Positions 1 through 64,000 of a stretch of DNA of 64,000 nucleotides are shown piece by piece. The stretch's first letter is position 1. The number at the start of each line of letters is the position of its first letter. Location of the stretch: positions 1-64,000 of IMG/VR virus record IMGVR_UViG_3300025115_000003, one strand, 5' to 3'. The notes under the pieces were generated by a model, which worked only from the letters and a program-made list of their open reading frames with translations, was not told the origin of the DNA and made no database searches. The position numbers and the translations under genes are program-made. Origin of the DNA: a virus.

Positions 1-1588
1 CCCCTGCTGTTGCAAGTTTGATGCCTATTCTGCCGCTTGTTGAAGTTGCAGCACGTGTATCAATCAGAGGTGTCCAATCATCTGTAACGGTAACCAACCG
101 ATCTGCGTTGTTTACATCAATGATATTGACATTGCCGGTGCCTGTTACTCGTTTAGCGTATATGAGGTTTGTGTACGTTGTACCGTTTACTACTGTTGTG
201 GGTGTTGTAAGGCTGATAGTACCATTATTGGCTGTTGCAGTGAGTTTGTAGGCGTTTAGACCTCCTGCTGGGTCGGCAAATCCAGTAACTTCTTTTAATG
301 AAACTTCATCAACTTCAATATAAGCACCTGCTAACGCAGTTGAATAAAAATTAATTGTTGTTGATGCGCCTATTACATACATATATCCCTCCCAAGATAT
401 CGCATTACCTTCGTTTACTGGAATTGTCTTATTATACCATATACTAGCATTCCCTGAATTGATGGCAGTATTTGACCTATATTTGAATGATACTTTATAT
501 AATTTTCCAATGACTAATGAAGCAATAACTCGCACAAATGCATTGTTTGTAACCGCAGTTCCTCTTTGAGCGTTTCCTGTAAATCCATTACCTGTTACAA
601 TACTTCCAGTAGTTGCATCTCCACCAGCTCCCATTATTACACCATCAGCGACACCATCACCATTTGTATCTACCCAATCTGTTTGACCAATACCCCCACA
701 ATTTGTTAACATTTCAGACTTAGCAGCAGTAGGATCACCCTCTGGATAAATATTTGATTTAACCCAGTTTAATGTAGTAAAATGAATAAACCTACTTACC
801 AAATTACTCGCCTGCGGATTCACTCTGATACCTTTAACTCCTGCAACGGTATCAATCACAGGCACGTTTGCTGCAACTGCTTCAAGTGTGTTTTCGTTGA
901 GTTGTACGGAGGCTGTGGCTCTGCTTACTGTAAAATTATCTACAATATTATCCTTATTAAAAAAGAATAATTTACCAGCTTTATAACCTAACTCTGTATT
1001 ACAAACAAGTGTAGCACCTGTATTATTAACAATATCCTCTGCTGCTTTAACATCATCAATATTTACATTAATAGATTCAGTAGTATTTAATATATCACGA
1101 TATTGATATGATTTAGAATACTTACTTGCAGCTAATTTAAGCGATGTTAAATCTCTATTAGTAGGAAATACATAAGCTTTATTATTAATGATAAGGGTTT
1201 TAACATTATTAGCAATAGCTGGATATGAAATATTATCAGTGGTTACAATTAACTCTGGTACACCATTTTTATACGTATAACGTGGCTCATTTGCTGCTGC
1301 TGGTCGCCAAGTGCCGTCAGGGTTTTGGGTGTAGGCTGTTGTACCTGCTCTTACTACTGATAGGTCACCATCTCCATTAGAAGGTACAGCACAATAAATT
1401 TTCCCTACTTTACTTCCAGAGGGAAACATGGCCAAAGTAGGCTTTATTCCTGCTTGACCCAATTCATTTAAATAACTCTCTAATTGATCAAGAACCTGAA
1501 CAGTTCCTGAATCTGCTATAACTCTATCCTTAAAAATAGGTACAAGAGAATTACTAAATACTTCGTTTGTATCTGATCTTACTATCAT
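1..1588 (-). CDS. Tail fibre / adhesin-like protein, N-terminal part (runs off the left edge)
   Basis: An open frame starts with ATG at 1588 and continues without a stop to position 1, so about 529 codons are visible and the C-terminus lies outside the window. Residues 1-50 look like a virion-attachment or coiled segment. A later stretch with ASVQLNENTLEAVAANVPVI, then GVKGIRVNPQASNLVSRF, is the 'vaanvPvid...G.l.eP...Nl' linker seen in many phage tail fibre proteins. It is followed by a beta-rich segment with a calcium-loop-like DTNGDGVADG and a carbohydrate-binding-module-like jelly-roll pattern. The ATG overlaps the stop of the upstream gene (ATGA), implying translational coupling. Several segments (about 1-250, 780-910 and 1290-1345) are visibly more GC-rich than the rest, as expected for swapped receptor-binding modules. 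The adhesion role is inferred from this linker and the position. Confidence 0.72.
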   Translation of the reverse strand, partial: MIVRSDTNEVFSNSLVPIFKDRVIADSGTVQVLDQLESYLNELGQAGIKPTLAMFPSGSKVGKIYCAVPSNGDGDLSVVRAGTTAYTQNPDGTWRPAAANEPRYTYKNGVPELIVTTDNISYPAIANNVKTLIINNKAYVFPTNRDLTSLKLAASKYSKSYQYRDILNTTESINVNIDDVKAAEDIVNNTGATLVCNTELGYKAGKLFFFNKDNIVDNFTVSRATASVQLNENTLEAVAANVPVIDTVAGVKGIRVNPQASNLVSRFIHFTTLNWVKSNIYPEGDPTAAKSEMLTNCGGIGQTDWVDTNGDGVADGVIMGAGGDATTGSIVTGNGFTGNAQRGTAVTNNAFVRVIASLVIGKLYKVSFKYRSNTAINSGNASIWYNKTIPVNEGNAISWEGYMYVIGASTTINFYSTALAGAYIEVDEVSLKEVTGFADPAGGLNAYKLTATANNGTISLTTPTTVVNGTTYTNLIYAKRVTGTGNVNIIDVNNADRLVTVTDDWTPLIDTRAATSTSGRIGIKLATAG

Positions 1589-2655
1589 GCGTTCTTTATT
1601 AATCTTATTGGTAAACCTATAGTATTAAGTTCTCCACTATCACTTGTCCAGAAACCACTTAATTCTTTTTCTCCCACATATACTCCGTCTTCACGGATAA
1701 TCCCTATACCAAGCAAGGTTAACCCTGATTCGTTTGTTCCATTATCATCATTCCAATAATCTGTTCCACTATACTTCAAATCATTACCATCATTAGAAAC
1801 GGTAGTTAGTAAAGTATTAACCTCAGCTTCAGTTGGAATATGCCATCCAAAATTAGCCAAAGCCATATCTAAGGCTATTAATTGCATTGCATACTTATTA
1901 TAAATCTTACCTGCCCAGCTTCCGTTATCAATATCATCATCAGGGTATCTCCAAGCTGCTGCTGCTATCAACGCTGCATAGTTCTTTTGAGCAGTACTAC
2001 CTTCTGTAGCTGCATAAACTGTAGCATATGTTTCAGCAAGTGTAGCCCATGTAGCAGGAATATCAACTTCAATAATATCATTGCCTTGTGGAGTAGTTAC
2101 AATTTCTAAATTTCTACTTGACCAAACCTGTGTTCCAATTGTAACATTTTCAATTTCAGAATATATACTTTGTAAGAAAGCAAGTAGAGCATTTTGTTCA
2201 GCTGTAGTTAGACTTCTATTAAAAATTGCATAAAATCTAATATGACCATTAAATTCTAATTCATTTAATGTTACATCAGAAACTTCTTCTATTACTAAAC
2301 GATATTTACCTCCATCTTCATCGTCTGTATCAATAAACTTAACTATTGTATAAGTATCTTCTTCTGAAACAACTATATCTGTATATTCAAATATTCTTGT
2401 TTCTCCATTAAGATTAACTATAGAAGGAATAGAATTAGGAGCAAGTCCTCCTACTAATCGAGGTTGATCATTTTCTGTATCTTGAATAGCATTATTTTTA
2501 TTTAAGGATAATTTATCTTGATTATCTCTTGTTACAGATAAATCTACCCAATTACTAATATATTTATATAAACCACTTGTTCGTAAAACATAAGCAGTTT
2601 TAACATCTAAAAAAATAAGACTATTTTCAATTAATTCTTTTAATTCTTGATACAT
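1585..2655 (-). CDS. Tail adhesin with LamG-like end and FISUMP domain
   Basis: A 356-residue protein, taking ATG at 2655 as start. An upstream in-frame ATG at 2709 would add 18 residues but lies inside a small gene that ends at 2657, so 2655 fits the compact gene packing better. Residues about 135-154 (GHIRFYAIFNRSLTTAEQ) resemble the final strand and helix of LamG/concanavalin-like lectin domains. Residues about 171-356 match the Fibrobacter succinogenes major paralogous (FISUMP) domain: IGTQVWSSRNLEI near its start, GWHIPTEAEVNTLL in the middle, GFWTSD and a final IRLIKN. Such domains are common in surface and phage adhesion proteins of Bacteroidota. Host-surface binding as part of the tail is the likely role, by inference from domain and neighbours. 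The stop overlaps the ATG of the fibre gene downstream. Confidence 0.7.
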   Translation of the reverse strand: MYQELKELIENSLIFLDVKTAYVLRTSGLYKYISNWVDLSVTRDNQDKLSLNKNNAIQDTENDQPRLVGGLAPNSIPSIVNLNGETRIFEYTDIVVSEEDTYTIVKFIDTDDEDGGKYRLVIEEVSDVTLNELEFNGHIRFYAIFNRSLTTAEQNALLAFLQSIYSEIENVTIGTQVWSSRNLEIVTTPQGNDIIEVDIPATWATLAETYATVYAATEGSTAQKNYAALIAAAAWRYPDDDIDNGSWAGKIYNKYAMQLIALDMALANFGWHIPTEAEVNTLLTTVSNDGNDLKYSGTDYWNDDNGTNESGLTLLGIGIIREDGVYVGEKELSGFWTSDSGELNTIGLPIRLIKNA

Positions 2656-2656
2656 C

Positions 2657-2815
2657 TTAGAAAGTATTATATATTTTACAAATAGCAGATTTACTATATA
2701 TAGTAGCATTTAAAGACTTAGCATAGGTTATATATAATTGACATAACTCTCTACTTTCTCTTACTGTAATAGAGTTATTAAATATATAAGAAGTTCCTAT
2801 TCCTATAGCTTTCAT
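2657..2815 (-). CDS. Small conserved-position protein, 52 aa
   Basis: Starting at ATG 2815 the frame reads MKAIGIGTSYIFNN and ends at TAA 2657-2659, one base before the ATG of the next gene. It starts 6 bases after the stop of the 99-residue gene upstream, so it fills the gap exactly as a gene in this tightly packed operon would. The product is basic and has no recognisable domain or membrane segment. The function is unknown. It is probably a minor tail or adaptor component, on position alone. Confidence 0.5.
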   Translation of the reverse strand: MKAIGIGTSYIFNNSITVRESRELCQLYITYAKSLNATIYSKSAICKIYNTF

Positions 2816-2821
2816 ACTATA

Positions 2822-3121
2822 TTAGTATTTAATAAAAGGACAACGAAGTAATTGAATATTTCCAGATGTAAGTTCTATTGCTGTTATAATCTGATCTTTA
2901 GCAAATAGAAAAGGAAATCCACCAGGAATACCATCTGGAAAAGTAGTATCATCTAAACCATAGTCTGATAAATCTACTTCTGTTCCATTTATATCTAAAG
3001 AAGTAATTACTATATTACTTAATGTTACAAAACCAAAATAACTTCCTGTAACTTCTCCAGACAATGCTCCAATACATACAAATCCGTTATCGGAACTAAC
3101 TCTATCTAATATATTACTCAT
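2822..3121 (-). CDS. Small beta-rich structural-type protein, 99 aa
   Basis: A short protein with alternating hydrophobic residues suggesting a beta-sandwich (GFVCIGALSGEVTGSYFGFV, then LSNIVITSLDINGTEVDLS). There is no signal peptide or membrane segment. Its start overlaps the end of the holin-like gene by 8 bases, so translation is probably coupled. It lies between the holin-like gene and the adhesins, a position typical of minor virion proteins that precede tail fibres. I do not recognise the family; a structural or fibre-adaptor role is inferred from context only. Confidence 0.6.
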   Translation of the reverse strand: MSNILDRVSSDNGFVCIGALSGEVTGSYFGFVTLSNIVITSLDINGTEVDLSDYGLDDTTFPDGIPGGFPFLFAKDQIITAIELTSGNIQLLRCPFIKY

Positions 3122-3353
3122 TGTTTTTATTATTAAGTTTTGAATATCCTTCTACAATCTTTTGAAATACTTTAGGCATAAAAGCTAATGTTCCTACAAT
3201 AAGCAATGCCCAAATATTATAACTATCTTTTATAGTTTGATATACACACATAAATCCAAATATAAACCAAGTCATAAAAGATAATAAACGCATCATAGAT
3301 AAATCTCCATGCTGATCTTTTAAAAAACCATCATAATAATTACTTGATGCCAT
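3114..3353 (-). CDS. Two-helix membrane protein, holin candidate
   Basis: A 79-residue protein with a charged N-terminus (residues 1-20, ending DQHGDLSMMR) and two predicted transmembrane helices: about residues 24-41 (LSFMTWFIFGFMCVYQT) and 48-62 (IWALLIVGTLAFMPK). The tail is basic and charged (SKLNNKNNE). Size, two helices and charged tail fit a phage holin, which would permeabilise the inner membrane at lysis. Its start shares one base with the stop of the 395-residue structural gene. An alternative is a virion-associated membrane protein that acts during genome entry. The membrane prediction is strong, the holin role moderate. Confidence 0.6.
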   Translation of the reverse strand: MASSNYYDGFLKDQHGDLSMMRLLSFMTWFIFGFMCVYQTIKDSYNIWALLIVGTLAFMPKVFQKIVEGYSKLNNKNNE

Positions 3354-4540
3354 TATTGCTGAACTTGTTGTTGTTGTACACCACTATTAATTGCATACCA
3401 TTGCATTATATATTTAGCAGTTGTATCTACTAAAAATGGATGCATAGATACAGGTAAATCACTATCTATATCTTGTTCCCTATTTACATCAACAGGTTCT
3501 TTAATATAAGATAGTTTAATTCCTGATATATTAAATTTAAAATCGTGATAAACTTGTAATTTATTAGCAGCTATTGTAGCAATAGGACTACTTGATACAG
3601 AACCATAAGATTGTTCTAAGAAGTTTTCAACATCTTGATATTTAACAAGTCTATTGTTATTAAAAGCAATTTCATACAAAATTGTACCTCCTGCCCAAGT
3701 TATAGTAGCAGAACTTGTACAAGTAAATATCTTTCCTACTGTATTTAAAACACTACCTCCAATACCACTCAAATCAGTAGTTCCTGCTACAGATACAATA
3801 TATTTTTTACCTTTTGTTAAAGTACCTGTTGTAATAGGTTGCCCAGTTGTAATTAAACTCTGACTGGATAAATAAGCAAAATAACCACGATTAGTAATTG
3901 GAATCAATGATGTACTTCCTGCCCAAGTAGGCAAAAAAGTCAATCTTTCATATCTAACATTTACATCAACAGGTAATGTACCACCTGCTGTTGCAGTAAA
4001 TACAGTTCCTGGTAAATTATTAACTGCTCCATAACTAGCAGGAGTAGAACTTCCAGGTTCAATTACTTTATAGGTTTCACCAATTTTTACTGTTCCTCCA
4101 CTTGTTAAATCAGTAGGCAAACAAACAAATGTTTCACCTGCTACAGGAGCGGATTTATAACCTACCTCTGTTAAGTTTGTAGTACCTTCAACTACAACTT
4201 TATAAGTAATATCCTTATATAATATATCAGAAGTTACAGCAGTCATTGTAATAGGAGTAGGTAATACCCCAAATACATATTTATAACCCAAATTTTCATT
4301 GAGTGCTAATTCTGTATCTACTATATAAAATTGTAAAGTTTCATAATACTTCAAAATATCAGCATAAGTAACAATATTAAAAACAGTATTCTGTTCTTTC
4401 AAAATAGCTGCTCTAACTAATTCTTTAGTAGTAACACTAAGGAAATAATCTTTTTCCTCTTTTTGAAGTTTACCAAATATATTAGAATTAGCCCTTTGCA
4501 AAGCTAAATCTAAACCTATGTGCATTTGTGGTATATTCAT
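3353..4540 (-). CDS. Virion neck/tail-type protein with three internal repeats
   Basis: A 395-residue protein. Residues 1-95 form a helical and mixed domain (MHIGLDLALQRANSNIFGKL) that looks conserved in structural proteins of this phage group, and the last 60 residues contain SDLPVSMHPFLVDTTAKYIM and a Gln-rich tail. Between them are three degenerate copies of a roughly 45-residue unit with the pattern 'G..Y.V...GTTdLt.iG...n..G..Ftat....ggt' (beginning near LYKDITYKVVVEG, IGETYKVIEPG and LTKGKKYIVSVAG). That unit occurs in phage tail and neck proteins. A role in the neck ring or head-tail connector is inferred from position after the capsid genes; the exact role is not resolved. A strong hairpin lies just upstream. 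Confidence 0.6.
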   Translation of the reverse strand: MNIPQMHIGLDLALQRANSNIFGKLQKEEKDYFLSVTTKELVRAAILKEQNTVFNIVTYADILKYYETLQFYIVDTELALNENLGYKYVFGVLPTPITMTAVTSDILYKDITYKVVVEGTTNLTEVGYKSAPVAGETFVCLPTDLTSGGTVKIGETYKVIEPGSSTPASYGAVNNLPGTVFTATAGGTLPVDVNVRYERLTFLPTWAGSTSLIPITNRGYFAYLSSQSLITTGQPITTGTLTKGKKYIVSVAGTTDLSGIGGSVLNTVGKIFTCTSSATITWAGGTILYEIAFNNNRLVKYQDVENFLEQSYGSVSSSPIATIAANKLQVYHDFKFNISGIKLSYIKEPVDVNREQDIDSDLPVSMHPFLVDTTAKYIMQWYAINSGVQQQQVQQ

Positions 4541-4554
4541 ATTTTAAGAATTAA

Positions 4555-4579
4555 GAGAAGGGGTTGTTAGCCCCTTCTC
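4555..4579 (-). terminator. Intercistronic hairpin (partial terminator or processing site)
   Basis: A perfect 9-bp inverted repeat, GAGAAGGGG at 4555-4563 and CCCCTTCTC at 4571-4579, with a 7-base loop, lies in the 53-base gap between the 325-residue and 395-residue genes. On the minus strand it is followed by TTAATTC rather than a true U-run, so it probably acts as an attenuator or mRNA-stabilising 3' hairpin rather than a full stop. Confidence 0.6.
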
Positions 4580-4593
4580 AAAATTAGATTTAA

Positions 4594-5571
4594 TTAAACA
4601 ATAATTGTTCCTAAGTTATCTAAAGCTGCAATTACACCACTTGCTCCTGACGGAACAGCAATAACCAGTTTAACTGGAGCTTTCTTTGATTGATTAGCAG
4701 CATCAGTATTCGGCACTTCACTTGTAAATACATAAGTAGTGTATGTAGTAGCAGCAACAATTTGATCAGAACCAGTCCAAAGCAAATCTTGATATTCCAT
4801 ATACTGTTGATTACCATCTCTACTTGCAGTCTTGCCATATTCTTCAAGAATTTGAGCAACTGTACCAATGCCTTTTACATTAGCAACAGCAGTAGTAGAA
4901 GCTGAATCATATGCTCCATTTACTTCCTTATTGTAAACAAGGTCAGCATCTTTCAATACCCCATCAATATGGAAAAGGGCAAAATCATTTCCAGCAGTAA
5001 TAGCAGTAAATTTAATACCAGTAGCATTAGTTGTATCATCTTCAACTACAGCATTTACTATTCTCAACGAATCAGCATTAACCAATGCAGCAAGTTTAAC
5101 AATAATATTTTTAGCTGTAAGTCCAGTAAGCAAATCACCAGATACTACTGTATATTCATATGTTGTCATACGACAAGTATCATAATGAGGTTTACTTAAA
5201 TCAACAATTCCAATTCCTACAACCTGTCCAACACTTAAAGAAGATGGAAGATTAAGAGAATAAGCATTTACATCATCACTACCTAAGTATTTAACTGCTG
5301 CTACAGGAGCAACATATACTTGTTTAGCATAAGTAGTCTTACCTTTAAACAAAGGAAAACTTCTTTTTGTAGCACCGGTAGAAAGTTTGGTATATAATTC
5401 TACAAAGGGAATACCATTTAAGTTGGATGCATTATGAGCAACAAGTGCTCCTACATTACTAAGAATAGCAATTGCTCCATCACTTAATGTATCTAAAGCC
5501 CAAGCACCAGCAATAGTGCTGCTACCATTATAAGCATAGGCAACATTTTTTCCTATAAAAAGATCATTCAT
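4594..5571 (-). CDS. Conserved virion structural protein, 325 aa
   Basis: A largely beta-strand protein rich in Ala, Val, Thr and Gly, typical of an abundant virion protein. It opens with MNDLFIGKNVAYAYNGS and has a central LSVGQVVGIGIVDLSKP. A helical segment near residue 240 (VAQILEEYGKTASRDGNQQY) precedes a final beta domain. There is no signal peptide or membrane segment. It lies third after the MCP and is followed by a strong hairpin, as is the MCP, which suggests high expression. A head auxiliary or tail-tube-type role is possible; I cannot choose between them from sequence alone. Confidence 0.6.
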   Translation of the reverse strand: MNDLFIGKNVAYAYNGSSTIAGAWALDTLSDGAIAILSNVGALVAHNASNLNGIPFVELYTKLSTGATKRSFPLFKGKTTYAKQVYVAPVAAVKYLGSDDVNAYSLNLPSSLSVGQVVGIGIVDLSKPHYDTCRMTTYEYTVVSGDLLTGLTAKNIIVKLAALVNADSLRIVNAVVEDDTTNATGIKFTAITAGNDFALFHIDGVLKDADLVYNKEVNGAYDSASTTAVANVKGIGTVAQILEEYGKTASRDGNQQYMEYQDLLWTGSDQIVAATTYTTYVFTSEVPNTDAANQSKKAPVKLVIAVPSGASGVIAALDNLGTIIV

Positions 5572-5583
5572 TGTAAGTTAATT

Positions 5584-6681
5584 TTAAGTTGTTGGTAAAC
5601 CTTTATATCTTGCAGTTAAGTCAGATATATGCTGTTTATTTTTCTCATTTGTGATATAAGCAACTGCTTCTTCAAGAGTATTTCCTAAAATCAAAGAAGC
5701 ATCTACTCCATCAACAATAATCTGAGTATTCTCCAATCTTCTCAAAATACCAACTGAAATAAGTTTTTCCAGTCTAGCAATTGTTTGAAGATTTTTATTA
5801 TTAGCTACAGAAATAAATCTTACAGGATTTTCAACACTGATTCTATTCAATTCAATATCTTTATCCCTCGAATCCATTCCTTTAATAACATTACCTAAAC
5901 CAAACACATATAGAATATTTTCTACAGCTTCAGGGGATTTAGTTACATCTAAGAAAGCAGTCATTCTATCTCTTTCGAGTTTAATTTCTCTATCCTTAGC
6001 AGCTTTCAATTCTTCTTCTGAGTGTAAATAAAATCTAATATTATTTGACTTATCTAATAACGAATACTCATTTGCTACATGAGAATATACTAAACAATAT
6101 CTATATAAGATATAGTCTGCAACATTCAGGGGAGTACCAAATTTATATTTCTGTTTTTCTAAAGTTTCAATCGAATCATATTTAGATTTGTAAGCAATAT
6201 TAATAGCTTTTTCAACCAAATCAGGACTTCCAAGCTTTTGAGCAGATTCTATATCACTTTTAAACTTAGTTACAATATCTGTGTATTGTGTTTTAAAGTA
6301 ATCAGATATATCTTGATTTGATTTAATTTTCTTACCTTCTCCTACACCTTTATTATAGGCATCAATGTAAGGAACTTTGTTAATGTTATCAATACCCCAT
6401 TCAAATCCTATTTCTAATGTTTTTCCTCCAACTGGAATATCTTCTGATAAACTATCCCAATAATGAGCTAATCTGGTATCCCATTCAGGACTTGTAGGAC
6501 TAAAGCCTAAAATTTCAGGCATCAATACCTTCATTTCATCTGAATTAGAAATTATCTTTTTAGAAGCAGATAGGCTTGAACCTATAGTTCTAACTGTTTC
6601 GACAAATACATCTTTATTTTGAATAGCGTATGCAGAATAAAGATTCTTCCAATAGAGAAAAACAATTTTACTTTCAATCAT
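5584..6681 (-). CDS. Conserved structural protein next to MCP, 365 aa
   Basis: A mainly alpha-helical, charged protein with a central helical section rich in Lys and Glu (about residues 95-260). The C-terminal third (GLGNVIKGMDSRDKDIELNR to LISVGILRRLENTQIIVDG) looks like a compact mixed domain. It sits directly between the MCP and the 325-residue structural protein, 13 bases from the latter. No enzymatic motif is visible. Head completion, head auxiliary or inner-core functions are all possible; the call as a virion structural protein is by gene order. Confidence 0.55.
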   Translation of the reverse strand: MIESKIVFLYWKNLYSAYAIQNKDVFVETVRTIGSSLSASKKIISNSDEMKVLMPEILGFSPTSPEWDTRLAHYWDSLSEDIPVGGKTLEIGFEWGIDNINKVPYIDAYNKGVGEGKKIKSNQDISDYFKTQYTDIVTKFKSDIESAQKLGSPDLVEKAINIAYKSKYDSIETLEKQKYKFGTPLNVADYILYRYCLVYSHVANEYSLLDKSNNIRFYLHSEEELKAAKDREIKLERDRMTAFLDVTKSPEAVENILYVFGLGNVIKGMDSRDKDIELNRISVENPVRFISVANNKNLQTIARLEKLISVGILRRLENTQIIVDGVDASLILGNTLEEAVAYITNEKNKQHISDLTARYKGLPTT

Positions 6682-6726
6682 TGTATTACATTATTAAGTT
6701 ATATTCTTTTATATGTTATGAAGTTA

Positions 6727-6744
6727 AGGGGAGTTTCCTCCCCT
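6727..6744 (-). terminator. Hairpin downstream of the major capsid gene
   Basis: AGGGGAG at 6727-6733 pairs with CTCCCCT at 6738-6744 across a 4-base loop. It lies 6 bases beyond the MCP stop, in a 68-base gap. No U-run follows on the minus strand, so it may protect the MCP mRNA 3' end or attenuate read-through rather than terminate fully. Confidence 0.55.
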
Positions 6745-6749
6745 ATATA

Positions 6750-8243
6750 TTAAGCAACAAATTTTAACCAATAAGAAGTCATATAATTGCTCATATTAAT
6801 ACCTTGAGAAACAATTACTTCATAAGATGCCTCATCAATTTTAGTTGAAATAAGTTTATCACTTGCAAGAGCACCCCAAGCACCCGGAAGAGGACTCATT
6901 CCTTTGTATATACCTGTAATAATCTCACGACCTTTTTCGGCAACAAGTTGAATATTCCTTTCGCCTCCGTTAGTTATAGAGAAATCTAACAGGAATAAAT
7001 CATAAGAACTATGAGGTAATCCTTGATACATATTACCATTAGCCCTATCCAATTCAGCATAAAGACCAACATCAAATAACCTTGAAGGTTTAAAAGTTAT
7101 AATATGACCATCAATAGTTTTATATTGATTAAAATATTTACCATAACTTAGGAAGCCATCTTTACCAGAAGTAATTTCTTCAATACCAAGCTTTTCATAA
7201 TAACTATTACCACGAGCAGCTTCTTTTACAGCATTGTTAAATTCTCTTGCAGCACCTTTACCACCAACAAGAACTAATTCCATAGGAGTATCATCTACCC
7301 TATTAGAATAAATCTTATTGATAATAGAATCAATCTTAGATAAAGTTAATTTACCATAAGTTTCAAACTGACCAGTAGTATAAAGAATATCTTTAATACC
7401 TGCTCCACGAGGCAAAGGTTCTCCTGTTTGTTCATCTTTATTAAAGATAACTCCATTAGCATCTCGGTTATAACGACTATTCCAAAGCTCTTCTTCAAGA
7501 AGAATCCTACGATCTATTTCAAATAATTTCATTTCAAATGGCATCCAAGCACTCATTGTACCTTTCTCACCACTTTCAGTTACTGTATCAAGTTCAATGT
7601 TAACTACTTTGTTAGCAATGTTACCTGCAATTTGTTTACCAAAACGATAAAGTCCAAATTGATTAGTCCATTTACCAGGTGACATACTATTAGAAGTAGT
7701 ACCATCCGATTTACTTGCAGCTATAAGAGGAGCACCCATTACCCATGCTTTTCCTCCATTGAAGTTATCAAGGGTAACATATGAAGAACTATTGCCAGTT
7801 AAAAGAATAAGCCTTACTCTAAATTTATTAGAAGCAAGTTGAGTAGGATTGCCTTGAATACGGCAAGTAAATTCTTTATCTGGTGAAGTAATTGTGTAAA
7901 ATCTCTTAAACCAATCATCTTCAAAATCTACTTCAAATACACTACCTCCAAGACCTGGCTTAGTATTACTGGCATTAGCAAGACCAACAACTTTAGATGT
8001 ATGTTTCATACGACCCATAACATTCCATACGTATTGGCTATCATTTACAAGTTTTGGAACAATAGAAGTAAACCCTTTTTGTCCTTCTGTTAAAGACATA
8101 AGAGTAAGCATATCTGAATCTTTACCGTAAAGGTAAGTAAGTCCGTTACTTAAAGTAACAGGGTCTATAAGTCTATTTTTGTATAATACATTCTGGTCTG
8201 TATATTCTTCAGAATTATATTGTACGGTTTTAATCTCACGCAT
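6750..8243 (-). CDS. Major capsid protein (HK97-fold, crAss-like)
   Basis: A 497-residue protein that would form the icosahedral shell. Gene order (TerL, portal, acidic protein, then this gene) and features of crAss-like MCPs support the call: N-terminal LIDPVTLSNGLTYLYGKDSD, a spine-helix-type region with LSKIDSIINKIYSNRVDDTP, a P-domain core with PMELVLVGGKGAAREFNNAV, and a C-terminal VIVSQGINMSNYMTSYWLKF. The insertion with KAWVMGAPLIAASKSDG would be surface-exposed. No N-terminal cleavage or protease domain is evident. The gene is followed by a hairpin, which fits heavy expression. Assignment rests on remembered family features, not a search. Confidence 0.85.
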   Translation of the reverse strand: MREIKTVQYNSEEYTDQNVLYKNRLIDPVTLSNGLTYLYGKDSDMLTLMSLTEGQKGFTSIVPKLVNDSQYVWNVMGRMKHTSKVVGLANASNTKPGLGGSVFEVDFEDDWFKRFYTITSPDKEFTCRIQGNPTQLASNKFRVRLILLTGNSSSYVTLDNFNGGKAWVMGAPLIAASKSDGTTSNSMSPGKWTNQFGLYRFGKQIAGNIANKVVNIELDTVTESGEKGTMSAWMPFEMKLFEIDRRILLEEELWNSRYNRDANGVIFNKDEQTGEPLPRGAGIKDILYTTGQFETYGKLTLSKIDSIINKIYSNRVDDTPMELVLVGGKGAAREFNNAVKEAARGNSYYEKLGIEEITSGKDGFLSYGKYFNQYKTIDGHIITFKPSRLFDVGLYAELDRANGNMYQGLPHSSYDLFLLDFSITNGGERNIQLVAEKGREIITGIYKGMSPLPGAWGALASDKLISTKIDEASYEVIVSQGINMSNYMTSYWLKFVA

Positions 8244-8260
8244 TGTTGTAATTAATTTAA

Positions 8261-9505
8261 TTAACTATTTCTATTTGTAGGAAGAATAATCCTAACATTC
8301 TCACTTTTGATAGGGTTCTTTCCTTGTTTATTCATTTTATCTGTTCTTAGTCTTTTAATCGCTGCTGTCTTATTTTGACTTATAGCCTCTTTTAAAAACT
8401 GTTCAGTATCGTATTTAACAAATCGTTTAAAAGCATCAAAAACATCAGCATGAACATCTCTTTTATTATTTTCTAATTGAAGATCATATTCATGTCGAGT
8501 CATTGTAAATGTCTGATTACCTACAGTAACTTTAACTGGTTCATATAAATACCTAAAGAAATCATCACGTGTACTATAAGTAACTTTTCCGTTATCATTT
8601 ATTTTAATCTTATCTGGAATATTATAAGTATCTGCACCAATTTTTAATTTACCTTTTTTAATTATGTCATATACACTATTCTCAACATTAGCAATTTGCA
8701 TATTACCTTTTTTATCCACACTTACTCCCCAATAATCAATAGCATCTTGAATCTGTTTAGCTTCAGCATCAGCCTCTGCTTTAATTCTATTTTGTTGTTC
8801 TTTTGTAAGTGATTCTTGTAAGTAGTTTAATTCTTCTTCTGCTTCGGTAAATATTGTTTTAGAATCCTTGAGATAATTATAATATTTATCAATCTTCTCT
8901 TTAGATTCACCTCTCTTAGTCCTTGCTGTATAAATAATATTTTTTAATTGTTCTTCATTCTCAGGGTCTAATTGAATACTATTGTAATCAGCTACTGGAA
9001 CAAAGTTTTCAATGTTTCCATTATTAGTATTAAGGTGATTAATAACATCTCTTAATACTGGATATGTAGAAAATAAAGTTTGTACATATCCAGATACTGC
9101 TTGTTGTGCGGCAATATTATATACATCATCTACATATTTTGCTATACCTTGTGGAGTATTTTCATACTCAATTGGATTACCTGATTCATCAACAGGAGAA
9201 ATATTAGTAAGTTTAAATACTTCCTCTAATGGCAAAGGCTCATTAGAATTATCTTCTAATTCTTTTAACTGATCTGCTGTAAATTTAATAACATTATTAT
9301 CATCTATAGCATTACCTTTATCATCTAAATTATAAACTACTCCATCTATATCAATCTGATTTAAATTACTATTATCAACAACTCCTTGATTTTGTTCATC
9401 TTGTTGATTATTATTTAATACAGCAGATTGATCATTAGGATCAACAGGCTTTAAACCTTCGCTCCCTTTTTGTGAATCTTCAACTTTAATTACTAAATCT
9501 TGCAT
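8261..9505 (-). CDS. Acidic, scaffold-like head assembly protein, 414 aa
   Basis: It lies between portal and MCP, the classical position of scaffolding or head-assembly genes. The first roughly 110 residues are highly acidic and Asn/Gln-rich, probably disordered (NNNQQDEQNQGVVDNSNLNQ). Residues about 200-255 are a charged coiled coil (EEELNYLQESLTKEQQNRIK). The C-terminal part ends in a basic patch (KNPIKSENVRIILPTNRNS). No protease signature is visible. The acidic N-terminus, coiled coil and basic C-terminus fit a scaffold that contacts the MCP, but this is inference. It could also be a retained internal head protein. Confidence 0.6.
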   Translation of the reverse strand: MQDLVIKVEDSQKGSEGLKPVDPNDQSAVLNNNQQDEQNQGVVDNSNLNQIDIDGVVYNLDDKGNAIDDNNVIKFTADQLKELEDNSNEPLPLEEVFKLTNISPVDESGNPIEYENTPQGIAKYVDDVYNIAAQQAVSGYVQTLFSTYPVLRDVINHLNTNNGNIENFVPVADYNSIQLDPENEEQLKNIIYTARTKRGESKEKIDKYYNYLKDSKTIFTEAEEELNYLQESLTKEQQNRIKAEADAEAKQIQDAIDYWGVSVDKKGNMQIANVENSVYDIIKKGKLKIGADTYNIPDKIKINDNGKVTYSTRDDFFRYLYEPVKVTVGNQTFTMTRHEYDLQLENNKRDVHADVFDAFKRFVKYDTEQFLKEAISQNKTAAIKRLRTDKMNKQGKNPIKSENVRIILPTNRNS

Positions 9506-9532
9506 TTTAATTTAATTTACATTATTAATTGT

Positions 9533-11695
9533 TTAATTATTATTATTTTGCATTGCTGCGAGTTTTAATTCTCTATCAGTAATTAGATTTTGTTCTAATT
9601 CAATAGCATCTAATTTATTTTGCGCTGTAATTTGGGCAGCTTCTTTTTGACCTTCTACTACAGCTTGAGCATTTCTACCTTCAATCTCTTTCATTTCCTT
9701 TTGGAATTGTCTATCCAATTCTGCATATTTTGCAATAGCTTGTCTAATTGCAGAAGAACTATCTCCATCTATTGCCTCAGCAGCTAATTCATCTTTACCA
9801 TTCTGAGCAGCACTAAATGCAAGATTCTTATATTCTTCTAATTTTTGCTTTTCTATAACAGAATTAGCAACAAAAATACCAAGTTGCATATTACTTAATT
9901 CACCACCTGGTATATTAAAATACCTTGTAGTACCGTCTTTTCTATTAAATAATGAACCACTTACTCCATCTATATAAGCTACTTTAGCAAATTCACAGCT
10001 AATCTTATGTTGTTTTGCTAACACATTATTGTATACAGTAGTCATTAAAATACTACCAAGTTTGGCTCTATATAAATTCTGTTCATTATTTCTAACTGTA
10101 GAACTTGCAGGAGCACTACCATAACGAGCATCATTCATGTTAGATAGTTCCCAAGCCTCAGCTTTTAGACTTTCTCTTAAATCAATTAAATCTCTAATAA
10201 AATTAGAAGCAGAGGTATTACCTACTACAATGTAATCTTTTGCTACATCTCTACCTGAATATTTAGTTTCATCATATATAATAGTATTATCAGCTTTAAG
10301 ATAAAACATATTAGCTTTAACACTACCGTCTTGAGATGCTAATAAACCTTTAGGTATTAATTCAGTAGGAAGTTTATATTTAGCTATTGCTCTTTCAATT
10401 TGCAAATTTATAATTCTGTATAAAGCAAGAATAGGTAATATCCTTTTTGGAATAGGATTAATAAAATTATGCTTTAGTAATCCTCTTTTACCAACAACTG
10501 GTAAATAAACAGTTCCATCTTCTTTATAAATCTGCACCTCTACAGGTTCAGGAACAAGATAAATACCAGATGTATAATCACCTAATAATACTTGTTTCCA
10601 AATTTCTTCAATCCAAATATCTTCTTCATTTATATCACCTAATTCAGGATTAAATTCATAGCTTTCATCTTCTATAGATTCAGTTAATTGTCCTAATGGA
10701 TTAAGTCTAACAATAGATTTCTTTTTTATTTCAGTTTTAAATAAAATAATATATTCATCTATAAAATCAGAATTAAATGTAAAGTTAGTATCTCCTGTTG
10801 AAACACCATCAAGATTAATAGAACCATATATATCTTTATATACTTGAGCAGGGATACTATTTGGCATATCACCAGTGGCTAATCTACTGGTTAATATATT
10901 TAAATATTCTCTATCCTTAGTAGTTAATTTATCTCCGTAAAAACTACTAATTTGAAAAATACTCATTCTCCTTTTAATAAGGAATCCATCACCTTCTTCT
11001 ACAGAATCTTTACCTGCTAAAATAGGAAATGCATCTAATGGTGATATAATATCAAACATTGCATTTCCATTAATAATATAATTGTAGAAATAAACTTCTT
11101 CTGTTGCCCACCAATCAAAAAAGCCTTGAAGTCTTTTATCTTCAAAACCATTTAGATCATTAATAAATTCGATTAAATCAGAAGCATATATTGCTCTTTC
11201 ATCTACCCATTCTAATTTCTTCTTTTTTACTTCTTCTTCTATATTACCTATAGGTTGAGAAGGTACATCTGTTTGTTGAAACTCATTAATTTTATTAATA
11301 ATGAATTGTTCAAGAATAGGTTGAATAGCTTGTGCTACATCTAAATTCTTTTTAATTACTATATCAGGATCATTTATCTTAACTGTGTATTGATAAGGTA
11401 AATCAATATATTCTCCTATGTTCTTTTCTTTAATAGGAGTAATAAAATCAATATCTCTAATTTCACCTGGTAATTTAGGAAGATCTTCACCTGGTTCAGC
11501 AGACAAAGGTTTAAGTACATATTCAAATACTTTATCTGGAATTATACCATTTGCAGCATTATAATTATCTACAGTATCAGATATACTCTTTTGAGAAGTA
11601 GCAGTAGTAATCCAATATTTGGCATTATTAACATACCAATCTCTGGACTTCTTTTTTCTAATAGGTACTCGTTGTTGAGGAAAAACTATTGACAT
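9533..11695 (-). CDS. Portal protein
   Basis: A 720-residue protein forming the dodecameric DNA channel at one vertex. It follows TerL directly (3-base gap) and precedes the scaffold-like gene. Features fitting crAss-like portals are an N-terminal basic segment (PIRKKKSRDWYVNNAKYW), YTVKINDPDIVIKKN near residue 105, a long clip/stem region with KHNFINPIPKRILPILALYR, and a C-terminal coiled and barrel helix rich in Ala, Gln and Glu (about residues 625-720). The length is typical of the large portals of this group. The call relies on context and motif memory. Confidence 0.8.
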   Translation of the reverse strand: MSIVFPQQRVPIRKKKSRDWYVNNAKYWITTATSQKSISDTVDNYNAANGIIPDKVFEYVLKPLSAEPGEDLPKLPGEIRDIDFITPIKEKNIGEYIDLPYQYTVKINDPDIVIKKNLDVAQAIQPILEQFIINKINEFQQTDVPSQPIGNIEEEVKKKKLEWVDERAIYASDLIEFINDLNGFEDKRLQGFFDWWATEEVYFYNYIINGNAMFDIISPLDAFPILAGKDSVEEGDGFLIKRRMSIFQISSFYGDKLTTKDREYLNILTSRLATGDMPNSIPAQVYKDIYGSINLDGVSTGDTNFTFNSDFIDEYIILFKTEIKKKSIVRLNPLGQLTESIEDESYEFNPELGDINEEDIWIEEIWKQVLLGDYTSGIYLVPEPVEVQIYKEDGTVYLPVVGKRGLLKHNFINPIPKRILPILALYRIINLQIERAIAKYKLPTELIPKGLLASQDGSVKANMFYLKADNTIIYDETKYSGRDVAKDYIVVGNTSASNFIRDLIDLRESLKAEAWELSNMNDARYGSAPASSTVRNNEQNLYRAKLGSILMTTVYNNVLAKQHKISCEFAKVAYIDGVSGSLFNRKDGTTRYFNIPGGELSNMQLGIFVANSVIEKQKLEEYKNLAFSAAQNGKDELAAEAIDGDSSSAIRQAIAKYAELDRQFQKEMKEIEGRNAQAVVEGQKEAAQITAQNKLDAIELEQNLITDRELKLAAMQNNNN

Positions 11696-11698
11696 ATA

Positions 11699-13981
11699 TT
11701 AATCTTTATAACCGTACAAACCTATTTGAGAATGAATTGATACATTATTTACTGCTTTAATTGCTTCATCCAGTTTCTTTATCTGTCTTACTTTATTTGC
11801 AAATGGATATAGCTTTAAACTACTTATTCTATCAAAATTACCTGTAAGATTAAAGTTTTCTATTTCAAGTAATGTTGGCAAGTCTTTTATATAATGATAA
11901 CTGTACACAATCTGTCCATCCTCTCTAATTGCTCGTTTATTATACAACCACTCTTTTAAATATATATGAGATTCAGTAGAGTTATCTCCACTACCCATAT
12001 TAATACCATAGTTGATACTTTCTTTACCAACAATTCTATTTGATATAATATCTGTAGGATCTTGCATTATTAAATGTAATTTACCCCACTTCTTAAAATC
12101 AGAAACTATAGTACCTCTATCAACCTCTGGTAAGACTTTAGCATTATAATGTTCACATAAATACAATACTATTCTATTAATTTCTTCCATAGTCTCAGGT
12201 CTACCTGCATAAGCTGCTACAATTATATCTCCTGTAGTAGAAGGTAAATTAGTAGGATGCATTAATACATGAATACTATTTAAAGAATTTTTATTAATAA
12301 CTAATTCAGTTTTTTTATCCTTAGCCACACTATCAAAGACAACAGTATATAAATTATCAGGAGTTCTACCTTCTATAGTATAAGGAGGATAAAATTCTCT
12401 TATGCAACCATAGAAATCTTTCTTAGGATTAAACGGTACATCTTCAATATAAGGATGAGCATACTTTTCAAGACCTTCAGCAATTAATTGTTTATTAGTC
12501 TTAAATACAATCTTCTTTCCTATTTCAAATAGCATTCCATCTCTATAATAAGATAGAGCAGGATTAGATTGTAATTCAGAAATATGAGCAGATAAACCAG
12601 GACTACTATATATATTCTCATTAGCAGTTTTAAACGCTTCAGCAGGTTTATTTGCTCTTTGTCCAACATAAGTTAACCATTTATCTACAGATTGTTCAGC
12701 AGCATATTTCTTTTTATCTTCAATATCATATTTTTCTGCTTCTAATAATAAACTATTACCATGTTGATCTATAAACGGTTCCATGTTTAATACTTGAGGA
12801 TGAAAGAAACCACATACAGTTCTTCTTGAATTATCATCCCAAATATTTTCAAATGGCATCATTTTATAATTAGCAGGATTATAAAAAGCTGTACTAAAAG
12901 GTCTCCAGTCAGCACCTTTAACACCTGCTGTACCATAACATCTAATAGTACCTACATTACCGGCACCTACTTCAGTAGAACTTAAAGTAACATCTAATGC
13001 CTGATCAAGATTATTACATTTACCAGATTCTTCAAAGTCTATTTCTAAAGCACGTTTACCAATAGCAGCACTGGGATTATTAAATAAAGATACAGATAAA
13101 GCCTTACTTCTAAATCCAAATTTCTTATTGCCACCTTTTTTAGTTTTATACCCTAACTCAATAGCATCTAACTTTTCAGATAAATAAAATCTTTTCCAAT
13201 GAGTATTCTCTTCATACCAGTCAAGATTAGTCTTAACCATATCAGAAGTAGCACCTTGATCAGTAAGATAAGCTAAGTCATAAGCAGCTAAGATTACAGT
13301 AGCAAAAGGAATAATATTAATAGTATTAGCAGCTTGACTACCTCTTTTATAAGAATAACCTTTGCCACGAGCTTTAGCTTTAGTTAAGTGATAATTATTA
13401 TCTGCTATAAATCTATCAATCTTAAAGTTCCAATAATCACCATCCCAAAATCTTGGAAAACCTTGAACTAATTTAGTTTTATAATCACCTTTTTCATGTA
13501 ACTCTATTTGTTCTTGCTTAGTAGGAGTTCTTAATATTCTACCATAATTAAGATAATTATAATGATCACCAGTAATATGTAAATCTGTAATACTGCCATC
13601 TTTAAGTTTACACTTAGCAGTCATTCCATTTCTACGTCTGTATGTTTCTTGTTTCCAAAATTCATTATACTCATTAGTACCTTTTACATGAGGACAATAA
13701 TAATATTTACCTTTGTTTTCTCCAATAGATACATCTAATCCTTCAATCCATGCAACTAAATCAGGATTCTTTTTATTTTCTTCATAAGCATGAGCTACCT
13801 TAGAAAATATATCTGTATCTATAAATTGAAAATCTATATTAAGTAAAAATCCTCCTGATGCTCCAACTTTAAAATCATTATCTGGATCAATAAATGGCTT
13901 ATTAGTTCTACTATCTATGACAGTAGAAGCAAAGTCATACATTGACTTATCAGAAAATACGTATTCTATAAAAGGTAACAT
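11699..13981 (-). CDS. terL: Terminase large subunit
   Basis: A 760-residue DNA-packaging motor. The N-terminal ATPase domain has a Walker-A-like RGKGYSYKRGS at residues 205-215 with Lys207 as the likely catalytic lysine. Acidic residues follow in the Walker-B region (KRALEIDFEESGK). A RNase H-like nuclease domain follows from about residue 535 (YTVVFDSVAKD) with later acidic positions in LPEVDRGTIVSDF near residue 617. The length agrees with crAss-like TerL proteins. The gene sits upstream of portal and downstream of a helical small protein that may be its TerS partner. Confidence 0.85.
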   Translation of the reverse strand: MLPFIEYVFSDKSMYDFASTVIDSRTNKPFIDPDNDFKVGASGGFLLNIDFQFIDTDIFSKVAHAYEENKKNPDLVAWIEGLDVSIGENKGKYYYCPHVKGTNEYNEFWKQETYRRRNGMTAKCKLKDGSITDLHITGDHYNYLNYGRILRTPTKQEQIELHEKGDYKTKLVQGFPRFWDGDYWNFKIDRFIADNNYHLTKAKARGKGYSYKRGSQAANTINIIPFATVILAAYDLAYLTDQGATSDMVKTNLDWYEENTHWKRFYLSEKLDAIELGYKTKKGGNKKFGFRSKALSVSLFNNPSAAIGKRALEIDFEESGKCNNLDQALDVTLSSTEVGAGNVGTIRCYGTAGVKGADWRPFSTAFYNPANYKMMPFENIWDDNSRRTVCGFFHPQVLNMEPFIDQHGNSLLLEAEKYDIEDKKKYAAEQSVDKWLTYVGQRANKPAEAFKTANENIYSSPGLSAHISELQSNPALSYYRDGMLFEIGKKIVFKTNKQLIAEGLEKYAHPYIEDVPFNPKKDFYGCIREFYPPYTIEGRTPDNLYTVVFDSVAKDKKTELVINKNSLNSIHVLMHPTNLPSTTGDIIVAAYAGRPETMEEINRIVLYLCEHYNAKVLPEVDRGTIVSDFKKWGKLHLIMQDPTDIISNRIVGKESINYGINMGSGDNSTESHIYLKEWLYNKRAIREDGQIVYSYHYIKDLPTLLEIENFNLTGNFDRISSLKLYPFANKVRQIKKLDEAIKAVNNVSIHSQIGLYGYKD

Positions 13982-13984
13982 TCT

Positions 13985-14599
13985 TTACCAATCTCTATTT
14001 GGATCAGCACTATCTGGAACCTCTTCTTCAGTTCCTCTTAATAAAGTTCTATCAGTAAGGCTTGTATCTCTTTCTAATTCCTTCATTGCTTCTTTAAGTG
14101 ATCTAACCTCACCTGGAATACCCTTTGAAACACTAATAATAACAGATATCAAATCTAACAATTCTTGAGCCTGATTTTTATTTAAACCTGCTTCCGAATC
14201 CATTAAATCACTAATACTCTTTCTTACCTTTTGAACAATATTACCATAATATTTAAAACTCTTTAATAACTCACCTATTACTTCATTTACTACAGAATGA
14301 CAAGTATCCTTATAATCAACAATAGCTTGTTTAACTATAGCATCAGGTTTCCATTTATCTGGAAAACTTATTTTAGTTAATATAAAATTATGTGCTTCTT
14401 TATCGCTAAGTCCTTTCTTGTACACAGGAGATTCATAATCAGCCATAAACCAAACATATGCTAATTCTCTATGAGCCATATCTTTAGTTTTATCTCTTTT
14501 TATAATCTCTCTAAAAGAATCATAAGAGAGTAATTCAATAGTATTAACTATTAATTTACCATCTTCATTGATCTTAAATATATTAATCTTTGTCGACAT
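13985..14599 (-). CDS. Helical protein upstream of TerL, small terminase candidate
   Basis: With ATG at 14599 the product is 204 residues (MSTKINIFKINEDGKLIVNT). An ATG at 14614 would add five residues and lengthen the overlap with the upstream gene. It is mostly alpha-helical. Residues about 40-85 have HRELAYVWFMADYESPVYKK, and residues 105-175 form a coiled-coil-like section (GELLKSFKYYGNIVQKVRKS). The C-terminus is acidic (GTEEEVPDSADPNRDW). The stop lies 3 bases from the TerL start. TerS proteins are poorly conserved and are usually called by position. This fits in size, helicity and location, but no DNA-binding motif is certain. Confidence 0.5.
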   Translation of the reverse strand: MSTKINIFKINEDGKLIVNTIELLSYDSFREIIKRDKTKDMAHRELAYVWFMADYESPVYKKGLSDKEAHNFILTKISFPDKWKPDAIVKQAIVDYKDTCHSVVNEVIGELLKSFKYYGNIVQKVRKSISDLMDSEAGLNKNQAQELLDLISVIISVSKGIPGEVRSLKEAMKELERDTSLTDRTLLRGTEEEVPDSADPNRDW

Positions 14600-15053
14600 A
14601 TGGTAAATTAGCAACTTTAACTTTAACTATATAACCATCATCCATATATTTCTTAACTAAATCAAATAGAGGTTTTTCATAAGTATTATATATTCTAAAG
14701 TTTACTTCATCTACATTGCTTGCAACCAATGGACAGCCTTCAGTATTATGATGTGTATTACCGCCATGAAAATACACATGAGAAAAACTAACTCCACCTT
14801 GTTTAATAGTAGCTTTATCTTTCTCTGTATATAAACATAGCATATCTCTTTTAAATCTATTAGAATATCTAATACCTATATTATATCCATTTGGATTTTC
14901 AAATATAGCAGTATGAGTTTTAATTTTAACTCCAAAAGGTCTAACTGCATCTTCTAAAGTATAACATAATAATTTATCACCAAGATAAAGTTTACCTAAA
15001 GTAGTATCAGTAGAATATTTATATCTAATTAAATCAAGATAAATTGTTTCCAT
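14583..15053 (-). CDS. DUF5675-type protein, peptidoglycan-lysis candidate
   Basis: A 156-residue protein with the DUF5675 signature HGGNTHHNTEGCPLVA at residues 96-111: His96, His101 or His102 and Cys107 are spaced like the catalytic or ligand residues of that family, and LCYTLEDAVRPF near residue 30 matches its conserved early strand. DUF5675 proteins of phages are proposed to act on peptidoglycan. With a holin-like gene in the same operon, this protein could be the lysin or a virion-associated wall-degrading enzyme. The family call is good; the enzymatic role is inference. The end overlaps the TerS candidate. Confidence 0.7.
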   Translation of the reverse strand: METIYLDLIRYKYSTDTTLGKLYLGDKLLCYTLEDAVRPFGVKIKTHTAIFENPNGYNIGIRYSNRFKRDMLCLYTEKDKATIKQGGVSFSHVYFHGGNTHHNTEGCPLVASNVDEVNFRIYNTYEKPLFDLVKKYMDDGYIVKVKVANLPYVDKD

Positions 15054-15056
15054 AAT

Positions 15057-15566
15057 TTATAAGTTTAAATATACAACATAATCATTATATGCCTTAGCTT
15101 TACCACCAAAGTAAGGAAATAGATAATAACCAAAATTCCAATTTTTAAATTCAATAGGTACAGTATAAATATTATTTATAGTTAAATATACCTTAACTGT
15201 ATTAAGTTTAATTCTAACTTTAACTTTCTGACCAGCACTAAATGACATATAAGGTATTCTTTTTTCAACACCTTTATAATCACTTATAATATATAAATCG
15301 TATTTATCTTTGGTAATAGTAGGATACCAACCAATAACTATACTATTAACAAATTGTTTAGTAAAAGGTATTTTACCTAATATTCTTTCACCATGTATAA
15401 TAGAAGAAATACCAACAATTTTACTAATTCCATCTCCTTCTACTAAACTACTATTAAACCAACCTTCTTTAACAATAAATTCAAATGTAAATTCTTTTTT
15501 ATTAAACCAAAATTTAGGAATCCATCTGGACTTATGACTGTTCTTTTTTACAGTATATACTTTCAT
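15057..15566 (-). CDS. Beta-sandwich (lectin-like) protein of unknown function, 169 aa
   Basis: A basic, aromatic protein with an all-beta pattern: FTFEFIVKEGWFNSS, SIVIGWYPTITKDKYDLYII, and a glycine-aromatic C-terminus (FGYYLFPYFGGKAKAYNDYV). Glycoside-hydrolase-16 and concanavalin-like jelly rolls often end in such 'pYfGG...a.hd' patterns, so a sugar-binding or wall-binding fold is plausible. It sits between the nuclease gene and the DUF5675 gene, overlapping the former by 4 bases. No catalytic acid pair is evident. The fold is a guess and the function unknown. Confidence 0.55.
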   Translation of the reverse strand: MKVYTVKKNSHKSRWIPKFWFNKKEFTFEFIVKEGWFNSSLVEGDGISKIVGISSIIHGERILGKIPFTKQFVNSIVIGWYPTITKDKYDLYIISDYKGVEKRIPYMSFSAGQKVKVRIKLNTVKVYLTINNIYTVPIEFKNWNFGYYLFPYFGGKAKAYNDYVVYLNL

Positions 15567-16540
15567 CGTCTAAATATATTTAATTGTGGTTCAGCTTTAA
15601 GTTTACTTCCACAATAATGATCGACCATTTTAACAATATCTTCTTTCATATAATTAATAGGTAATATATCAGTTACTTGTTTACCTATTAATTCAGGATA
15701 CCTTATAATATCAGGATGATCTTTAGTATAATAATCATGCCTAATATGACAAAGAATTAATGCCTGATTAACTAAACCAAATGCTTCAGTTAACCAGGCA
15801 TATTTACTTAATTGTAATGAATATTTAATACCAGTGCTTTGATGTAAATAATGTAATGGAAATCTTAATCTATCTTCATTAAGTATATAATTAGTAATAT
15901 TTCCATTATCATCTTTATCATAATAACCAGATTCAAATCTAATAGGAGCTTTATTAGTTTTCCAATCTAATATAACAAAATTATTATCTTTAATTAAAAA
16001 AATATCAATTAAACCAGCAATTAATCTAACATAATCATAAACACATATCTCAGAGTATATACTCCAACCATCATTTACAAAGGCTTCAATTATCTTATAA
16101 ATTTTAGGGTATTTATCCTTAACACCTAATTTAATAAAAGTATTTAAATCTAATTTACCTATATTAGTATTTGGATTAAGAATTAAATCTTTGATAGTAA
16201 ATAATCTTCCAGATTGAACTACAAAAGGAGAAACAAATCCTGTAGCAGTATCTACAGAATCTTCTAAATAACTATGTGTAGAATTACCAATGTTTTGACC
16301 AGTTATTCTATCTTTCTCCCATTTAGCTAATATTTGTAAATAAGTCATTCCCTTATACCTATTATATTTAGGATGTAAAGGATTTTTACCTATCTTTTCA
16401 CAGGCTTTAGCTATATCTCTTTCTTTATCTGCAAACTTATATTCATAATCACCTATAACAGTTGTAACACTTGTATAACTATTACCAAAGTTATCTGTAT
16501 ATTTATGACGTTTACTATCAAATAATATTTCTATATCCAT
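15563..16540 (-). CDS. PD-(D/E)XK nuclease (RecB/Cas4-like exonuclease)
   Basis: A 325-residue protein with the restriction-endonuclease-fold core: Glu164 in YSEICVY, Asp179 in GLIDIFLI, and Asp192-Trp-Lys194 in FVILDWKTNKAP, followed by YSLQLSKYAWL, the helix after the core in RecB-type nucleases. An upstream GNSTHSYLED (His89) matches the conserved 'G..H..le' motif of this superfamily. It would process DNA ends during recombination, replication-intermediate clean-up or host DNA breakdown. It is the first large gene of the late operon, just behind a strong promoter, so it may prepare concatemers for packaging. Confidence 0.8.
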   Translation of the reverse strand: MDIEILFDSKRHKYTDNFGNSYTSVTTVIGDYEYKFADKERDIAKACEKIGKNPLHPKYNRYKGMTYLQILAKWEKDRITGQNIGNSTHSYLEDSVDTATGFVSPFVVQSGRLFTIKDLILNPNTNIGKLDLNTFIKLGVKDKYPKIYKIIEAFVNDGWSIYSEICVYDYVRLIAGLIDIFLIKDNNFVILDWKTNKAPIRFESGYYDKDDNGNITNYILNEDRLRFPLHYLHQSTGIKYSLQLSKYAWLTEAFGLVNQALILCHIRHDYYTKDHPDIIRYPELIGKQVTDILPINYMKEDIVKMVDHYCGSKLKAEPQLNIFRR

Positions 16541-16692
16541 TAAAATAAGATAATTGACTTAGACTTTATAATATAGTTTATGTTTTCAATTAACCCTTTT
16601 TTCTTACCTGACTTGCTAACTTCCTGTATTACCTTATTATATAAGACAGGAGTAAGATTTTTATTAGCTGACTGTTTGATAATGATATTCAT
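16540..16692 (-). CDS. Small basic protein, 50 aa, first gene after the late promoter
   Basis: The frame starts at ATG 16692 and reads MNIIIKQSANKNLTPVLYNK; its TAA shares one base with the ATG of the nuclease gene (TAATG). It begins 17 bases after a consensus promoter, so it is the leader gene of the late operon. The product is Lys-rich with no membrane segment or known motif. A small nucleic-acid-binding or regulatory role is possible but unproven. Confidence 0.55.
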   Translation of the reverse strand: MNIIIKQSANKNLTPVLYNKVIQEVSKSGKKKGLIENINYIIKSKSIILF

Positions 16693-16708
16693 ATACTAAA
16701 TTTTTATA

Positions 16709-16739
16709 CAAAGATAATATATAAATATACATTTGTCAA
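16709..16739 (-). promoter_or_regulatory. Bacteroidota-type promoter of the late operon
   Basis: On the minus strand TTG (16739-16737) is followed after exactly 20 bases by TATCTTTG (16716-16709), matching the Bacteroidota sigma consensus TTG-N19-21-TAnnTTTG. The element starts with TTGACAA. It overlaps the last codons of the 141-residue gene upstream and lies 17 bases before the first late small gene. A nearly identical element stands at 33481-33511 on the other strand. Confidence 0.8.
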
Positions 16740-17161
16740 GTATTTTTGATACTTTTTTGTAAATTTAATGTTAAATTGTCCACAGCTTCATTCTTGAACC
16801 GCTTACTATTTCCAATTTTAATTTCTCTGCCTACAATAGCCATCTGTTTATCTACTTCTTCTTTTTTATCAATGGGTAAATCATTGTAACTTTCAAACCC
16901 CATTGCTTCAACTAATTTATGTCTATAATCTAAATAATCTAATTTATTCTTTTTAATTGTAATATTACCAATTCTTGGTAGATAAATATCTTTACGCATA
17001 TTCATAAAAGAATTAGCTACTTTAGATATATGAGATTCTAATTCAATTATTAAATTAGATAAAACTATAGGAGATACATCATCAAAGTGACCTATGTATT
17101 TATCAAACTTAGGTTCTTTACAATCTATTATAGTTCTACTATATACTACTTCATTATCCAT
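16736..17161 (-). CDS. Conserved small protein of unknown function, 141 aa
   Basis: A helical, lysine-rich protein. The middle reads YLPRIGNITIKKNKLDYLDY, which looks like a conserved core, followed by EAMGFESYNDLPIDKKEEVD. It has no membrane segment or enzymatic motif. It overlaps the upstream 154-residue gene by a single base, so the two form one unit. Its 3' end overlaps the late promoter, so it is upstream of, not part of, the main late transcript unless there is read-through. Function unknown. Confidence 0.6.
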   Translation of the reverse strand: MDNEVVYSRTIIDCKEPKFDKYIGHFDDVSPIVLSNLIIELESHISKVANSFMNMRKDIYLPRIGNITIKKNKLDYLDYRHKLVEAMGFESYNDLPIDKKEEVDKQMAIVGREIKIGNSKRFKNEAVDNLTLNLQKSIKNT

Positions 17162-17625
17162 TACTCAACAATTCCTATTACATCAACGGCATCTAAGATA
17201 AAATAATTAATAATATCAATAGTAGGATAAACCTTAATAAATAAAGAATAATCTTCCTTAGATAGCTTTCTTGCTCTATCTATAAAAGTAGTAAATCTTT
17301 GAGGATTAAGATCAGTAGGAATAGCCTTTGAAGCTAAATCTGCTCTTACATAACCGTTAATAACAATTCTCTTACCTATCCAATCTTTATATTCATCATT
17401 AGCAGCAATTACTTCCATATAATCTGCTGTAACAGTAAAATTCTTTTGATCAATAGATAAAATATTAAAAGTTTTAAAATCTTTTTGAACACCTTTTACT
17501 AATAAACATTTACCAACAGGTTTAATATTTGGTAAAATATTTACATCATAGATTACATCTACAAAAGTTTTAACTTCTGGTTGTAATTCTAATTCTTCTA
17601 CTAACTTTGTTTCTAACTCACTCAT
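17161..17625 (-). CDS. Beta-barrel protein of unknown function, possibly GroES-like, 154 aa
   Basis: After an acidic N-terminus (MSELETKLVEELELQPEV), residues about 33-95 show KPVGKCLLVKGVQKDF, VTADYMEVIAANDEYKDWIG and KRIVINGYV. The spacing of 'kPvg...LVkg' and 'G.rivin' recalls the GroES beta-barrel. I see no clear mobile-loop sequence, so this is a suggestion only. It is the first gene leftwards from the control region and is co-transcribed with the 141-residue gene. It could be a co-chaperonin-like assembly factor or an unrelated OB/barrel protein. Confidence 0.55.
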   Translation of the reverse strand: MSELETKLVEELELQPEVKTFVDVIYDVNILPNIKPVGKCLLVKGVQKDFKTFNILSIDQKNFTVTADYMEVIAANDEYKDWIGKRIVINGYVRADLASKAIPTDLNPQRFTTFIDRARKLSKEDYSLFIKVYPTIDIINYFILDAVDVIGIVE

Positions 17626-17639
17626 AATAAAAGTTTTTT

Positions 17640-18135
17640 ATTTATTTATAAATATATTATTTAAAAGACCTTCTAATTTAATAATCCAGAATCATCACCT
17701 GGTTATTACCATGACACCTTTTCAACTACTATTTGGTTTACCATTTGATTTAACAATCTGATTCAAAAAAAATTATATTTTTAATCCTGACTGCGTTTAT
17801 ACTACCATTTAAGATTTAATCTTAATTAAATCTTACTGCGGTAAAACCTTCAGTTTTTGAATTTGTATCTTAACTGTTGTTTAAAATGTTAATCTAATTA
17901 ACATCTTATATTATATAAGGGGGGGATCGAATTACCTGACAAAGGTAATTAAAATTTTTGACAAAGTCAATAAAATACAGGCTAAAATTAGCCCTAAATC
18001 AGCTTAATTGTTAACAAGTTATTAACAGGAGTGAAATTATTAACAGTACAATAAAAACTAATATTATTATTAGTATTAATATTAGTATTATATTCAATAA
18101 TAGTTTTATAACTAATAAGGTAATGATCAGTTGTT
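17640..18135. other. Divergent intergenic control region, origin candidate
   Basis: No gene is visible. The stretch holds an inverted repeat AAGATTTAAT/ATTAAATCTT (17811-17834), a G7 run near 17920, and three consecutive hairpins: AATTACC/GGTAATT (17930-17950), TTGAC/GTCAA (17958-17970) and GGCTAA/TTAGCC (17980-17993). These are followed by TTAACA repeats at 18011, 18022 and 18040 (the last two inside TTATTAACAG, which resembles a DnaA box) and a nearly pure AT stretch at 18058-18115. This combination, at the point where transcription diverges, fits a replication origin. No experiment or skew calculation supports it here. Confidence 0.4.
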
Positions 18136-18186
18136 AAACCCATAGGATAGGAAGCATATATGGGGGAACTTCATGTTTGTAACAGA
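18136..18186 (+). repeat. Interspersed intergenic repeat, copy A
   Basis: AAACCCATAGGATAG starts at 18136, is followed by ATATGGGGGAA, and GTAACAGA lies at 18179-18186. The same order (AAACCCATAGGATAAG, GGGAA, GTAACAGA) recurs at 46140-46189 with almost equal spacing. Shorter versions occur near 24.3 and 46.2 kb on the opposite strand. No ORF covers it. Possible protein-binding element or small RNA gene. Confidence 0.7.
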
Positions 18187-18205
18187 CCTCTAATATAACA
18201 GTTAA

Positions 18206-18217
18206 AGTACCGGTACT
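18206..18217. promoter_or_regulatory. Perfect 12-base palindrome AGTACCGGTACT
   Basis: A perfect dyad lies 400 bases before the first early gene. TACCCCCGT follows at 18241, and CTTGTAC-CCCC-GTACAAG (18567-18584) repeats the GTAC theme. Likely dimeric-regulator sites, by inference. Confidence 0.4.
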
Positions 18218-18317
18218 ATCTTCTAATAGTCTATTAAAAGTACCCCCGTCAAATTCTAATACTAAAATAATATATACAAATAAAAAACATTATCTATCAT
18301 TATCCTATATATACATT

Positions 18318-18530
18318 GCCAAAAAATAATAATTAATGTAAATGATAAATTAGATAATAAAATGTAATATAAAAAATTAAAATATATAAATAAGAATAAA
18401 GATATTAAAATAAAGATAATAGTAAATAATAAAAATTAAAAAGAAATAATAGAATGATTAAAATAATAAATAGGAAGAATATGATATGATAAAAGGTAAT
18501 TGAAATGTGAATGTAATAGAGAGATGGAAT
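18318..18530. other. Non-coding, purine-rich AT stretch
   Basis: This part of the control region has no ORF. The plus strand is almost only A, T and G, with A far above T and C nearly absent between about 18325 and 18500. GAATGTAATAGAGA at 18509-18522 recurs with one change at 20179-20192, also upstream of a small-gene unit. Confidence 0.45.
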
Positions 18531-18566
18531 CACCTTCATGACTTATGGTATGTTGTTAGTCTGAAT

Positions 18567-18584
18567 CTTGTACCCCCGTACAAG
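18567..18584 (+). promoter_or_regulatory. Palindromic hairpin before the first early gene
   Basis: CTTGTAC (18567-18573) pairs with GTACAAG (18578-18584) over a CCCC loop, 42 bases before the ATG of the first rightward gene. TTTTC follows. It could be an operator, or a leader hairpin controlling the early gene. No TAnnTTTG box is evident between it and the gene. Confidence 0.45.
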
Positions 18585-18625
18585 TTTTCAATTAAATTTC
18601 TATTAACCCATAAAAAATTAAAGTT

Positions 18626-19138
18626 ATGTCAAATCCTGTTAAGGGCAATAGCCCAAGAACTACTATGCATCAGGTTGTAATTTCCAGTATCAAACCAGCT
18701 AAGACTTATGATGATTTGTTCATCGTGACTGGCAGAGACGATATCTCAGGAGAATCTCTAACATTTAGCTGTAATGCAGCCATAATGGAAGGAGTTACCG
18801 AAGAGTCAGTTTGCTCTGTTGTGCTGGAACATCGTGTGGGAGGTTTAACTACCTATATCACAAGGGAAAAGGAATTGCGTATTCATGAACGTGACGGTGT
18901 TGCTGCAAAGAGTATCATACCTGTTAAACGTGTACTCACAATGAATGACGCAATTGCTATGAATGCAGCATCGTTGCAAGCCAGATTTGGTCAAATGTTT
19001 GTGACGAAAAGCCCTACCATTCAGATTACAGCAAAGAGCGACGTACCTGAACCGGAAGAAGCCGAAGTTGTAGAAACAGCAGAAGTACCAGCAGAAGTAC
19101 CAGCAAAAGCAACAGCAAAGCCTAAAGGTACAAAGTAA
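18626..19138 (+). CDS. First rightward gene: unknown protein with low-complexity tail, 170 aa
   Basis: Residues 1-125 form a compact domain (KPAKTYDDLFIVTGRDDISG and VPVKRVLTMNDAIAMNAASL-type segments). Residues 130-170 are a low-complexity Glu/Val/Ala/Pro tail with repeated AEVPAEVPAK ending in a basic KPKGTK. Codon use is visibly less AT-biased than in neighbours (CGT, CTG, GAC are frequent). It stands alone between a hairpin and a terminator, as a monocistronic unit next to the control region. A nucleic-acid-binding or host-takeover role is possible. I do not recognise the family. Confidence 0.65.
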   Translation: MSNPVKGNSPRTTMHQVVISSIKPAKTYDDLFIVTGRDDISGESLTFSCNAAIMEGVTEESVCSVVLEHRVGGLTTYITREKELRIHERDGVAAKSIIPVKRVLTMNDAIAMNAASLQARFGQMFVTKSPTIQITAKSDVPEPEEAEVVETAEVPAEVPAKATAKPKGTK

Positions 19139-19163
19139 CCACTAAAACGAGTAAAACGAGATT

Positions 19164-19196
19164 AGAGGGCAGCAATGCTCTCTTTTCTCTTTTTAT
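19164..19196 (+). terminator. Factor-independent terminator
   Basis: AGAGGGCA (19164-19171) pairs with TGCTCTCT (19176-19183) with one G-T pair over a GCAA tetraloop, followed by TTTCTCTTTTTATTT. It ends the transcript of the first early gene. Confidence 0.8.
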
Positions 19197-19234
19197 TTCT
19201 CCCATGTTTAAAATAAACCCTAATACATAAAACA

Positions 19235-19540
19235 ATGACAACAGTTGAATTACTACATATTGGCTTACTGTTCTTAATCCTTATTGTATTAATAGGATTG
19301 TACTCTTTAGCCGTAATGATTAAAGATCATTTTGCTGATTGTTTTAAAGATGAGGATTTGGAAGCTCCTTTTAATAGGAGATCAGAAATTACTGCTGAAC
19401 TCTTTATGAGCCATGATTACTTTAAAACATTAAATTATACTGATTTACTATTCATACTTAGTGGTATGGATGATAAAGAAGTAGAGAAACTCGGTGATGA
19501 TATACATGAAATAGCAGATAAATTCATTAAAAATAGATAA
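19235..19540 (+). CDS. Single-pass membrane protein, 101 aa
   Basis: Residues about 7-30 (HIGLLFLILIVLIGLYSLAV) form a strong transmembrane helix. The remaining roughly 70 residues are acidic and helical (FNRRSEITAELFMSHDYFKT) and probably face the cytoplasm. It is 2 bases from the next gene, so the two are co-transcribed. It may act in superinfection exclusion or in modifying the host membrane, as many early phage membrane proteins do, but nothing specific shows this. Confidence 0.6.
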   Translation: MTTVELLHIGLLFLILIVLIGLYSLAVMIKDHFADCFKDEDLEAPFNRRSEITAELFMSHDYFKTLNYTDLLFILSGMDDKEVEKLGDDIHEIADKFIKNR

Positions 19541-19542
19541 CC

Positions 19543-20106
19543 ATGTGCTTAGAAAACATTAGTGAAAAGAAAATTGCCAAACGTAATATTAAATGTTACA
19601 AATGGTTAAAAAAAGTATTTGATTTGACAACTCTTGCCAACGCTCACGGAAAGCCTTTTAAGGCTAAAATACGTGAAAAAGAAGTAGAAGGAGTAATTTC
19701 TATAAGTAGTAGTGGAGGTATATACTTTTGTCAAAATCATCATGATGGAGCAGATGCTTTTGATAAATTTGGATATGAATATTCTTGGGCAATGGATAGT
19801 AATGTATCTAATATAGCCGTTGAAGGAATTGAAGTCCCTTTTACTCTAATTACTCCATATCAGGAGATTCCTGTTGAAATAGGAAAAACCTATCTCTCAG
19901 AGGTGGAAGTAACTAATTCTATTATTGGGGAAGGACTACATTCTTTTTATGATTTAGAAGATGCAATTGATGATGCTGACGATAATTGGGTCATAGTAGA
20001 ATGTATAATTCCGAAAGGAAGTACATACTACAGTGGGACATTTATAGGATGGAAATCCTATGCTTCTAATGAATTGAAGTATGAAGAGATAGTAAGGGAA
20101 AGATAA
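19543..20106 (+). CDS. Unknown early protein, 187 aa
   Basis: The N-terminal part is basic (MCLENISEKKIAKRNIKCYK). A glycine/serine strand with ISISSSGGIYFCQNHHDGAD follows. The C-terminal 60 residues (GLHSFYDLEDAIDDADDNWV, then ECIIPKGSTYYSGTFIGW) look like a domain I associate with hypothetical proteins of Bacteroides phages and mobile elements, without known function. The aromatic-glycine strand with KGSTYYSG recalls ADP-ribosyltransferase-like folds, but no catalytic triad is certain. A strong terminator follows. Confidence 0.6.
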   Translation: MCLENISEKKIAKRNIKCYKWLKKVFDLTTLANAHGKPFKAKIREKEVEGVISISSSGGIYFCQNHHDGADAFDKFGYEYSWAMDSNVSNIAVEGIEVPFTLITPYQEIPVEIGKTYLSEVEVTNSIIGEGLHSFYDLEDAIDDADDNWVIVECIIPKGSTYYSGTFIGWKSYASNELKYEEIVRER

Positions 20107-20113
20107 AAATAAT

Positions 20114-20159
20114 AAAGTAAGCCAATAATATTGATGTTGATGTTGTTGGCTTACTTTTT
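20114..20159 (+). terminator. Factor-independent terminator
   Basis: AAAGTAAGCCAA (20114-20125) pairs with TTGGCTTACTTT (20146-20157) over a 20-base loop, followed by further T residues. It ends the two-gene unit from 19235. Confidence 0.8.
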
Positions 20160-20484
20160 AAATATAATATGAAATGATGAATGTGATAGAGAATTAGGCA
20201 CTGTTTCCTTCGGAAACTTTACTTAATCCTCAATCATTAAATTTATTATTTCTTTTTATAATGTTATTATTTATTATTTTTTATCTTTTAATCATACTAT
20301 ACTATCAAATATTATTACTTTTATAACCTCAATTAAACTTATATATCTATTATTATATAATGTTTATTTTTTATAAACTCTGTTAATGTTCCTTTAGTCA
20401 GAGTATAATTAAAACTATAAATAAAAGGAGTGCATTGCATGTAATATTGCATTAAGGTTGCTCAAACTCAAAAACTTATTAATC
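20160..20484. other. Non-coding AT-rich leader region
   Basis: No gene is visible in about 325 bases. It holds GAATGTGATAGAGA (20179-20192, repeat of 18509), a GTTTCC/GGAAAC hairpin with a 3-base loop (20203-20217), a pyrimidine-rich stretch, and a leader before the next ATG whose final part (CAAACTCAAAAA then CTTATTA) recurs before the gene at 21205. It probably contains a promoter, but no clear TTG-N20-TAnnTTTG was found. Confidence 0.45.
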
Positions 20485-20691
20485 ATGTCACAGAACGAAT
20501 ATTCATCACAGGAATTATACCGTGCAGTATTAGCATGTGTTATATTCTCAACAGCCAATGATAATCAGGGACTTAAAGAAGTCGCTGGTAAAACCTTTGG
20601 AGACAAAGTACACACAATTATTCATCATACTCTTAATAGTAAGTCTGCTGTAGAGGTAGTAAGTAAATTAAAAACATTTACTGGTGAATAA
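20485..20691 (+). CDS. Small unknown protein, 68 aa
   Basis: ATG at 20485 is preferred over an in-frame TTG at 20458, because the 27 bases before the ATG belong to a leader that is duplicated before another gene. The product (MSQNEYSSQELYRAVLACVI) is helical, soluble and near neutral. No motif is recognised. Confidence 0.5.
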   Translation: MSQNEYSSQELYRAVLACVIFSTANDNQGLKEVAGKTFGDKVHTIIHHTLNSKSAVEVVSKLKTFTGE

Positions 20692-20728
20692 AATAATTCT
20701 TTGAATTTCCCCTGCAATAACATCAAAT

Positions 20729-21073
20729 ATGAAATATCTAATTATTACAACCGATAAAAGAAAAGTATTTGGTATCGGTACAATTATATTTGCTGATACT
20801 AAAATCTTTTTTGATGATATTTTAGGAAAAGAGTGTGAAGTTCCCTTTGCTGACATTTTAGAAATAAGAGAAGATTGTGAAAAATTCATTCCTTATCCTG
20901 AAGAAGAAGCAAATAGAATATTTAACAACTGGCCAGAAATATCTGAATTTTGGTATACTTCTGATATGAAAGCCTTTATTAGAGCAGAAGAAGCTGTTGA
21001 ACACAGTTTAACTCTAATTAATACAATTGTGATAAACTACTGTATATTAGAAGGTTCTACAATACAATCTTAA
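20729..21073 (+). CDS. Unknown early protein, 114 aa
   Basis: The first 60 residues look like a small beta domain (MKYLIITTDKRKVFGIGTII, then KECEVPFADILEIRED). The rest is helical and acidic. It is preceded by TTTCCCCTGC and ATCAAA, and followed by the same motif with small changes, so a repeated element flanks it. No known family; probably an early host-interaction protein. Confidence 0.5.
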   Translation: MKYLIITTDKRKVFGIGTIIFADTKIFFDDILGKECEVPFADILEIREDCEKFIPYPEEEANRIFNNWPEISEFWYTSDMKAFIRAEEAVEHSLTLINTIVINYCILEGSTIQS

Positions 21074-21085
21074 TACATTTGAGCT

Positions 21086-21120
21086 TCCCCTGCGATTATA
21101 TCAAAGGGGATTCTCTTTTA
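21086..21120 (+). terminator. Terminator-like hairpin
   Basis: TCCCCT (21086-21091) pairs with AGGGGA (21105-21110) and TTCTCTTTT follows. The stem is short, so termination may be partial. Its left arm is part of a sequence also found before the gene at 20729. Confidence 0.5.
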
Positions 21121-21204
21121 ATAAAGTGGACTAAGCCACTATAAATAGTTGTTAGGCTTAGTGCGTTGCTTATAGCAGGTCAAACTCAAAAAAAACTTAT
21201 TATT

Positions 21205-21378
21205 ATGACACTATCATTTAATTTAATATGGACTGATTCAAAATCAAAAAATCGAATTCAGATGGAAAACATGAGTTCTAAATGTCTTGCTAATCTTATA
21301 ATTAGATTAGGAAATACTGCTATAGAACATGAAATTACCATTTGTCCAAATCAAGAGTATTTAGGAAAGCCTAAATAA
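21205..21378 (+). CDS. Small unknown protein, 57 aa
   Basis: ATG at 21205 (MTLSFNLIWTDSKSKNRIQM) is preferred over an in-frame TTG at 21166, since the leader before this ATG is shared with the gene at 20485. The product is basic, with strands at the N-terminus and a central helix. No motif is recognised. A terminator hairpin follows. Confidence 0.45.
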   Translation: MTLSFNLIWTDSKSKNRIQMENMSSKCLANLIIRLGNTAIEHEITICPNQEYLGKPK

Positions 21379-21403
21379 TTGAAATGGAGATTTGAAAGAT
21401 TTG

Positions 21404-21442
21404 AGTTCCCCGAAATCTAAGGAAAGTAGGGGAACTATATTT
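21404..21442 (+). terminator. Terminator-like hairpin
   Basis: AGTTCCCC (21404-21411) pairs perfectly with GGGGAACT (21429-21436) over a 17-base loop. ATATTTAAATT follows rather than a pure U-run. Confidence 0.55.
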
Positions 21443-21476
21443 AAATTAGCATAGGTAAAATTAAACAACGACAATT

Positions 21477-21653
21477 ATGAAATACTGTATTGCAGCTTGT
21501 GATAGATTTGAACAAATTCCTGATCCCTATAATAATGGTAGGATTTGCTTTAAGTCTAAAAATACCTTTTTTGATAGAACCGACCTTACAGGGATTATGA
21601 ATGACCCTAAATTCCTGTTCATAGTACACGATATTGTATATTTCAATACTTAA
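21477..21653 (+). CDS. Small unknown protein, 58 aa
   Basis: The frame runs from ATG at 21477 to TAA at 21651 and reads MKYCIAACDRFEQIPDPYNN near its start. It has an in-operon position between two other small genes, with 11 bases to the next. It contains Cys4, Cys8 and one later Cys but no zinc-finger spacing. It is compact and mixed in structure. Function unknown. Confidence 0.5.
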   Translation: MKYCIAACDRFEQIPDPYNNGRICFKSKNTFFDRTDLTGIMNDPKFLFIVHDIVYFNT

Positions 21654-21664
21654 ATCTATTTATT

Positions 21665-21922
21665 ATGAAAGTGAAGATGTTTACCAAAGATGAAAAATGT
21701 GAAAACATTATTTCAGTAAATGTATGTCATATGACGATGTTTGAAAAACATGAGATATGTTTGCATTTTAATGGTATGGGTAATATGATATCCGAAGATC
21801 AAATAAAATTTTTGGAAGTATGTATCAAAAACCACATATTGGTTGAAGTTCAAGGTCATGAAGTTACAATAATTCCCGAACCTAAGAACTTTCAAAGAGT
21901 TAGATTTCGTTTTGATTCTTAA
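21665..21922 (+). CDS. Small unknown protein, 85 aa
   Basis: A short alpha/beta protein (MKVKMFTKDEKCENIISVNV), with a central helix SEDQIKFLEVCIKNHILVEV and a basic end FQRVRFRFDS. No motif or membrane segment. It ends the small-gene cluster before the tRNA region. Confidence 0.5.
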   Translation: MKVKMFTKDEKCENIISVNVCHMTMFEKHEICLHFNGMGNMISEDQIKFLEVCIKNHILVEVQGHEVTIIPEPKNFQRVRFRFDS

Positions 21923-21950
21923 TAAAGAATGCTAACAAGTTTGGAGTGTG

Positions 21951-22076
21951 CGAAAACCTTTTCGACCTTTTATGGATTGGAAATAATAATGAATAATTAT
22001 TGCACATAATTCTATTTCCAAATAAGTTAGAGTTAATCGTAAACATAGGGATATATACTTATGTGATAAGATTAAC
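21951..22076 (+). ncRNA. Structured untranslated region upstream of the tRNA
   Basis: No ORF lies here. Successive inverted repeats are CGAAAA/TTTTCG (21951-21964), GGAAATA/TATTTCC (about 21978-22020, with further AT pairing inside) and GTTAATC/GATTAAC (about 22033-22077) enclosing ACATA/TATGT. Such nested stems suggest a structured RNA or processing signals for the tRNA precursor. It matches no riboswitch I recognise. Confidence 0.4.
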
Positions 22077-22113
22077 TTCCATTCAACATAGATAGAGTGG
22101 ACATTCTTTTTAT

Positions 22114-22187
22114 AATCTCATAGTTTAAACTGGTTATAATATTAGCTTTTATAGTTAAAGTTTCAGGTTCGATTCCTGATGAGATTG
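22114..22187 (+). tRNA. tRNA, predicted anticodon UUA (ochre-suppressor type)
   Basis: A 74-base cloverleaf can be drawn. The acceptor is AATCTCA/TGAGATT (7 bp), the D-stem GTTT/TAAT has one T-T mismatch, the D-loop holds GG and A14/A21 equivalents, the anticodon stem is TTAGC/GTTAA with one G-T pair, the variable loop is AGTT, and the T-arm is TCAGG-TTCGATT-CCTGA. The discriminator is G; CCA is not encoded. The 7-base anticodon loop is TTTTATA, so positions 34-36 (22149-22151) are TTA, pairing with UAA and, by wobble, UAG. Position 37 is T, where tRNAs normally have a purine. G73 and central U35 fit glutamine identity weakly. The tRNA fold is convincing; its decoding is uncertain, since TAA is the main stop codon of this phage. 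Confidence 0.75.
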
Positions 22188-22222
22188 CAATCTATTAAAT
22201 TATTAATTTAATACTTAAAGTT

Positions 22223-22612
22223 ATGCCATTTATTTCAAATCAAGATTTAAAACTTATTAATATTCACATAGATGAATTAAATAAGTTAATTGCTGATAGA
22301 ATACAGGATTTAATTAAAACCTTTACACAAAATGCAATTAAATCTATTAGCGCTAAAGCAAAAGAATATGCTGAAGTAGATATATCTAAAGCTATTGATT
22401 CCATCAGTATTGAAGAAGAAAGATTATCTCGACATACTTATTTTGCTTTAGGCGCTGGTAGTAAAGAAGCATTTAATTATAATTTTATTAAATCTGAATT
22501 GTTATTTGTTGAATTAATTACTATTGTTAGTAAACAAGAACAATTAGAAGAAAACATAAATGCATTTTATAGTTGGTTTATCCAAAAATTAAAAGAAAAT
22601 GAAAAAGATTAA
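22223..22612 (+). CDS. Helical unknown protein, 129 aa
   Basis: Almost entirely alpha-helical and charged (LKLINIHIDELNKLIADRIQ, then SAKAKEYAEVDISKAIDSIS), with coiled-coil potential over residues 10-60 and at the C-terminus. It has no membrane segment. It overlaps the next gene by 14 bases, so translation is coupled. It is the first gene after the tRNA. Function unknown. Confidence 0.55.
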   Translation: MPFISNQDLKLINIHIDELNKLIADRIQDLIKTFTQNAIKSISAKAKEYAEVDISKAIDSISIEEERLSRHTYFALGAGSKEAFNYNFIKSELLFVELITIVSKQEQLEENINAFYSWFIQKLKENEKD

Positions 22613-22877
22613 AGACGTACTTGAGGCAATTACAATAAGAGATGCCATAAATGGTAATCATATAACTGTTACAGATTTAGTAGGAGCAATTCTTCCAGAT
22701 AATACCTTTAGAAAAGCCATTCCTGCTAAATTCATGTTTGTTATTTTTATAAAGGATAAGACTAAGTATTATTCTCAACATTATAATACAAAGGAAGATT
22801 TATTCTTTGCTATGTATGATGTTGTAAAAATTCACGGTAAAGAAAATGTTACACATATAAAAATCGAAGAAGTATGA
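22599..22877 (+). CDS. Unknown small protein, 92 aa
   Basis: A compact alpha/beta protein (ITVTDLVGAILPDNTFRKAI) ending with alternating strands. It overlaps both neighbours (14 and 4 bases, ATGA type). No motif is recognised. Confidence 0.5.
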   Translation: MKKIKDVLEAITIRDAINGNHITVTDLVGAILPDNTFRKAIPAKFMFVIFIKDKTKYYSQHYNTKEDLFFAMYDVVKIHGKENVTHIKIEEV

Positions 22878-23377
22878 TAGGAACAATAAAAGCATTTCCT
22901 GTAACAGGAAAAATCAAAGAAGGAGTAACTGTACTAACTTCTGAAGGGGAAGTAGTAAAAGTCACTGAAGTAAAGGACAACATTGTAGTTTGTGCAAATG
23001 ATAAAAGTTATTCCTTAAGTGTAGTTACATTAATAAAAAAATATGTAGTAAATCGCAATAAAATTGCAGAATTACATTTTAGCGATTACCAATTATCTTT
23101 GGATAAAAAGGTTGAAGTAGCTACAAAGGAATCTTTAGTTAATGGTTTCATAGGAGACCACGTGAGAATCTTTAAAGTATCTGCTGATATGTTAAATTCA
23201 GATGAGTATTTAAAGATTGAACCTATTAACGGTGTTATTGTTGATATTGGTGATAATATGTATGAGGTTGAAACAATCTATGGTAAGAAGTTTAAAGTAA
23301 GGCGACATTACTTTGAAATTCTTACACGTAAGAATACTAAATTAGTTGGTAAATATATACGTGATGTTGACATTTAA
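22874..23377 (+). CDS. Protein with SH3-like (KOW-type) barrels, 167 aa
   Basis: Two similar beta-barrel-like stretches can be seen: residues about 10-55 (KIKEGVTVLTSEGEVVKVTE) and about 110-150 (INGVIVDIGDNMYEVETIYG), each with the 'G..V......G.V..v.dn...v' pattern of SH3-like/KOW domains that bind nucleic acid or protein. The linker is charged. A role in transcription or translation control would fit, but this is pattern-level inference only. It overlaps the following gene by 14 bases. Confidence 0.5.
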   Translation: MIGTIKAFPVTGKIKEGVTVLTSEGEVVKVTEVKDNIVVCANDKSYSLSVVTLIKKYVVNRNKIAELHFSDYQLSLDKKVEVATKESLVNGFIGDHVRIFKVSADMLNSDEYLKIEPINGVIVDIGDNMYEVETIYGKKFKVRRHYFEILTRKNTKLVGKYIRDVDI

Positions 23378-23690
23378 AGATAATGTAAAAGAAAACACTC
23401 CCAAAGAATATACTATTGGTATAGTTGTATATATTGAAAATGTATTTTATGCTAATGTCAAAGATACTTTGTATGAAATAGATTATCAAATATGTAATTA
23501 TACCACTGTATATAGCAAACCTAACAACGATAAATATTCTGCTTGGACAGAAAAGAAAAATAAAATTATTTCTAATTCCAAAGCAGAAGTTTATTGGAGT
23601 CCATTTAAACCTGGTATGAGAATACAAGGTAATATAATTAAAAACAAATTTGTAGAAAAGAAAAGTAAAATTAAAAAGCCATGCAAATAA
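23364..23690 (+). CDS. Unknown basic protein, 108 aa
   Basis: ATG at 23364 overlaps the end of the preceding gene by 14 bases; a TTG at 23346 would add six residues and is less likely. The first 60 residues resemble another short SH3-like barrel (EYTIGIVVYIENVFYANVKD), similar in pattern to the protein before it, and the end is very Lys-rich (KKSKIKKPCK). It may be a nucleic-acid-binding partner of its neighbour. Confidence 0.5.
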   Translation: MLTFKDNVKENTPKEYTIGIVVYIENVFYANVKDTLYEIDYQICNYTTVYSKPNNDKYSAWTEKKNKIISNSKAEVYWSPFKPGMRIQGNIIKNKFVEKKSKIKKPCK

Positions 23691-23929
23691 CAAAAATTGT
23701 AATCACTAAAAGGAAAGAAGCATTTCCGCTAATAGATGTAACTGTTAAATATTGGGGTTTTATCCCTGTTTCTTATCGCTCTATTAAAATACGTACTCGT
23801 AAAAATCGAGTATGGGAGAGTGTTTTTGGTCAAGTAGGCACAAACCGTGCCAAAAAGATTACTGCTTTATACGATGCCCGAATTGAGGATCAGTTTAAAG
23901 GAGTAATATTTATTGATAAAACAAAATAA
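23681..23929 (+). CDS. Small basic protein, 82 aa
   Basis: Strongly basic (SYRSIKIRTRKNRVWESVFG), with Arg/Lys along the middle and an overlap of 10 bases with the preceding gene. The charge suggests binding of DNA or RNA. No family is recognised. A strong terminator follows. Confidence 0.5.
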   Translation: MQITKIVITKRKEAFPLIDVTVKYWGFIPVSYRSIKIRTRKNRVWESVFGQVGTNRAKKITALYDARIEDQFKGVIFIDKTK

Positions 23930-23961
23930 TCCTAAGTTGTTCTTTGTATAGGGAGTGGGGA

Positions 23962-23997
23962 TAAGGGAGGAGTAGGATTATCCTCCCTTACTTTTTA
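23962..23997 (+). terminator. Factor-independent terminator
   Basis: TAAGGGAGGA (23962-23971) pairs perfectly with TCCTCCCTTA (23981-23990) over a 9-base loop, followed by CTTTTT. It ends the 22223-23929 operon. Confidence 0.85.
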
Positions 23998-24017
23998 ATC
24001 TAATAATAATTAAAATC

Positions 24018-24263
24018 ATGAGAACCTATTTATTACTTATAACAATAATGTTAATTGTTATGTATCTTATAGTTAACTATAATAAAGATAAAAATATAGA
24101 AAGAGAACATCAAAAGAAAATGAATGAGTTGAAGTATCTACAAAAGGCGCAAGATATAAAAACCAGTATTCAATTAAAATTGGATATAATGGAATTAGAC
24201 AGTATAATCAATGAGAGTAGGAAAAGAATGGAGTATACTGTTAGCGTTACGACAGCAAAATGA
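24018..24263 (+). CDS. Small membrane-anchored coiled-coil protein, 81 aa
   Basis: Residues 4-21 (YLLLITIMLIVMYLIVNY) form a transmembrane helix or uncleaved signal anchor. The remaining 60 residues are a charged coiled coil (NIEREHQKKMNELKYLQKAQ). The pattern is that of an inner-membrane spanin-like or membrane-modifying early protein. No lipobox is seen. It follows a terminator and is followed directly by an interspersed repeat. Confidence 0.55.
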   Translation: MRTYLLLITIMLIVMYLIVNYNKDKNIEREHQKKMNELKYLQKAQDIKTSIQLKLDIMELDSIINESRKRMEYTVSVTTAK

Positions 24264-24269
24264 GGTTGA

Positions 24270-24302
24270 CCCCCCATGTGCATCATCTTATCCTATGGGT
24301 TT
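24270..24302 (-). repeat. Interspersed intergenic repeat, copy B (reverse orientation)
   Basis: On the minus strand AAACCCATAGGATAAG (24302-24287) is followed by a short spacer, CACATG and a run of G. This matches copy A at 18136 in both the conserved 15-mer and the G-rich end. It lies in a gap of 92 bases without a gene. Confidence 0.65.
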
Positions 24303-24355
24303 TGGGAAGTAAGATAACTTATTAAATAACAAAATGATTTTAAATTGATACAAAA

Positions 24356-24460
24356 ATGAAAACTTTTCTTATAGTTTTTTTAGTAATATTTGCTATTGTA
24401 ATGTTATTCAATTCTGATAAATTTAATAATGATGACAACGAAGGATTTTATAATAGCTAA
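24356..24460 (+). CDS. Tiny membrane protein, 34 aa
   Basis: The frame MKTFLIVFLVIFAIVMLFNS is almost entirely a transmembrane helix, followed by an acidic Asn/Asp-rich tail, and stops at 24458-24460. It overlaps the next gene by 32 bases. Size and shape are typical of phage small membrane peptides, but with so short a frame chance cannot be ruled out. Confidence 0.4.
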   Translation: MKTFLIVFLVIFAIVMLFNSDKFNNDDNEGFYNS

Positions 24461-24788
24461 CAAAGATATAGTTAAAGATTTTTTAGAATGGTTAACTACT
24501 AATTCTAATTTAACTGTACTTTTACCCATGCCAATAGAAACAATTATTGGTTATGCTATTAAATACTTAGCTACTAAAAATTTATCTTATATATGTGATC
24601 TTAATAGTATAATTGTATATTATCTTGATCCTAAATTAGTAGTTAATATATTATTAGCCAAACATGCTGAAACTGGAAAGTTTAATGATATAGCATATGA
24701 ACTATTCAATATTAATTCTCCAGATATAGTAACATCTCATTTAAAAGCAATTGAATTTTTACTTAATAAACTTAATAATCCTTTTTAA
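24429..24788 (+). CDS. Unknown protein, 119 aa
   Basis: Helical, moderately hydrophobic (DIVKDFLEWLTTNSNLTVLL and DPKLVVNILLAKHAETGKFN). A second ATG lies three bases after the first, so the start may be 24429 or 24432. Not clearly a membrane protein. Its stop is one base before the next ATG. No known family. Confidence 0.5.
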   Translation: MMTTKDFIIANKDIVKDFLEWLTTNSNLTVLLPMPIETIIGYAIKYLATKNLSYICDLNSIIVYYLDPKLVVNILLAKHAETGKFNDIAYELFNINSPDIVTSHLKAIEFLLNKLNNPF

Positions 24789-24789
24789 T

Positions 24790-24972
24790 ATGGTAGGAAG
24801 AAATGAAGCATTTTACAAAGTATTAAATGCAATCAAAAGTTGTGAAATAATACAACAATTGGATTCAGCATATAAATTTATAATGAATTATTATAAATTA
24901 TATGATGATATATCCAGTTATGAGTTATTAGTTTTTGAATATAATAATAAAGCTAAGGAGTTAGAGACATGA
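24790..24972 (+). CDS. Small helical protein, 60 aa
   Basis: ATG at 24790 (MVGRNEAFYKVLNAIKSCEI) fits the TAATATG spacing after the previous gene. An in-frame TTG at 24751 is unlikely. The product is helical and acidic. It overlaps the next start by 4 bases (ATGA). Function unknown. Confidence 0.45.
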   Translation: MVGRNEAFYKVLNAIKSCEIIQQLDSAYKFIMNYYKLYDDISSYELLVFEYNNKAKELET

Positions 24973-25366
24973 GACTAATTAACCTATCAGATACTCACTA
25001 CATAGTTGTAGATTATTCTAAGATAAAAGAAGGTGATTGGTTCTTTTTAGATATGTCTGAAAATAATCGCCCACATGAAATACATCAAATGGGTAACAAT
25101 AAATGGTCGAAGACGGGGGGATTAATTTTACTCAACCCTCAGCTTGGACAAGGTGCTGTTTTAAAATCACTCATTCAACTCAACCATTAGAAATAACTAA
25201 AATACCTTCCAAAAGTGCTAACATACAAAAAGTATCTTGGGGTAAAATTAAACCACTTTCTCTATCAGAAATAGAAAAAGCTATTAAAAACAATCCTTCT
25301 GAAAATAATCAATGGAATATTTATTTTGATGAAAATAATAAAATAAATTTGGAAATGTTAAAATAA
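24969..25366 (+). CDS. Unknown protein made of two frames joined by a -1 shift at GGGGGGA
   Basis: The first frame (ATG 24969, stop 25188-25190) reads MRLINLSDTHYIVVDYSKIK. From about residue 51 the sensible sequence continues in the -1 frame: CCFKITHSTQPLEITKIPSK and KPLSLSEIEKAI, which resemble the C-terminal 'KIthSTqPLe...LslsEve' block of hypothetical Bacteroidota phage proteins. At the junction, 25115-25121 is GGGGGGA, a classical X-XXY-YYZ slippery heptamer in the zero frame (G GGG GGA). A -1 shift there yields about 132 residues. It may be programmed frameshifting or a one-base homopolymer error in the assembly or phage. Molecular role unknown. Confidence 0.5.
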
Positions 25367-25379
25367 TGTAGTATATTTG
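25349..25379 (+). promoter_or_regulatory. Bacteroidota-type promoter
   Basis: TTG at 25349-25351, 20 bases, then TATATTTG at 25372-25379 matches the Bacteroidota consensus in sequence and spacing. It drives the gene at 25434. A 10-codon ATG frame (25400-25432) lies between the promoter and that gene. Confidence 0.65.
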
Positions 25380-25433
25380 TAGTATAAAATACTATAATTA
25401 TGCTAGAAGTATTTACTCGTAAAAATAAATAAC

Positions 25434-25727
25434 ATGAATAAACCTACTATAACTTTGAATACTATTGCTTATTATCTCAATACTATAGATTCTTACAAAG
25501 TTGAGGCTTTTGAAGATGGATTTCTTCATTCTATTCGTAAAGATGATTTTTCGATTTATATATCTGAAATGACTTGGGAACTTAACGGACAAGTTGAACA
25601 TGATTATGTAGTAATAATATTTAAAACAGTAAACAAACTACCTGGATATGCAGGAAAGTTAAAGTTTGTAATGGAAAAGTTAAAAGAATTGTGTAGTACA
25701 ATAACGCCAAATGAAGTTTTAAAATAA
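25434..25727 (+). CDS. Unknown protein, 97 aa
   Basis: An alpha/beta protein (MNKPTITLNTIAYYLNTIDS, then IYISEMTWELNGQVEHDYVV) with a final amphipathic helix. It is the first gene after a consensus promoter and is followed at 5 bases by another small gene. No motif is recognised. Confidence 0.5.
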   Translation: MNKPTITLNTIAYYLNTIDSYKVEAFEDGFLHSIRKDDFSIYISEMTWELNGQVEHDYVVIIFKTVNKLPGYAGKLKFVMEKLKELCSTITPNEVLK

Positions 25728-25732
25728 ATAAT

Positions 25733-25984
25733 ATGGAAACTATAAATTTTAGTAAAATAGAAAATAGAGTAGATTATACATCACTTGATAAAACCAAAGC
25801 TATTTCGGCAGAAGGTGAATTATTTACCATTGGAGATGTAGTTCAACATGAAGTTGAAGAAGCTGGAACAGCTACGATAAAATCCTTTAGTTTTGATTAT
25901 GAAACTAATGATGTAATTGCTAATACTGAAAAAGGTTCAGTCAGAATTTGTTTTATTACTAAAGTTAAACAAGAAGATATATAA
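25733..25984 (+). CDS. Small beta-barrel-type protein, 83 aa
   Basis: Residues about 25-80 alternate as beta strands with glycine turns (FTIGDVVQHEVEEAGTATIK), similar in pattern to SH3-like barrels with the 'GD.V.h...G...i.sf' arrangement. Acidic overall. Function unknown, possibly regulatory. Confidence 0.45.
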   Translation: METINFSKIENRVDYTSLDKTKAISAEGELFTIGDVVQHEVEEAGTATIKSFSFDYETNDVIANTEKGSVRICFITKVKQEDI

Positions 25985-25989
25985 ATGAC

Positions 25990-26091
25990 ATGGAATACAA
26001 AGTAACACCAGTAGAAGATAAAAGACCTATTGATTATTCAACTAAAGACTTAATAGATAAATATGAGAATCATACGCACCTCTTTAAATAA
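25990..26091 (+). CDS. Tiny acidic peptide, 33 aa
   Basis: The frame MEYKVTPVEDKRPIDYSTKD runs from ATG at 25990 to TAA at 26089 and overlaps the next gene by 29 bases. It begins 5 bases after the previous stop, as real genes here do, but the evidence is limited to spacing. Confidence 0.35.
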   Translation: MEYKVTPVEDKRPIDYSTKDLIDKYENHTHLFK

Positions 26092-26302
26092 TGTACTTTC
26101 TTTAATTTCTTGTGCAGTAGATTATGGATTTGATGATATTATATTGTTTGAAGCACTTGCTGATATGTTAGATAATAATCTTAGTGATCAGGAGATAGAA
26201 GTATATGCCAAACATATAGAATCTTTAGAAGGATATAGTAAAAAAGACTATAAAGAGATTAAAGATAGATTGATTGATTTTAGAAATAATTATTGTAAAT
26301 AA
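26063..26302 (+). CDS. Small helical acidic protein, 79 aa
   Basis: Helical throughout (SLISCAVDYGFDDIILFEAL), acidic, with a C-terminal charged helix. It directly precedes the helicase gene by 13 bases. No motif is recognised. Confidence 0.5.
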   Translation: MRIIRTSLNNVLSLISCAVDYGFDDIILFEALADMLDNNLSDQEIEVYAKHIESLEGYSKKDYKEIKDRLIDFRNNYCK

Positions 26303-26315
26303 TTTAATTTGATTT

Positions 26316-27749
26316 ATGAAATTAATACCTGTTAATAGTACTAATCTAAAAGAAGATCAGAGATTATTAGTTGAAGATATAACTAAATTCTTTGAATCCA
26401 AAAAGTTATCTTATACTATATCAGGATTTGCTGGAACAGGTAAATCTTTTGTAGTTAAATATATTATAGATAACTTATTATCTGGAAACAAAGTAGCTGT
26501 AACTGCACCTACTCACAAAGCTGTTAGAGTAATTGAAAAGTTTACTGGTAAATCTGGTCATACTCTACATAGTTTACATGGTCTTAGACCTAATTTTAGT
26601 CTTGATGAATTTAGTATTGATTCTTTTACTTTTGAATCTATTGGTAATGTTAAATTTGATCAATATGAAGTAATATTCATAGACGAAGCCAGTATGATAA
26701 ATGAAGATTTAAAGAAATTAAATGATATTAGATCGAAAGATTATGATACTCGAATTGTATATATGGGTGATCCTTATCAATTACCTCCAGTTAAAGAACA
26801 TGAACCTTCTAAAATATTTACTAAAGTAGATAATTATTATAATCTTACTGAAGTAATTAGACAAGATAAAAGCAATCCATTACTTGAACTGTTTGATATG
26901 CTTAGGGAAGATATTGGAAATGATACTGCTAATTTTATAAATCATATTAAAAAACATAGGCAAGCAGTAGTTACTGGGGGATATATAGTACTTAGTGGAA
27001 AAGATTTCTTTTTAAAAGCAGTAGATCATTTTTTAAGTGAAGAGTTTAAAAAGAATGTAAATTATTGTAGAATTGGTACATATACTAATGACAGTATAGC
27101 TGAATGGAATAAAGCTATAAGAAGTAGAATATTTCCAAATGCACCGTTGATTGTAAAAGATGATGTATTAACAGCTTATAAAACCATTGTTGATGATAAC
27201 AATGCTACAGTCATTACTAATTCTACTGATTACAGAGTAATGGATGTAATATGGAGATTAAATGATGATGGTTTTTATAGTTATCATTTAAAAGTATTAG
27301 ATTTAGATGTTAATAAAATGATATTTATCTCTATTGCAGATCATACAAATCCAACTTTTAAAGTTTATTATGATAAATTAAATAAATTACATAGATTAGC
27401 TTATCATGCTGGTAAACATGAGAGGGCTGTAAAATATAAAGAATATTTTAAATATAAAGATAAATATCTTTGTATGGTAGATTTTACTTTAAAAGATGCA
27501 GGTTCTCATTATGATAGAGGTTGGGTTAAAAAGGAAATAGATTATGGCTATGCTATATCTATTCATAAATCACAAGGTAGTACTTTTGAAAATATATTTA
27601 TTGATGCTCGTAATATATGTTATATGAAAAGTAATGCTAATTTACCAAGAATTAATTCACAAAATAATCCTTATGCTATTTCATTAAGAAATAGATTATT
27701 GTATACAGGATTAAGTAGAGCAAGTAATATTGTTTATATATTTATATAA
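26316..27749 (+). CDS. SF1B DNA helicase (RecD/Dda-like)
   Basis: A 477-residue ATP-dependent 5'-3' helicase by family. Motif I is GFAGTGKS (residues 37-44, Lys43). Motif Ia is APTHKAVRV, and motif II is FIDEAS (residues 121-126, Asp123-Glu124). Motif III is GDPYQLPPV (151-159). Motifs V-VI are near the end: YAISIHKSQGSTFENIFID and LLYTGLSRAS. Length and order match T4 Dda and RecD2-type enzymes. It would unwind DNA or displace proteins at the replication fork. It opens the replication block and overlaps no neighbour by more than a base or two. Confidence 0.92.
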   Translation: MKLIPVNSTNLKEDQRLLVEDITKFFESKKLSYTISGFAGTGKSFVVKYIIDNLLSGNKVAVTAPTHKAVRVIEKFTGKSGHTLHSLHGLRPNFSLDEFSIDSFTFESIGNVKFDQYEVIFIDEASMINEDLKKLNDIRSKDYDTRIVYMGDPYQLPPVKEHEPSKIFTKVDNYYNLTEVIRQDKSNPLLELFDMLREDIGNDTANFINHIKKHRQAVVTGGYIVLSGKDFFLKAVDHFLSEEFKKNVNYCRIGTYTNDSIAEWNKAIRSRIFPNAPLIVKDDVLTAYKTIVDDNNATVITNSTDYRVMDVIWRLNDDGFYSYHLKVLDLDVNKMIFISIADHTNPTFKVYYDKLNKLHRLAYHAGKHERAVKYKEYFKYKDKYLCMVDFTLKDAGSHYDRGWVKKEIDYGYAISIHKSQGSTFENIFIDARNICYMKSNANLPRINSQNNPYAISLRNRLLYTGLSRASNIVYIFI

Positions 27750-27750
27750 T

Positions 27751-27978
27751 ATGGAATCAACATTAAAAGATAAAATTAAAAAGATTACAGAAGATCATTT
27801 AACTGATGATGAAGTTAATGAGATTTGTAAATTAGCTAAAGATACAGCTATTAGATTTGATCATTTTGCTACTATGTCATATGTATCTATTATTGATAAA
27901 TATAGAGCTAATGGTAAAAAGTATACAATAGAAGAATTATTTGATGTTTTTGTAAATACTAAAAAAGATGAAGGATAG
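27751..27978 (+). CDS. Small acidic helical protein, 75 aa
   Basis: ATG at 27751 follows the helicase stop by one base (TAATATG); an earlier in-frame ATG at 27730 lies in the helicase gene. Acidic and helical (MESTLKDKIKKITEDHLTDD). The stop is TAG, so TAG is used as a stop here. It overlaps the UDG gene by 11 bases. Function unknown. Confidence 0.5.
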   Translation: MESTLKDKIKKITEDHLTDDEVNEICKLAKDTAIRFDHFATMSYVSIIDKYRANGKKYTIEELFDVFVNTKKDEG

Positions 27979-28525
27979 AGTAGTAATTCATAATTGTTAT
28001 AAATGTGACATATCTTTAACAAGAAGAAAGATTGTTAATGGAAGAGGTCCAAATACTTCTAAAGTTATGATAATAGGTGAAGCACCTGGAGCAGAAGAAG
28101 ATAAAACTGGAATACCTTTTATAGGTAAATCTGGAGTTATGCTAAGAGCCTTACTAAGATCGTTAATGATAGAACCTAAAAATGTTTATATTACTAATGT
28201 AATTAAATGTAGGACTTTGAACAATAGAATACCTTCTGAAATAGAATGTATGAATTGTCTTCCTTATTTATTAGCAGAAATAGTATTAGTTAATCCTACA
28301 GTAATTGTATTGTTAGGTAATACAGCTTTACAAACTTTCTTTCCTGATCCTTATTCTACTATTACTAAACAAAGAGGTATTCTTAAGGTAATAGGTAATA
28401 GAATATTTCTTCCGACATATCATCCTTCTTATGTATTAAGAAATAGGAATGATATGGGTATTGCAACTGAATTTTGGAATGATTTAACTTTATTACAAAC
28501 TCTTATGCAATTAATATATAAATAA
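27968..28525 (+). CDS. Family-4 uracil-DNA glycosylase
   Basis: A 185-residue enzyme that removes uracil from DNA. Motif A is GEAPGAEEDKTGIPFIGKSG (residues 37-56). Four cysteines, Cys10, Cys13, Cys81 and Cys97, have the spacing of the [4Fe-4S] cluster ligands in family-4 enzymes. The second active-site motif is HPSYVLRN near residue 158. Together with the dUTPase further downstream, it would keep uracil out of phage DNA or attack uracil-containing DNA. Crassvirales often carry such a gene. It abuts its downstream neighbour by one base. Confidence 0.9.
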   Translation: MKDRVVIHNCYKCDISLTRRKIVNGRGPNTSKVMIIGEAPGAEEDKTGIPFIGKSGVMLRALLRSLMIEPKNVYITNVIKCRTLNNRIPSEIECMNCLPYLLAEIVLVNPTVIVLLGNTALQTFFPDPYSTITKQRGILKVIGNRIFLPTYHPSYVLRNRNDMGIATEFWNDLTLLQTLMQLIYK

Positions 28526-28836
28526 TGACTAAAGTAATAGATAAAGGATTAACCCCTGAAGCTATAGAAGTTTTAAAAAATTATAGAAGAGAAGATCATC
28601 CTTATGTAACATGGTATTTAATTACTGGTTATTCTATTGATTTATATAGATATGTCCATGAGGATAATTCTATGTTAATTGAAGTAATCGAAGGAATTAT
28701 TCCTTTAGAAGATACAATAGAGGTTTATCGTTCTCTTGCTTATTCTTTGTTCTTTAGTTATAATTCAAATTATAATTGGAAAATAGATTTAGTATATGAT
28801 GATAATGTGAGCTTTGATGATTTAATACTTAATTAA
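28525..28836 (+). CDS. Unknown protein in replication block, 103 aa
   Basis: Helical with aromatic residues (YVTWYLITGYSIDLYRYVHE), acidic at the C-terminus. It lies between UDG and DNA polymerase, sharing one base with the former's stop and one base from the latter's start. It may be a polymerase-associated factor, by position only. Confidence 0.5.
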   Translation: MTKVIDKGLTPEAIEVLKNYRREDHPYVTWYLITGYSIDLYRYVHEDNSMLIEVIEGIIPLEDTIEVYRSLAYSLFFSYNSNYNWKIDLVYDDNVSFDDLILN

Positions 28837-28837
28837 T

Positions 28838-30961
28838 ATGGCTAATTATATATTTGATGTTGAATGTATTCCTAATTTATTTTCTGTTATTTTTATTAAA
28901 TCTGGTCAAACAGCTTTGATTAAAGATCACATCGAAGCCGATATAAAAGGATTAACTAATGAAATGAATACTATTTTAAATAAAATACGAAAAGAAGTAT
29001 TTGTTATATTTTGGCAAGATGAGAATCACATGATAAACGATTTAGACAGATTATATAATTGGGTAACTAATAAAGGAACAGATAAAGAAAGAATCTTTAT
29101 AGGTTATAATAGTCAGAATTATGATAATATAATGATAGATTATATTATTACTCACTATAAGACTCTAAAGAAGATGCACTTAGCTGATATGCTCATTAAA
29201 TTAAAAGAAATAAATGATTATATCATAGATTCCCAACAGATGTTTTTTGATATTAGGACAGAATTAGAATTAAATAAAAAGAGTTATTATTATGCTGTAG
29301 ATTTACAAAGTTTGAATAATTTACATAAGATTTCAAATAGAGTAAGTTTAAAGCAAGCAAGTATATCTTTAAAATGGTATAAACTTGAAGATTATGAAAT
29401 GCCCCCATATACAGATCAACAAGTAGAAGATTTATACGGATGGGATGTTACAGCAGAAGAAGTTAACTCTTTAAATAGTTTTAGTAGAAAAGTACATTAT
29501 TCTGAATTAAATCATTTAATATCTTATAACTATAATGATGTATTTATAACCAATGCTTTATTTGAAGCAAGCTTTGATGAATTATCCTCAAGAGTTGCAG
29601 CTTATAGTAAGTATGGTATGTATATGTATAGTTCTCCAAGAAGTGGTGTAGCTGAAAAAGTTATTAGGCATTTATATGCTCAATATACTGGTTTAGAATA
29701 TAGAGATTTTGTTAATCAAAGAACTTGGAGAAAGATAATTAATTTTTCTGATATAGTAACTTCCAATGTATCTTTTAAAACTGTTAAGATGCAAGAGTTT
29801 TTAAAAGAAATAAAGAGGTTTTCTATTAATCCTTATGATCCTAAATCTAAAATGAAATTAAGTATCAACTTAAATGATAAACTGTATATCATGGGAGTTG
29901 GAGGATTACATTCTAAAGATTTAGGGGGAGTATTTAAATCAACAGAAAATTACATTATATTAGATGTTGATGCTGATTCATATTATCCTAAAACAATAGT
30001 AAATAATAAATTTAAACCTGCTCATTTATCTGTAGTAATATTAACCATTATTAAAACTTTATTAGACGAGAGATTATATTACAAAAGGATTAAAGATAAA
30101 ATAAATGCAAGTATACAGAAAATTGTAATAAATGCTATATTTGGTAAGATGGGAGATGCCGATAGTATTATGAAAGATGATCTTGCCATGTATGCAGTTA
30201 CAGTTAATAATCAATTATATTTGCTAATGTTGATTGAAGATTTTATATTAGCAGGAATTGAACCCATTAGTGCTAATACGGATGGTATTACTTGCAAAGT
30301 TAAAGTAGATCAGGTTGAAATTTATAATAAAACTATAAATAATTGGTGTAACAGATTAGGATTTACAGTAGAAGTGAATAGGTATGATCTTTATGTTCGT
30401 ACTTCAGTTAATGACTATTTAGCTAAAATTAATAATAACGGTAAGATAGAAATTAAAAGAAAAGGTGATTTTGATAAAGAGAAGTATAAAGAATTAAGTT
30501 CGGGTTATTCTTATCCGATAGTACCAACTGCTATTGAAGAATATTACTTGAATGGTATTCCAATTAGACAAACTTTATATGAAGCAACAGATATTTTAGA
30601 TTTTTGTTTATCGGTTAAAACTGGTAAGAATTTTAAGAATGAATTTCACTATATAGATAAAACTACAGGTGAATTAGCTATTAAACCTCTAACAAAACAT
30701 TTAAGATATTATGCTTCTACATCAGGAGGAACTTTACTTAAAAGGAATTTAGAAACAAATGCTTTAACTAATATATTAAGTGGGCAAAATGTTACTATTC
30801 TCAATAAGTTACTCCCTATTACTGATATTAGAGATTATAATATAAATTATAATTTTTATATTAGTAAATGTCAAGATATGATAGATAAAATAAATAACAG
30901 TCAAACAAAAACTATGAAAAAACATAGTGGAACATTATTTGATAATTTAGACGATGAGTGA
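28838..30961 (+). CDS. Family B DNA polymerase
   Basis: A 707-residue replicative polymerase. The 3'-5' exonuclease domain is at the N-terminus (FDVECIPN, Asp7 and Glu9; later GYNSQNYDNI and a third motif region near SYNYNDVF). Palm motif A is DADSYYP (from Asp378), the fingers motif B is within KIVINAIFGKMGD (Asn432), and motif C is ANTDGIT (Asp482), with NTDG in place of the usual DTDS. It is somewhat shorter than cellular PolB. The C-terminus has a thumb-like helical region. It overlaps the next gene by 8 bases. It is the core enzyme of the plus-strand replication block. Confidence 0.9.
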   Translation: MANYIFDVECIPNLFSVIFIKSGQTALIKDHIEADIKGLTNEMNTILNKIRKEVFVIFWQDENHMINDLDRLYNWVTNKGTDKERIFIGYNSQNYDNIMIDYIITHYKTLKKMHLADMLIKLKEINDYIIDSQQMFFDIRTELELNKKSYYYAVDLQSLNNLHKISNRVSLKQASISLKWYKLEDYEMPPYTDQQVEDLYGWDVTAEEVNSLNSFSRKVHYSELNHLISYNYNDVFITNALFEASFDELSSRVAAYSKYGMYMYSSPRSGVAEKVIRHLYAQYTGLEYRDFVNQRTWRKIINFSDIVTSNVSFKTVKMQEFLKEIKRFSINPYDPKSKMKLSINLNDKLYIMGVGGLHSKDLGGVFKSTENYIILDVDADSYYPKTIVNNKFKPAHLSVVILTIIKTLLDERLYYKRIKDKINASIQKIVINAIFGKMGDADSIMKDDLAMYAVTVNNQLYLLMLIEDFILAGIEPISANTDGITCKVKVDQVEIYNKTINNWCNRLGFTVEVNRYDLYVRTSVNDYLAKINNNGKIEIKRKGDFDKEKYKELSSGYSYPIVPTAIEEYYLNGIPIRQTLYEATDILDFCLSVKTGKNFKNEFHYIDKTTGELAIKPLTKHLRYYASTSGGTLLKRNLETNALTNILSGQNVTILNKLLPITDIRDYNINYNFYISKCQDMIDKINNSQTKTMKKHSGTLFDNLDDE

Positions 30962-31304
30962 AAGAGTATTTGATACAATATTATTTGAAGAAAATGATGT
31001 TGTAGTACGAAAAAATAAAGCATTAGATGCTTATGGAAAAGAGCCTAAAGCTGAAAGAATATGTAAGACAATACAAGTTAATTCAGGTACAGGATATGTC
31101 TATCAGATTATATATTTTTATAGTAATCCTAATTCTCCATTTGTAGCATATGAATTTGAACCATATGATGAAGTGCAGAAAAAAGAATATTATGAGATAC
31201 TTAAATCGGTAGAAAAGGAAAACAAACCTAAAGGTAAAGATAAGCATAAGAAAGTGGAATCTGAACCGTTGGTTATTAAAAACTTTGAACAATTAAAACG
31301 ATGA
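30954..31304 (+). CDS. Unknown protein after DNA polymerase, 116 aa
   Basis: A mixed alpha/beta protein, with a strongly charged, Lys-rich segment near residues 85-105 (EKENKPKGKDKHKKVESEPL). It overlaps the polymerase by 8 bases and the next gene by 4. Co-translation suggests a replication accessory role, but no domain is recognised. Confidence 0.5.
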   Translation: MSERVFDTILFEENDVVVRKNKALDAYGKEPKAERICKTIQVNSGTGYVYQIIYFYSNPNSPFVAYEFEPYDEVQKKEYYEILKSVEKENKPKGKDKHKKVESEPLVIKNFEQLKR

Positions 31305-32044
31305 ATAAAATACAACTAACAATTAATTATGGAGTAAGTACAGTTTTAATCATTTTAACTATTATATTTTTAACAGGAATGTTAAAATATAAATCTACAA
31401 TTAATGATTTAACAGAGTTACAAACTTTAACTACTAATGAATTAACAATATATAAAGATGAAAATAGTAAACTTATTTATACCAATAGTGTATTAGAATT
31501 AGATAACTTTAAGCATTTAGAAAATATTAAATCAAACGATAGCACAGTCCAAAGACTTAGACAATTAATAAAAAAAGAAAAAAACATTAACAGCCAATTA
31601 CAAGGACTTATACTATTACAATCACAAACACAATTAGCATATAAAGACTCAATAGAAAATCTTATTGTTTCTTATGATAGTATTATCAAAGATGGAGTAG
31701 TTCATCATTATCCTACTTATTCAAGAAAAGTAGATATGTTTAATAATTGGATAACTGGTAATATTGAATTGGGAAAAAGTAAGTTTGATATTAATCTACA
31801 AGTAAAAAGTGATTATGATATAATATTGATAAAAGAAAGAAAAAATATATTTAAACCATATGAATATAAAATTAAAGTATCTAATCTTAATCCGTATGTT
31901 ACCACTGGAGGAATAACTACAGTACAAAAGAAAGTTAAAAAAGATAGATATAATATATCTATTTCTGGAGGGTATGGTATGGGTAAAGATGGATTTACAG
32001 GATTTGTAGGTATAACTGGAGGTTATTCAATAATTACTTTCTAA
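31301..32044 (+). CDS. Membrane-anchored coiled-coil protein with beta C-terminus (DUF6808/spanin-like)
   Basis: A 247-residue protein. A transmembrane anchor is at residues about 9-29 (GVSTVLIILTIIFLTGMLKY). A long coiled coil follows over residues 35-115. The C-terminal part is beta-rich and ends with SGGYGMGKDGFTGFVGITGG, the strand-rich glycine finish I associate with DUF6808-type proteins of Bacteroidota phages. This architecture (inner-membrane anchor, periplasmic coiled coil, outer beta element) is compatible with a spanin-like function or a membrane-associated replication factor. Overlaps on both sides (4 and 1 bases). Confidence 0.55.
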   Translation: MNKIQLTINYGVSTVLIILTIIFLTGMLKYKSTINDLTELQTLTTNELTIYKDENSKLIYTNSVLELDNFKHLENIKSNDSTVQRLRQLIKKEKNINSQLQGLILLQSQTQLAYKDSIENLIVSYDSIIKDGVVHHYPTYSRKVDMFNNWITGNIELGKSKFDINLQVKSDYDIILIKERKNIFKPYEYKIKVSNLNPYVTTGGITTVQKKVKKDRYNISISGGYGMGKDGFTGFVGITGGYSIITF

Positions 32045-33444
32045 TGAATAGAATTGAAAGACAAGAAGTATCTATTAAAAAAGCAATAGATTCTAATTTA
32101 CATGGTTTATTGCATCTATGTGTTAGATTTGGTAAAACTCGAATAGGTTTAAAATTATATCAATATGCTATAAGTATAGGATTAAAACCTCTTATATTAG
32201 TACCAAGTCTTACTATTAAAAATGGTTGGATACTGGAAGATCAAAAGTCAACTAATATCCAACCTATTATTGTAACTATTTCTCAATTACTTTCAGTAAG
32301 TAAATCCTTCAATGTGGATTTACTTATAGTAGACGAGATACATAAATTTACTTCTGATGAAAGATATAATTTAATAAACAAAGGTTTAATTAAATATAAT
32401 AGATTAATAGGATTAACTGCTACATTACCTTTAGGTAATAATTTAACTAAACTTAAAACTATTGTTCCTGTTATAGATCATATATCTGAATCCGAAGCTA
32501 TCACTAATAATTGGGTTAGTCAATTTGTCGAATATAATATTAGTTTAGAATTAAGTGATAATGACAAATATACTTATGTAAAATTAACTGAAAGTATTAG
32601 TGAATACTTACAAACTTTTGCTAATCTTGAGAATTATATAACTCATGGAGGAATTAAATTATTTAATTCTACTATGGATTTACTATATGGTTGTTTTAGA
32701 GGAGCAAATGTAAGAGGTTTTCCTCATATAAGTTCTGAAATTATAGCCAAAACTTTAATTGAGGTAATGCGACAAGGAAAAGAAGATGAATTTTGGAATC
32801 TATCTAATATTAAAGAACAAGGAAGTGCATTTGCAAGAAAGGTAGATTTAAGAAACGATATTCTTATTGCTAATCGCATTAAATTACAAGCTGTATTAGA
32901 TATATATGATACTCTAAAAGTTCCTACTTTATGTTTTAATGATTCGATTGTTTTTTCAGATATAATTGCAGAAAAGGTAAATGAAAAATACCCTAATCAA
33001 GCTATGAGTTATCATAGTAAATTAGAAAGTAAACCTTTAATTGATAACTTAACAGGAGAATATTATAGATATGTAGGGGGAACTAAAGCAGGACAGCCTA
33101 AATTATTTAGTAAAGCTAAGCAATTAGAATATGCTATTCTTGCAATAGAACATGGAGTAATGAGTTTTATATCTACCGTTAAGGCTTTAGATGAAGGAAT
33201 TACTATTCCTAATATTGAATGTTTAATTACAACTGCTGGAACTTTTAATCCTATTCAATATGAACAAAGAACTGGTAGAGCTAAAACTTATGTAAGTAGT
33301 GATAAAATTGCTAAAATATACAATTTGTTTTTTAATGATTTTGAATATGAAGGTAAAGTATATAAATCCAGAGATAAAACTAAATTGTTAAGTAGGCAAA
33401 CAAACAGTAGTAATGTAAAAAATATATCTTTATCGGATGTATAA
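32044..33444 (+). CDS. SF2 helicase (SNF2/DEAD-like)
   Basis: A 466-residue helicase. Motif I is VRFGKTR (Lys31), motif II is VDEIH (Asp96), and motif III is TATLP (residues 124-128). Motif VI is QRTGRAKTY, with Gln408 and Arg412. Motif IV/V is DEGITIPNIECLI. This set fits the SNF2-type helicase seen in crAss-like phages. It may serve origin opening, replication restart or recombination. A promoter at 33481 follows, so this gene ends the polymerase transcript. Confidence 0.87.
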   Translation: MNRIERQEVSIKKAIDSNLHGLLHLCVRFGKTRIGLKLYQYAISIGLKPLILVPSLTIKNGWILEDQKSTNIQPIIVTISQLLSVSKSFNVDLLIVDEIHKFTSDERYNLINKGLIKYNRLIGLTATLPLGNNLTKLKTIVPVIDHISESEAITNNWVSQFVEYNISLELSDNDKYTYVKLTESISEYLQTFANLENYITHGGIKLFNSTMDLLYGCFRGANVRGFPHISSEIIAKTLIEVMRQGKEDEFWNLSNIKEQGSAFARKVDLRNDILIANRIKLQAVLDIYDTLKVPTLCFNDSIVFSDIIAEKVNEKYPNQAMSYHSKLESKPLIDNLTGEYYRYVGGTKAGQPKLFSKAKQLEYAILAIEHGVMSFISTVKALDEGITIPNIECLITTAGTFNPIQYEQRTGRAKTYVSSDKIAKIYNLFFNDFEYEGKVYKSRDKTKLLSRQTNSSNVKNISLSDV

Positions 33445-33480
33445 TTTTTGCAAAAATATCAAAAATATTTGCCAAAAGTA

Positions 33481-33511
33481 TTGACAAGTATTGAAATTTA
33501 TATTATCTTTG
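33481..33511 (+). promoter_or_regulatory. Bacteroidota-type promoter of the recombinase/SSB unit
   Basis: TTG at 33481-33483, 20 bases, then TATCTTTG at 33504-33511. The start TTGACAA and the end TTATATTATCTTTGTA are nearly the same as at 16739-16709 on the other strand, so the same holoenzyme probably reads both. It is 22 bases upstream of the next ATG. Confidence 0.8.
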
Positions 33512-33533
33512 TAATCTATCTAATAAACATTAT

Positions 33534-34514
33534 ATGGAGAATGAAAAAACCGATTTATCGCCCTTTACAGAGGGGCAAGATGTAGTCCATACCTCACAAC
33601 AAGCTGAAGAAAAATCTATCAGCCAGAGCCTTCCTGTAAAGTCTATTGGGCAAAATTCGCTTGTTAAGTCTTTACAAGAATTTGACCAATTTGCAGAAGT
33701 AATTATTAAATCTGATTATGCTAAAGGTTTCAAAAGAGTAATAAAAAACAAAGAAACAGGAAAAGATGAAGAAGTTGTATTAAAAGAAGATATTATAGCA
33801 TGTCTGATGGTAGGACAAGAATTAGGTATTAAACCAATGGGTTGTTTAGCACTTGGTAATAAACTTAATGTTAAGTCCTATTTTTCTGTATTGAAAGGTA
33901 GAGAATTAGGACTTGATCCTATAACTTCAATTAGTAAAATATACAATATAGAAACTTCACAAGGTACAGTTTTAAGTTTAGCAGTAGATATCATTAATAA
34001 AGTTATTTTAGAGAATAGTAAAAAAGTAGAACTAATTAGAGATTTTGAACTTGTACCTTTATATTATACTGTAGTAGGAAATGTATATGTAGGACATAAA
34101 TATAACATATTAGATATAAATGGAATACTAAAAGAAAATTATTTTATATATTTAAATAGTACTCCTGTAGAAGAGGTTGAGGCAAATAAACATAAAATTG
34201 TAATTAGACCTATTGGATTTACTCACATAAGTTCTTTAAGAATTACAACTGATACGAAAGATGTAATCTATCATTATAGTTTACAAGAAGCTATAGATGC
34301 TGGATTATATAGAGGATTTCATTCATCATTAAAAGATGATAAAGGAAATCCTATTTATGTACCAGGTAGAGATAATTGGAATAAACACAATTCTACTATG
34401 TTAAGAAATAGAGTAACTTCTATAGCAGGTAGAGATTCTTTTCCACATAAACTACATGGTAGTTATACTCCTGAAGAAGTATCTGAATTTGCAGATGCTA
34501 TTGTTATTGAATAA
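33534..34514 (+). CDS. Single-strand annealing recombinase candidate (RecT-like)
   Basis: A 326-residue protein. Residues 90-140 contain two tandem copies of a motif of the RecT-like type: GQELGIKPMGCLALGNKLNV and GRELGLDPITSISKIYNIET. In RecT-family proteins similar 'G.eLGl.PmqAl..iyvi' segments belong to the annealing core. The first 40 residues are low-complexity and acidic/Gln-rich. The gene directly follows a strong promoter and precedes two abundant-looking DNA-metabolism proteins. A role in strand annealing is inferred from the motif; other phage core proteins with this repeat exist. Confidence 0.6.
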   Translation: MENEKTDLSPFTEGQDVVHTSQQAEEKSISQSLPVKSIGQNSLVKSLQEFDQFAEVIIKSDYAKGFKRVIKNKETGKDEEVVLKEDIIACLMVGQELGIKPMGCLALGNKLNVKSYFSVLKGRELGLDPITSISKIYNIETSQGTVLSLAVDIINKVILENSKKVELIRDFELVPLYYTVVGNVYVGHKYNILDINGILKENYFIYLNSTPVEEVEANKHKIVIRPIGFTHISSLRITTDTKDVIYHYSLQEAIDAGLYRGFHSSLKDDKGNPIYVPGRDNWNKHNSTMLRNRVTSIAGRDSFPHKLHGSYTPEEVSEFADAIVIE

Positions 34515-34679
34515 TTTTAATTAATATATTGTAATATTAATTTCCTCTTATATTATAAATCCAAAGTAATATATACTAATACATTTAAGATAATAGTAAG
34601 ACTGAAAGGAAATAGAATAATATATTAATTCAGTTATAATTAATTAATTAATTTTTTAACTTTTAAAATCATAAAATTT
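34515..34679 (+). other. AT-rich untranslated leader
   Basis: 165 bases with no gene. They are nearly all A/T with repeats such as TTAATTAATTAATT shortly before the next ATG at 34680. No clear promoter was found. The length and position suggest an expression-controlling leader for the next two genes. Confidence 0.4.
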
Positions 34680-35291
34680 ATGTTTCAATTTAAAAATGCG
34701 TTAGTAATAAGTGGTAGTAAATCAGTTAATGAAGCTGAACCGGTAATTGAACTTAATTCAACCTTAAATACCTTTACCTTGAATAAGAAAGCGATGCTTT
34801 TGTTGGATATTACTCCTGGTGAAGATAGAGTTGCTATGTTTGATATGGCTGGACAAGGTGCTACAGATCATAATGACAGATTTTACATTTGTAAATCATT
34901 TGATATTCAAAAAGGAAACAGTTCAGTACCAGCAGGAGCATTGGTTTCTACAACTGGTAAGTTTTCTTACAATCGTATCTATGGGGCAATGATCTGTGAA
35001 GATATGGATGTAATTGATATTACTCCTGAAGCAATGGTTGAACGTGGAGTTGTTTATCCTAAAGTTAAGGGAGCAAACACTCAATATATTTCCAAAAAAG
35101 TTGGAAATGGAAAGTTGGAGCTTTACAAGAATGGTGAAGAAATAGAAGTTCGTGATGGAATCATGCGTAAGCTGGCTCTTATTACTAATCTTCAATTTAC
35201 CGAACACGTTAGCACAAGAGCTAATTCTATTGAAGATGAAGCAACTGTTGATCAAACACAGGGCGATTTGTTTTCAGATGATCGTGAATAA
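34680..35291 (+). CDS. ssDNA-binding-type protein candidate with acidic tail, 203 aa
   Basis: A beta-rich N-terminal domain (residues 1-115, e.g. VIELNSTLNTFTLNKKAMLL) followed by a linker and a final acidic tip (DQTQGDLFSDDRE). Acidic, phenylalanine-containing C-terminal tips are a hallmark of SSB proteins that recruit partner enzymes. Codon use is comparatively rich in well-used codons, suggesting high expression. It lies directly downstream of the recombinase candidate and upstream of another conserved protein. SSB function is inference; the OB-fold is not proven by sequence. Confidence 0.5.
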   Translation: MFQFKNALVISGSKSVNEAEPVIELNSTLNTFTLNKKAMLLLDITPGEDRVAMFDMAGQGATDHNDRFYICKSFDIQKGNSSVPAGALVSTTGKFSYNRIYGAMICEDMDVIDITPEAMVERGVVYPKVKGANTQYISKKVGNGKLELYKNGEEIEVRDGIMRKLALITNLQFTEHVSTRANSIEDEATVDQTQGDLFSDDRE

Positions 35292-35321
35292 TTAAGTAAT
35301 TAACTAACTAAATAATAATAG

Positions 35322-36089
35322 ATGTTACAAATAGATATTAATCAAAATGTAACCAGTAGGCTACAATTTGAACCAATTGAAGCACACAATGGATTTTGTT
35401 TAGGTTTTCTAAACAATGTAAGTATTGAAACCTCTCCTGTAAATGAAGATGCTAAATGGGAATTTAAAGGATATGAAACTCCTCGTTTGGTCTTTGAATT
35501 TATTCAAAAGAAAGACCAATATAATACTAAAGAAAGGTTTCATATTCATTCAGAACTTCCAATTAGCAGACTTAAATCCAATGGAGAAAGTCGTGAAGAA
35601 GCTACTATCGTAAAAGATTATTTAGCTTTATGGGGTAGAGTTAAACATATCCATGATATGTTTAGTACTTCTGCTAATTTTAAGGCAATTACCGAAGCCC
35701 CTAAGTTTACTCCTGAAGCAGATATTGCTACAAGACTTGCAGAATTTAAAAAATTCTTTGAGAATATGGTTAATCTGTTTAATATGGGTACAGACGGTAA
35801 TCCTATCTATAAACCTTTTACTGTTGAAGGTACTGAAAAGTGTTTGACTCTTAAACTTATTGTTAATACTCTTAACGATAAGAGTTATTTAGGTTTTCCT
35901 AAATATGTTGGGCAAGGATTTGCTGAAAGAACTACTATTAATAATGGTAAGATTGATACAGCATTGAAGTTTCAACCCAAAGAAACTTATAGAATAACTT
36001 CAGCGGTTATTCCTCCTGTACCAAATCAAATGAGCAATAAAGCAAGTAATTTGCCCGCAGATGTTTTGAGTATTATTCAACAACAGTAA
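35322..36089 (+). CDS. Conserved DNA-metabolism protein candidate, 255 aa
   Basis: A mixed protein with a beta N-terminal half (GFCLGFLNNVSIETSPVNED) and helices in the middle (ATRLAEFKKFFENMVNLFNM). It ends with PADVLSIIQQQ. It is co-transcribed with the SSB-like gene and the operon then ends at a strong terminator. It may be a second single-strand-binding or recombination mediator protein; I cannot confirm a family. Confidence 0.5.
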   Translation: MLQIDINQNVTSRLQFEPIEAHNGFCLGFLNNVSIETSPVNEDAKWEFKGYETPRLVFEFIQKKDQYNTKERFHIHSELPISRLKSNGESREEATIVKDYLALWGRVKHIHDMFSTSANFKAITEAPKFTPEADIATRLAEFKKFFENMVNLFNMGTDGNPIYKPFTVEGTEKCLTLKLIVNTLNDKSYLGFPKYVGQGFAERTTINNGKIDTALKFQPKETYRITSAVIPPVPNQMSNKASNLPADVLSIIQQQ

Positions 36090-36110
36090 TTATTAACTTA
36101 ATTAAAGATA

Positions 36111-36141
36111 AAAGAGGGTTAGTGATAACCCTCTTTTATTT
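36111..36141 (+). terminator. Factor-independent terminator
   Basis: AAAGAGGGTTA (36111-36121) pairs with TAACCCTCTTT (36126-36136) over a GTGA loop (a GNRA tetraloop), followed by TATTTTT. It ends the promoter-33481 unit. Confidence 0.85.
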
Positions 36142-36159
36142 TTGTTTATTTTTGCAATA

Positions 36160-37374
36160 ATGATTGATGATAATATAAAATATTATATTTTAAATAACTA
36201 CGATCAAGTAGAAATGTTTAGTTTTTATTTACAGATACCAATAGAAGATATACAAGAATCAATTAAACTTAAAAGAAATATACTAAATTTACATAGAGGA
36301 GATACTGCTCCTTCTTTAAAATTTTATTACGATGGAGGTAAATTAAAAGTCTTTGATTATGGAAATGTATTTTACAGAGGAGATATATTCGATATTGTAT
36401 CACTAGTAACAGGAGATAAAGGCTTTATTAATTCTTGTACTCATATATTACAAAAATTTAAACCAGGAATAAATAATCCTATATTAACATCAAGAAAAAA
36501 TAAATATTTATATACATATACATTTAGAAATTATAGTTCTAAAGAAATTACATATTGGTATAATGCAGGTATAACATATGAACATTTAAAAAATAGAGGA
36601 ATATTATTAGCAAATGAAGTACATAGAGATGGAGTTAGAATACATTATTATAATCAAAACAATCCTGGATTTATTTATATATTAGGATTTCAAGAAGAAG
36701 AATTGTTTACTTTATATAAACCTTTTGAGAAAAAAGAATTTAAGTTTACTAAAAATTATAATTATCCAATCGAAGGAATAAATGAACTATATGAATCTGA
36801 AAACTTAATTATTACTAAGAGTAGAAAAGATAAGTTGACCATAGAAAGTTTAATTGATAACGGTAATATAGTTAAACAAGTAAGTAAATTAGTTAAAAGA
36901 TTAGATTTACCCCCCTTTCAATATTATTCTTTTTATGTAGGGTTTTATGACAATACGTATCATATTAATTCAGATTATTGTATAACTAATTTATCCAGTG
37001 AATCTATATTACTATCAAATAAATTAATAGATTTTCTAAAATCTAAACATAAAAGAATATTTATATTCTATGATTATGATTTAACAGGAATAATCAATAG
37101 TTATTTTTATGCTAAATTACATTCATTTATTCCTATATTTATAGGAAGACCAAAAGATAAAATTATAGAAAAACTAACACCAGAAATAGTAAAATTAATA
37201 ACTAATAAATTTTTAGAATATGAAATAATATTTGAAATTAACGAGTTTATACAATTCGTAGATTTTCATTCAGGTAATGAAGAATCAAAAGATATGTTTG
37301 AATTAGCAAATTATAATATTAATAAAGCTAAAACTTTTTTAAATGGACTTGAAACATATAAGAAGAAAACATAA
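36160..37374 (+). CDS. DnaG-type primase with Toprim domain, zinc ligands lost
   Basis: With ATG at 36160 the product is 404 residues. An upstream TTG at 36142 lies in the terminator tail and is unlikely. The N-terminal part resembles the DnaG zinc-binding domain in layout (HRGDTAPSLKFYYDG, then YRGDIFDIVSLV) but without the cysteines. The Toprim core has NLIITKSRKDKLTIESL, FIFYDYDLTGI (Asp-x-Asp pair) and IFIGRPKDKI. It would make RNA primers for the family B polymerase. The loss of the zinc ligands is odd but found in some phage primases. It overlaps the next gene by 32 bases. Confidence 0.75.
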   Translation: MIDDNIKYYILNNYDQVEMFSFYLQIPIEDIQESIKLKRNILNLHRGDTAPSLKFYYDGGKLKVFDYGNVFYRGDIFDIVSLVTGDKGFINSCTHILQKFKPGINNPILTSRKNKYLYTYTFRNYSSKEITYWYNAGITYEHLKNRGILLANEVHRDGVRIHYYNQNNPGFIYILGFQEEELFTLYKPFEKKEFKFTKNYNYPIEGINELYESENLIITKSRKDKLTIESLIDNGNIVKQVSKLVKRLDLPPFQYYSFYVGFYDNTYHINSDYCITNLSSESILLSNKLIDFLKSKHKRIFIFYDYDLTGIINSYFYAKLHSFIPIFIGRPKDKIIEKLTPEIVKLITNKFLEYEIIFEINEFIQFVDFHSGNEESKDMFELANYNINKAKTFLNGLETYKKKT

Positions 37375-37765
37375 GTTCTTAGGTATAAAAGAAGAGGAAT
37401 TTCTATTCGGAGTACCTGTAACAGAACAACAATGTAATGAATTTTTAGATGAAATGACAAACTTATCAGATAATGATTTCTTTAATAAATATTTATTCTA
37501 CAAGGAAAAAGTATTAATGTTAGGAAATGTAAATGATAAATCAAGAAAGTTAATGGAACTTGTAATAGATTCTATAGATTTACCAAATGGTAAGAAGTCT
37601 TTTACTTGTTTTACTGGAGATTGGAAAAGATGTATTGATAAATCTCCAACTATTATACATGAGGACATAAGTTCTTCATGGAATTGTTTAGTTGAATATT
37701 TAGGTCATCCTGAATATGCTATAATATTAAAATTTAAACCAGATGAACATGAATTTCTTATATAA
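37343..37765 (+). CDS. Unknown protein between primase and ligase, 140 aa
   Basis: The N-terminus is basic (MDLKHIRRKHKFLGIKEEEF), the body mixed, with CFTGDWKRCIDKSPT in the middle. It overlaps the primase by 32 bases and the ligase by 23, both unusually long here. No family is recognised; role in replication by position. Confidence 0.5.
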   Translation: MDLKHIRRKHKFLGIKEEEFLFGVPVTEQQCNEFLDEMTNLSDNDFFNKYLFYKEKVLMLGNVNDKSRKLMELVIDSIDLPNGKKSFTCFTGDWKRCIDKSPTIIHEDISSSWNCLVEYLGHPEYAIILKFKPDEHEFLI

Positions 37766-38972
37766 ATTGGATATTAATAAAAATGTACTGGAATGGGGAA
37801 TTGATTATGATTATGATTCTGGTATAAATTATATATTAATACAACAAGGTAGAATTAATGGTAAAAAAGTACATAGTTCTACACCTTGTGCAATGACTTC
37901 TCCAGATATAGAAATTGCATCTAAAATAAGAGATAAAAGGAAATCTGGATGGAAGACTTTAGATGAATTAGGGGTAGTAGCTTCAAATAATATGGAAGAA
38001 CAATTATTAAAGCTTCTACCATATGAGCATAAAGATTTGAATAATAGACATAAGCCTCAAAAAGCTGTATTATTTCAAGAAGGTAAGTTTAAATATCCTG
38101 CTCTTATTCAACCAAAACTTAATGGAATTAGAGCTACTTTGAGTTGGACTAAAATAATTACTGGAAAAGGATTATTTGCCGAAACTATAGAAAAAGCAGT
38201 ATTAACTTCAAAAGAAGGTATTGTTTATCATATGCCTCATATTACAGATATTTTAACAGAAGATTTCTTTAAAGCCTTTGTAAATAACGAGTGGATAGAT
38301 ATAACTTACGATGGTGAGTTATATAAACATGGAATGAAACTTAATGAGATAAGAAAGAGAGTACCTTATTATAATGCTCATGGGACTTTAAGTAAGGCCT
38401 CTGGTAATCCTCAAGAAATATCTTTTTGGTGTTTTGATTTAGCTATTCCTAATATAATACAACAAGATAGAACTATTATACATGGAAATTTATTAACTGA
38501 TTATCCTTCAGTTATTGAACCCGCTTATTCATTAAGTCCTATAGTAGCTTTAGATGCCATTCTTGTATATGATGATAAACACAGCAGAGAAGTAGCAGAT
38601 GAATTTATTAAAATGGGATATGAAGGAGGAATATTAAGAGATTTAGATAGCTACTATGGTTTTGGAACTAAAGATAAAAGAATGATGAAACTAAAGAAAT
38701 GGTACTTTACTAAATGTACTATTGTTGATGTAGTTTATAAAAATTCTTCTATTGTAAATGATAAAGAACGTACCTATATAGCTATAGTATTAAAAAACGA
38801 TATAAATAATGAAATCTTTGAATGTACTCCAGAAGGAGATGAAGAAGATAGATTGTTATTACTAACCAATAGAGATAATTATATAGGTAAATTAGCTAAA
38901 GTTAAATTTAGAGAAAGAAGTGGTATTGCAGAAGTACCCTTTCAAGCAATTGTAACAGAAATTGAAAACTAA
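37743..38972 (+). CDS. ATP-dependent DNA ligase
   Basis: A 409-residue enzyme sealing nicks. The nucleotidyltransferase motifs are in order: KLNG (Lys125, covalent AMP site) with Arg130, DGELY (190-194), EGGILRD (294-300) and MKLKKW (315-320). The last 80 residues form an OB-fold-like domain (CTIVDVVYKNSSIVNDKERT). The first 100 residues are an extra N-terminal domain with a WGR-like pattern (VLEWGIDYDYDSG). It acts with polymerase and primase on lagging strands. Start ATG at 37743 or 37749. Confidence 0.92.
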   Translation: MNMNFLYKLDINKNVLEWGIDYDYDSGINYILIQQGRINGKKVHSSTPCAMTSPDIEIASKIRDKRKSGWKTLDELGVVASNNMEEQLLKLLPYEHKDLNNRHKPQKAVLFQEGKFKYPALIQPKLNGIRATLSWTKIITGKGLFAETIEKAVLTSKEGIVYHMPHITDILTEDFFKAFVNNEWIDITYDGELYKHGMKLNEIRKRVPYYNAHGTLSKASGNPQEISFWCFDLAIPNIIQQDRTIIHGNLLTDYPSVIEPAYSLSPIVALDAILVYDDKHSREVADEFIKMGYEGGILRDLDSYYGFGTKDKRMMKLKKWYFTKCTIVDVVYKNSSIVNDKERTYIAIVLKNDINNEIFECTPEGDEEDRLLLLTNRDNYIGKLAKVKFRERSGIAEVPFQAIVTEIEN

Positions 38973-38978
38973 ATAACT

Positions 38979-39191
38979 ATGGAAAATAAATATTTTAAAT
39001 CAAAAGTTAGAGAAGATTATTTTAAATTTGATGATGGAGTGGATTGTTATTTCTTACAGTTAACCGATGGGGGATTTGCTATTCTTGAAAAAGAAGTAGA
39101 TATTCCATTAATTCCTATTACTGAGGAAGAATTTAAAGCTGCTCTTATTAATACAGGTTTAATACCAATAATTGCAAATCTTATAGCATGA
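38979..39191 (+). CDS. Small unknown protein, 70 aa
   Basis: A small alpha/beta protein with DGVDCYFLQLTDGGFAILEK and an EEFKAALINTGL helix. It is 6 bases after the ligase and overlaps the next gene by 4. No motif is recognised. Confidence 0.5.
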   Translation: MENKYFKSKVREDYFKFDDGVDCYFLQLTDGGFAILEKEVDIPLIPITEEEFKAALINTGLIPIIANLIA

Positions 39192-39730
39192 GAAGAATAT
39201 TTGTAATAAATGCTGCAAATGAAAAAGTAGCTAAGGAATTAACTGATTATGTATTATTAAATAAACAAGATGATATATTAGTTCCTAATGTTGTATTCAT
39301 GAGTATCTATTATGATATGCATTCTTATCTTACTAATCTATTAATAACTAAGTTTGAGGATCAAGTTCCTATTACTCAATCTTTACTTAAAATCCTATTT
39401 AAAAATTATAAACAAAATTTTATAGATTATGTATTAGAAAAAATAGATAGTAGGGATACACCTCGTACAACTTTGTTTATATTTTGTCAAAATAGAATAT
39501 TATTTCATTATATCAGAAAAGTTTATGGATATAAAATCGTTAAGTCTGTAGAAATAGTAACTGATGTAAAAAAGATAGAATATGAATTACCTGCAAATAG
39601 ATTTAGTAAGCATGATATTAAATTATCTTTTCCTGAATGGAATAACAAAACATTTAGAAGAAGAATTATATCACAATTTGTAAATAATCATATACCAGTA
39701 AAAATATTAAAACTTGAATCACATGAGTAA
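39188..39730 (+). CDS. Unknown protein, 180 aa
   Basis: A helical protein with a basic C-terminal third (NRFSKHDIKLSFPEWNNKTF, then RRRIISQFVNN). It has no membrane segment or catalytic motif. It overlaps its neighbours by 4 and 8 bases. It might bind nucleic acid through the basic end. Confidence 0.5.
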   Translation: MRRIFVINAANEKVAKELTDYVLLNKQDDILVPNVVFMSIYYDMHSYLTNLLITKFEDQVPITQSLLKILFKNYKQNFIDYVLEKIDSRDTPRTTLFIFCQNRILFHYIRKVYGYKIVKSVEIVTDVKKIEYELPANRFSKHDIKLSFPEWNNKTFRRRIISQFVNNHIPVKILKLESHE

Positions 39731-40304
39731 TATATTTAATTTAGAACAAGAATATCTTCAACTTATATCAGAAATTGAAGAATTAGATGGAGAAATTACT
39801 CCTGAAATAGAAGAAAGATTGGCTATTAATTCTCAAAATGTTCACAACAAACTAAGAAGTTATAGATACATAACCTTAATGATTGATGGAGATATTAGGG
39901 TAATAGATGATGAAATAGAAAGATTGAAAAACTTAAAGGAATCTAAGTCTAAAGCTATTGAAAGAGTAAGAAAAGTAATGCTGGATGCAGTATTACTTTT
40001 TGGAACAGATGGTAAGTCTGGCAATAAGAAAATGGATTTTGCTGAATTTAAGATGTGGACTACTAATAGAAAATCTGTATTTATATCTAATGAAGATACA
40101 TTTAATAATACAGATTATTTAAATTACAAACTTGGAAATAATCTAAATAAAGAAACTTTTGATAAAATCTCTAAATTAATTGAAGGAGAGGAAGTAAAAG
40201 TTTCTACTGCTATTAATAAAACTGCTATAAAAGAAGCTTTAGAAGCAGGAGGAGAAGTAAATGGAGCAATATTAATTAATAAACCTTCTTTAACTATTAA
40301 ATAA
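39723..40304 (+). CDS. Gp157-like coiled-coil protein
   Basis: With ATG at 39723 (MSNIFNLEQEYLQLISEIEE) the product is 193 residues. It begins with an acidic segment (ELDGEITPEIEERLAINSQN), then a coiled coil (MIDGDIRVIDDEIERLKNLK) and KSKAIERVRKVMLDAVLLFG. The C-terminus is KTAIKEALEAGGEVNGAILI and NKPSLTIK. This is the Siphovirus Gp157 (PF05565-type) pattern. In other phages this family is linked with resistance to phage infection or with recombination genes, but its biochemistry is unknown. A TTG at 39714 is the only upstream alternative. Confidence 0.75.
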   Translation: MSNIFNLEQEYLQLISEIEELDGEITPEIEERLAINSQNVHNKLRSYRYITLMIDGDIRVIDDEIERLKNLKESKSKAIERVRKVMLDAVLLFGTDGKSGNKKMDFAEFKMWTTNRKSVFISNEDTFNNTDYLNYKLGNNLNKETFDKISKLIEGEEVKVSTAINKTAIKEALEAGGEVNGAILINKPSLTIK

Positions 40305-40555
40305 TGGCATACGAAACTATATTTGAAAATGGTACTAATATAACTTCTTATATGGCTACTGGAATTGCAGAAGGATTTGAAGATTCAGATAATGAAAAGG
40401 ATATAGTTAGAGCATGGAGTTATTTAATTGGTACAAGATTAGCATATAGTTTACAAGGAAGTTTTGGAAGACAAGCCTCTATCTTTATAGATAGAGGTTT
40501 AATTTCCGAAGATGGAACTGTAAATTGGGAAAGAGTTGAACAATTAATAGAATAA
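40304..40555 (+). CDS. Small acidic unknown protein, 83 aa
   Basis: Acidic and helical (GIAEGFEDSDNEKDIVRAWS, then IGTRLAYSLQGSFGRQASIF), ending in NWERVEQLIE. It shares one base with the preceding stop (TAATG). It is common in phages in its pattern, but I do not recognise a function. Confidence 0.5.
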   Translation: MAYETIFENGTNITSYMATGIAEGFEDSDNEKDIVRAWSYLIGTRLAYSLQGSFGRQASIFIDRGLISEDGTVNWERVEQLIE

Positions 40556-40566
40556 AAGTGGAAATT

Positions 40567-41397
40567 ATGATTATAGGAATAAGCGGTAAGATGCAATCTG
40601 GTAAAAACACAGTTGCATCCCTAATACAATATTTGAGTACCAGACCTGATATGACTTATAGTTCTTTTTTATTATTATCTAAACAAGAACAAAGATATAA
40701 TTGGAAACAAGTAGCTTTTGCAACTAAAATTAAACAAATTGTATCTATACTTACAGGAATATCTGTTGAAGATTTAGAAAGACAAGAAATTAAGGATAGT
40801 AAACTTTCTGATGAATGGATTAGATATGGTTATGCTAATGGGTTCTATAAATATTATAAAGATGGAAAAGAAGAAACTGTAATGAATAATACTCAATGTG
40901 ATAAAAAACGGTATGAGTTAGAGTTTCGTACTAATTATCAAACTGCATATAAAGTTCATCCTACATATCGTGAAATGCTACAATATATAGGTACAAATTT
41001 ATTACGTGATAAATTTCATAATGATACTTGGGTTAATGCTTTATTTGCTGATTATAAAAAAGAGGGTGGTTTTGAAGGTGGTGAAAGAACAGCTTCGGAT
41101 GGTGGCTATTATTCTACTCCAAGTTACAAAGGAGAATTTCCTAATTGGATTATCACAGATGTTAGATTTCCTAATGAATTAGAAGCTGTTAAACAAAGAG
41201 AAGGTATTACCATTAGAGTTAATAGATATGTAGGAGAAGTTGTTATGTACACCCCAAGATATTCTCCACCAAAAGAACACTCTTCTGAAACAGCTTTAGA
41301 TGATGCTACATTTGATTATACTATTGACAATAATGGTACAATTGAAGAATTAATTAAAAAAGTAAAAGAAGTATTAATAAAGGAGAAAATAATATGA
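40567..41397 (+). CDS. Deoxynucleoside monophosphate kinase
   Basis: With ATG at 40567 the product is 276 residues; a GTG at 40558 would add three residues. The P-loop is GISGKMQSGKNT (Walker A). Later WIITDVRFPNELEAVKQREG is the family's characteristic nucleotide-binding strand, as in T4 gp1 and related phage dNMP kinases. YREMLQYIGTNLLRDKF also fits. It would phosphorylate dNMPs to supply replication. It overlaps the next gene by 4 bases. Confidence 0.8.
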   Translation: MIIGISGKMQSGKNTVASLIQYLSTRPDMTYSSFLLLSKQEQRYNWKQVAFATKIKQIVSILTGISVEDLERQEIKDSKLSDEWIRYGYANGFYKYYKDGKEETVMNNTQCDKKRYELEFRTNYQTAYKVHPTYREMLQYIGTNLLRDKFHNDTWVNALFADYKKEGGFEGGERTASDGGYYSTPSYKGEFPNWIITDVRFPNELEAVKQREGITIRVNRYVGEVVMYTPRYSPPKEHSSETALDDATFDYTIDNNGTIEELIKKVKEVLIKEKII

Positions 41398-41618
41398 CTG
41401 AGAAACAATTATTAAAAAAGTTAGTTAAATTATTTCCAGATAGGCATATAGTTATTAGAAGAGAATATGCATATTATCAAACAATAGGGTTTAAAACTAC
41501 ATATCCTTTGTATATAGCAAATGGGGATAATACCGATTTAGGTACGTGTTGGACTCCAGATTTCGACACTTTCCAAGAATTATTAGATTTTGTTAAATCT
41601 AAATTACCTTATTTATGA
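41394..41618 (+). CDS. Small unknown protein, 74 aa
   Basis: Basic at the N-terminus (QLLKKLVKLFPDRHIVIRRE) with aromatic strands. It overlaps both neighbours by 4 bases. No motif is recognised. Confidence 0.5.
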   Translation: MTEKQLLKKLVKLFPDRHIVIRREYAYYQTIGFKTTYPLYIANGDNTDLGTCWTPDFDTFQELLDFVKSKLPYL

Positions 41619-41887
41619 GTAAAAAAATAACTTATCATAAATCACATAGTTTCAAAGATACAGAAGGAGTTAGTCATTCTTTTTTAACAGAACTCTATAA
41701 AATAGGAGTATATGGAATATTAGATGGTGATCCATCAATGCAGGGAGGATATAGTCCAACTCAAATAGTTAAAATAGAAAAAGGACTATCTAAATTGGCA
41801 AAAAAAGGAAAAATAACAGACTTACAGTTTGGAAACCCTATAACAGTTCAAAAGATAGATGGGTTATGGAAAGAGATAAAGGTATAA
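41615..41887 (+). CDS. Small basic unknown protein, 90 aa
   Basis: A basic protein with a helical C-terminus (IVKIEKGLSKLAKKGKITDL). Glycine-rich in the middle (GILDGDPSMQGGYSP). Possibly nucleic-acid binding. It ends the run of genes before a 54-base gap. Confidence 0.5.
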   Translation: MSKKITYHKSHSFKDTEGVSHSFLTELYKIGVYGILDGDPSMQGGYSPTQIVKIEKGLSKLAKKGKITDLQFGNPITVQKIDGLWKEIKV

Positions 41888-41941
41888 AACATAGCACTTT
41901 TTCATTTTCCTATAACACGATTAAAAATAATAATAAATAAT

Positions 41942-42259
41942 ATGAAACCTAAAATTGAATTAGAACCAAATGAAGTTTTTGATTTTTTAGAAAAAGAATT
42001 AAAAATAAGAATAATAAGTAGAAAAACTACAGGGGGATATTTTAGAGGAGCATTAAGTAGAAAGAGTGCTATTAAAAAATTAGAAAGATATTTACAAGAA
42101 GATAAGATTTTAGCTAAATATTCTAATAAGGATGTTAATTTTATGATAATTGATACTAAACTTGAAAAACCTCATAGGTGGATAGATTTTTGGGTAAAAG
42201 AAAGTTTATTTACAATAACTTACACACAAACCAATGAAAATCGTCTCCCCAAGCAATGA
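41942..42259 (+). CDS. Unknown basic protein, 105 aa
   Basis: A basic protein with LKIRIISRKTTGGYFRGALS and a C-terminal segment with IDFWVKESLFTITYTQTNEN. It overlaps the next frame by 26 bases, the start of a series of four long overlaps. No motif is recognised. Confidence 0.45.
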   Translation: MKPKIELEPNEVFDFLEKELKIRIISRKTTGGYFRGALSRKSAIKKLERYLQEDKILAKYSNKDVNFMIIDTKLEKPHRWIDFWVKESLFTITYTQTNENRLPKQ

Positions 42260-42455
42260 ATTATTAGCTTCTATTTCTGAAAATAATAGAATATCTTTTC
42301 ATACAGATTTTGATATAAATTTAAAATTATTTATTAAAGAATGTATGAAAGTTAAAAATGAATCAGAAACAGAAGCTGTTTTTATTTATAAATTTAATAA
42401 TATATCTAATGGAAGAAGTAAAAGACAAACATCAAAAAACAGGAGCAATTCTTAG
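42234..42455 (+). CDS. Small unknown protein, 73 aa
   Basis: A plausible gene by position, with a middle helix (INLKLFIKECMKVKNESETE) and a basic end rich in Arg/Lys/Ser. It overlaps the neighbours by 26 and about 47 bases, which is long for this genome, so confidence is lower. Confidence 0.4.
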   Translation: MKIVSPSNELLASISENNRISFHTDFDINLKLFIKECMKVKNESETEAVFIYKFNNISNGRSKRQTSKNRSNS

Positions 42456-42678
42456 AGAAGATACTTATGATTTAAAATCTGAATCGAGAAGAGCATTAGC
42501 TAAAATTAAAACAGCTATGTCTAAACGAAAAGATATTAAAATATATAAAGTAGGTGAAATAAGAATTGAAACTACTTTTAGTATAGATGAATCCCCAGTA
42601 TTAAAATTTTTAAAAGATACTTATGGACAAGAGCCAATCGAAATCACTGAAAGCAGAGTTGAAGAGGCTGAGGAATGA
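42409..42678 (+). CDS. Unknown protein, 89 aa
   Basis: ATG at 42409 (MEEVKDKHQKTGAILREDTY) follows sensible spacing; a start at 42358 would lie deeper in the upstream gene. Basic and helical N-terminus (SRRALAKIKTAMSKRKDIKI), acidic C-terminus (SRVEEAEE). It overlaps the next frame by 56 bases. Function unknown. Confidence 0.45.
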   Translation: MEEVKDKHQKTGAILREDTYDLKSESRRALAKIKTAMSKRKDIKIYKVGEIRIETTFSIDESPVLKFLKDTYGQEPIEITESRVEEAEE

Positions 42679-42985
42679 ATTAGAATTAGCCAAAGAACTT
42701 CAAAAGAAATATAATAAACTAATTAACGAAACAAAAGATAAAATAAAAGAAATAGAAATATTATTGAATCCACCTGAAATAGAATTTACAGATCATGGTT
42801 TAGTCAGGTATGTGAGTAGAATCTGTAAAATTAATCTTAAAATTTATGAAATAAAATTCATAGAAAAATATAAGGATACTATATATAGTCAAGGAGGAAC
42901 TTGTACTATACTACATGATAACCTTAAAGTAGTAATAAGAGATTTTAAAATAATAACCGTAATTGATGTAAAAAATGAGTCATAA
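42623..42985 (+). CDS. Coiled-coil protein with small C-terminal domain, 120 aa
   Basis: Residues 5-45 form a coiled coil (LKAELKRLRNELELAKELQK). The rest is a compact alpha/beta domain (FTDHGLVRYVSRICKINLKI, then LKVVIRDFKIITVIDVK) that resembles the core of small phage RelE/HigB-like or 'toxin-like' folds only in a loose way. No toxin residues are clear. It overlaps its neighbours by 56 and 11 bases. Confidence 0.5.
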   Translation: MDKSQSKSLKAELKRLRNELELAKELQKKYNKLINETKDKIKEIEILLNPPEIEFTDHGLVRYVSRICKINLKIYEIKFIEKYKDTIYSQGGTCTILHDNLKVVIRDFKIITVIDVKNES

Positions 42986-44006
42986 TCTTAATTATAATTC
43001 AAAAGCTGGTCGTCATGCTTTTGCATCAGCAAAAGAAATAGCATGGCATAAACTGGGTAAAGTAGTATCTGATAGAATGACTTCTACTGAATGTATAGAA
43101 GAAGCATTATTAGATTACGAAGTTGGAAAAGGTAAACTTTATGTTAAATATGAAGAACCTATTCAAAAGAATGATAAAACCATAGTAGGAGGACAATTAG
43201 AAGATAAATTTGCTACATATAGAAAAGATACTGGAGATACATTTAGTATTGTAGGTAGTCAATATGAAGTAATACAAAACATTGAAGCATTTGATTTCTT
43301 TGATGAAATAGTTGGAGAAAGAAGAGCAATTTATGAAACTGCTGGAGCATTAGGTAAAGGAGAAACAGTATTTATTACTGCTAAGTTACCTGATCATATA
43401 CTTATTGCAGGTAAAGATACCATAGATAAATATTTATTGTTTACAATGAGTCATGATGGAACAGGTAGTATTATAGCTAAATTTACTCCAATTAGAGTAG
43501 TATGTAATAATACTCTAAGTACGGCTATAGAAGGAGGAAATAATATATTTAGAGTTAAACATACAAAAAATGCAAGAAATAAATTAGAAGAAGCTCAAAA
43601 GCTATTAGCGATTACTTATAAATCATCTAAAGAAACTCAAGAGTTATATGAATATTTAACTAAAATTAAAATTACAGATGAAGTAAAAGCAGAAATATTT
43701 TTAAATATATTTCTTACTAAAGAAGAATTGACTAATTTAGGAAAAAGTAATTGGGTTACAAGTCCTGACTTATCAACAAGAAAGAAAAACCAACTACAAT
43801 CTTTATTTAAATATTCTGAAATAGGAGTAGGACAAGATATGGATATTTGTAAAGGTACAGCTTATGGAGTATTTAATTCTATAACTGGATATATTCAAAA
43901 TGTTAAATCTTTTACTTCAGAAGAAAAGAAGTTTAGTAGTATCTTTTTAGGAACAGATGGTACTTTATTAGATAAAAGTTTAAACTTAATTTTAAATTAT
44001 CAGTAA
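42975..44006 (+). CDS. DUF932 family protein
   Basis: A 343-residue protein with the DUF932 pattern: AWHKLGKVVSDRMTSTECIE near the start, ATYRKDTGDTFSIVGSQYEV, then FTMSHDGTGSIIAKFTPIRV and VCNNTLSTAI. The ASAKEIAWHKLG opening is the typical start of the family. DUF932 proteins are frequent on plasmids and phages and their function is unknown; roles in anti-defence or DNA metabolism have been proposed. It is 3 bases from the dUTPase gene. Confidence 0.85.
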   Translation: MSHNLNYNSKAGRHAFASAKEIAWHKLGKVVSDRMTSTECIEEALLDYEVGKGKLYVKYEEPIQKNDKTIVGGQLEDKFATYRKDTGDTFSIVGSQYEVIQNIEAFDFFDEIVGERRAIYETAGALGKGETVFITAKLPDHILIAGKDTIDKYLLFTMSHDGTGSIIAKFTPIRVVCNNTLSTAIEGGNNIFRVKHTKNARNKLEEAQKLLAITYKSSKETQELYEYLTKIKITDEVKAEIFLNIFLTKEELTNLGKSNWVTSPDLSTRKKNQLQSLFKYSEIGVGQDMDICKGTAYGVFNSITGYIQNVKSFTSEEKKFSSIFLGTDGTLLDKSLNLILNYQ

Positions 44007-44009
44007 TTT

Positions 44010-44453
44010 ATGGAAAAAGTATTAGTAGAAATTATTAATCAAAGTGCAAATGCAAATCCAAGTTATGAATCTGAATTTGCATCTGGAATGGATGTTAGAG
44101 CAAAGTTAGTAGAACCTATTCGATTACAACCAAGTGAAAGGATTATGCTTAAAACTGGAATATATGTAGCTATTCCCGAAGGTTATGAAATTCAAGTTAG
44201 ACCAAGAAGTGGTTTAGCTCATAAACATGGTATTATGGTAGTTAACAGTCCGGGTACTATAGATGCAGATTATAGAGGAGAATGTAATGTTCTGTTAATT
44301 AATACATCTAATATTCCATTTGTTATTAATCCTGGTGATAGGATAGCACAATTTGTATTATGTCCTGTAGCTAAAGTTCAATGGGTAAATGTAGAAACTC
44401 TATCAGAAACTAAAAGGGGAGATGGAGGATTTGGAAGTAGTGGAACTAAATAA
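44010..44453 (+). CDS. dut: dUTPase
   Basis: A 147-residue trimeric-type dUTP pyrophosphatase that makes dUMP and lowers dUTP. All five motifs are present: ASGMDVRA (I), RPRSGLA (II), GTIDADYRGE (III), GDRIAQFVL (IV), and GFGSSG (V) at the C-terminus. The length is standard. It works with the UDG upstream in this block. A terminator follows. Confidence 0.95.
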   Translation: MEKVLVEIINQSANANPSYESEFASGMDVRAKLVEPIRLQPSERIMLKTGIYVAIPEGYEIQVRPRSGLAHKHGIMVVNSPGTIDADYRGECNVLLINTSNIPFVINPGDRIAQFVLCPVAKVQWVNVETLSETKRGDGGFGSSGTK

Positions 44454-44460
44454 AAATAAC

Positions 44461-44487
44461 AGGGTGAGTAGCAATACTCACCCTATT
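44461..44487 (+). terminator. Factor-independent terminator
   Basis: AGGGTGAGTA (44461-44470) pairs perfectly with TACTCACCCT (44475-44484) over a GCAA tetraloop. The U-run is short (ATTT), so it may be partial. Confidence 0.7.
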
Positions 44488-44500
44488 TAAAACTTTTAAT

Positions 44501-44683
44501 ATGGCAAAATTAATTGATAGTTTAAATAATATTATAGCTTCTGGAACTGAAGAATATGTATCTGAACTACATAGAGTTCTATTAGCTGATCCTGAAGATA
44601 TATCTGAAGAAGATGAAGTAAGATTTGAAACAGAACTTAGGACTTTAAGTTGGGCTGGAAATTTAATTGTAATAGCAGATTAA
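44501..44683 (+). CDS. Small acidic unknown protein, 60 aa
   Basis: Acidic and helical (DPEDISEEDEVRFETELRTL). It lies after the dUTPase terminator and 3 bases before the DHH gene. A possible inhibitor or regulator by charge, but unknown. Confidence 0.5.
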   Translation: MAKLIDSLNNIIASGTEEYVSELHRVLLADPEDISEEDEVRFETELRTLSWAGNLIVIAD

Positions 44684-44686
44684 GTT

Positions 44687-45793
44687 ATGAAAACAGTATG
44701 TATATATCATTCGATAGACCTTGATGGTTGGATGTCAGCAGCAATAGTTAAACATTGGTGGAAAACCAATAATAATGATAAAATAGAACCTTTAAAATTT
44801 AAAGATGAAGAAAAAGATACTTTAATATCTGTTAATAATACTCTTGATTTCATTGGTTATAATTATGGACAACCTATTCCTGATTTATCAGAATATGATA
44901 AAGTTATAATGTGTGATATTTCTTTTCCTAAAGAAGAAATGCTTAATTTATTTAATAGATTAGATGATAACTTTATTTGGAATGATCATCATATTTCTGC
45001 TATAAAAGATTGTAAAGGTTATGTTTGTCCTTTGGGAAGACAACTTACTAATTATGCAGCTTGTGAACTTACTTGGCAATATTTCTTTCCTAATGAGCCA
45101 ATGCCTGAAATAGTAAGATTACTTGGTAGATATGATTGTTTTGGTCATAAGACAAAAAGATTTGATTTTGATATTAATGGTTATAATAAAGCCAAAGAGT
45201 ACCTTATAGAAATTAATAAGTTGCAAGAATTTGAGAATAATAATACTTCTACCGATGGATTTAGTTTAGTTCATTATGCTAATGATGTTGCTTTAAAATT
45301 AAGTGAAGAACAAAAAGTATTAGAGTTTCAATATGGTGCAAGACAACTTATTGATAACTATGAAAAAGCCTATAAATGGTTAGTCGAATCACTAAAACCT
45401 ACATCAGGTATTGTAGAAGATATTCAATACAACGGAGCTTCTATTTATCAATATCTTTATACAGACGCTAAACAAACTTATAAGAATGGATTTGAAATTA
45501 ACTTTACATACGTACCTGTTATAAATGCGGGAGCAGTTGTTAAAAATTTTATTTGCATTAATAGAGAACGTTTTAACCCTATTAACTTTGGTATTAATTA
45601 TCATGCTGATGGTTATGATGGTTGTGCTTGTTTTCATTATGATGGGGTAGCTAAACTTTGGAGATTTAGTTTGTATAACGATAATGGTACTGTTGATTGT
45701 AGTATTATAGCTAAACAATTTGGTGGAGGTGGTCACAAAGGTGCGACAGGATTTACAGTAAATATGTATAATTTTTTAGAAATAATAAAATGA
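44687..45793 (+). CDS. DHH-family phosphoesterase
   Basis: A 368-residue protein. The DHH domain has HSIDLDGWMSAAIV (Asp11, Asp13), CDISF (Asp77) and NDHHIS (Asp100-His101-His102), all metal ligands. The C-terminal DHHA1 motif is GGGGHKGATGF near residues 346-356. Family members degrade nanoRNA, cyclic dinucleotides or single-stranded DNA ends (NrnA, GdpP, RecJ). Here destruction of cyclic-dinucleotide signals (anti-CBASS) or oligoribonucleotide recycling are both plausible; sequence does not decide. It overlaps the next gene by 4 bases. Confidence 0.85.
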   Translation: MKTVCIYHSIDLDGWMSAAIVKHWWKTNNNDKIEPLKFKDEEKDTLISVNNTLDFIGYNYGQPIPDLSEYDKVIMCDISFPKEEMLNLFNRLDDNFIWNDHHISAIKDCKGYVCPLGRQLTNYAACELTWQYFFPNEPMPEIVRLLGRYDCFGHKTKRFDFDINGYNKAKEYLIEINKLQEFENNNTSTDGFSLVHYANDVALKLSEEQKVLEFQYGARQLIDNYEKAYKWLVESLKPTSGIVEDIQYNGASIYQYLYTDAKQTYKNGFEINFTYVPVINAGAVVKNFICINRERFNPINFGINYHADGYDGCACFHYDGVAKLWRFSLYNDNGTVDCSIIAKQFGGGGHKGATGFTVNMYNFLEIIK

Positions 45794-46083
45794 ATGAAGT
45801 AAAAGAATTAGGTAGTAAATATTCAGCTTGGGGAATATGTGTTGGTAATTTATGGGGAGGAGGACAAGGTTCTTTTCTGACAAGACATTACCACAATGAT
45901 GATTTAGAAACAATGAAAAAAGAAATACAAAAAGATTTAAGGTCTGGAACAATAGATTCTGGAATGGGATTTGAGAGTATGATTAGAGCAACAATGGTAA
46001 TACAAAAAGTAACTTCTATAAAATATAAAGAGGAAATATTTAAAAGTTTTGTTGAAGTAGAAGAACTATTTGAAAATAATTAA
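45790..46083 (+). CDS. Unknown protein, 97 aa, last rightward gene
   Basis: Gly/Trp-rich start (SAWGICVGNLWGGGQGSFLT), then an acidic helix. No membrane segment. It overlaps the DHH gene by 4 bases and is followed by a terminator at the strand-switch point. Function unknown. Confidence 0.5.
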   Translation: MNEVKELGSKYSAWGICVGNLWGGGQGSFLTRHYHNDDLETMKKEIQKDLRSGTIDSGMGFESMIRATMVIQKVTSIKYKEEIFKSFVEVEELFENN

Positions 46084-46086
46084 AAT

Positions 46087-46127
46087 AAAGGGAATTAGAC
46101 TGATAAAACAGTTTAGTTCCCTTTTTA
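46087..46127 (+). terminator. Factor-independent terminator ending the rightward genes
   Basis: AAAGGGAA (46087-46094) pairs with TTCCCTTT (46117-46124), with extra inner pairing (TAGACTG with CAGTTTA), followed by TTAATTT. Confidence 0.8.
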
Positions 46128-46139
46128 ATTTACGGTAAC

Positions 46140-46189
46140 AAACCCATAGGATAAGGATGCATGATCGGGAATGGAGTTATTGTAACAGA
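46140..46189 (+). repeat. Interspersed intergenic repeat, copy C
   Basis: AAACCCATAGGATAAG (46140-46155), GGGAAT (46167-46172) and GTAACAGA (46182-46189) repeat the arrangement seen at 18136-18186. Its 16-mer is also the left arm of an inverted repeat with 46233-46248. Confidence 0.75.
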
Positions 46190-46232
46190 TTGTAATTAGA
46201 TACCAGATGAGGATTCCCATTTGATATATCTT

Positions 46233-46248
46233 CTTATCCTATGGGTTT
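46233..46248 (-). repeat. Interspersed intergenic repeat, copy D (inverted, right arm)
   Basis: CTTATCCTATGGGTTT on the plus strand is the exact reverse complement of the 16-mer at 46140-46155. ATTCCC at 46213-46218 pairs with GGGAAT at 46167-46172 inside, so the whole 46140-46248 stretch can fold as one long hairpin. Confidence 0.7.
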
Positions 46249-46382
46249 AGCTTCATTCTAACAATAGCAAATTATCAAATATATCCCAATATTAAATATT
46301 TTTAATATGCTCCCAGATTCAAGCTAATAAGCCATACAGCTAAAATTTAAGCCTTTTATAATATACCGACAAGTGTAAATAA
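46249..46382. other. Non-coding end of the convergent junction
   Basis: No ORF is apparent on either strand. Sequence is AT-rich with short runs such as AATATTAAATATTTTTAATAT. I see no further structure. Confidence 0.4.
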
Positions 46383-46416
46383 AAAAAGAGTAGGATTAAA
46401 TCTTCCTACTCTTTTT
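46383..46416 (-). terminator. Terminator of the giant-gene operon (bidirectional)
   Basis: AAAAAGAGTAGGA (46383-46395) pairs with TCCTACTCTTTTT (46404-46416) over an 8-base loop. On the minus strand it follows the stop at 46438 by about 20 bases and ends in a U-run; its symmetry lets it stop rightward transcripts as well. Confidence 0.85.
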
Positions 46417-46437
46417 ATTTAATTTAAGTATTAATAT

Positions 46438-49400
46438 CTATTCATCATCTTCATCCAGGACATTTTCAATTACATTTGTAATTATAGTATTTTGTCTAAC
46501 AGAGGTTGTTCCTAAGTAATTTAATTTAGGTAATTGATTAGTAAAAGGAAATACTTTAGCCCATTTTACATAAGGGGGTTGTCCTCTATATTCATCATCT
46601 GTTATGTATCTTATAGTTCCATGCATAGCAAATAATAAGTCAGATATAGATTTAGTTATAGGTACAGGGTCTTTTAATACATTGTAGGCAGTCATAGGAC
46701 TCATATAAAAATATATATCTTGTTCAGCCCTATATATTTGATTAGCTAATAACATAGCTGTATAATCATATAAGTTCTTTTTATCATCGTCTTCTTCAAT
46801 TGAAGATTTAAGTAATGTTGTTAATAATAATAGATTAGCAGCCATTGTTATTTCAGCTAAATTTTTACGCATATTTTCTTTATCTACATCAGATAATCCA
46901 TCAAACGCATTCTTTTTGTAACTTAATTGTTTAAGTAGTGTAACAATTGATTTACTAAAACCTAAGTCTGAATAAGTAACCCATCTACCTTTAATTCTTC
47001 TGTCTAATTGAGGATCGTATCTTTCTGCATAAAATCTACTTACTACACCCATAGGAATCCAACTTCTAAATTGGAATAACATTCTGCCTATTAGTACTTT
47101 CTTTGCTTGTAAAGGACTGGATGGATCATAATTACCATGTAAATATTTATTCATTTGAATAATCTTAGCCCTTAATTTAGTAAACTCATTCTTTTCATCT
47201 GCCTTTATGTTTTCATCATTCCATTTTATTGCATCTTCTTCTGTAAATTTAGATTTATCTATTTTTCCTTGATCGTTAAATAAATCCCATACACTCATTT
47301 CACCTTGTTTAGTATATACTTTTTGTTTTAATGCTGTAGCAATAGCACTTACTCCTTGTACAAAATATTCAGTTTTATTTTGAATTATATATGGGTCAAG
47401 ATTACGTAAAGGTCTTGTTCGAGATTCAGAACTTTCTGCATCATATCTAATATCTACTGTTTCAAATAGTACATCTAAATTAGATAAATAATTAAATACT
47501 TTGTTATTAGTAGGATTTTGACCTAAACTTTTAAGCATTATTCCAAGTGCTTGAAGTAGTTGTTTATTTCCATATTCTTTATCTCCGTTAGCATGAACAA
47601 TGTTAGATACCATACCAAAGGATATGTTAGCAATACCAGCAGCTAAGTTAAGACCCATACCTTTTAATTGGGTAAGTTTCATTAACATTTCACCTAAATT
47701 TTGATATACTAAACTTTTACCTCCTAATTCTTTATATCGTTCGGATAAGTATTTCATTTTCTGTTCATATACAGCCTTTGATCGAGTTTTAATATGAGAT
47801 TCAGCCATAGAAATGTTAAGTTCAGAGTTATCATCTGTATATTCCATAGCTACTTCTCCTTCATAATCATATACAGTTACACTACCATCTTCATTAGCTT
47901 CATATCTAAACAACTCATTATCTTCAAGTCGTCTCTCTAATTCATCTCGCATCATTTCAATTTCTCTGGCTAATTGATATTTTTTAAGTCTATCTTTATG
48001 AGTAGAACCCATGAACTTTTCTATTTCTGCAACTACTTCATCGTAATTTTCATAGTTTTTTAAACTACTATCAAAACCAAATATTTTTTTATCGCTTGGT
48101 TTACCTTTATTAACTCTTTCTCCGTACATTATAGCGTCTATTGTAAATCGAGCCCACTGTTTAGTTTTAAGTCCTTCTTTCTCTAATCTAATTTCTTTAC
48201 CGTCTATGTTTAATTGAGGTTTACCTGACTTTCTATTTTCTTCTATTTCGGCAGCTTTTTCTAATACAGAATATAATACCTCAACTTTATCTCTTACTTG
48301 GTTCTTATAGTCATAATTAATAGCTACATCCATGAACAAAATAAGCATCTTCTCTAAGTCCATAGTACGATCTTCTATTGGTACAGGACTAATATATTTA
48401 AGTGGAATATTCTTTTCTAATTCTCCTGTTAATTTACGAGAAGAATATTTTCTTTCTTGAGTTGCATTTAATTCAGCTATTTCTTTTGTAGTAAAACTAT
48501 CTAACATTTTATTGCCAATTAACTCTACTTTTTGTCCAATTGTAGCACCTGTTAACTCTTCAATTAAAGATTTATGTACATTTGCCAAAAAGTTATAAGG
48601 TAGGTCTGCTCTTACTTGATCGGGAAGCATCTTCATACCTGATGCCATCATAGATTTATATAAGGTAAAAAATGTATGTAAAGTTTTATCTTTAATTACT
48701 GTTTCAAACTTAGAGTCAAAATATCCAGTATCTTTATTAGTCCCTTGTTCTATTTTACGAGGAAATCTTTTAATCCATCTATTATTAGGATAATTACCTA
48801 TTTCTCTAAAGTTTGAATCTTTAAATGCTACATTGATAGCTACAATTGGATCATTTTCACCATACCAATCGGCTTTAGCAGAATCTTTATTTGTAATAGT
48901 AGTATCTAAATCTATTTGTTCATATACATTAGCTTTTTCTTCCACATATCTTTGGTATCTTTCTTTAGCTTCTTCGATAAATTCATCTGCTAATTCCTCA
49001 CCCCATTCTTTAGCTAAGTATGCTCTGTATTCTCTTTCATTCCTATATTTATATTTATCAGGATTATCTGGTTTTTTAATATTAGATACATTTAAAAATC
49101 TTAAATCAATTACAATTGTTTTTGCATGATGGGCATCTACAATTTTAGCAATTTTATCTTTTTTCTGTTCAGCACTTAATCCTATATCGTTTCTTATTTT
49201 ATTTAGTTGCATTTTATATTGATTCTCTTCTGTTACCCATTTATCAGAAAACCTATCAATAAATCCTCCTGTATATTTAACTTTCATTTGGGCTTTAAGT
49301 ATATCTATTTGGGTAAGAGTAGTTTCTTTATTTTCTCCATATGGATATTTATCCCTTTTAATCTGTGATTCTAACTTTTCAATTCTTTCTTTTAATGAAA

Positions 49401-52400
49401 CTAAGTCATAAGTTTGCCAAAATAAATCATAATCTTTACCCACTTTAGCAAAAGCGGCTTTATCTTCTCTAAGTGCTTTGAAGAATTTGGTAATAGTATC
49501 TAATATGTTTCTCTTTGTAGTTATTTGATTATTTTGAGAAAGTTTAACTGCATCATCAATAGCCATTACTATCTTATTATTAGACATGGAAGTATCTAAA
49601 GTTAAAGTAGTTATTTGACCTTGATCTTTTATATCGGTTAAATCTTTTCGAGTAACTTCTAATTTAGGTAATTGTTCGTTTATAACATCTTTTGCATAAT
49701 CTAAAGATATATTATAATGTTTATTACTTAATAAATCTGCTTTATTTCCTAATTGTTGATATATAGTTACAGATACAGAATTAGGATTATCTAATTCTTC
49801 TTGTGGTATTAAAGCACGAGTGAATTTAAATTGCCACATTTCAATTAAGTTACCTGCTAATCTTAACTCAGCAGGATTAATAGTAGGAGAATCCAAAAGA
49901 TTTGCTACATATGTTAATTGTCTATTAGCAATTTCTTTAATAGATTCTATACTTCTATTTTCAACTAATGCTTGTCTGTCTTTGTACAATTCGTTAATTC
50001 TGTTCCAAATATTAATTTTATGTGCCGTAGGAGTATTTTTAGTTAATCCTGCTCTTAAGGTAGATATTCTATTATTTATAGCTAATCTTAATTTAGTAAT
50101 AACAGGGTCTTCTTCAGTTGGAGTATCTTCTAAACTGTATGAGTCATTGTATAAATCATCATTGCTTTCTAAATGATTTATATATTCAGCTACAACTTTT
50201 TCATCTACTGTAACTTGATTATTTTCAGTTTTAAATACAGGAAAATTAGTATAATATTGATGATTAAATTTTGCTGTATTTTCAGGAGTTATATTATTTG
50301 TATTTAATATAATATTAGCTTTAGAAATTTCTGTAGATATAGGATCAATTATTTTTGATTCTGAATTAGCAAATTCTGTTACTTGATTATGAATGTCTGA
50401 ATCATCAAGAGGTAAATTAAAATTAGAAGGTAATTTTTGAAAAATTAAATCATCTGCTCCAAAGTTATCATACGCTTGTGTAGAATAAGAATTACTTATA
50501 CGTTTAACCTCACTTCTAATTAAACTTCTTGGGTACTTCTTAGCTACTTCTTTAAGTTTAGCTATTTTAATGTTTGTAATAGCTTGGTGTGTATATTCTT
50601 TATTTAACCTATGTTCATTCTTTTGAGATATAATTTCTTCAATTATATAAGGTTCATTTATATCAAAAAAGTCATCGCTTTTAGCTATTTCTAAAGCTTC
50701 TTCCATAGTATCCCCAAAAGAATAAGAAGCATTACCTTGTTTTACAAAATATTCTTTTTGGTTTTCATCAAATAATGTTCTAAGTGCTACTTTATGAATA
50801 CTTTCTTTTAAAGTTTTATCAGTTTGAGTTGGTTGAATGCCATCATATCCTTCTAAAAAATATGAATCTTGGATAGTATAAGAATTTTCATCTCTATTCC
50901 ACTTAGAAGCATGAAGTTTTACAAATGCTTTGGCTTTTTCTAACGTATCCTTGCGCATTTGTTCTACACCATTATATATAACAGAATAAGCCTTCCTTCT
51001 TTTTTCTTTAGATTCTTTAACTTCAGGTTTATTTAACTTACCATATTTTTGATCAAGTATAGAATTAATACTATCAATAATCTTTTTAGTAGAGGAAGGT
51101 ATATCATTATCATATTCTAATCTAAAATTACTACCTGTAAGAGATATACCTAATTCATTATGATGACCTTCTAAATTATCTATAATAGATGCAAGGTTAG
51201 GTTGTACACTATGTATATTATGCATTCCTGGATATTTGGTATAACTAACTCCAAGTAATTCAGATTTTTTATCTTTACTTACTTTTTTAGAAGCATCCCA
51301 TACACTACCACTAAATACATCAGTATCAGCCGCCCATTTAATATCTTCAGATTTAGGATAAATTTTAAATTTAATTTTACCTCCGCCACCTTCCATGTGT
51401 GGAATAATTCTATCAATAGGTTTAGTAAATGCAGATATAGTAAATTCCCCACCAGCTTTTTGATTATCTTCTATGTGTTGCAATAGATTTTGCATCATGA
51501 GATTTACATCAAAATCACTATAAGCTCCTACAACAGATATAAATTCTTGACCTCTACTATAAACTTCTTCTGGATTATATTGAATGTTATTTACTTTTTT
51601 CCATTCTTCTATAATTTCTTTAGATTGTTCATATTCTTTATTTTTTTCTATAAACTCCTTAATAAATACAGTAGTGTTTTTAAAATACCCAGCATAAGAA
51701 TCAACGTATTCTATATTACCTATATTTTTTTTGTGGATATAGTTATCTCCATCCCGTACTACAATTATTGGAGCATTGATGCTATCATATTCGTCTTTAG
51801 ATGAAGGTTCTCTTAATCTATTATCATTTTGATCAACTTGTTTTAAGATATCTAAATTCATATTACTCAAATCAACATCTTCAACACTTTTAGCTAAATT
51901 ACTAATATGTTTACTTGCTTCTGCATAAGTTTTAAATTGTTGATTATCTGGTGTAGTATATACTACTTCATTTCCTGGTAATATAAGTTTAGAATTACTA
52001 TAAGCTAATAAATCAGCAATATCACCTAATGTCATATTATCAGGTAAGTTATCTATCTCTACTTCTTTTTGACCTAAAAGCTGTTTTACAAAAGCTTTCA
52101 TTTCTTTAAGAAGTCTTTTAAGTAAAGATATTAATTTACCATCCTTAACTTTATCTAATCTATTAGCAGTATATAATCCAAGTAATTCTACAATAGCTTC
52201 TTCTTTATTATTTTCTTTATGTTGCTCTAAATAACTATCATATTCTTCTTGTGAATAAAAATCAGGAAATGAAACATTTTCATCTTTACTGTATGTAGAA
52301 CTATTTATATCTTTTGGTAAATATGTTTTATTAATCCTATCTAATACCTCTTTACCTTTACCATATTCAAGTTCTTTGAGTAAGTTTTGGTATAGTTGTA

Positions 52401-53994
52401 TATTTTTACCAATAGATTTTAAATTGTTTATATATTGCTCTGCTTCTTCTTTTGTTTCAAAAAAATTAATATCTCCTAAATTTACATCGCTATAAGATTC
52501 TACATAATATTTAGGATAACCTTGTTTAGTATAGTCTTCTGAATTTTCTTTAATTTCATATTTAAGATTAGTAAAAGGTACTCCATTTTTAATAGTTCTA
52601 ATAATAGGATGCCCTAGTATTTCATGTATAGGAGTATCTAATGTAGCATAAGTTAAATTAATTACAGCAGTATTATTTTCTAATTTACCTTTATATTGTT
52701 TAGTTCTATCAGATTCAAATCTTACAGGAATCCCTATTCTATCAGACATTCTTGCTGCTAAATCTCTGATAGTTTTTTCAGAGGCTACATACTCTTCTTG
52801 TTCTCTACCTTGTGGTAATTGATATTGTGTATTATTTGATTTATTAACAAACTCTTTAAATCCTTGTATATCTTGTTTACTCTCTAATATGTGGATTTGT
52901 TCTGGTTCAAATACACTATATGATTTAGAACCTTTATCCTCTACAAAATTTATATATATATAAGAATCATGATTTTTCCATAAAGCTACTCTTTCAGGAA
53001 TAGATTTATCAGGTAATCCAAACATATCACTTTCTTCTTTTGGTAAATATCCATTTTCATATAACCAATTATCTAAATAGCCAACTGTCTTTATAAGTTC
53101 ATAGGGGTCAGGTTGCTCACCTGCCGAATCTAATTCCCAATCAAAATCTGCATCTGTAATTATAGGTTTTTCTATATTTAAGAGTACAGGGTAAATATTT
53201 TCAGTAGTAGATTTTCTTATTTCTTTAATTGTTTTTAATCTTTCTTTAGCTGCTTTTAATGTACCAAAGTGTATGTTATTATACATTTTCATAAACTTTT
53301 CAAAAGTAGCGTTAGTACCATGATAAACAATATCCTTTACTTTACTATTAGGAAATATAGTATCAAGATATTGAGAATAAAGAATTTGTGCTTGTTGTTT
53401 TTGTTGAGGGGTTATTTGATTAGGTTGAAATGAAGTTCTATTTTTCCATATATATCCACCACTTTCGGATTGATTATATCCCTTTAATTTAGAATTTACA
53501 ATAGGAAGTTCCAATTTATCTGCAACTGCTTGATAAATATATTTAGTCAATCCTTTACCTTGATGCTCTTGAGGAAGTCTTATCATTCCAACAACAACTT
53601 CTCCATTTTTAATAACAACATTCATTTCTCCTAAACCAGCAACTCCATCTTGAGATGTTATAGATTTACCATTATAGGATATTATTATGTTTTGCACTTT
53701 TCCAAAATCCCTATCAGCACTTCTACCCAATTCAATAGAAATTCCGTTATAATCAGATTTAAATCCAACAGCTTCATATACAGCATTAGCTAATTCAGGA
53801 TTAGATTCAAATAGTTCTGTTACTCCTGGTTTAATAAAAGGTTTAATATCTAATTCCTCTAAAGTAGGAAATTTATCAACCCCATTCTCTTTTTGCCAAA
53901 CTCCTATCTTAGCAGCTAATACATAAGGATTAATTCCACTTTCTTCTACCAGTTTAATAAAATCTGGACTATTTTTATTTATACAATTTACCAT
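46438..53994 (-). CDS. Giant virion protein with GNAT-like, ART-like and zincin-like domains, 2518 aa
   Basis: It follows the RNA polymerase gene without a gap (TAA then ATG), so the two form one operon. Residues about 118-175 have a GNAT-like pattern (RLPQEHQGKGLTKYIYQAVA). Residues about 220-370 have an ART-like domain: VYHGTNATFEKF (Tyr224-Thr227) and at the end SYSVFEPEQIHILE. Residues 457-462 are HEILGH, a zincin-type motif in a metallopeptidase-like context. The middle is charged and repetitive coiled coil. The C-terminal part has hydrophobic helices (about 2100-2130, GLNLAAGIANISFGMVSNIV; about 2380, MAANLLLLTTLLK) that may cross the membrane during ejection. Similar giant proteins in crAss-like phages travel in the virion as ejected cargo. 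The domain mix matches the 'polyvalent protein' idea, in which injected effectors act on the host. Activities are inferred. Confidence 0.7.
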   Translation of the reverse strand: MVNCINKNSPDFIKLVEESGINPYVLAAKIGVWQKENGVDKFPTLEELDIKPFIKPGVTELFESNPELANAVYEAVGFKSDYNGISIELGRSADRDFGKVQNIIISYNGKSITSQDGVAGLGEMNVVIKNGEVVVGMIRLPQEHQGKGLTKYIYQAVADKLELPIVNSKLKGYNQSESGGYIWKNRTSFQPNQITPQQKQQAQILYSQYLDTIFPNSKVKDIVYHGTNATFEKFMKMYNNIHFGTLKAAKERLKTIKEIRKSTTENIYPVLLNIEKPIITDADFDWELDSAGEQPDPYELIKTVGYLDNWLYENGYLPKEESDMFGLPDKSIPERVALWKNHDSYIYINFVEDKGSKSYSVFEPEQIHILESKQDIQGFKEFVNKSNNTQYQLPQGREQEEYVASEKTIRDLAARMSDRIGIPVRFESDRTKQYKGKLENNTAVINLTYATLDTPIHEILGHPIIRTIKNGVPFTNLKYEIKENSEDYTKQGYPKYYVESYSDVNLGDINFFETKEEAEQYINNLKSIGKNIQLYQNLLKELEYGKGKEVLDRINKTYLPKDINSSTYSKDENVSFPDFYSQEEYDSYLEQHKENNKEEAIVELLGLYTANRLDKVKDGKLISLLKRLLKEMKAFVKQLLGQKEVEIDNLPDNMTLGDIADLLAYSNSKLILPGNEVVYTTPDNQQFKTYAEASKHISNLAKSVEDVDLSNMNLDILKQVDQNDNRLREPSSKDEYDSINAPIIVVRDGDNYIHKKNIGNIEYVDSYAGYFKNTTVFIKEFIEKNKEYEQSKEIIEEWKKVNNIQYNPEEVYSRGQEFISVVGAYSDFDVNLMMQNLLQHIEDNQKAGGEFTISAFTKPIDRIIPHMEGGGGKIKFKIYPKSEDIKWAADTDVFSGSVWDASKKVSKDKKSELLGVSYTKYPGMHNIHSVQPNLASIIDNLEGHHNELGISLTGSNFRLEYDNDIPSSTKKIIDSINSILDQKYGKLNKPEVKESKEKRRKAYSVIYNGVEQMRKDTLEKAKAFVKLHASKWNRDENSYTIQDSYFLEGYDGIQPTQTDKTLKESIHKVALRTLFDENQKEYFVKQGNASYSFGDTMEEALEIAKSDDFFDINEPYIIEEIISQKNEHRLNKEYTHQAITNIKIAKLKEVAKKYPRSLIRSEVKRISNSYSTQAYDNFGADDLIFQKLPSNFNLPLDDSDIHNQVTEFANSESKIIDPISTEISKANIILNTNNITPENTAKFNHQYYTNFPVFKTENNQVTVDEKVVAEYINHLESNDDLYNDSYSLEDTPTEEDPVITKLRLAINNRISTLRAGLTKNTPTAHKINIWNRINELYKDRQALVENRSIESIKEIANRQLTYVANLLDSPTINPAELRLAGNLIEMWQFKFTRALIPQEELDNPNSVSVTIYQQLGNKADLLSNKHYNISLDYAKDVINEQLPKLEVTRKDLTDIKDQGQITTLTLDTSMSNNKIVMAIDDAVKLSQNNQITTKRNILDTITKFFKALREDKAAFAKVGKDYDLFWQTYDLVSLKERIEKLESQIKRDKYPYGENKETTLTQIDILKAQMKVKYTGGFIDRFSDKWVTEENQYKMQLNKIRNDIGLSAEQKKDKIAKIVDAHHAKTIVIDLRFLNVSNIKKPDNPDKYKYRNEREYRAYLAKEWGEELADEFIEEAKERYQRYVEEKANVYEQIDLDTTITNKDSAKADWYGENDPIVAINVAFKDSNFREIGNYPNNRWIKRFPRKIEQGTNKDTGYFDSKFETVIKDKTLHTFFTLYKSMMASGMKMLPDQVRADLPYNFLANVHKSLIEELTGATIGQKVELIGNKMLDSFTTKEIAELNATQERKYSSRKLTGELEKNIPLKYISPVPIEDRTMDLEKMLILFMDVAINYDYKNQVRDKVEVLYSVLEKAAEIEENRKSGKPQLNIDGKEIRLEKEGLKTKQWARFTIDAIMYGERVNKGKPSDKKIFGFDSSLKNYENYDEVVAEIEKFMGSTHKDRLKKYQLAREIEMMRDELERRLEDNELFRYEANEDGSVTVYDYEGEVAMEYTDDNSELNISMAESHIKTRSKAVYEQKMKYLSERYKELGGKSLVYQNLGEMLMKLTQLKGMGLNLAAGIANISFGMVSNIVHANGDKEYGNKQLLQALGIMLKSLGQNPTNNKVFNYLSNLDVLFETVDIRYDAESSESRTRPLRNLDPYIIQNKTEYFVQGVSAIATALKQKVYTKQGEMSVWDLFNDQGKIDKSKFTEEDAIKWNDENIKADEKNEFTKLRAKIIQMNKYLHGNYDPSSPLQAKKVLIGRMLFQFRSWIPMGVVSRFYAERYDPQLDRRIKGRWVTYSDLGFSKSIVTLLKQLSYKKNAFDGLSDVDKENMRKNLAEITMAANLLLLTTLLKSSIEEDDDKKNLYDYTAMLLANQIYRAEQDIYFYMSPMTAYNVLKDPVPITKSISDLLFAMHGTIRYITDDEYRGQPPYVKWAKVFPFTNQLPKLNYLGTTSVRQNTIITNVIENVLDEDDE

Positions 53995-56900
53995 TTAATT
54001 ACATTTTAAAAAGGTTTCTTTTTCTGCGGTTGACATTTCATTCCACATAGATTGAGTTATACCAAAATCTGATACAATATTACCATCATCTGTATAAAGA
54101 TTATCTACTGAATTAGGATCAGTATTTAAAAGTACAACATTAAATAATCCATTTTGTACAGGTCTAACTCCAAATTTAAACTTATATTTATTTCCTTGAT
54201 TTAGAATACTTGCCCAATTTACTGCATTTTTATAAGGTATCTTTTTTAACTTACCCTCATTGTTTAAAAGTTTGTATTCTTGATAATAACGATAAGCTAT
54301 TAAAAAAGGAACTGGTCTATATTTATGATTACGTGGTATATTATTTGAAAATAAATTTAATTGATTAGAGTCATCTATATTAAATTCAGAAAATAAATCT
54401 AATTGAGAAGATTGAGTAGAAGAAGATTGAGATTTTGTTACAAATCTATCTTTAAATTGTTGCTCATTGGATATATCTTTTCCTTCAATATTTCTAAAAG
54501 TCCAACCTTTTGGTGCTAAAATAGTTGTAGGAATACCTAATCTCATACCAGCCTTAGCTCCAGCTTCATCAAATCCAGTTTGTCCTCCAGTTCTAATATT
54601 TTCTATTTTATTTTTTAAATCAGGTGATTCTATAACTTCTTTTAATATTTTATAGGTCATTAAATCAATTTCTTCTTGATTCCAGCCTGCATCTTTCATT
54701 GTATAAATTCCATTTCCTGCAATATTTAAAGTTTTAGCATTAACTGAATTTAAAGCATCTACTATTGTTTTAACTTGAGTTTTAAAATTAGCAGTTTCGA
54801 TATTAGAGGTTTCTGTTTTCTTTGGAACATTTAAAGCTATATATTTTTTATTTTGTTCTAATACAGATTTTTTAGTTAATTTTTCTCCTGCGCTATTGAA
54901 ATTATAAGCAAAAGCAATAGTAGCATCTGCAGAAGCATTTTTAACAGTTCTTTCCTTGTATCCTGTACTTTGATCTTCTTGAAAGTCTATATCTTTTGTA
55001 TCTTGTTGATTATTCCAATCATATTTATTAATTAAATAATCTAAAGCTGTAGCGTGAGAAGGTTCTCCTAATTCTTTGTAATATAGAATAGATTTATCTT
55101 TTAATTCTCCTGATTTTAATTTTTCTCTAATCCATTCTGCTCTCGTATCTTGTGAATTAATAACCCAATCAATATATTTTTCAACAGCTTCTTTTATATT
55201 TTCTGTTTTAATTAAACCTTGTGTTTTACCAGCAGGGTCATGTGAGAATGGATTACCAAAATGTTTATTAGAATTTTTAATTCTTGTAGATATAATATGA
55301 ACTATAATACCATAAGCATTTGTAAAGGGGGAAGTTTGATCTTTAAGAGAACTCCAATTTTCAATTCTTACGTTTTTAGATACTGTTTTATTACCTAATT
55401 TAGAATATATTTCTTCAGCTTCTGATTTAGGAGTATTACCTTCTTGTGTATTTTCAAACTTACTTTCTGTATTAACCTTTGGTTCAAGATTAACTAATAT
55501 TAAATCAAAAGCTGCACTAATAGTAGCTTCTAATGCACTATTAGGATTAACTTTAATATTAAATACTGCTAATACTCTTCTTACAATCTCCTTAGCAATT
55601 TCTTTAATTTCATCTAATATGCTACCTTCTTTTCTTATGATATTATTAAGTATTTCACTAAATGTCCCACCTTCTAATGCTTTTGCTACAAATTCAGTAT
55701 TAGATAATAAATTAATATATTGAAATTGAGTAGCTGTAAGTTTAGGTAATATTACATCTTCTCCTTTTTCTATTTTATGAATAGTAGATAAATAATTTTC
55801 AGCAGCTTTTAGATTTCTATCGAAATATCTATCTGATGCTTTTAGCTCACTGATAATCCATTTACGAATATTATCTATTCTTGTGACTAATACATTTTCT
55901 TCAGCAGAATTTAATTTTCTATCTATATCCCAATTAACTAAAGTCTTTCTTAAAATTGCATGGTTAGTTTCATGAAGCAAAGTCATTATTTTATCATCAA
56001 TAGACATTTTACCAGTAGAATGTTTTGCTAAATTTATTTGTATGCCCTTACTATTAAATCTACCTTTAACATTCATATCATTATCAATAGTTATAGGAAC
56101 ATCAATATCTCTTCTTTCGAGAACTCTACTATAGATTGTAGCAAGTTGTCTGTTATGAGCATTAACTCTATTATTAGATTTTACTTTATCCAATGCTGCT
56201 TTCAAAGTAGGTTTTTCTAAAAATAAATTAACAAAAGATTGTTGCTTATTAGGTTTTTCTTCTGTTTCTGTTTTAATAACTTGAGGTTGATTAGCTTTAA
56301 CTCCCATGTTATTTAATCCAATTATAGATAAACTATCTGGACTAATAGCATTAGCTTCAACAAAATTTAAACCATCTATGTTAAAACCACCTAATACAGG
56401 AATCTTTTTGTATTTATAAAAATTACTATCTTTTCCATTTATTACTCCTGCTTGTAATTGATATAAGTGAGTAACAGTGTATTCCTTACTTATATTATTA
56501 GAAGTTATAGTTTCAGTTGAAGTAGTATGAAAAAATAAAGGGGGAATATTAGTTGTACTATAAGTAAAATCAGTAACAGTTCCAAAGCTATCTACAATTT
56601 TAAGCTTAGGATCAATCTTATTTAATTTTATATCAGGAGTTTGATCAGGATTATGTTGAATATAAGCCTTAAATATATGATTTGGGTCTAACTCTGTTGT
56701 TCTTAATACATCAAAAAATCCAATGCTTTCTAAATACTCAAAAGAAATATCATTTCTATAATTAGCATTTACAGGTTGTCCTAAAACAAAAGTATATTTA
56801 ACTATATCTTGAGCAACCTTTCTAACATTAGCATCTTCATCTAACAATAAGTTATTTAAAGAGTTAACTATAGTCCTTCTGTCTAATCCTAATTTAGAAC

Positions 56901-59900
56901 CAAAGTTATGATTAATAGTATCAAAAAATGGATATTGTACAGATTTATTTAATCGTAGCGTATTAAGGAATGCATTATTCTTATACTTTGGGTTTTGTAG
57001 CAGTTCAGTTATCCTATCAACTAAAGACTTATTATTTTTATTATACATAAGTCTTACTCTAAGTCTATTTACAGGTTCATCATATAAATTAGAATTACCT
57101 GAATAAGCATATTGTCTAATAAAAGTAAGAACTTTATTAAACTTATCTTGACTTAAAATATCTGATTCATAGAAAGATTTAAGATTAGCCATAACGCTCT
57201 CTACTACATAAGAATCAAATCCTAATACAGAAGAAGTAGCTCTACCTAATCTAATACTATTAAATATATAGTGACCATATTCAGTATATAAACCATAATC
57301 TTTACCATCTTTTCCTTCTCTTTTTGTATTAAAGAATATAGAATTAATGTTTTTGAAATTAGGATTAATATAATTGTAATCTTGCATAGAAGAAGAAAGC
57401 ATATCTTGATAAATGATACCTGAATAATTCTTTCCTAATCCTTCTTTAGATAAAGTTAATGTTACCTTACGAATTTTATCTAATTCTTCAAAGTAGTTTT
57501 CAATTTTAGCAAAACTATCTAATATAACTAACTGTTGAGTAATATAATTATAATCATCTTTCCATTCTCTATTAGCTTTTAGTTCATCAACGGTAAATGT
57601 AGTTTTCTTTTGTATATCTTCTGGGATAGGAATCTGTTTAAGTAAGTCTACATATCTATCTTTTACAGCAGCTATAGCTAATTGTTTAGCTTTATGATTA
57701 GTCAAACGAGGGCTATCGTTCTTTAACGAAAATGCTTGCCCTACAATATGTTTAATAACTGGTTGATTAATATATGCTAATATTTGAGTAATATTTAATG
57801 CATTATTATCTGAATCTTTTAAAATAGACAATAGAATAGAAGCACCTGCTGTCATTTCATTAATATTAATATACCCCGCAATTGGATTATTTGCATTATC
57901 AATTACAGCATTCATCAACATTACTAAATTATTAGAAGTAGTTCTTTCTTGACCATCATATTCAGATATACCAATATCACTAAGTTTGGATAATTTAAGA
58001 CCCTCAAAGATACGAATATCATCATTTACTATATCGCCATTAGCATTTTCTTTAGTTAATCTAATATCTTCTTTTCCTTCAAATATTGCATATAAGGTAT
58101 TATAATTAGCATATACTGAAATAAGATCTGCTCCAGATTGTTGGCTAATATATGAATCTCTCTGATATATCCAACTATTTATATCTCTATATTTAACAGG
58201 AATATAATCTTTTGCTTCTTCATAAATATCTGCAAAATCAATAGATGTAGTCATTTTATCATATACCTCTGGATTTAATAATACAGATTTATGTATATCT
58301 ATATAATTATTTATAAGTTTATTTCTTTCTGTAAATTTACGATCTCTTATACTAACTAATTCCCATTTTTTAGAAGCTAAACTTTTAATTTGTTCAGTTA
58401 ATCTTTCCGTAAGTTGTGAAAATCTAACTATTTTTCCATCTTTAAGATTACTAATCTGTAATTGTATATTATCTAACTTAATAAATAGTTGATCTAATTC
58501 AGCTTCAATTTGAACTAATTCTTCTTCTGTATTAGGCTTACGATTAGATATGTAATCTATTTCACCTTTTATCTTATTGTATTTAGATAAGATTTTATAA
58601 GTATTAGAATCTTTATTTATTTCAGTAGCAACTAAATCATTTAGTTCTTGAGATGCTTTATCTCTTTGTTCAACGTTTAATTTAATAGAAAGTTCTATCT
58701 TTTCCCATGTATCATTTAATTCTGTTTCATCTTCTTTGACAATGGCTAAACTTCTATCTAAAGGATTATAATAATATTCTTTTAGATATGAATAAAGTTT
58801 ATCAATATCAAAGTCAGAACCCATTTGATATACAATCTCAGAAGGTACTATTACAGTATCCTTAATAGATTTAGGTAAGAAACCTACAATTTCAAAAGGT
58901 AACATATTACCATGATCTTGATTAGGAATCCTAAATCCAATACCTTCTAATAACTCTTTAGGTAATTTATTTATATCAATTGTAACTTTACCATTTTCAT
59001 CAGTAGTCATAAACATACCAATATCTAAATCTTTTCCGTAATTATCTTTGAAATTCCAAGTTACAATTATTTGAGCAGGCTTAACTACTTTACCATCCTT
59101 TTTAACAAAAGACAAACCTTTACTTAAATCTACTCCAGCTACAGGAATAATAGATTCTGTATAATTATTAATATCTGTTTGAATATCTACAGGTTGAAAA
59201 TCTATTCCAGGTATTTGTACCCAAGAATTACCTGGTATCTTATGTTTAACTAATTGCTTATTAATTATACTATAAAGAAGGGATTCTATTCTATGTAATT
59301 CAGAGTTATATATAAAAGGTAATACAAAAGTTTTACTTTCTTGATCTAATTTAAGAGCCTTAATAGATTCAGTTTCCCATTGTCTACTATTAGCCTCTTC
59401 TAATAATATATTTTTTATTTTATTTAAATCTGTAAAGATAAACTCATCAGTAAACTTATCTATAGTTATGCCTAATTTTTCTTGTAAACTTTCGATACCT
59501 AAATCAAATAATCTTTTACGTATCCATTCTTTTTCTAATTCTAATTCTTCTCCAGTATAGGTATTTCCATTGTATTCAAATCCTTCTACTCTTCTTAAAC
59601 CAGAAAATAAACCTCTGTTAACTTGAGTAACAGTTAATATTTTAGTTTTACTATGTGGACTAATTGTGTTTAATCCATCAAATTGTCTATCGTGAATAGA
59701 TATATAATCTGATGCATCAAGGTTATTTAAATTTTCATTAATATTACCTCTTTCATATAAAGGAAATACTGCATTATCTTTTACTTTAACTGCTGAACTA
59801 TAAGACAATCTTTGAATATTATTATCTTTCATAAATTGTCTAATGGCTACTAACTTAGGACTACCTTTTACTACTTGTGGCAATAGTCCAAAATATGAAG

Positions 59901-62900
59901 ATTTAGTTAAATCGGGATAAATAGTATCTTCCGTAGAAGAATATACATTAGTAAAACTAATAGGTTTAAGTACTTGAATGGGTATATCTAAATCACTAAT
60001 TTTGTAATTATCTGGGTCTTTTGCAATACGCTCCATTACTTTATCATATTGCGACTTAGTAATTACATCATAAGATAATAATATTTTAAAATATTCAGTG
60101 TCTTCTAACCATTCAAATCCATCAGTAGATGTAATATTTTTATATCCTCTTTTTTTAAGTTCTTCAATAGTAGAATTATAATCAGGATCATTAACTACAA
60201 TCCTATTATATTGACCACTTAAATTACCTACTGCATAAGGAGTTAATGCACTTTTTAATCTCTTTTGCATAGCTTCAGCAGTAGCACTATAATCAATAAT
60301 TTCTCCTTGAGCTTTAGTAAAATGAGCAGGATCATTAACTGTAAGTAAATGTTGATCTATATTAAAGAAATAATTATTTAAAGCAAAATCTGCAATGGCA
60401 TATTTATACAATCTATTACCAAAATAAGATGTAGCTTTAGTAACTTTTGCTAAATATCTATTGTCCATATACTTAGACCGCAAATAACCATTTTGTACAG
60501 TTATTGTACCAGAGTTAATAAAATCTAATTCGGTAGAAGTTACTAGTTGAGTTAAATGTCTCCTTAATAATTTTTTAATTACATTAATTGTATCTCTATT
60601 AATATTTAATACATCATTAGTATAAAGAATATCATACTCTTGTTGTGAAATAAATGAAGTACCAATACGAGGTTTAAGGTTTTGATAATCTAACCAACCA
60701 TGTAAAATAAATCTTTCTGCTCCTTTATTGTAAGTTTGAGATTTAGTAGATTGTATTTTAGACCTAAATCTTATTATCCTTTTATACTCTCCTTTTACAT
60801 AGTTAAAAGCATAATCTATCAATTCAGGACTTAATTCTAACTCACCTGATTCATTAATCTTTATTCCAGTAACAAGGTTATTAATAGCTTTAGGTCTGGT
60901 TATTTCAAATACAGGGGTTTGTGAACTATCGCCATATGTAATACCTATCATATAAGCATTTCTATAGCCTTGATTTTGAAATAGATTTAAAGCCATAGTA
61001 TTCTGAGAAGTATTAACTGCTCCACCACGTTCTAATACAGTTGCATCAATACCTGCCATTTTAGACAAAGTGAGTGCATCAAAGTAATGTAAATTAAAGG
61101 TCAAATTTTGCCCCCTGTCGCTTTGTAGGGAACGTAAGAAAGGACTAAATTTTGAAATAGATGTTTGGAGTAGTTGATTTAATAAAGTGCTGTCAGATTG
61201 CTTAATTTGGGCTATAATAGAGGACAAACGGTTATACTTTCGTACAGTCCATATATTATCATTATTACTATTCCTTGTACTTAAAGAATATACTACAGAA
61301 TTATTTCTATAGAATTGTTTGCTTAATGGTACAATATATTGATCATATAAAGTACCTGAGAAATTAAATTTATTATCAATAAATGGCTCATTGATAACAG
61401 TAGCATCTTCTAAAGTTCTAAGTAATTCTCCAAGAAAACTTGCTATAGTATTATTTTTGTAATAGGGATATAATATATTAGCATTCCAAACACTATTACT
61501 TGATTTATTTTGAATCTGTGCTTTTTTAGAATCAATAAAAGTTTTAAAACTATCTAAATCTATATTAAGTCCAAGTTTAGACAAAGAACCTAATATTTTA
61601 TTTAAGTATTCATCTGAAGTAAAAGCTGTTTTAGGTCGTTTAGCCTTATCTTGTAAATCATACAACTCCTTTTGCTCTTTATAGTAAGTTCTAAATTCAG
61701 TAGCTACTTCTTCTACTAAGGCAGAATTAATAGAAGGAATATCAATTCCATCTACAGTAGTATAATTAATTAAGTTAGAACTTTTGATTCCTTCAACCCA
61801 TTGAGCAATTACTCCTTTGTATCCATTAGTAGCTGATAATTCAGAATTAACATATCTATAACCTACAAGTTCTTCATCGTAATATACTGGATATCTTAAA
61901 GTTTTAATTGAATCATTTCTTGACTGAATAATATTATTTACAAATAAAGTTTTAAATGATGTAGCTGAATCAGTAGATTTAAGAGATTTTAATTTATTTA
62001 TAACATTTAAATATACAGGTTTAACTTTTGCTCTATCTTCTAATATAGCTATGGCTTCATCTAAATTAGTAGCTTGACCTGCTATATCTATAAGTAAATG
62101 ATCATATAAATAATCTATATCAGCAGGAACTTTAAATCCTAAACTATTTCTTTTACTTACTACTTTACCATCTTCATTAAAATCTAATTGATTAACTGTA
62201 GATAACATTAATCTAAATTTACCACTATGTAAACGAGGATCAATAGTTGCTTCTAAGTGAGGAGAATATTTAATTCTTTCATACATATTATCTTCTTCAC
62301 CAGCAATTAAATCTTCTTCATTTACCATACCTCTATCTTTAGCTAAATCATAAAGATATTTAACTACTCTATCGTAGTTAGGTAATATTCTATTAAATGC
62401 ATCTATTGAAGAATCTAATCTTTCTTGAGTATTAATACCCAATAAGGCTAAATAAGGCTCTTGTTTTTCAGTTAGATTATTAATATCTGCTTCTTTAATA
62501 ATATCAAATACTTCTTCTAATAAAGTTCTTATTGATTCAATAGATTTAGATAAATTGTTATTATCTACGTTTGCATCTTTATTTAATATATTATCTATAA
62601 CTCTACCGAATAAATAATTAACTACATCTTCTTGTTCAGATAAACTATTAAATACATCAGTAAGATAATTTTGCTGAATAATTCCAAATTCAGTTGAGTC
62701 ATAATTAACTTCTCCTGGAGTAAATGCTATAGAATAACTTGAATCATCTTCATCAAATAAAGGTTTATGAGTATCTTCTACCTCTTTTGTATCTATAACT
62801 TCAACTACGGTATCAGAAACTTCATATTCTCCAAAATAATCTTCAAGGACACCTGGTGTTTCTAATCCATCTATTCTAAATTGAGTTTCAAATTGAGCCA

Positions 62901-63960
62901 AAGGAATACGAGAAGATTCATATTTAAGTGTACCATTAATAGTAGTAGTCAATACATCTTTAATAAAATCATTGTATCTTGGATAACTATAGGCTTTAGT
63001 TAATCTTTTTCCAGCTGAATCATAAACAGGTAAATTAAATTCACCTGATGTATTAATCTTATCTAATTTAACAGAAAGTGGAGTAAAAGATAAAGTTTTA
63101 GTTAATGCCTCTATATACTCATCCAAAGATATTTCAACTGGAGCATTAGAACCAGATACAGTTTTAGTAAATTTAACTTTAGTTTTTGAAGGATAGTAGT
63201 TATAATAAGTTTCATCAGCTGCTACTCCAAATACTAAATTACCGTATTTATCTTTACCAAAGAAACCTTTCTTTCCATCTTTTTTATCTAAGTATATTCT
63301 TTCTCTTACATTTACAAATTGGTCAAAAAATTCAACTAAATTATTATCTATATCTCTAAGAAAACTTTGATTTTCTAAAGTAGGATTAAGAAACGCTCTT
63401 GTAACATTAATAATAGATTTAGCTATTTGAGCAGCCTTTAGATTTGTTTTACTATTTATATCTAAGGATGAACTATAAATAGGAACAAATTTATCTTCTC
63501 CTCTAAATTTAAATAAAGCTAATAGTAAACCATTTGGTATTTCAGGCATAGTTTCTCTTTCAAGAAATGTATTAACACCTGTCATAATAGAACCTGACTT
63601 AACAATACCAAAAGTATTAATATCAGGCATAGCATCTTTTACATGTTTACGTTCAATAACAGGTCTATTTCTGCTATCTAATACTACTTTTCCTTTTTCA
63701 TATCTTACATTCGATTGAGTCCAACCACCTTCAACTCCAGTTAATTTACCATATACTTCTTTACCTTCTGTTAACATATTATAAATATGTTTACGTATAG
63801 CTTTAGTATTTTTTATTTGATGGGGTAAATTAGGTATAGTCACACCTCCACCTATTGAAACATCTGGAGCAACATTGTTTATTATCCAATCTAAATTATG
63901 AATCCATGTATCTGTATCAATCCACTTTCCATCTTTTTTTAATTGAATTTTAATATGCAT
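53995..63960 (-). CDS. Giant virion RNA polymerase with C-terminal effector domains, 3321 aa
   Basis: GSDFDIDKLYSYL at residues 1714-1726 contains DFDID (1716-1720), the metal-binding signature of the single-chain virion RNA polymerase of crAss-like phages (phi14:2 gp66 type, related to YonO and the double-psi barrel polymerases). Beyond it are coiled coils. Residues 2663-2667 are HETNH (HExxH), a zincin-like motif preceded by a helix (KIMTLLHETNHAI). Near 2901 FGNPFSH with downstream RAEWIREKLKSGELKD, LGEPSHATALDYL resembles DUF4326. At 3125 GGQTGFDEAGAKAGMRLGIP resembles SLOG/YpsA-like Rossmann proteins. The frame remains open upstream of ATG 63960 to the window edge (13 codons), so the true start could lie further right. 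It is probably packaged and injected to transcribe early genes. RNAP call is strong; other domains are moderate. Confidence 0.85.
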   Translation of the reverse strand: MHIKIQLKKDGKWIDTDTWIHNLDWIINNVAPDVSIGGGVTIPNLPHQIKNTKAIRKHIYNMLTEGKEVYGKLTGVEGGWTQSNVRYEKGKVVLDSRNRPVIERKHVKDAMPDINTFGIVKSGSIMTGVNTFLERETMPEIPNGLLLALFKFRGEDKFVPIYSSSLDINSKTNLKAAQIAKSIINVTRAFLNPTLENQSFLRDIDNNLVEFFDQFVNVRERIYLDKKDGKKGFFGKDKYGNLVFGVAADETYYNYYPSKTKVKFTKTVSGSNAPVEISLDEYIEALTKTLSFTPLSVKLDKINTSGEFNLPVYDSAGKRLTKAYSYPRYNDFIKDVLTTTINGTLKYESSRIPLAQFETQFRIDGLETPGVLEDYFGEYEVSDTVVEVIDTKEVEDTHKPLFDEDDSSYSIAFTPGEVNYDSTEFGIIQQNYLTDVFNSLSEQEDVVNYLFGRVIDNILNKDANVDNNNLSKSIESIRTLLEEVFDIIKEADINNLTEKQEPYLALLGINTQERLDSSIDAFNRILPNYDRVVKYLYDLAKDRGMVNEEDLIAGEEDNMYERIKYSPHLEATIDPRLHSGKFRLMLSTVNQLDFNEDGKVVSKRNSLGFKVPADIDYLYDHLLIDIAGQATNLDEAIAILEDRAKVKPVYLNVINKLKSLKSTDSATSFKTLFVNNIIQSRNDSIKTLRYPVYYDEELVGYRYVNSELSATNGYKGVIAQWVEGIKSSNLINYTTVDGIDIPSINSALVEEVATEFRTYYKEQKELYDLQDKAKRPKTAFTSDEYLNKILGSLSKLGLNIDLDSFKTFIDSKKAQIQNKSSNSVWNANILYPYYKNNTIASFLGELLRTLEDATVINEPFIDNKFNFSGTLYDQYIVPLSKQFYRNNSVVYSLSTRNSNNDNIWTVRKYNRLSSIIAQIKQSDSTLLNQLLQTSISKFSPFLRSLQSDRGQNLTFNLHYFDALTLSKMAGIDATVLERGGAVNTSQNTMALNLFQNQGYRNAYMIGITYGDSSQTPVFEITRPKAINNLVTGIKINESGELELSPELIDYAFNYVKGEYKRIIRFRSKIQSTKSQTYNKGAERFILHGWLDYQNLKPRIGTSFISQQEYDILYTNDVLNINRDTINVIKKLLRRHLTQLVTSTELDFINSGTITVQNGYLRSKYMDNRYLAKVTKATSYFGNRLYKYAIADFALNNYFFNIDQHLLTVNDPAHFTKAQGEIIDYSATAEAMQKRLKSALTPYAVGNLSGQYNRIVVNDPDYNSTIEELKKRGYKNITSTDGFEWLEDTEYFKILLSYDVITKSQYDKVMERIAKDPDNYKISDLDIPIQVLKPISFTNVYSSTEDTIYPDLTKSSYFGLLPQVVKGSPKLVAIRQFMKDNNIQRLSYSSAVKVKDNAVFPLYERGNINENLNNLDASDYISIHDRQFDGLNTISPHSKTKILTVTQVNRGLFSGLRRVEGFEYNGNTYTGEELELEKEWIRKRLFDLGIESLQEKLGITIDKFTDEFIFTDLNKIKNILLEEANSRQWETESIKALKLDQESKTFVLPFIYNSELHRIESLLYSIINKQLVKHKIPGNSWVQIPGIDFQPVDIQTDINNYTESIIPVAGVDLSKGLSFVKKDGKVVKPAQIIVTWNFKDNYGKDLDIGMFMTTDENGKVTIDINKLPKELLEGIGFRIPNQDHGNMLPFEIVGFLPKSIKDTVIVPSEIVYQMGSDFDIDKLYSYLKEYYYNPLDRSLAIVKEDETELNDTWEKIELSIKLNVEQRDKASQELNDLVATEINKDSNTYKILSKYNKIKGEIDYISNRKPNTEEELVQIEAELDQLFIKLDNIQLQISNLKDGKIVRFSQLTERLTEQIKSLASKKWELVSIRDRKFTERNKLINNYIDIHKSVLLNPEVYDKMTTSIDFADIYEEAKDYIPVKYRDINSWIYQRDSYISQQSGADLISVYANYNTLYAIFEGKEDIRLTKENANGDIVNDDIRIFEGLKLSKLSDIGISEYDGQERTTSNNLVMLMNAVIDNANNPIAGYININEMTAGASILLSILKDSDNNALNITQILAYINQPVIKHIVGQAFSLKNDSPRLTNHKAKQLAIAAVKDRYVDLLKQIPIPEDIQKKTTFTVDELKANREWKDDYNYITQQLVILDSFAKIENYFEELDKIRKVTLTLSKEGLGKNYSGIIYQDMLSSSMQDYNYINPNFKNINSIFFNTKREGKDGKDYGLYTEYGHYIFNSIRLGRATSSVLGFDSYVVESVMANLKSFYESDILSQDKFNKVLTFIRQYAYSGNSNLYDEPVNRLRVRLMYNKNNKSLVDRITELLQNPKYKNNAFLNTLRLNKSVQYPFFDTINHNFGSKLGLDRRTIVNSLNNLLLDEDANVRKVAQDIVKYTFVLGQPVNANYRNDISFEYLESIGFFDVLRTTELDPNHIFKAYIQHNPDQTPDIKLNKIDPKLKIVDSFGTVTDFTYSTTNIPPLFFHTTSTETITSNNISKEYTVTHLYQLQAGVINGKDSNFYKYKKIPVLGGFNIDGLNFVEANAISPDSLSIIGLNNMGVKANQPQVIKTETEEKPNKQQSFVNLFLEKPTLKAALDKVKSNNRVNAHNRQLATIYSRVLERRDIDVPITIDNDMNVKGRFNSKGIQINLAKHSTGKMSIDDKIMTLLHETNHAILRKTLVNWDIDRKLNSAEENVLVTRIDNIRKWIISELKASDRYFDRNLKAAENYLSTIHKIEKGEDVILPKLTATQFQYINLLSNTEFVAKALEGGTFSEILNNIIRKEGSILDEIKEIAKEIVRRVLAVFNIKVNPNSALEATISAAFDLILVNLEPKVNTESKFENTQEGNTPKSEAEEIYSKLGNKTVSKNVRIENWSSLKDQTSPFTNAYGIIVHIISTRIKNSNKHFGNPFSHDPAGKTQGLIKTENIKEAVEKYIDWVINSQDTRAEWIREKLKSGELKDKSILYYKELGEPSHATALDYLINKYDWNNQQDTKDIDFQEDQSTGYKERTVKNASADATIAFAYNFNSAGEKLTKKSVLEQNKKYIALNVPKKTETSNIETANFKTQVKTIVDALNSVNAKTLNIAGNGIYTMKDAGWNQEEIDLMTYKILKEVIESPDLKNKIENIRTGGQTGFDEAGAKAGMRLGIPTTILAPKGWTFRNIEGKDISNEQQFKDRFVTKSQSSSTQSSQLDLFSEFNIDDSNQLNLFSNNIPRNHKYRPVPFLIAYRYYQEYKLLNNEGKLKKIPYKNAVNWASILNQGNKYKFKFGVRPVQNGLFNVVLLNTDPNSVDNLYTDDGNIVSDFGITQSMWNEMSTAEKETFLKCN

Positions 63961-64000
63961 TTTATTATTGATATAATTTTCATCTGCATCCTTTTTAATA

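Follow-up and report, generated by a model that had tools for sequence, protein, structure and literature searches.

The window analyzed in this study covers 64,000 nucleotides, namely positions 1-64000 of a virus record that is 85,693 bases long. The − strand block at 1585-17625 encodes an exonuclease (phrog_298) and the major head protein (phrog_11589), the + strand block at 18626-46083 encodes a Dda-like helicase (phrog_325), a uracil-DNA glycosylase, a DNA polymerase (phrog_1252) and a helicase, together with a RecT-like match, a ligase and a deoxynucleotide kinase, and the − strand region at 46438-63960 is filled by two giant genes. The exonuclease is 43% identical to that of cr127_1 (Crevaviridae) and 24-35% identical to those of the rest of the 32 records matched by it, which are crAss-like or carry general phage names only. 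Judged from its sequence, the phage is crAss-like (Crassvirales), as the core genes of the order are present in their usual block order. The position and size of the two giant genes suggest that they correspond to the RNA polymerase genes, which occupy the equivalent place in p-crAssphage. The first late gene (17161-17625, − strand) has no assigned function and is weakly similar to the first late genes of the related loci L009 and L027, and the first early gene (18626-19138, + strand), encoding 170 amino acids, is without a family match. No initiator was recognized among the nine early genes at 18626-24788, of which six were compared with both libraries and three with Pfam only. Open reading frames (ORFs) of at least 140 aa end in TAA (29), TGA (6) or TAG (1), and recoding is not apparent because the long ORFs stay open in the standard code. 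The early region also contains a Pistol ribozyme (21125-21184, + strand, 58.8 bits) and a tRNA gene with the anticodon TTA, of the ochre-suppressor type (22114-22188, + strand); a similar case is described in PMC7886860. A large − strand ORF toward the end of the record (L005) contains repeats spaced by a step of 66 nt, as well as longer duplications, at ∼83.8-85.6 kb.

The two divergent blocks are separated by an ORF-free interval of 1000 nt (17626-18625), and the second largest such interval in the window is 354 nt long. Hence, the initial annotation correctly described this place as the largest noncoding interval, but it ended the interval at 18135 instead of 18625. Its assignment of the point of divergence between early and late genes also agrees with the gene content, with the exonuclease and head protein on the − side and the Dda-like helicase, polymerase and helicase on the + side. 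To compare this arrangement with that of relatives, a search with four aligned exonucleases was used, which returned 81 loci, of which 80 were kept and 62 could be mapped upstream of the exonuclease. With ORFs defined as at least 100 aa long, a divergent gap of at least 300 nt was found at the equivalent place in 32 of the 36 decidable loci, while the other 26 mapped loci reached a contig end or had no visible − strand ORF. The 32 gaps span 563-1510 nt, and the gap is shorter in four loci. Annotated Crassvirales also have a divergent gap, which in cr127_1 crosses the record ends, and of which annotation leaves only 108 nt in cr3_1. In p-crAssphage (BK010471 95632-96137) and cr127_1 the gap likewise lies upstream of the PD-(D/E)XK exonuclease block, and it carries copies of each phage's own dispersed element, which is described below. 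The p-crAssphage gap is also adjoined by a RepL-annotated gene, while no such gene was recognized in the window. The presence of a divergent gap at the equivalent place in 32 of 36 related loci argues that the interval is very probably the divergent early/late control region of a crAss-like phage.

The sequence of the interval itself did not match any DNA in the phage collection, and no convincing match was seen among the related loci compared. One contig is near-identical over the gap (99.96%-99.98%), and it therefore gives no test of constraint. Reading TAG as glutamine opened no frame in the gap beyond the existing one of 57 aa, and no Rfam family was found in it; a sub-threshold match to SNORD47 (E 1.3) sits in the first late gene and was taken as chance. 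A literature search, with most subscription papers outside its scope, found no description of this gap. The + strand contains no C between 18370 and 18500, and an AT-rich sequence at 18404-18451 (+ strand) has an inverted copy, 84% similar, at 20244-20292 (− strand).

The left half of the interval contains the three consecutive short palindromes on which the initial annotation had centered. All three have perfect stems, with 8 bp and a loop of 5 nt at 17930-17950 (palindrome 1), 5 bp and a loop of 3 nt at 17958-17970 (palindrome 2), and 5 bp and a loop of 4 nt at 17980-17993 (palindrome 3), the last being terminator-like on the − strand. Such a cluster, defined as three hairpins with stems of at least 5 bp and at least two GC pairs inside 70 nt, did not arise when the interval was dinucleotide-shuffled 500 times, and it has only one other counterpart in the window, at 58872-58934. 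The palindromes are part of a longer row of hairpins extending from 17810 to 18074, which includes four that had not been listed before: 17810-17835 (11-bp stem, loop of 4 nt), 17886-17904 (8-bp stem, loop of 3 nt), 17905-17919 (6-bp stem, loop of 3 nt) and 18057-18074 (7-bp stem). When 200-nt windows were scored for hairpin richness using DNA parameters, a pair span of at most 50 and 40 shuffles per window, the segment 17801-18000 ranked first of 639 with a z of −6.75. The conservation that had been proposed as a check of the palindromes was not observed, as the top hairpin window fell in the gap in four of 23 relatives, with ∼2.4 expected by our own arithmetic from the share of windows. The gap held one of the top three hairpin windows in nine of the 23. 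A hairpin array as an order-wide feature is thus ruled out, since it is top-ranked in only four of 23 relatives.

To the right of the palindromes, three TTAACA repeats are located at 18008-18045 on the + strand, with the hexamer starting at 18011, 18022 and 18040, and further copies of it start at 17750 and 17898. Three copies within 45 nt were not obtained in any of 1000 shuffles. The longer repeat word that had been reported holds for two of the three, which are identical to TTATTAACA (18019-18027 and 18037-18045), but the first one reads TTGTTAACA. The repeats are followed by the near-pure AT block noted earlier, which at 18048-18108 contains 90.2% AT, compared with 77.2% for the whole interval, and includes the hairpin at 18057-18074. 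The word TTATTAACA occurs twice in the window's gap versus 0.12 expected, and four times versus 0.29 expected in the gaps of the three nearest relatives (two copies in L027, and one each in L028 and L029), a number not reached in any of 500 shuffles; repeated initiator-like sites are thus shared with the nearest relatives. The wider motif tests used 49 gaps including that of the window, with limits set from ORF maps or annotation and cut at 1200 nt, some of which stop at a contig end and some of which come from mutually related loci. Over these gaps there were 12 copies in nine loci versus 4.8 expected, with a maximum of 11 in 100 shuffles. When all 9-mers were ranked without bias in four gaps, that of the window plus those of its three closest relatives, TTATTAACA came first, but its score of 4.50 was inside the range of the best scores from 60 shuffles (median 3.83, maximum 5.27). 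Because the word does not exceed the best shuffle, its weight rests on its having been named before the test was made. It differs by two mismatches from the E. coli DnaA box TTATCCACA. Like a DnaA-box origin, the window has repeated 9-mers beside an AT-rich tract at a switch of the skew; it differs in having two exact copies only, each with two mismatches to the E. coli consensus, and in a skew that is accounted for by the coding strand.

The GC skew was examined over the full record. A minimum at 18 kb, which had been suggested as a check of the origin, is present, but it only follows the coding strand. The skew is +0.193 over the + strand block, while in the − strand block it is −0.150 (46.4-60.9 kb), −0.138 (60.9-64 kb), −0.177 (64-80 kb), −0.121 (80-85.7 kb) and −0.207 (1-17.6 kb), and thus it changes sign only at the switches of the coding strand at 18 and 46 kb. 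Two replication forks leaving 18 kb on a circle are expected to produce a skew switch near the antipode at 60.9 kb. No such switch is seen there (−0.150 before; −0.138 and −0.177 after), which indicates that the skew minimum reflects the orientation of the genes. Since no strand-composition switch was found independently of the coding strand, the minimum is not independent evidence of an origin. The record is linear and without end repeats, so the circularity is an assumption.

The unbiased test of 7-mers over the 49 gaps pointed to a different element, as CCCCCGT came first, being present in 15 loci versus 0.1 expected. By our own classing, six of its 19 copies in the gaps belong to a dispersed type, in which the heptamer is followed by three purines, and 13 belong to another type. 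All 13 of the latter are directed toward the early genes, in 11 loci including the window, whose two copies are counted. Because the set used for discovery overlaps the set used for counting orientation, the orientation is cleaner evidence than the enrichment. The two copies in the window, at 18240-18249 and 18570-18579 (both + strand), share the sequence GTACCCCCGT, which occurs in the window only these two times, both within the gap; the second copy lies in the loop and stem of a terminator-like hairpin at 18567-18584. The corresponding sequence in p-crAssphage is TACCCCCGTCAAGTTCTA at 82, compared with TACCCCCGTCAAATTCTA at 18241 in the window, and the p-crAssphage copy is located at the end of an early gene, outside the gap. 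In 14 genomes scanned there were 14 copies of the early-side type, eight of which, by our own count, were in divergent gaps (two each in G000 and cr8_1, and one each in G002, G009, cr11_1 and crAss002). The copy in crAss002 is at 92496, upstream of the early genes of that phage.

Promoter-like boxes were also compared. The sequences TATCTTTGC and TATATTTGC, which are Bacteroides-type sigma −7 boxes, were enriched in the 49 gaps (nine loci versus 0.3 expected, and 13 loci versus 1.4 expected, respectively). TTTG and TA..TTTGC boxes, which resemble Bacteroides sigma promoters, were seen in both directions in the gaps of relatives, for example L075, L083 and L089. The strict form of the Bacteroides-type promoter (TTTG, 17-23 nt, TA..TTTG) occurs four times in the window, always outside the gap. 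A relaxed, late-directed match (TTG, 20 nt, TACCTTTG) lies at 17940-17970 on the − strand and overlaps palindromes 1 and 2. Since the window as a whole contains 20 matches of this relaxed kind, the single one in the gap is unremarkable and may be due to chance. If it is real, the palindromes could be operators of a late promoter.

Taken as a whole, these data are best explained by a divergent control region that may also hold a replication start site, a reading to which we assign a probability of about 0.6. In this explanation the early/middle replication block on the + strand and the late structural block on the − strand would be transcribed outward from the interval, and replication may begin at a site inside it. 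The TTATTAACA repeats may bind a protein, either an initiator or a regulator, the AT-rich tracts may help DNA opening, and the CCCCCGT element may act in early expression. The part of the explanation that makes the interval a replication origin is put forward at somewhat less than even odds, with TTATTAACA as its best support and none from the skew. Of the original proposal of an origin-like region, the early/late junction has held up and the repeat word TTATTAACA recurs in the nearest kin, while the palindromes proved unconserved and the skew confounded with the coding strand. According to PMC12386605, Ori-Finder placed the origin of the zeta crAss-like phage Lera at the position that serves as the starting point for counting two large gene blocks. 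The exact mode of replication of crAss-like phages is given as unknown in a 2023 review (PMC10136315). Cultured crAss-like phages would allow concrete tests of the interval, of its repeats and of the CCCCCGT element directed toward the early genes.

Of the alternatives, the one that survives best is that the gap contains promoters and operators only, replication starting elsewhere or at the genome ends, and that the palindromes and TTATTAACA bind phage regulators of the early-to-late transition. This possibility, which we rate somewhat below even odds, is consistent with the location of the gap between the early and late blocks, with the short, operator-sized dyads, two of which overlap the relaxed late-directed promoter match, with the early direction of the CCCCCGT copies, and with the fact that the coding strand alone accounts for the skew. 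By itself, however, it leaves the long hairpin array and the AT tracts unexplained, promoter matches of this relaxed kind number 20 across the window, and the regulator is only putative.

It is unlikely that the short hairpins, or the hairpin with CCCCCGT, are promoters that are read by an injected virion RNA polymerase at the start of early expression, as in phage N4. The N4 and crAss-like virion RNA polymerases are not known to belong to one family, which speaks against this explanation. The likeness to N4 is that the short hairpins of the window, some with 3-nt loops, precede the early block, and the difference lies in the polymerase family; any start sites at the hairpins of the window are putative. 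The orientation of the early-side CCCCCGT copies toward early genes also fits such promoters, and the stems flanking CCCCCGT are longer than in shuffled sequence (mean 2.79 versus 2.04, p 0.006, 14 sites), but at 10 of these 14 sites they are at most 3 bp long. The hairpin that holds the second CCCCCGT copy has a stem of 7 bp and stops ∼40 nt short of the first early gene, but it is also terminator-like. In PMC8375218 and PMC10136315 the crAss-like early genes are attributed to a virion RNA polymerase, and this attribution favors the N4-like explanation, for which the N4 hairpin promoters served as the comparison system (PMC4496689). No mapped promoter for the crAss-like virion polymerase was found in the literature covered. 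The remaining possibility is that the hairpins, unrelated to replication, act as intrinsic terminators or shape the untranslated leaders of the two divergent transcripts. It is improbable. In its favor, a scan called two terminator-like sites in the interval (17994-17979 on the − strand and 18567-18584 on the + strand); against it, just those two were called among its hairpins, and there is no need for terminators upstream of both blocks.

The dispersed type of CCCCCGT was followed in whole genomes of relatives. In 29 whole records there were 371 matches to CCCCCGT versus 14 to the reversed pattern, and the heptamer was present in 25 of them, being absent from G001, G011, G016 and cr127_1. In p-crAssphage, 15 of 16 copies share ACCCCCCGT(A/G)GAGGA, and 13 of these 15 are inside annotated genes, in either strand. 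The most over-represented words were of the dispersed kind, mostly CCCC(A/G)TA(A/G)A, in ten genomes, of which eight had been chosen for having at least 15 CCCCCGT, p-crAssphage was the reference and cr110_1 was included for its kinship with cr11_1. Three of the genomes without CCCCCGT have words of their own, which are CCCTGTAAAAGG in G011, TCCCTGTAAA in G016 and CCCTTGTGGCC in cr127_1, and no such element was found among the top 8- and 10-mers of G001 (80 kb, the record of L028). In crAss001 (L269 and L270, scanned without bases 100001-102679) there is a different, weaker word, CTCCAGAAG, with 27 copies. The element is 12-20 nt long, and 12 crAss-like genomes besides that of the window carry 9-31 copies each. 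By several measures the dispersed element of crAss-like phages is real. It is apparently undescribed, as no account of it was found in a literature search that had most subscription papers outside its scope.

The properties of the element were measured on a set of 266 sites in 13 genomes, defined by one pattern per genome chosen by us. In the comparison of cr11_1 with cr110_1, 25 of 27 sites were identical over 12 nt, while the flanks were on average 90.6% identical and by our own arithmetic ∼8 identical sites were expected; the 27 are those of the 28 cr11_1 sites that had enough flank, and all of them aligned. Of the sites inside ORFs, 17 of 19 were identical by our own count. The element is thus constrained even within genes in the one genome pair compared. 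Outside ORFs there were 108 of the 266 sites versus 41 expected. Sites inside ORFs were directed along the gene in 75 cases and against it in 83, and sites in one-direction intergenic DNA in 38 and 48 cases, respectively, and this balanced orientation rules out a promoter or terminator as the general role of the element. Divergent gaps contained seven copies versus 2.5 expected and convergent ones nine versus 1.6 (13 genomes, junctions where placeable). Because intergenic DNA is enriched as a whole, the divergent gap is not special for the element, and a role as an origin mark is ruled out.

The spacing of the sites was also not random. In the 12 genomes with at least nine sites, 38 of the 39 neighbor pairs less than 500 nt apart had their members on opposite strands, only one of 238 same-strand gaps was shorter than 1 kb versus 27 in strand shuffles, and the median same-strand gap was 7.0 kb. 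In a second set of six genomes, scanned with a fixed pattern, two of 74 same-strand gaps were below 2 kb, compared with 7.8 in shuffles, of which 1 of 5000 gave so low a number. Neighbors were on opposite strands in 48 of 80 cases, a number reached in 120 of 5000 shuffles. The weak result below 1 kb in this set (two versus 4.8, 224 of 5000 as low), together with the wide spread of gaps (CV 0.98), indicates that the effect is weaker there. Since the genomes are related, the sites are not fully independent.

The resemblance to Chi sites and DNA uptake sequences is that the element of the relatives is short and directional, lies in both strands within and between genes, and forms inverted pairs at some convergent gene ends. 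It differs from them in that its sequence varies between phage lineages, that its same-strand copies keep apart, and that the p-crAssphage 19-mer is missing from bacterial genomes outside phage DNA. Exact matches to this 19-mer, the element of one phage, were searched for in contigs of at least 3 kb from 84,980 bacterial and archaeal species genomes, and the eight bacterial-genome loci found were all p-crAssphage DNA, with best blocks 95%-98% identical. As the exact 19-mer was found in this collection only in stray p-crAssphage contigs, a host Chi is ruled out for the p-crAssphage element. The contigs concerned (L277-L284), which are filed as Chitinophaga silvisoli or an uncultured Clostridia MAG, align to p-crAssphage with best blocks of 95%-98% identity, which suggests contamination or co-binning. 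The comparison systems are treated in PMC8022716 and PMC2346458. At slightly less than even odds, we propose that Crassvirales carry a lineage-specific, directional address signal of 12-20 nt, tiled on each strand about every 7 kb and under selection even inside genes, of which the four copies of AAACCCATAGGATA(AG) in the window would be a reduced set. Possible roles are as a start site for priming or second-strand synthesis, or as a packaging or Chi-like signal that belongs to the phage itself. If the spacing reflects function, the element would act genome-wide in viruses that are among the commonest of the human gut, and it could lead to the protein by which it is read.

In the record studied here, the four copies of AAACCCATAGGATA(AG) are all intergenic. 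The first, AAACCCATAGGATA, is at 18136-18149 (+ strand) in the divergent gap, the second is at 24287-24302 (− strand) in the intergenic region 24264-24428, and the third and fourth, at 46140-46155 (+ strand) and 46233-46248 (− strand), lie within the convergent junction (46084-46437) as an inverted pair. Their sequence CCCATAGGATA (CCC-ATAG-GATA) resembles CCCC(A/G)TA(A/G)AGGA, and four copies are too few for a test of spacing. The element is not among the top over-represented words of the window. Exact ACCCATAGGATAAG was found in 103 stretches of viral contigs, and among the 80 listed there was one copy each and none of the crAss-like relatives compared here, so these matches were taken as chance. 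Whether the copies in the window and the element of the relatives share descent or function is, on sequence likeness, about an even question, and the presence of the dispersed element in the window in reduced form is doubtful. No copy lies in the divergent or convergent junction gaps of G011 and G016. In cr127_1 the divergent gap holds one copy, at 82340, and two copies at 28698 and 28869 make up an inverted pair one gene before the convergent junction, and in cr11_1 and crAss002 inverted pairs are found within the convergent gaps.
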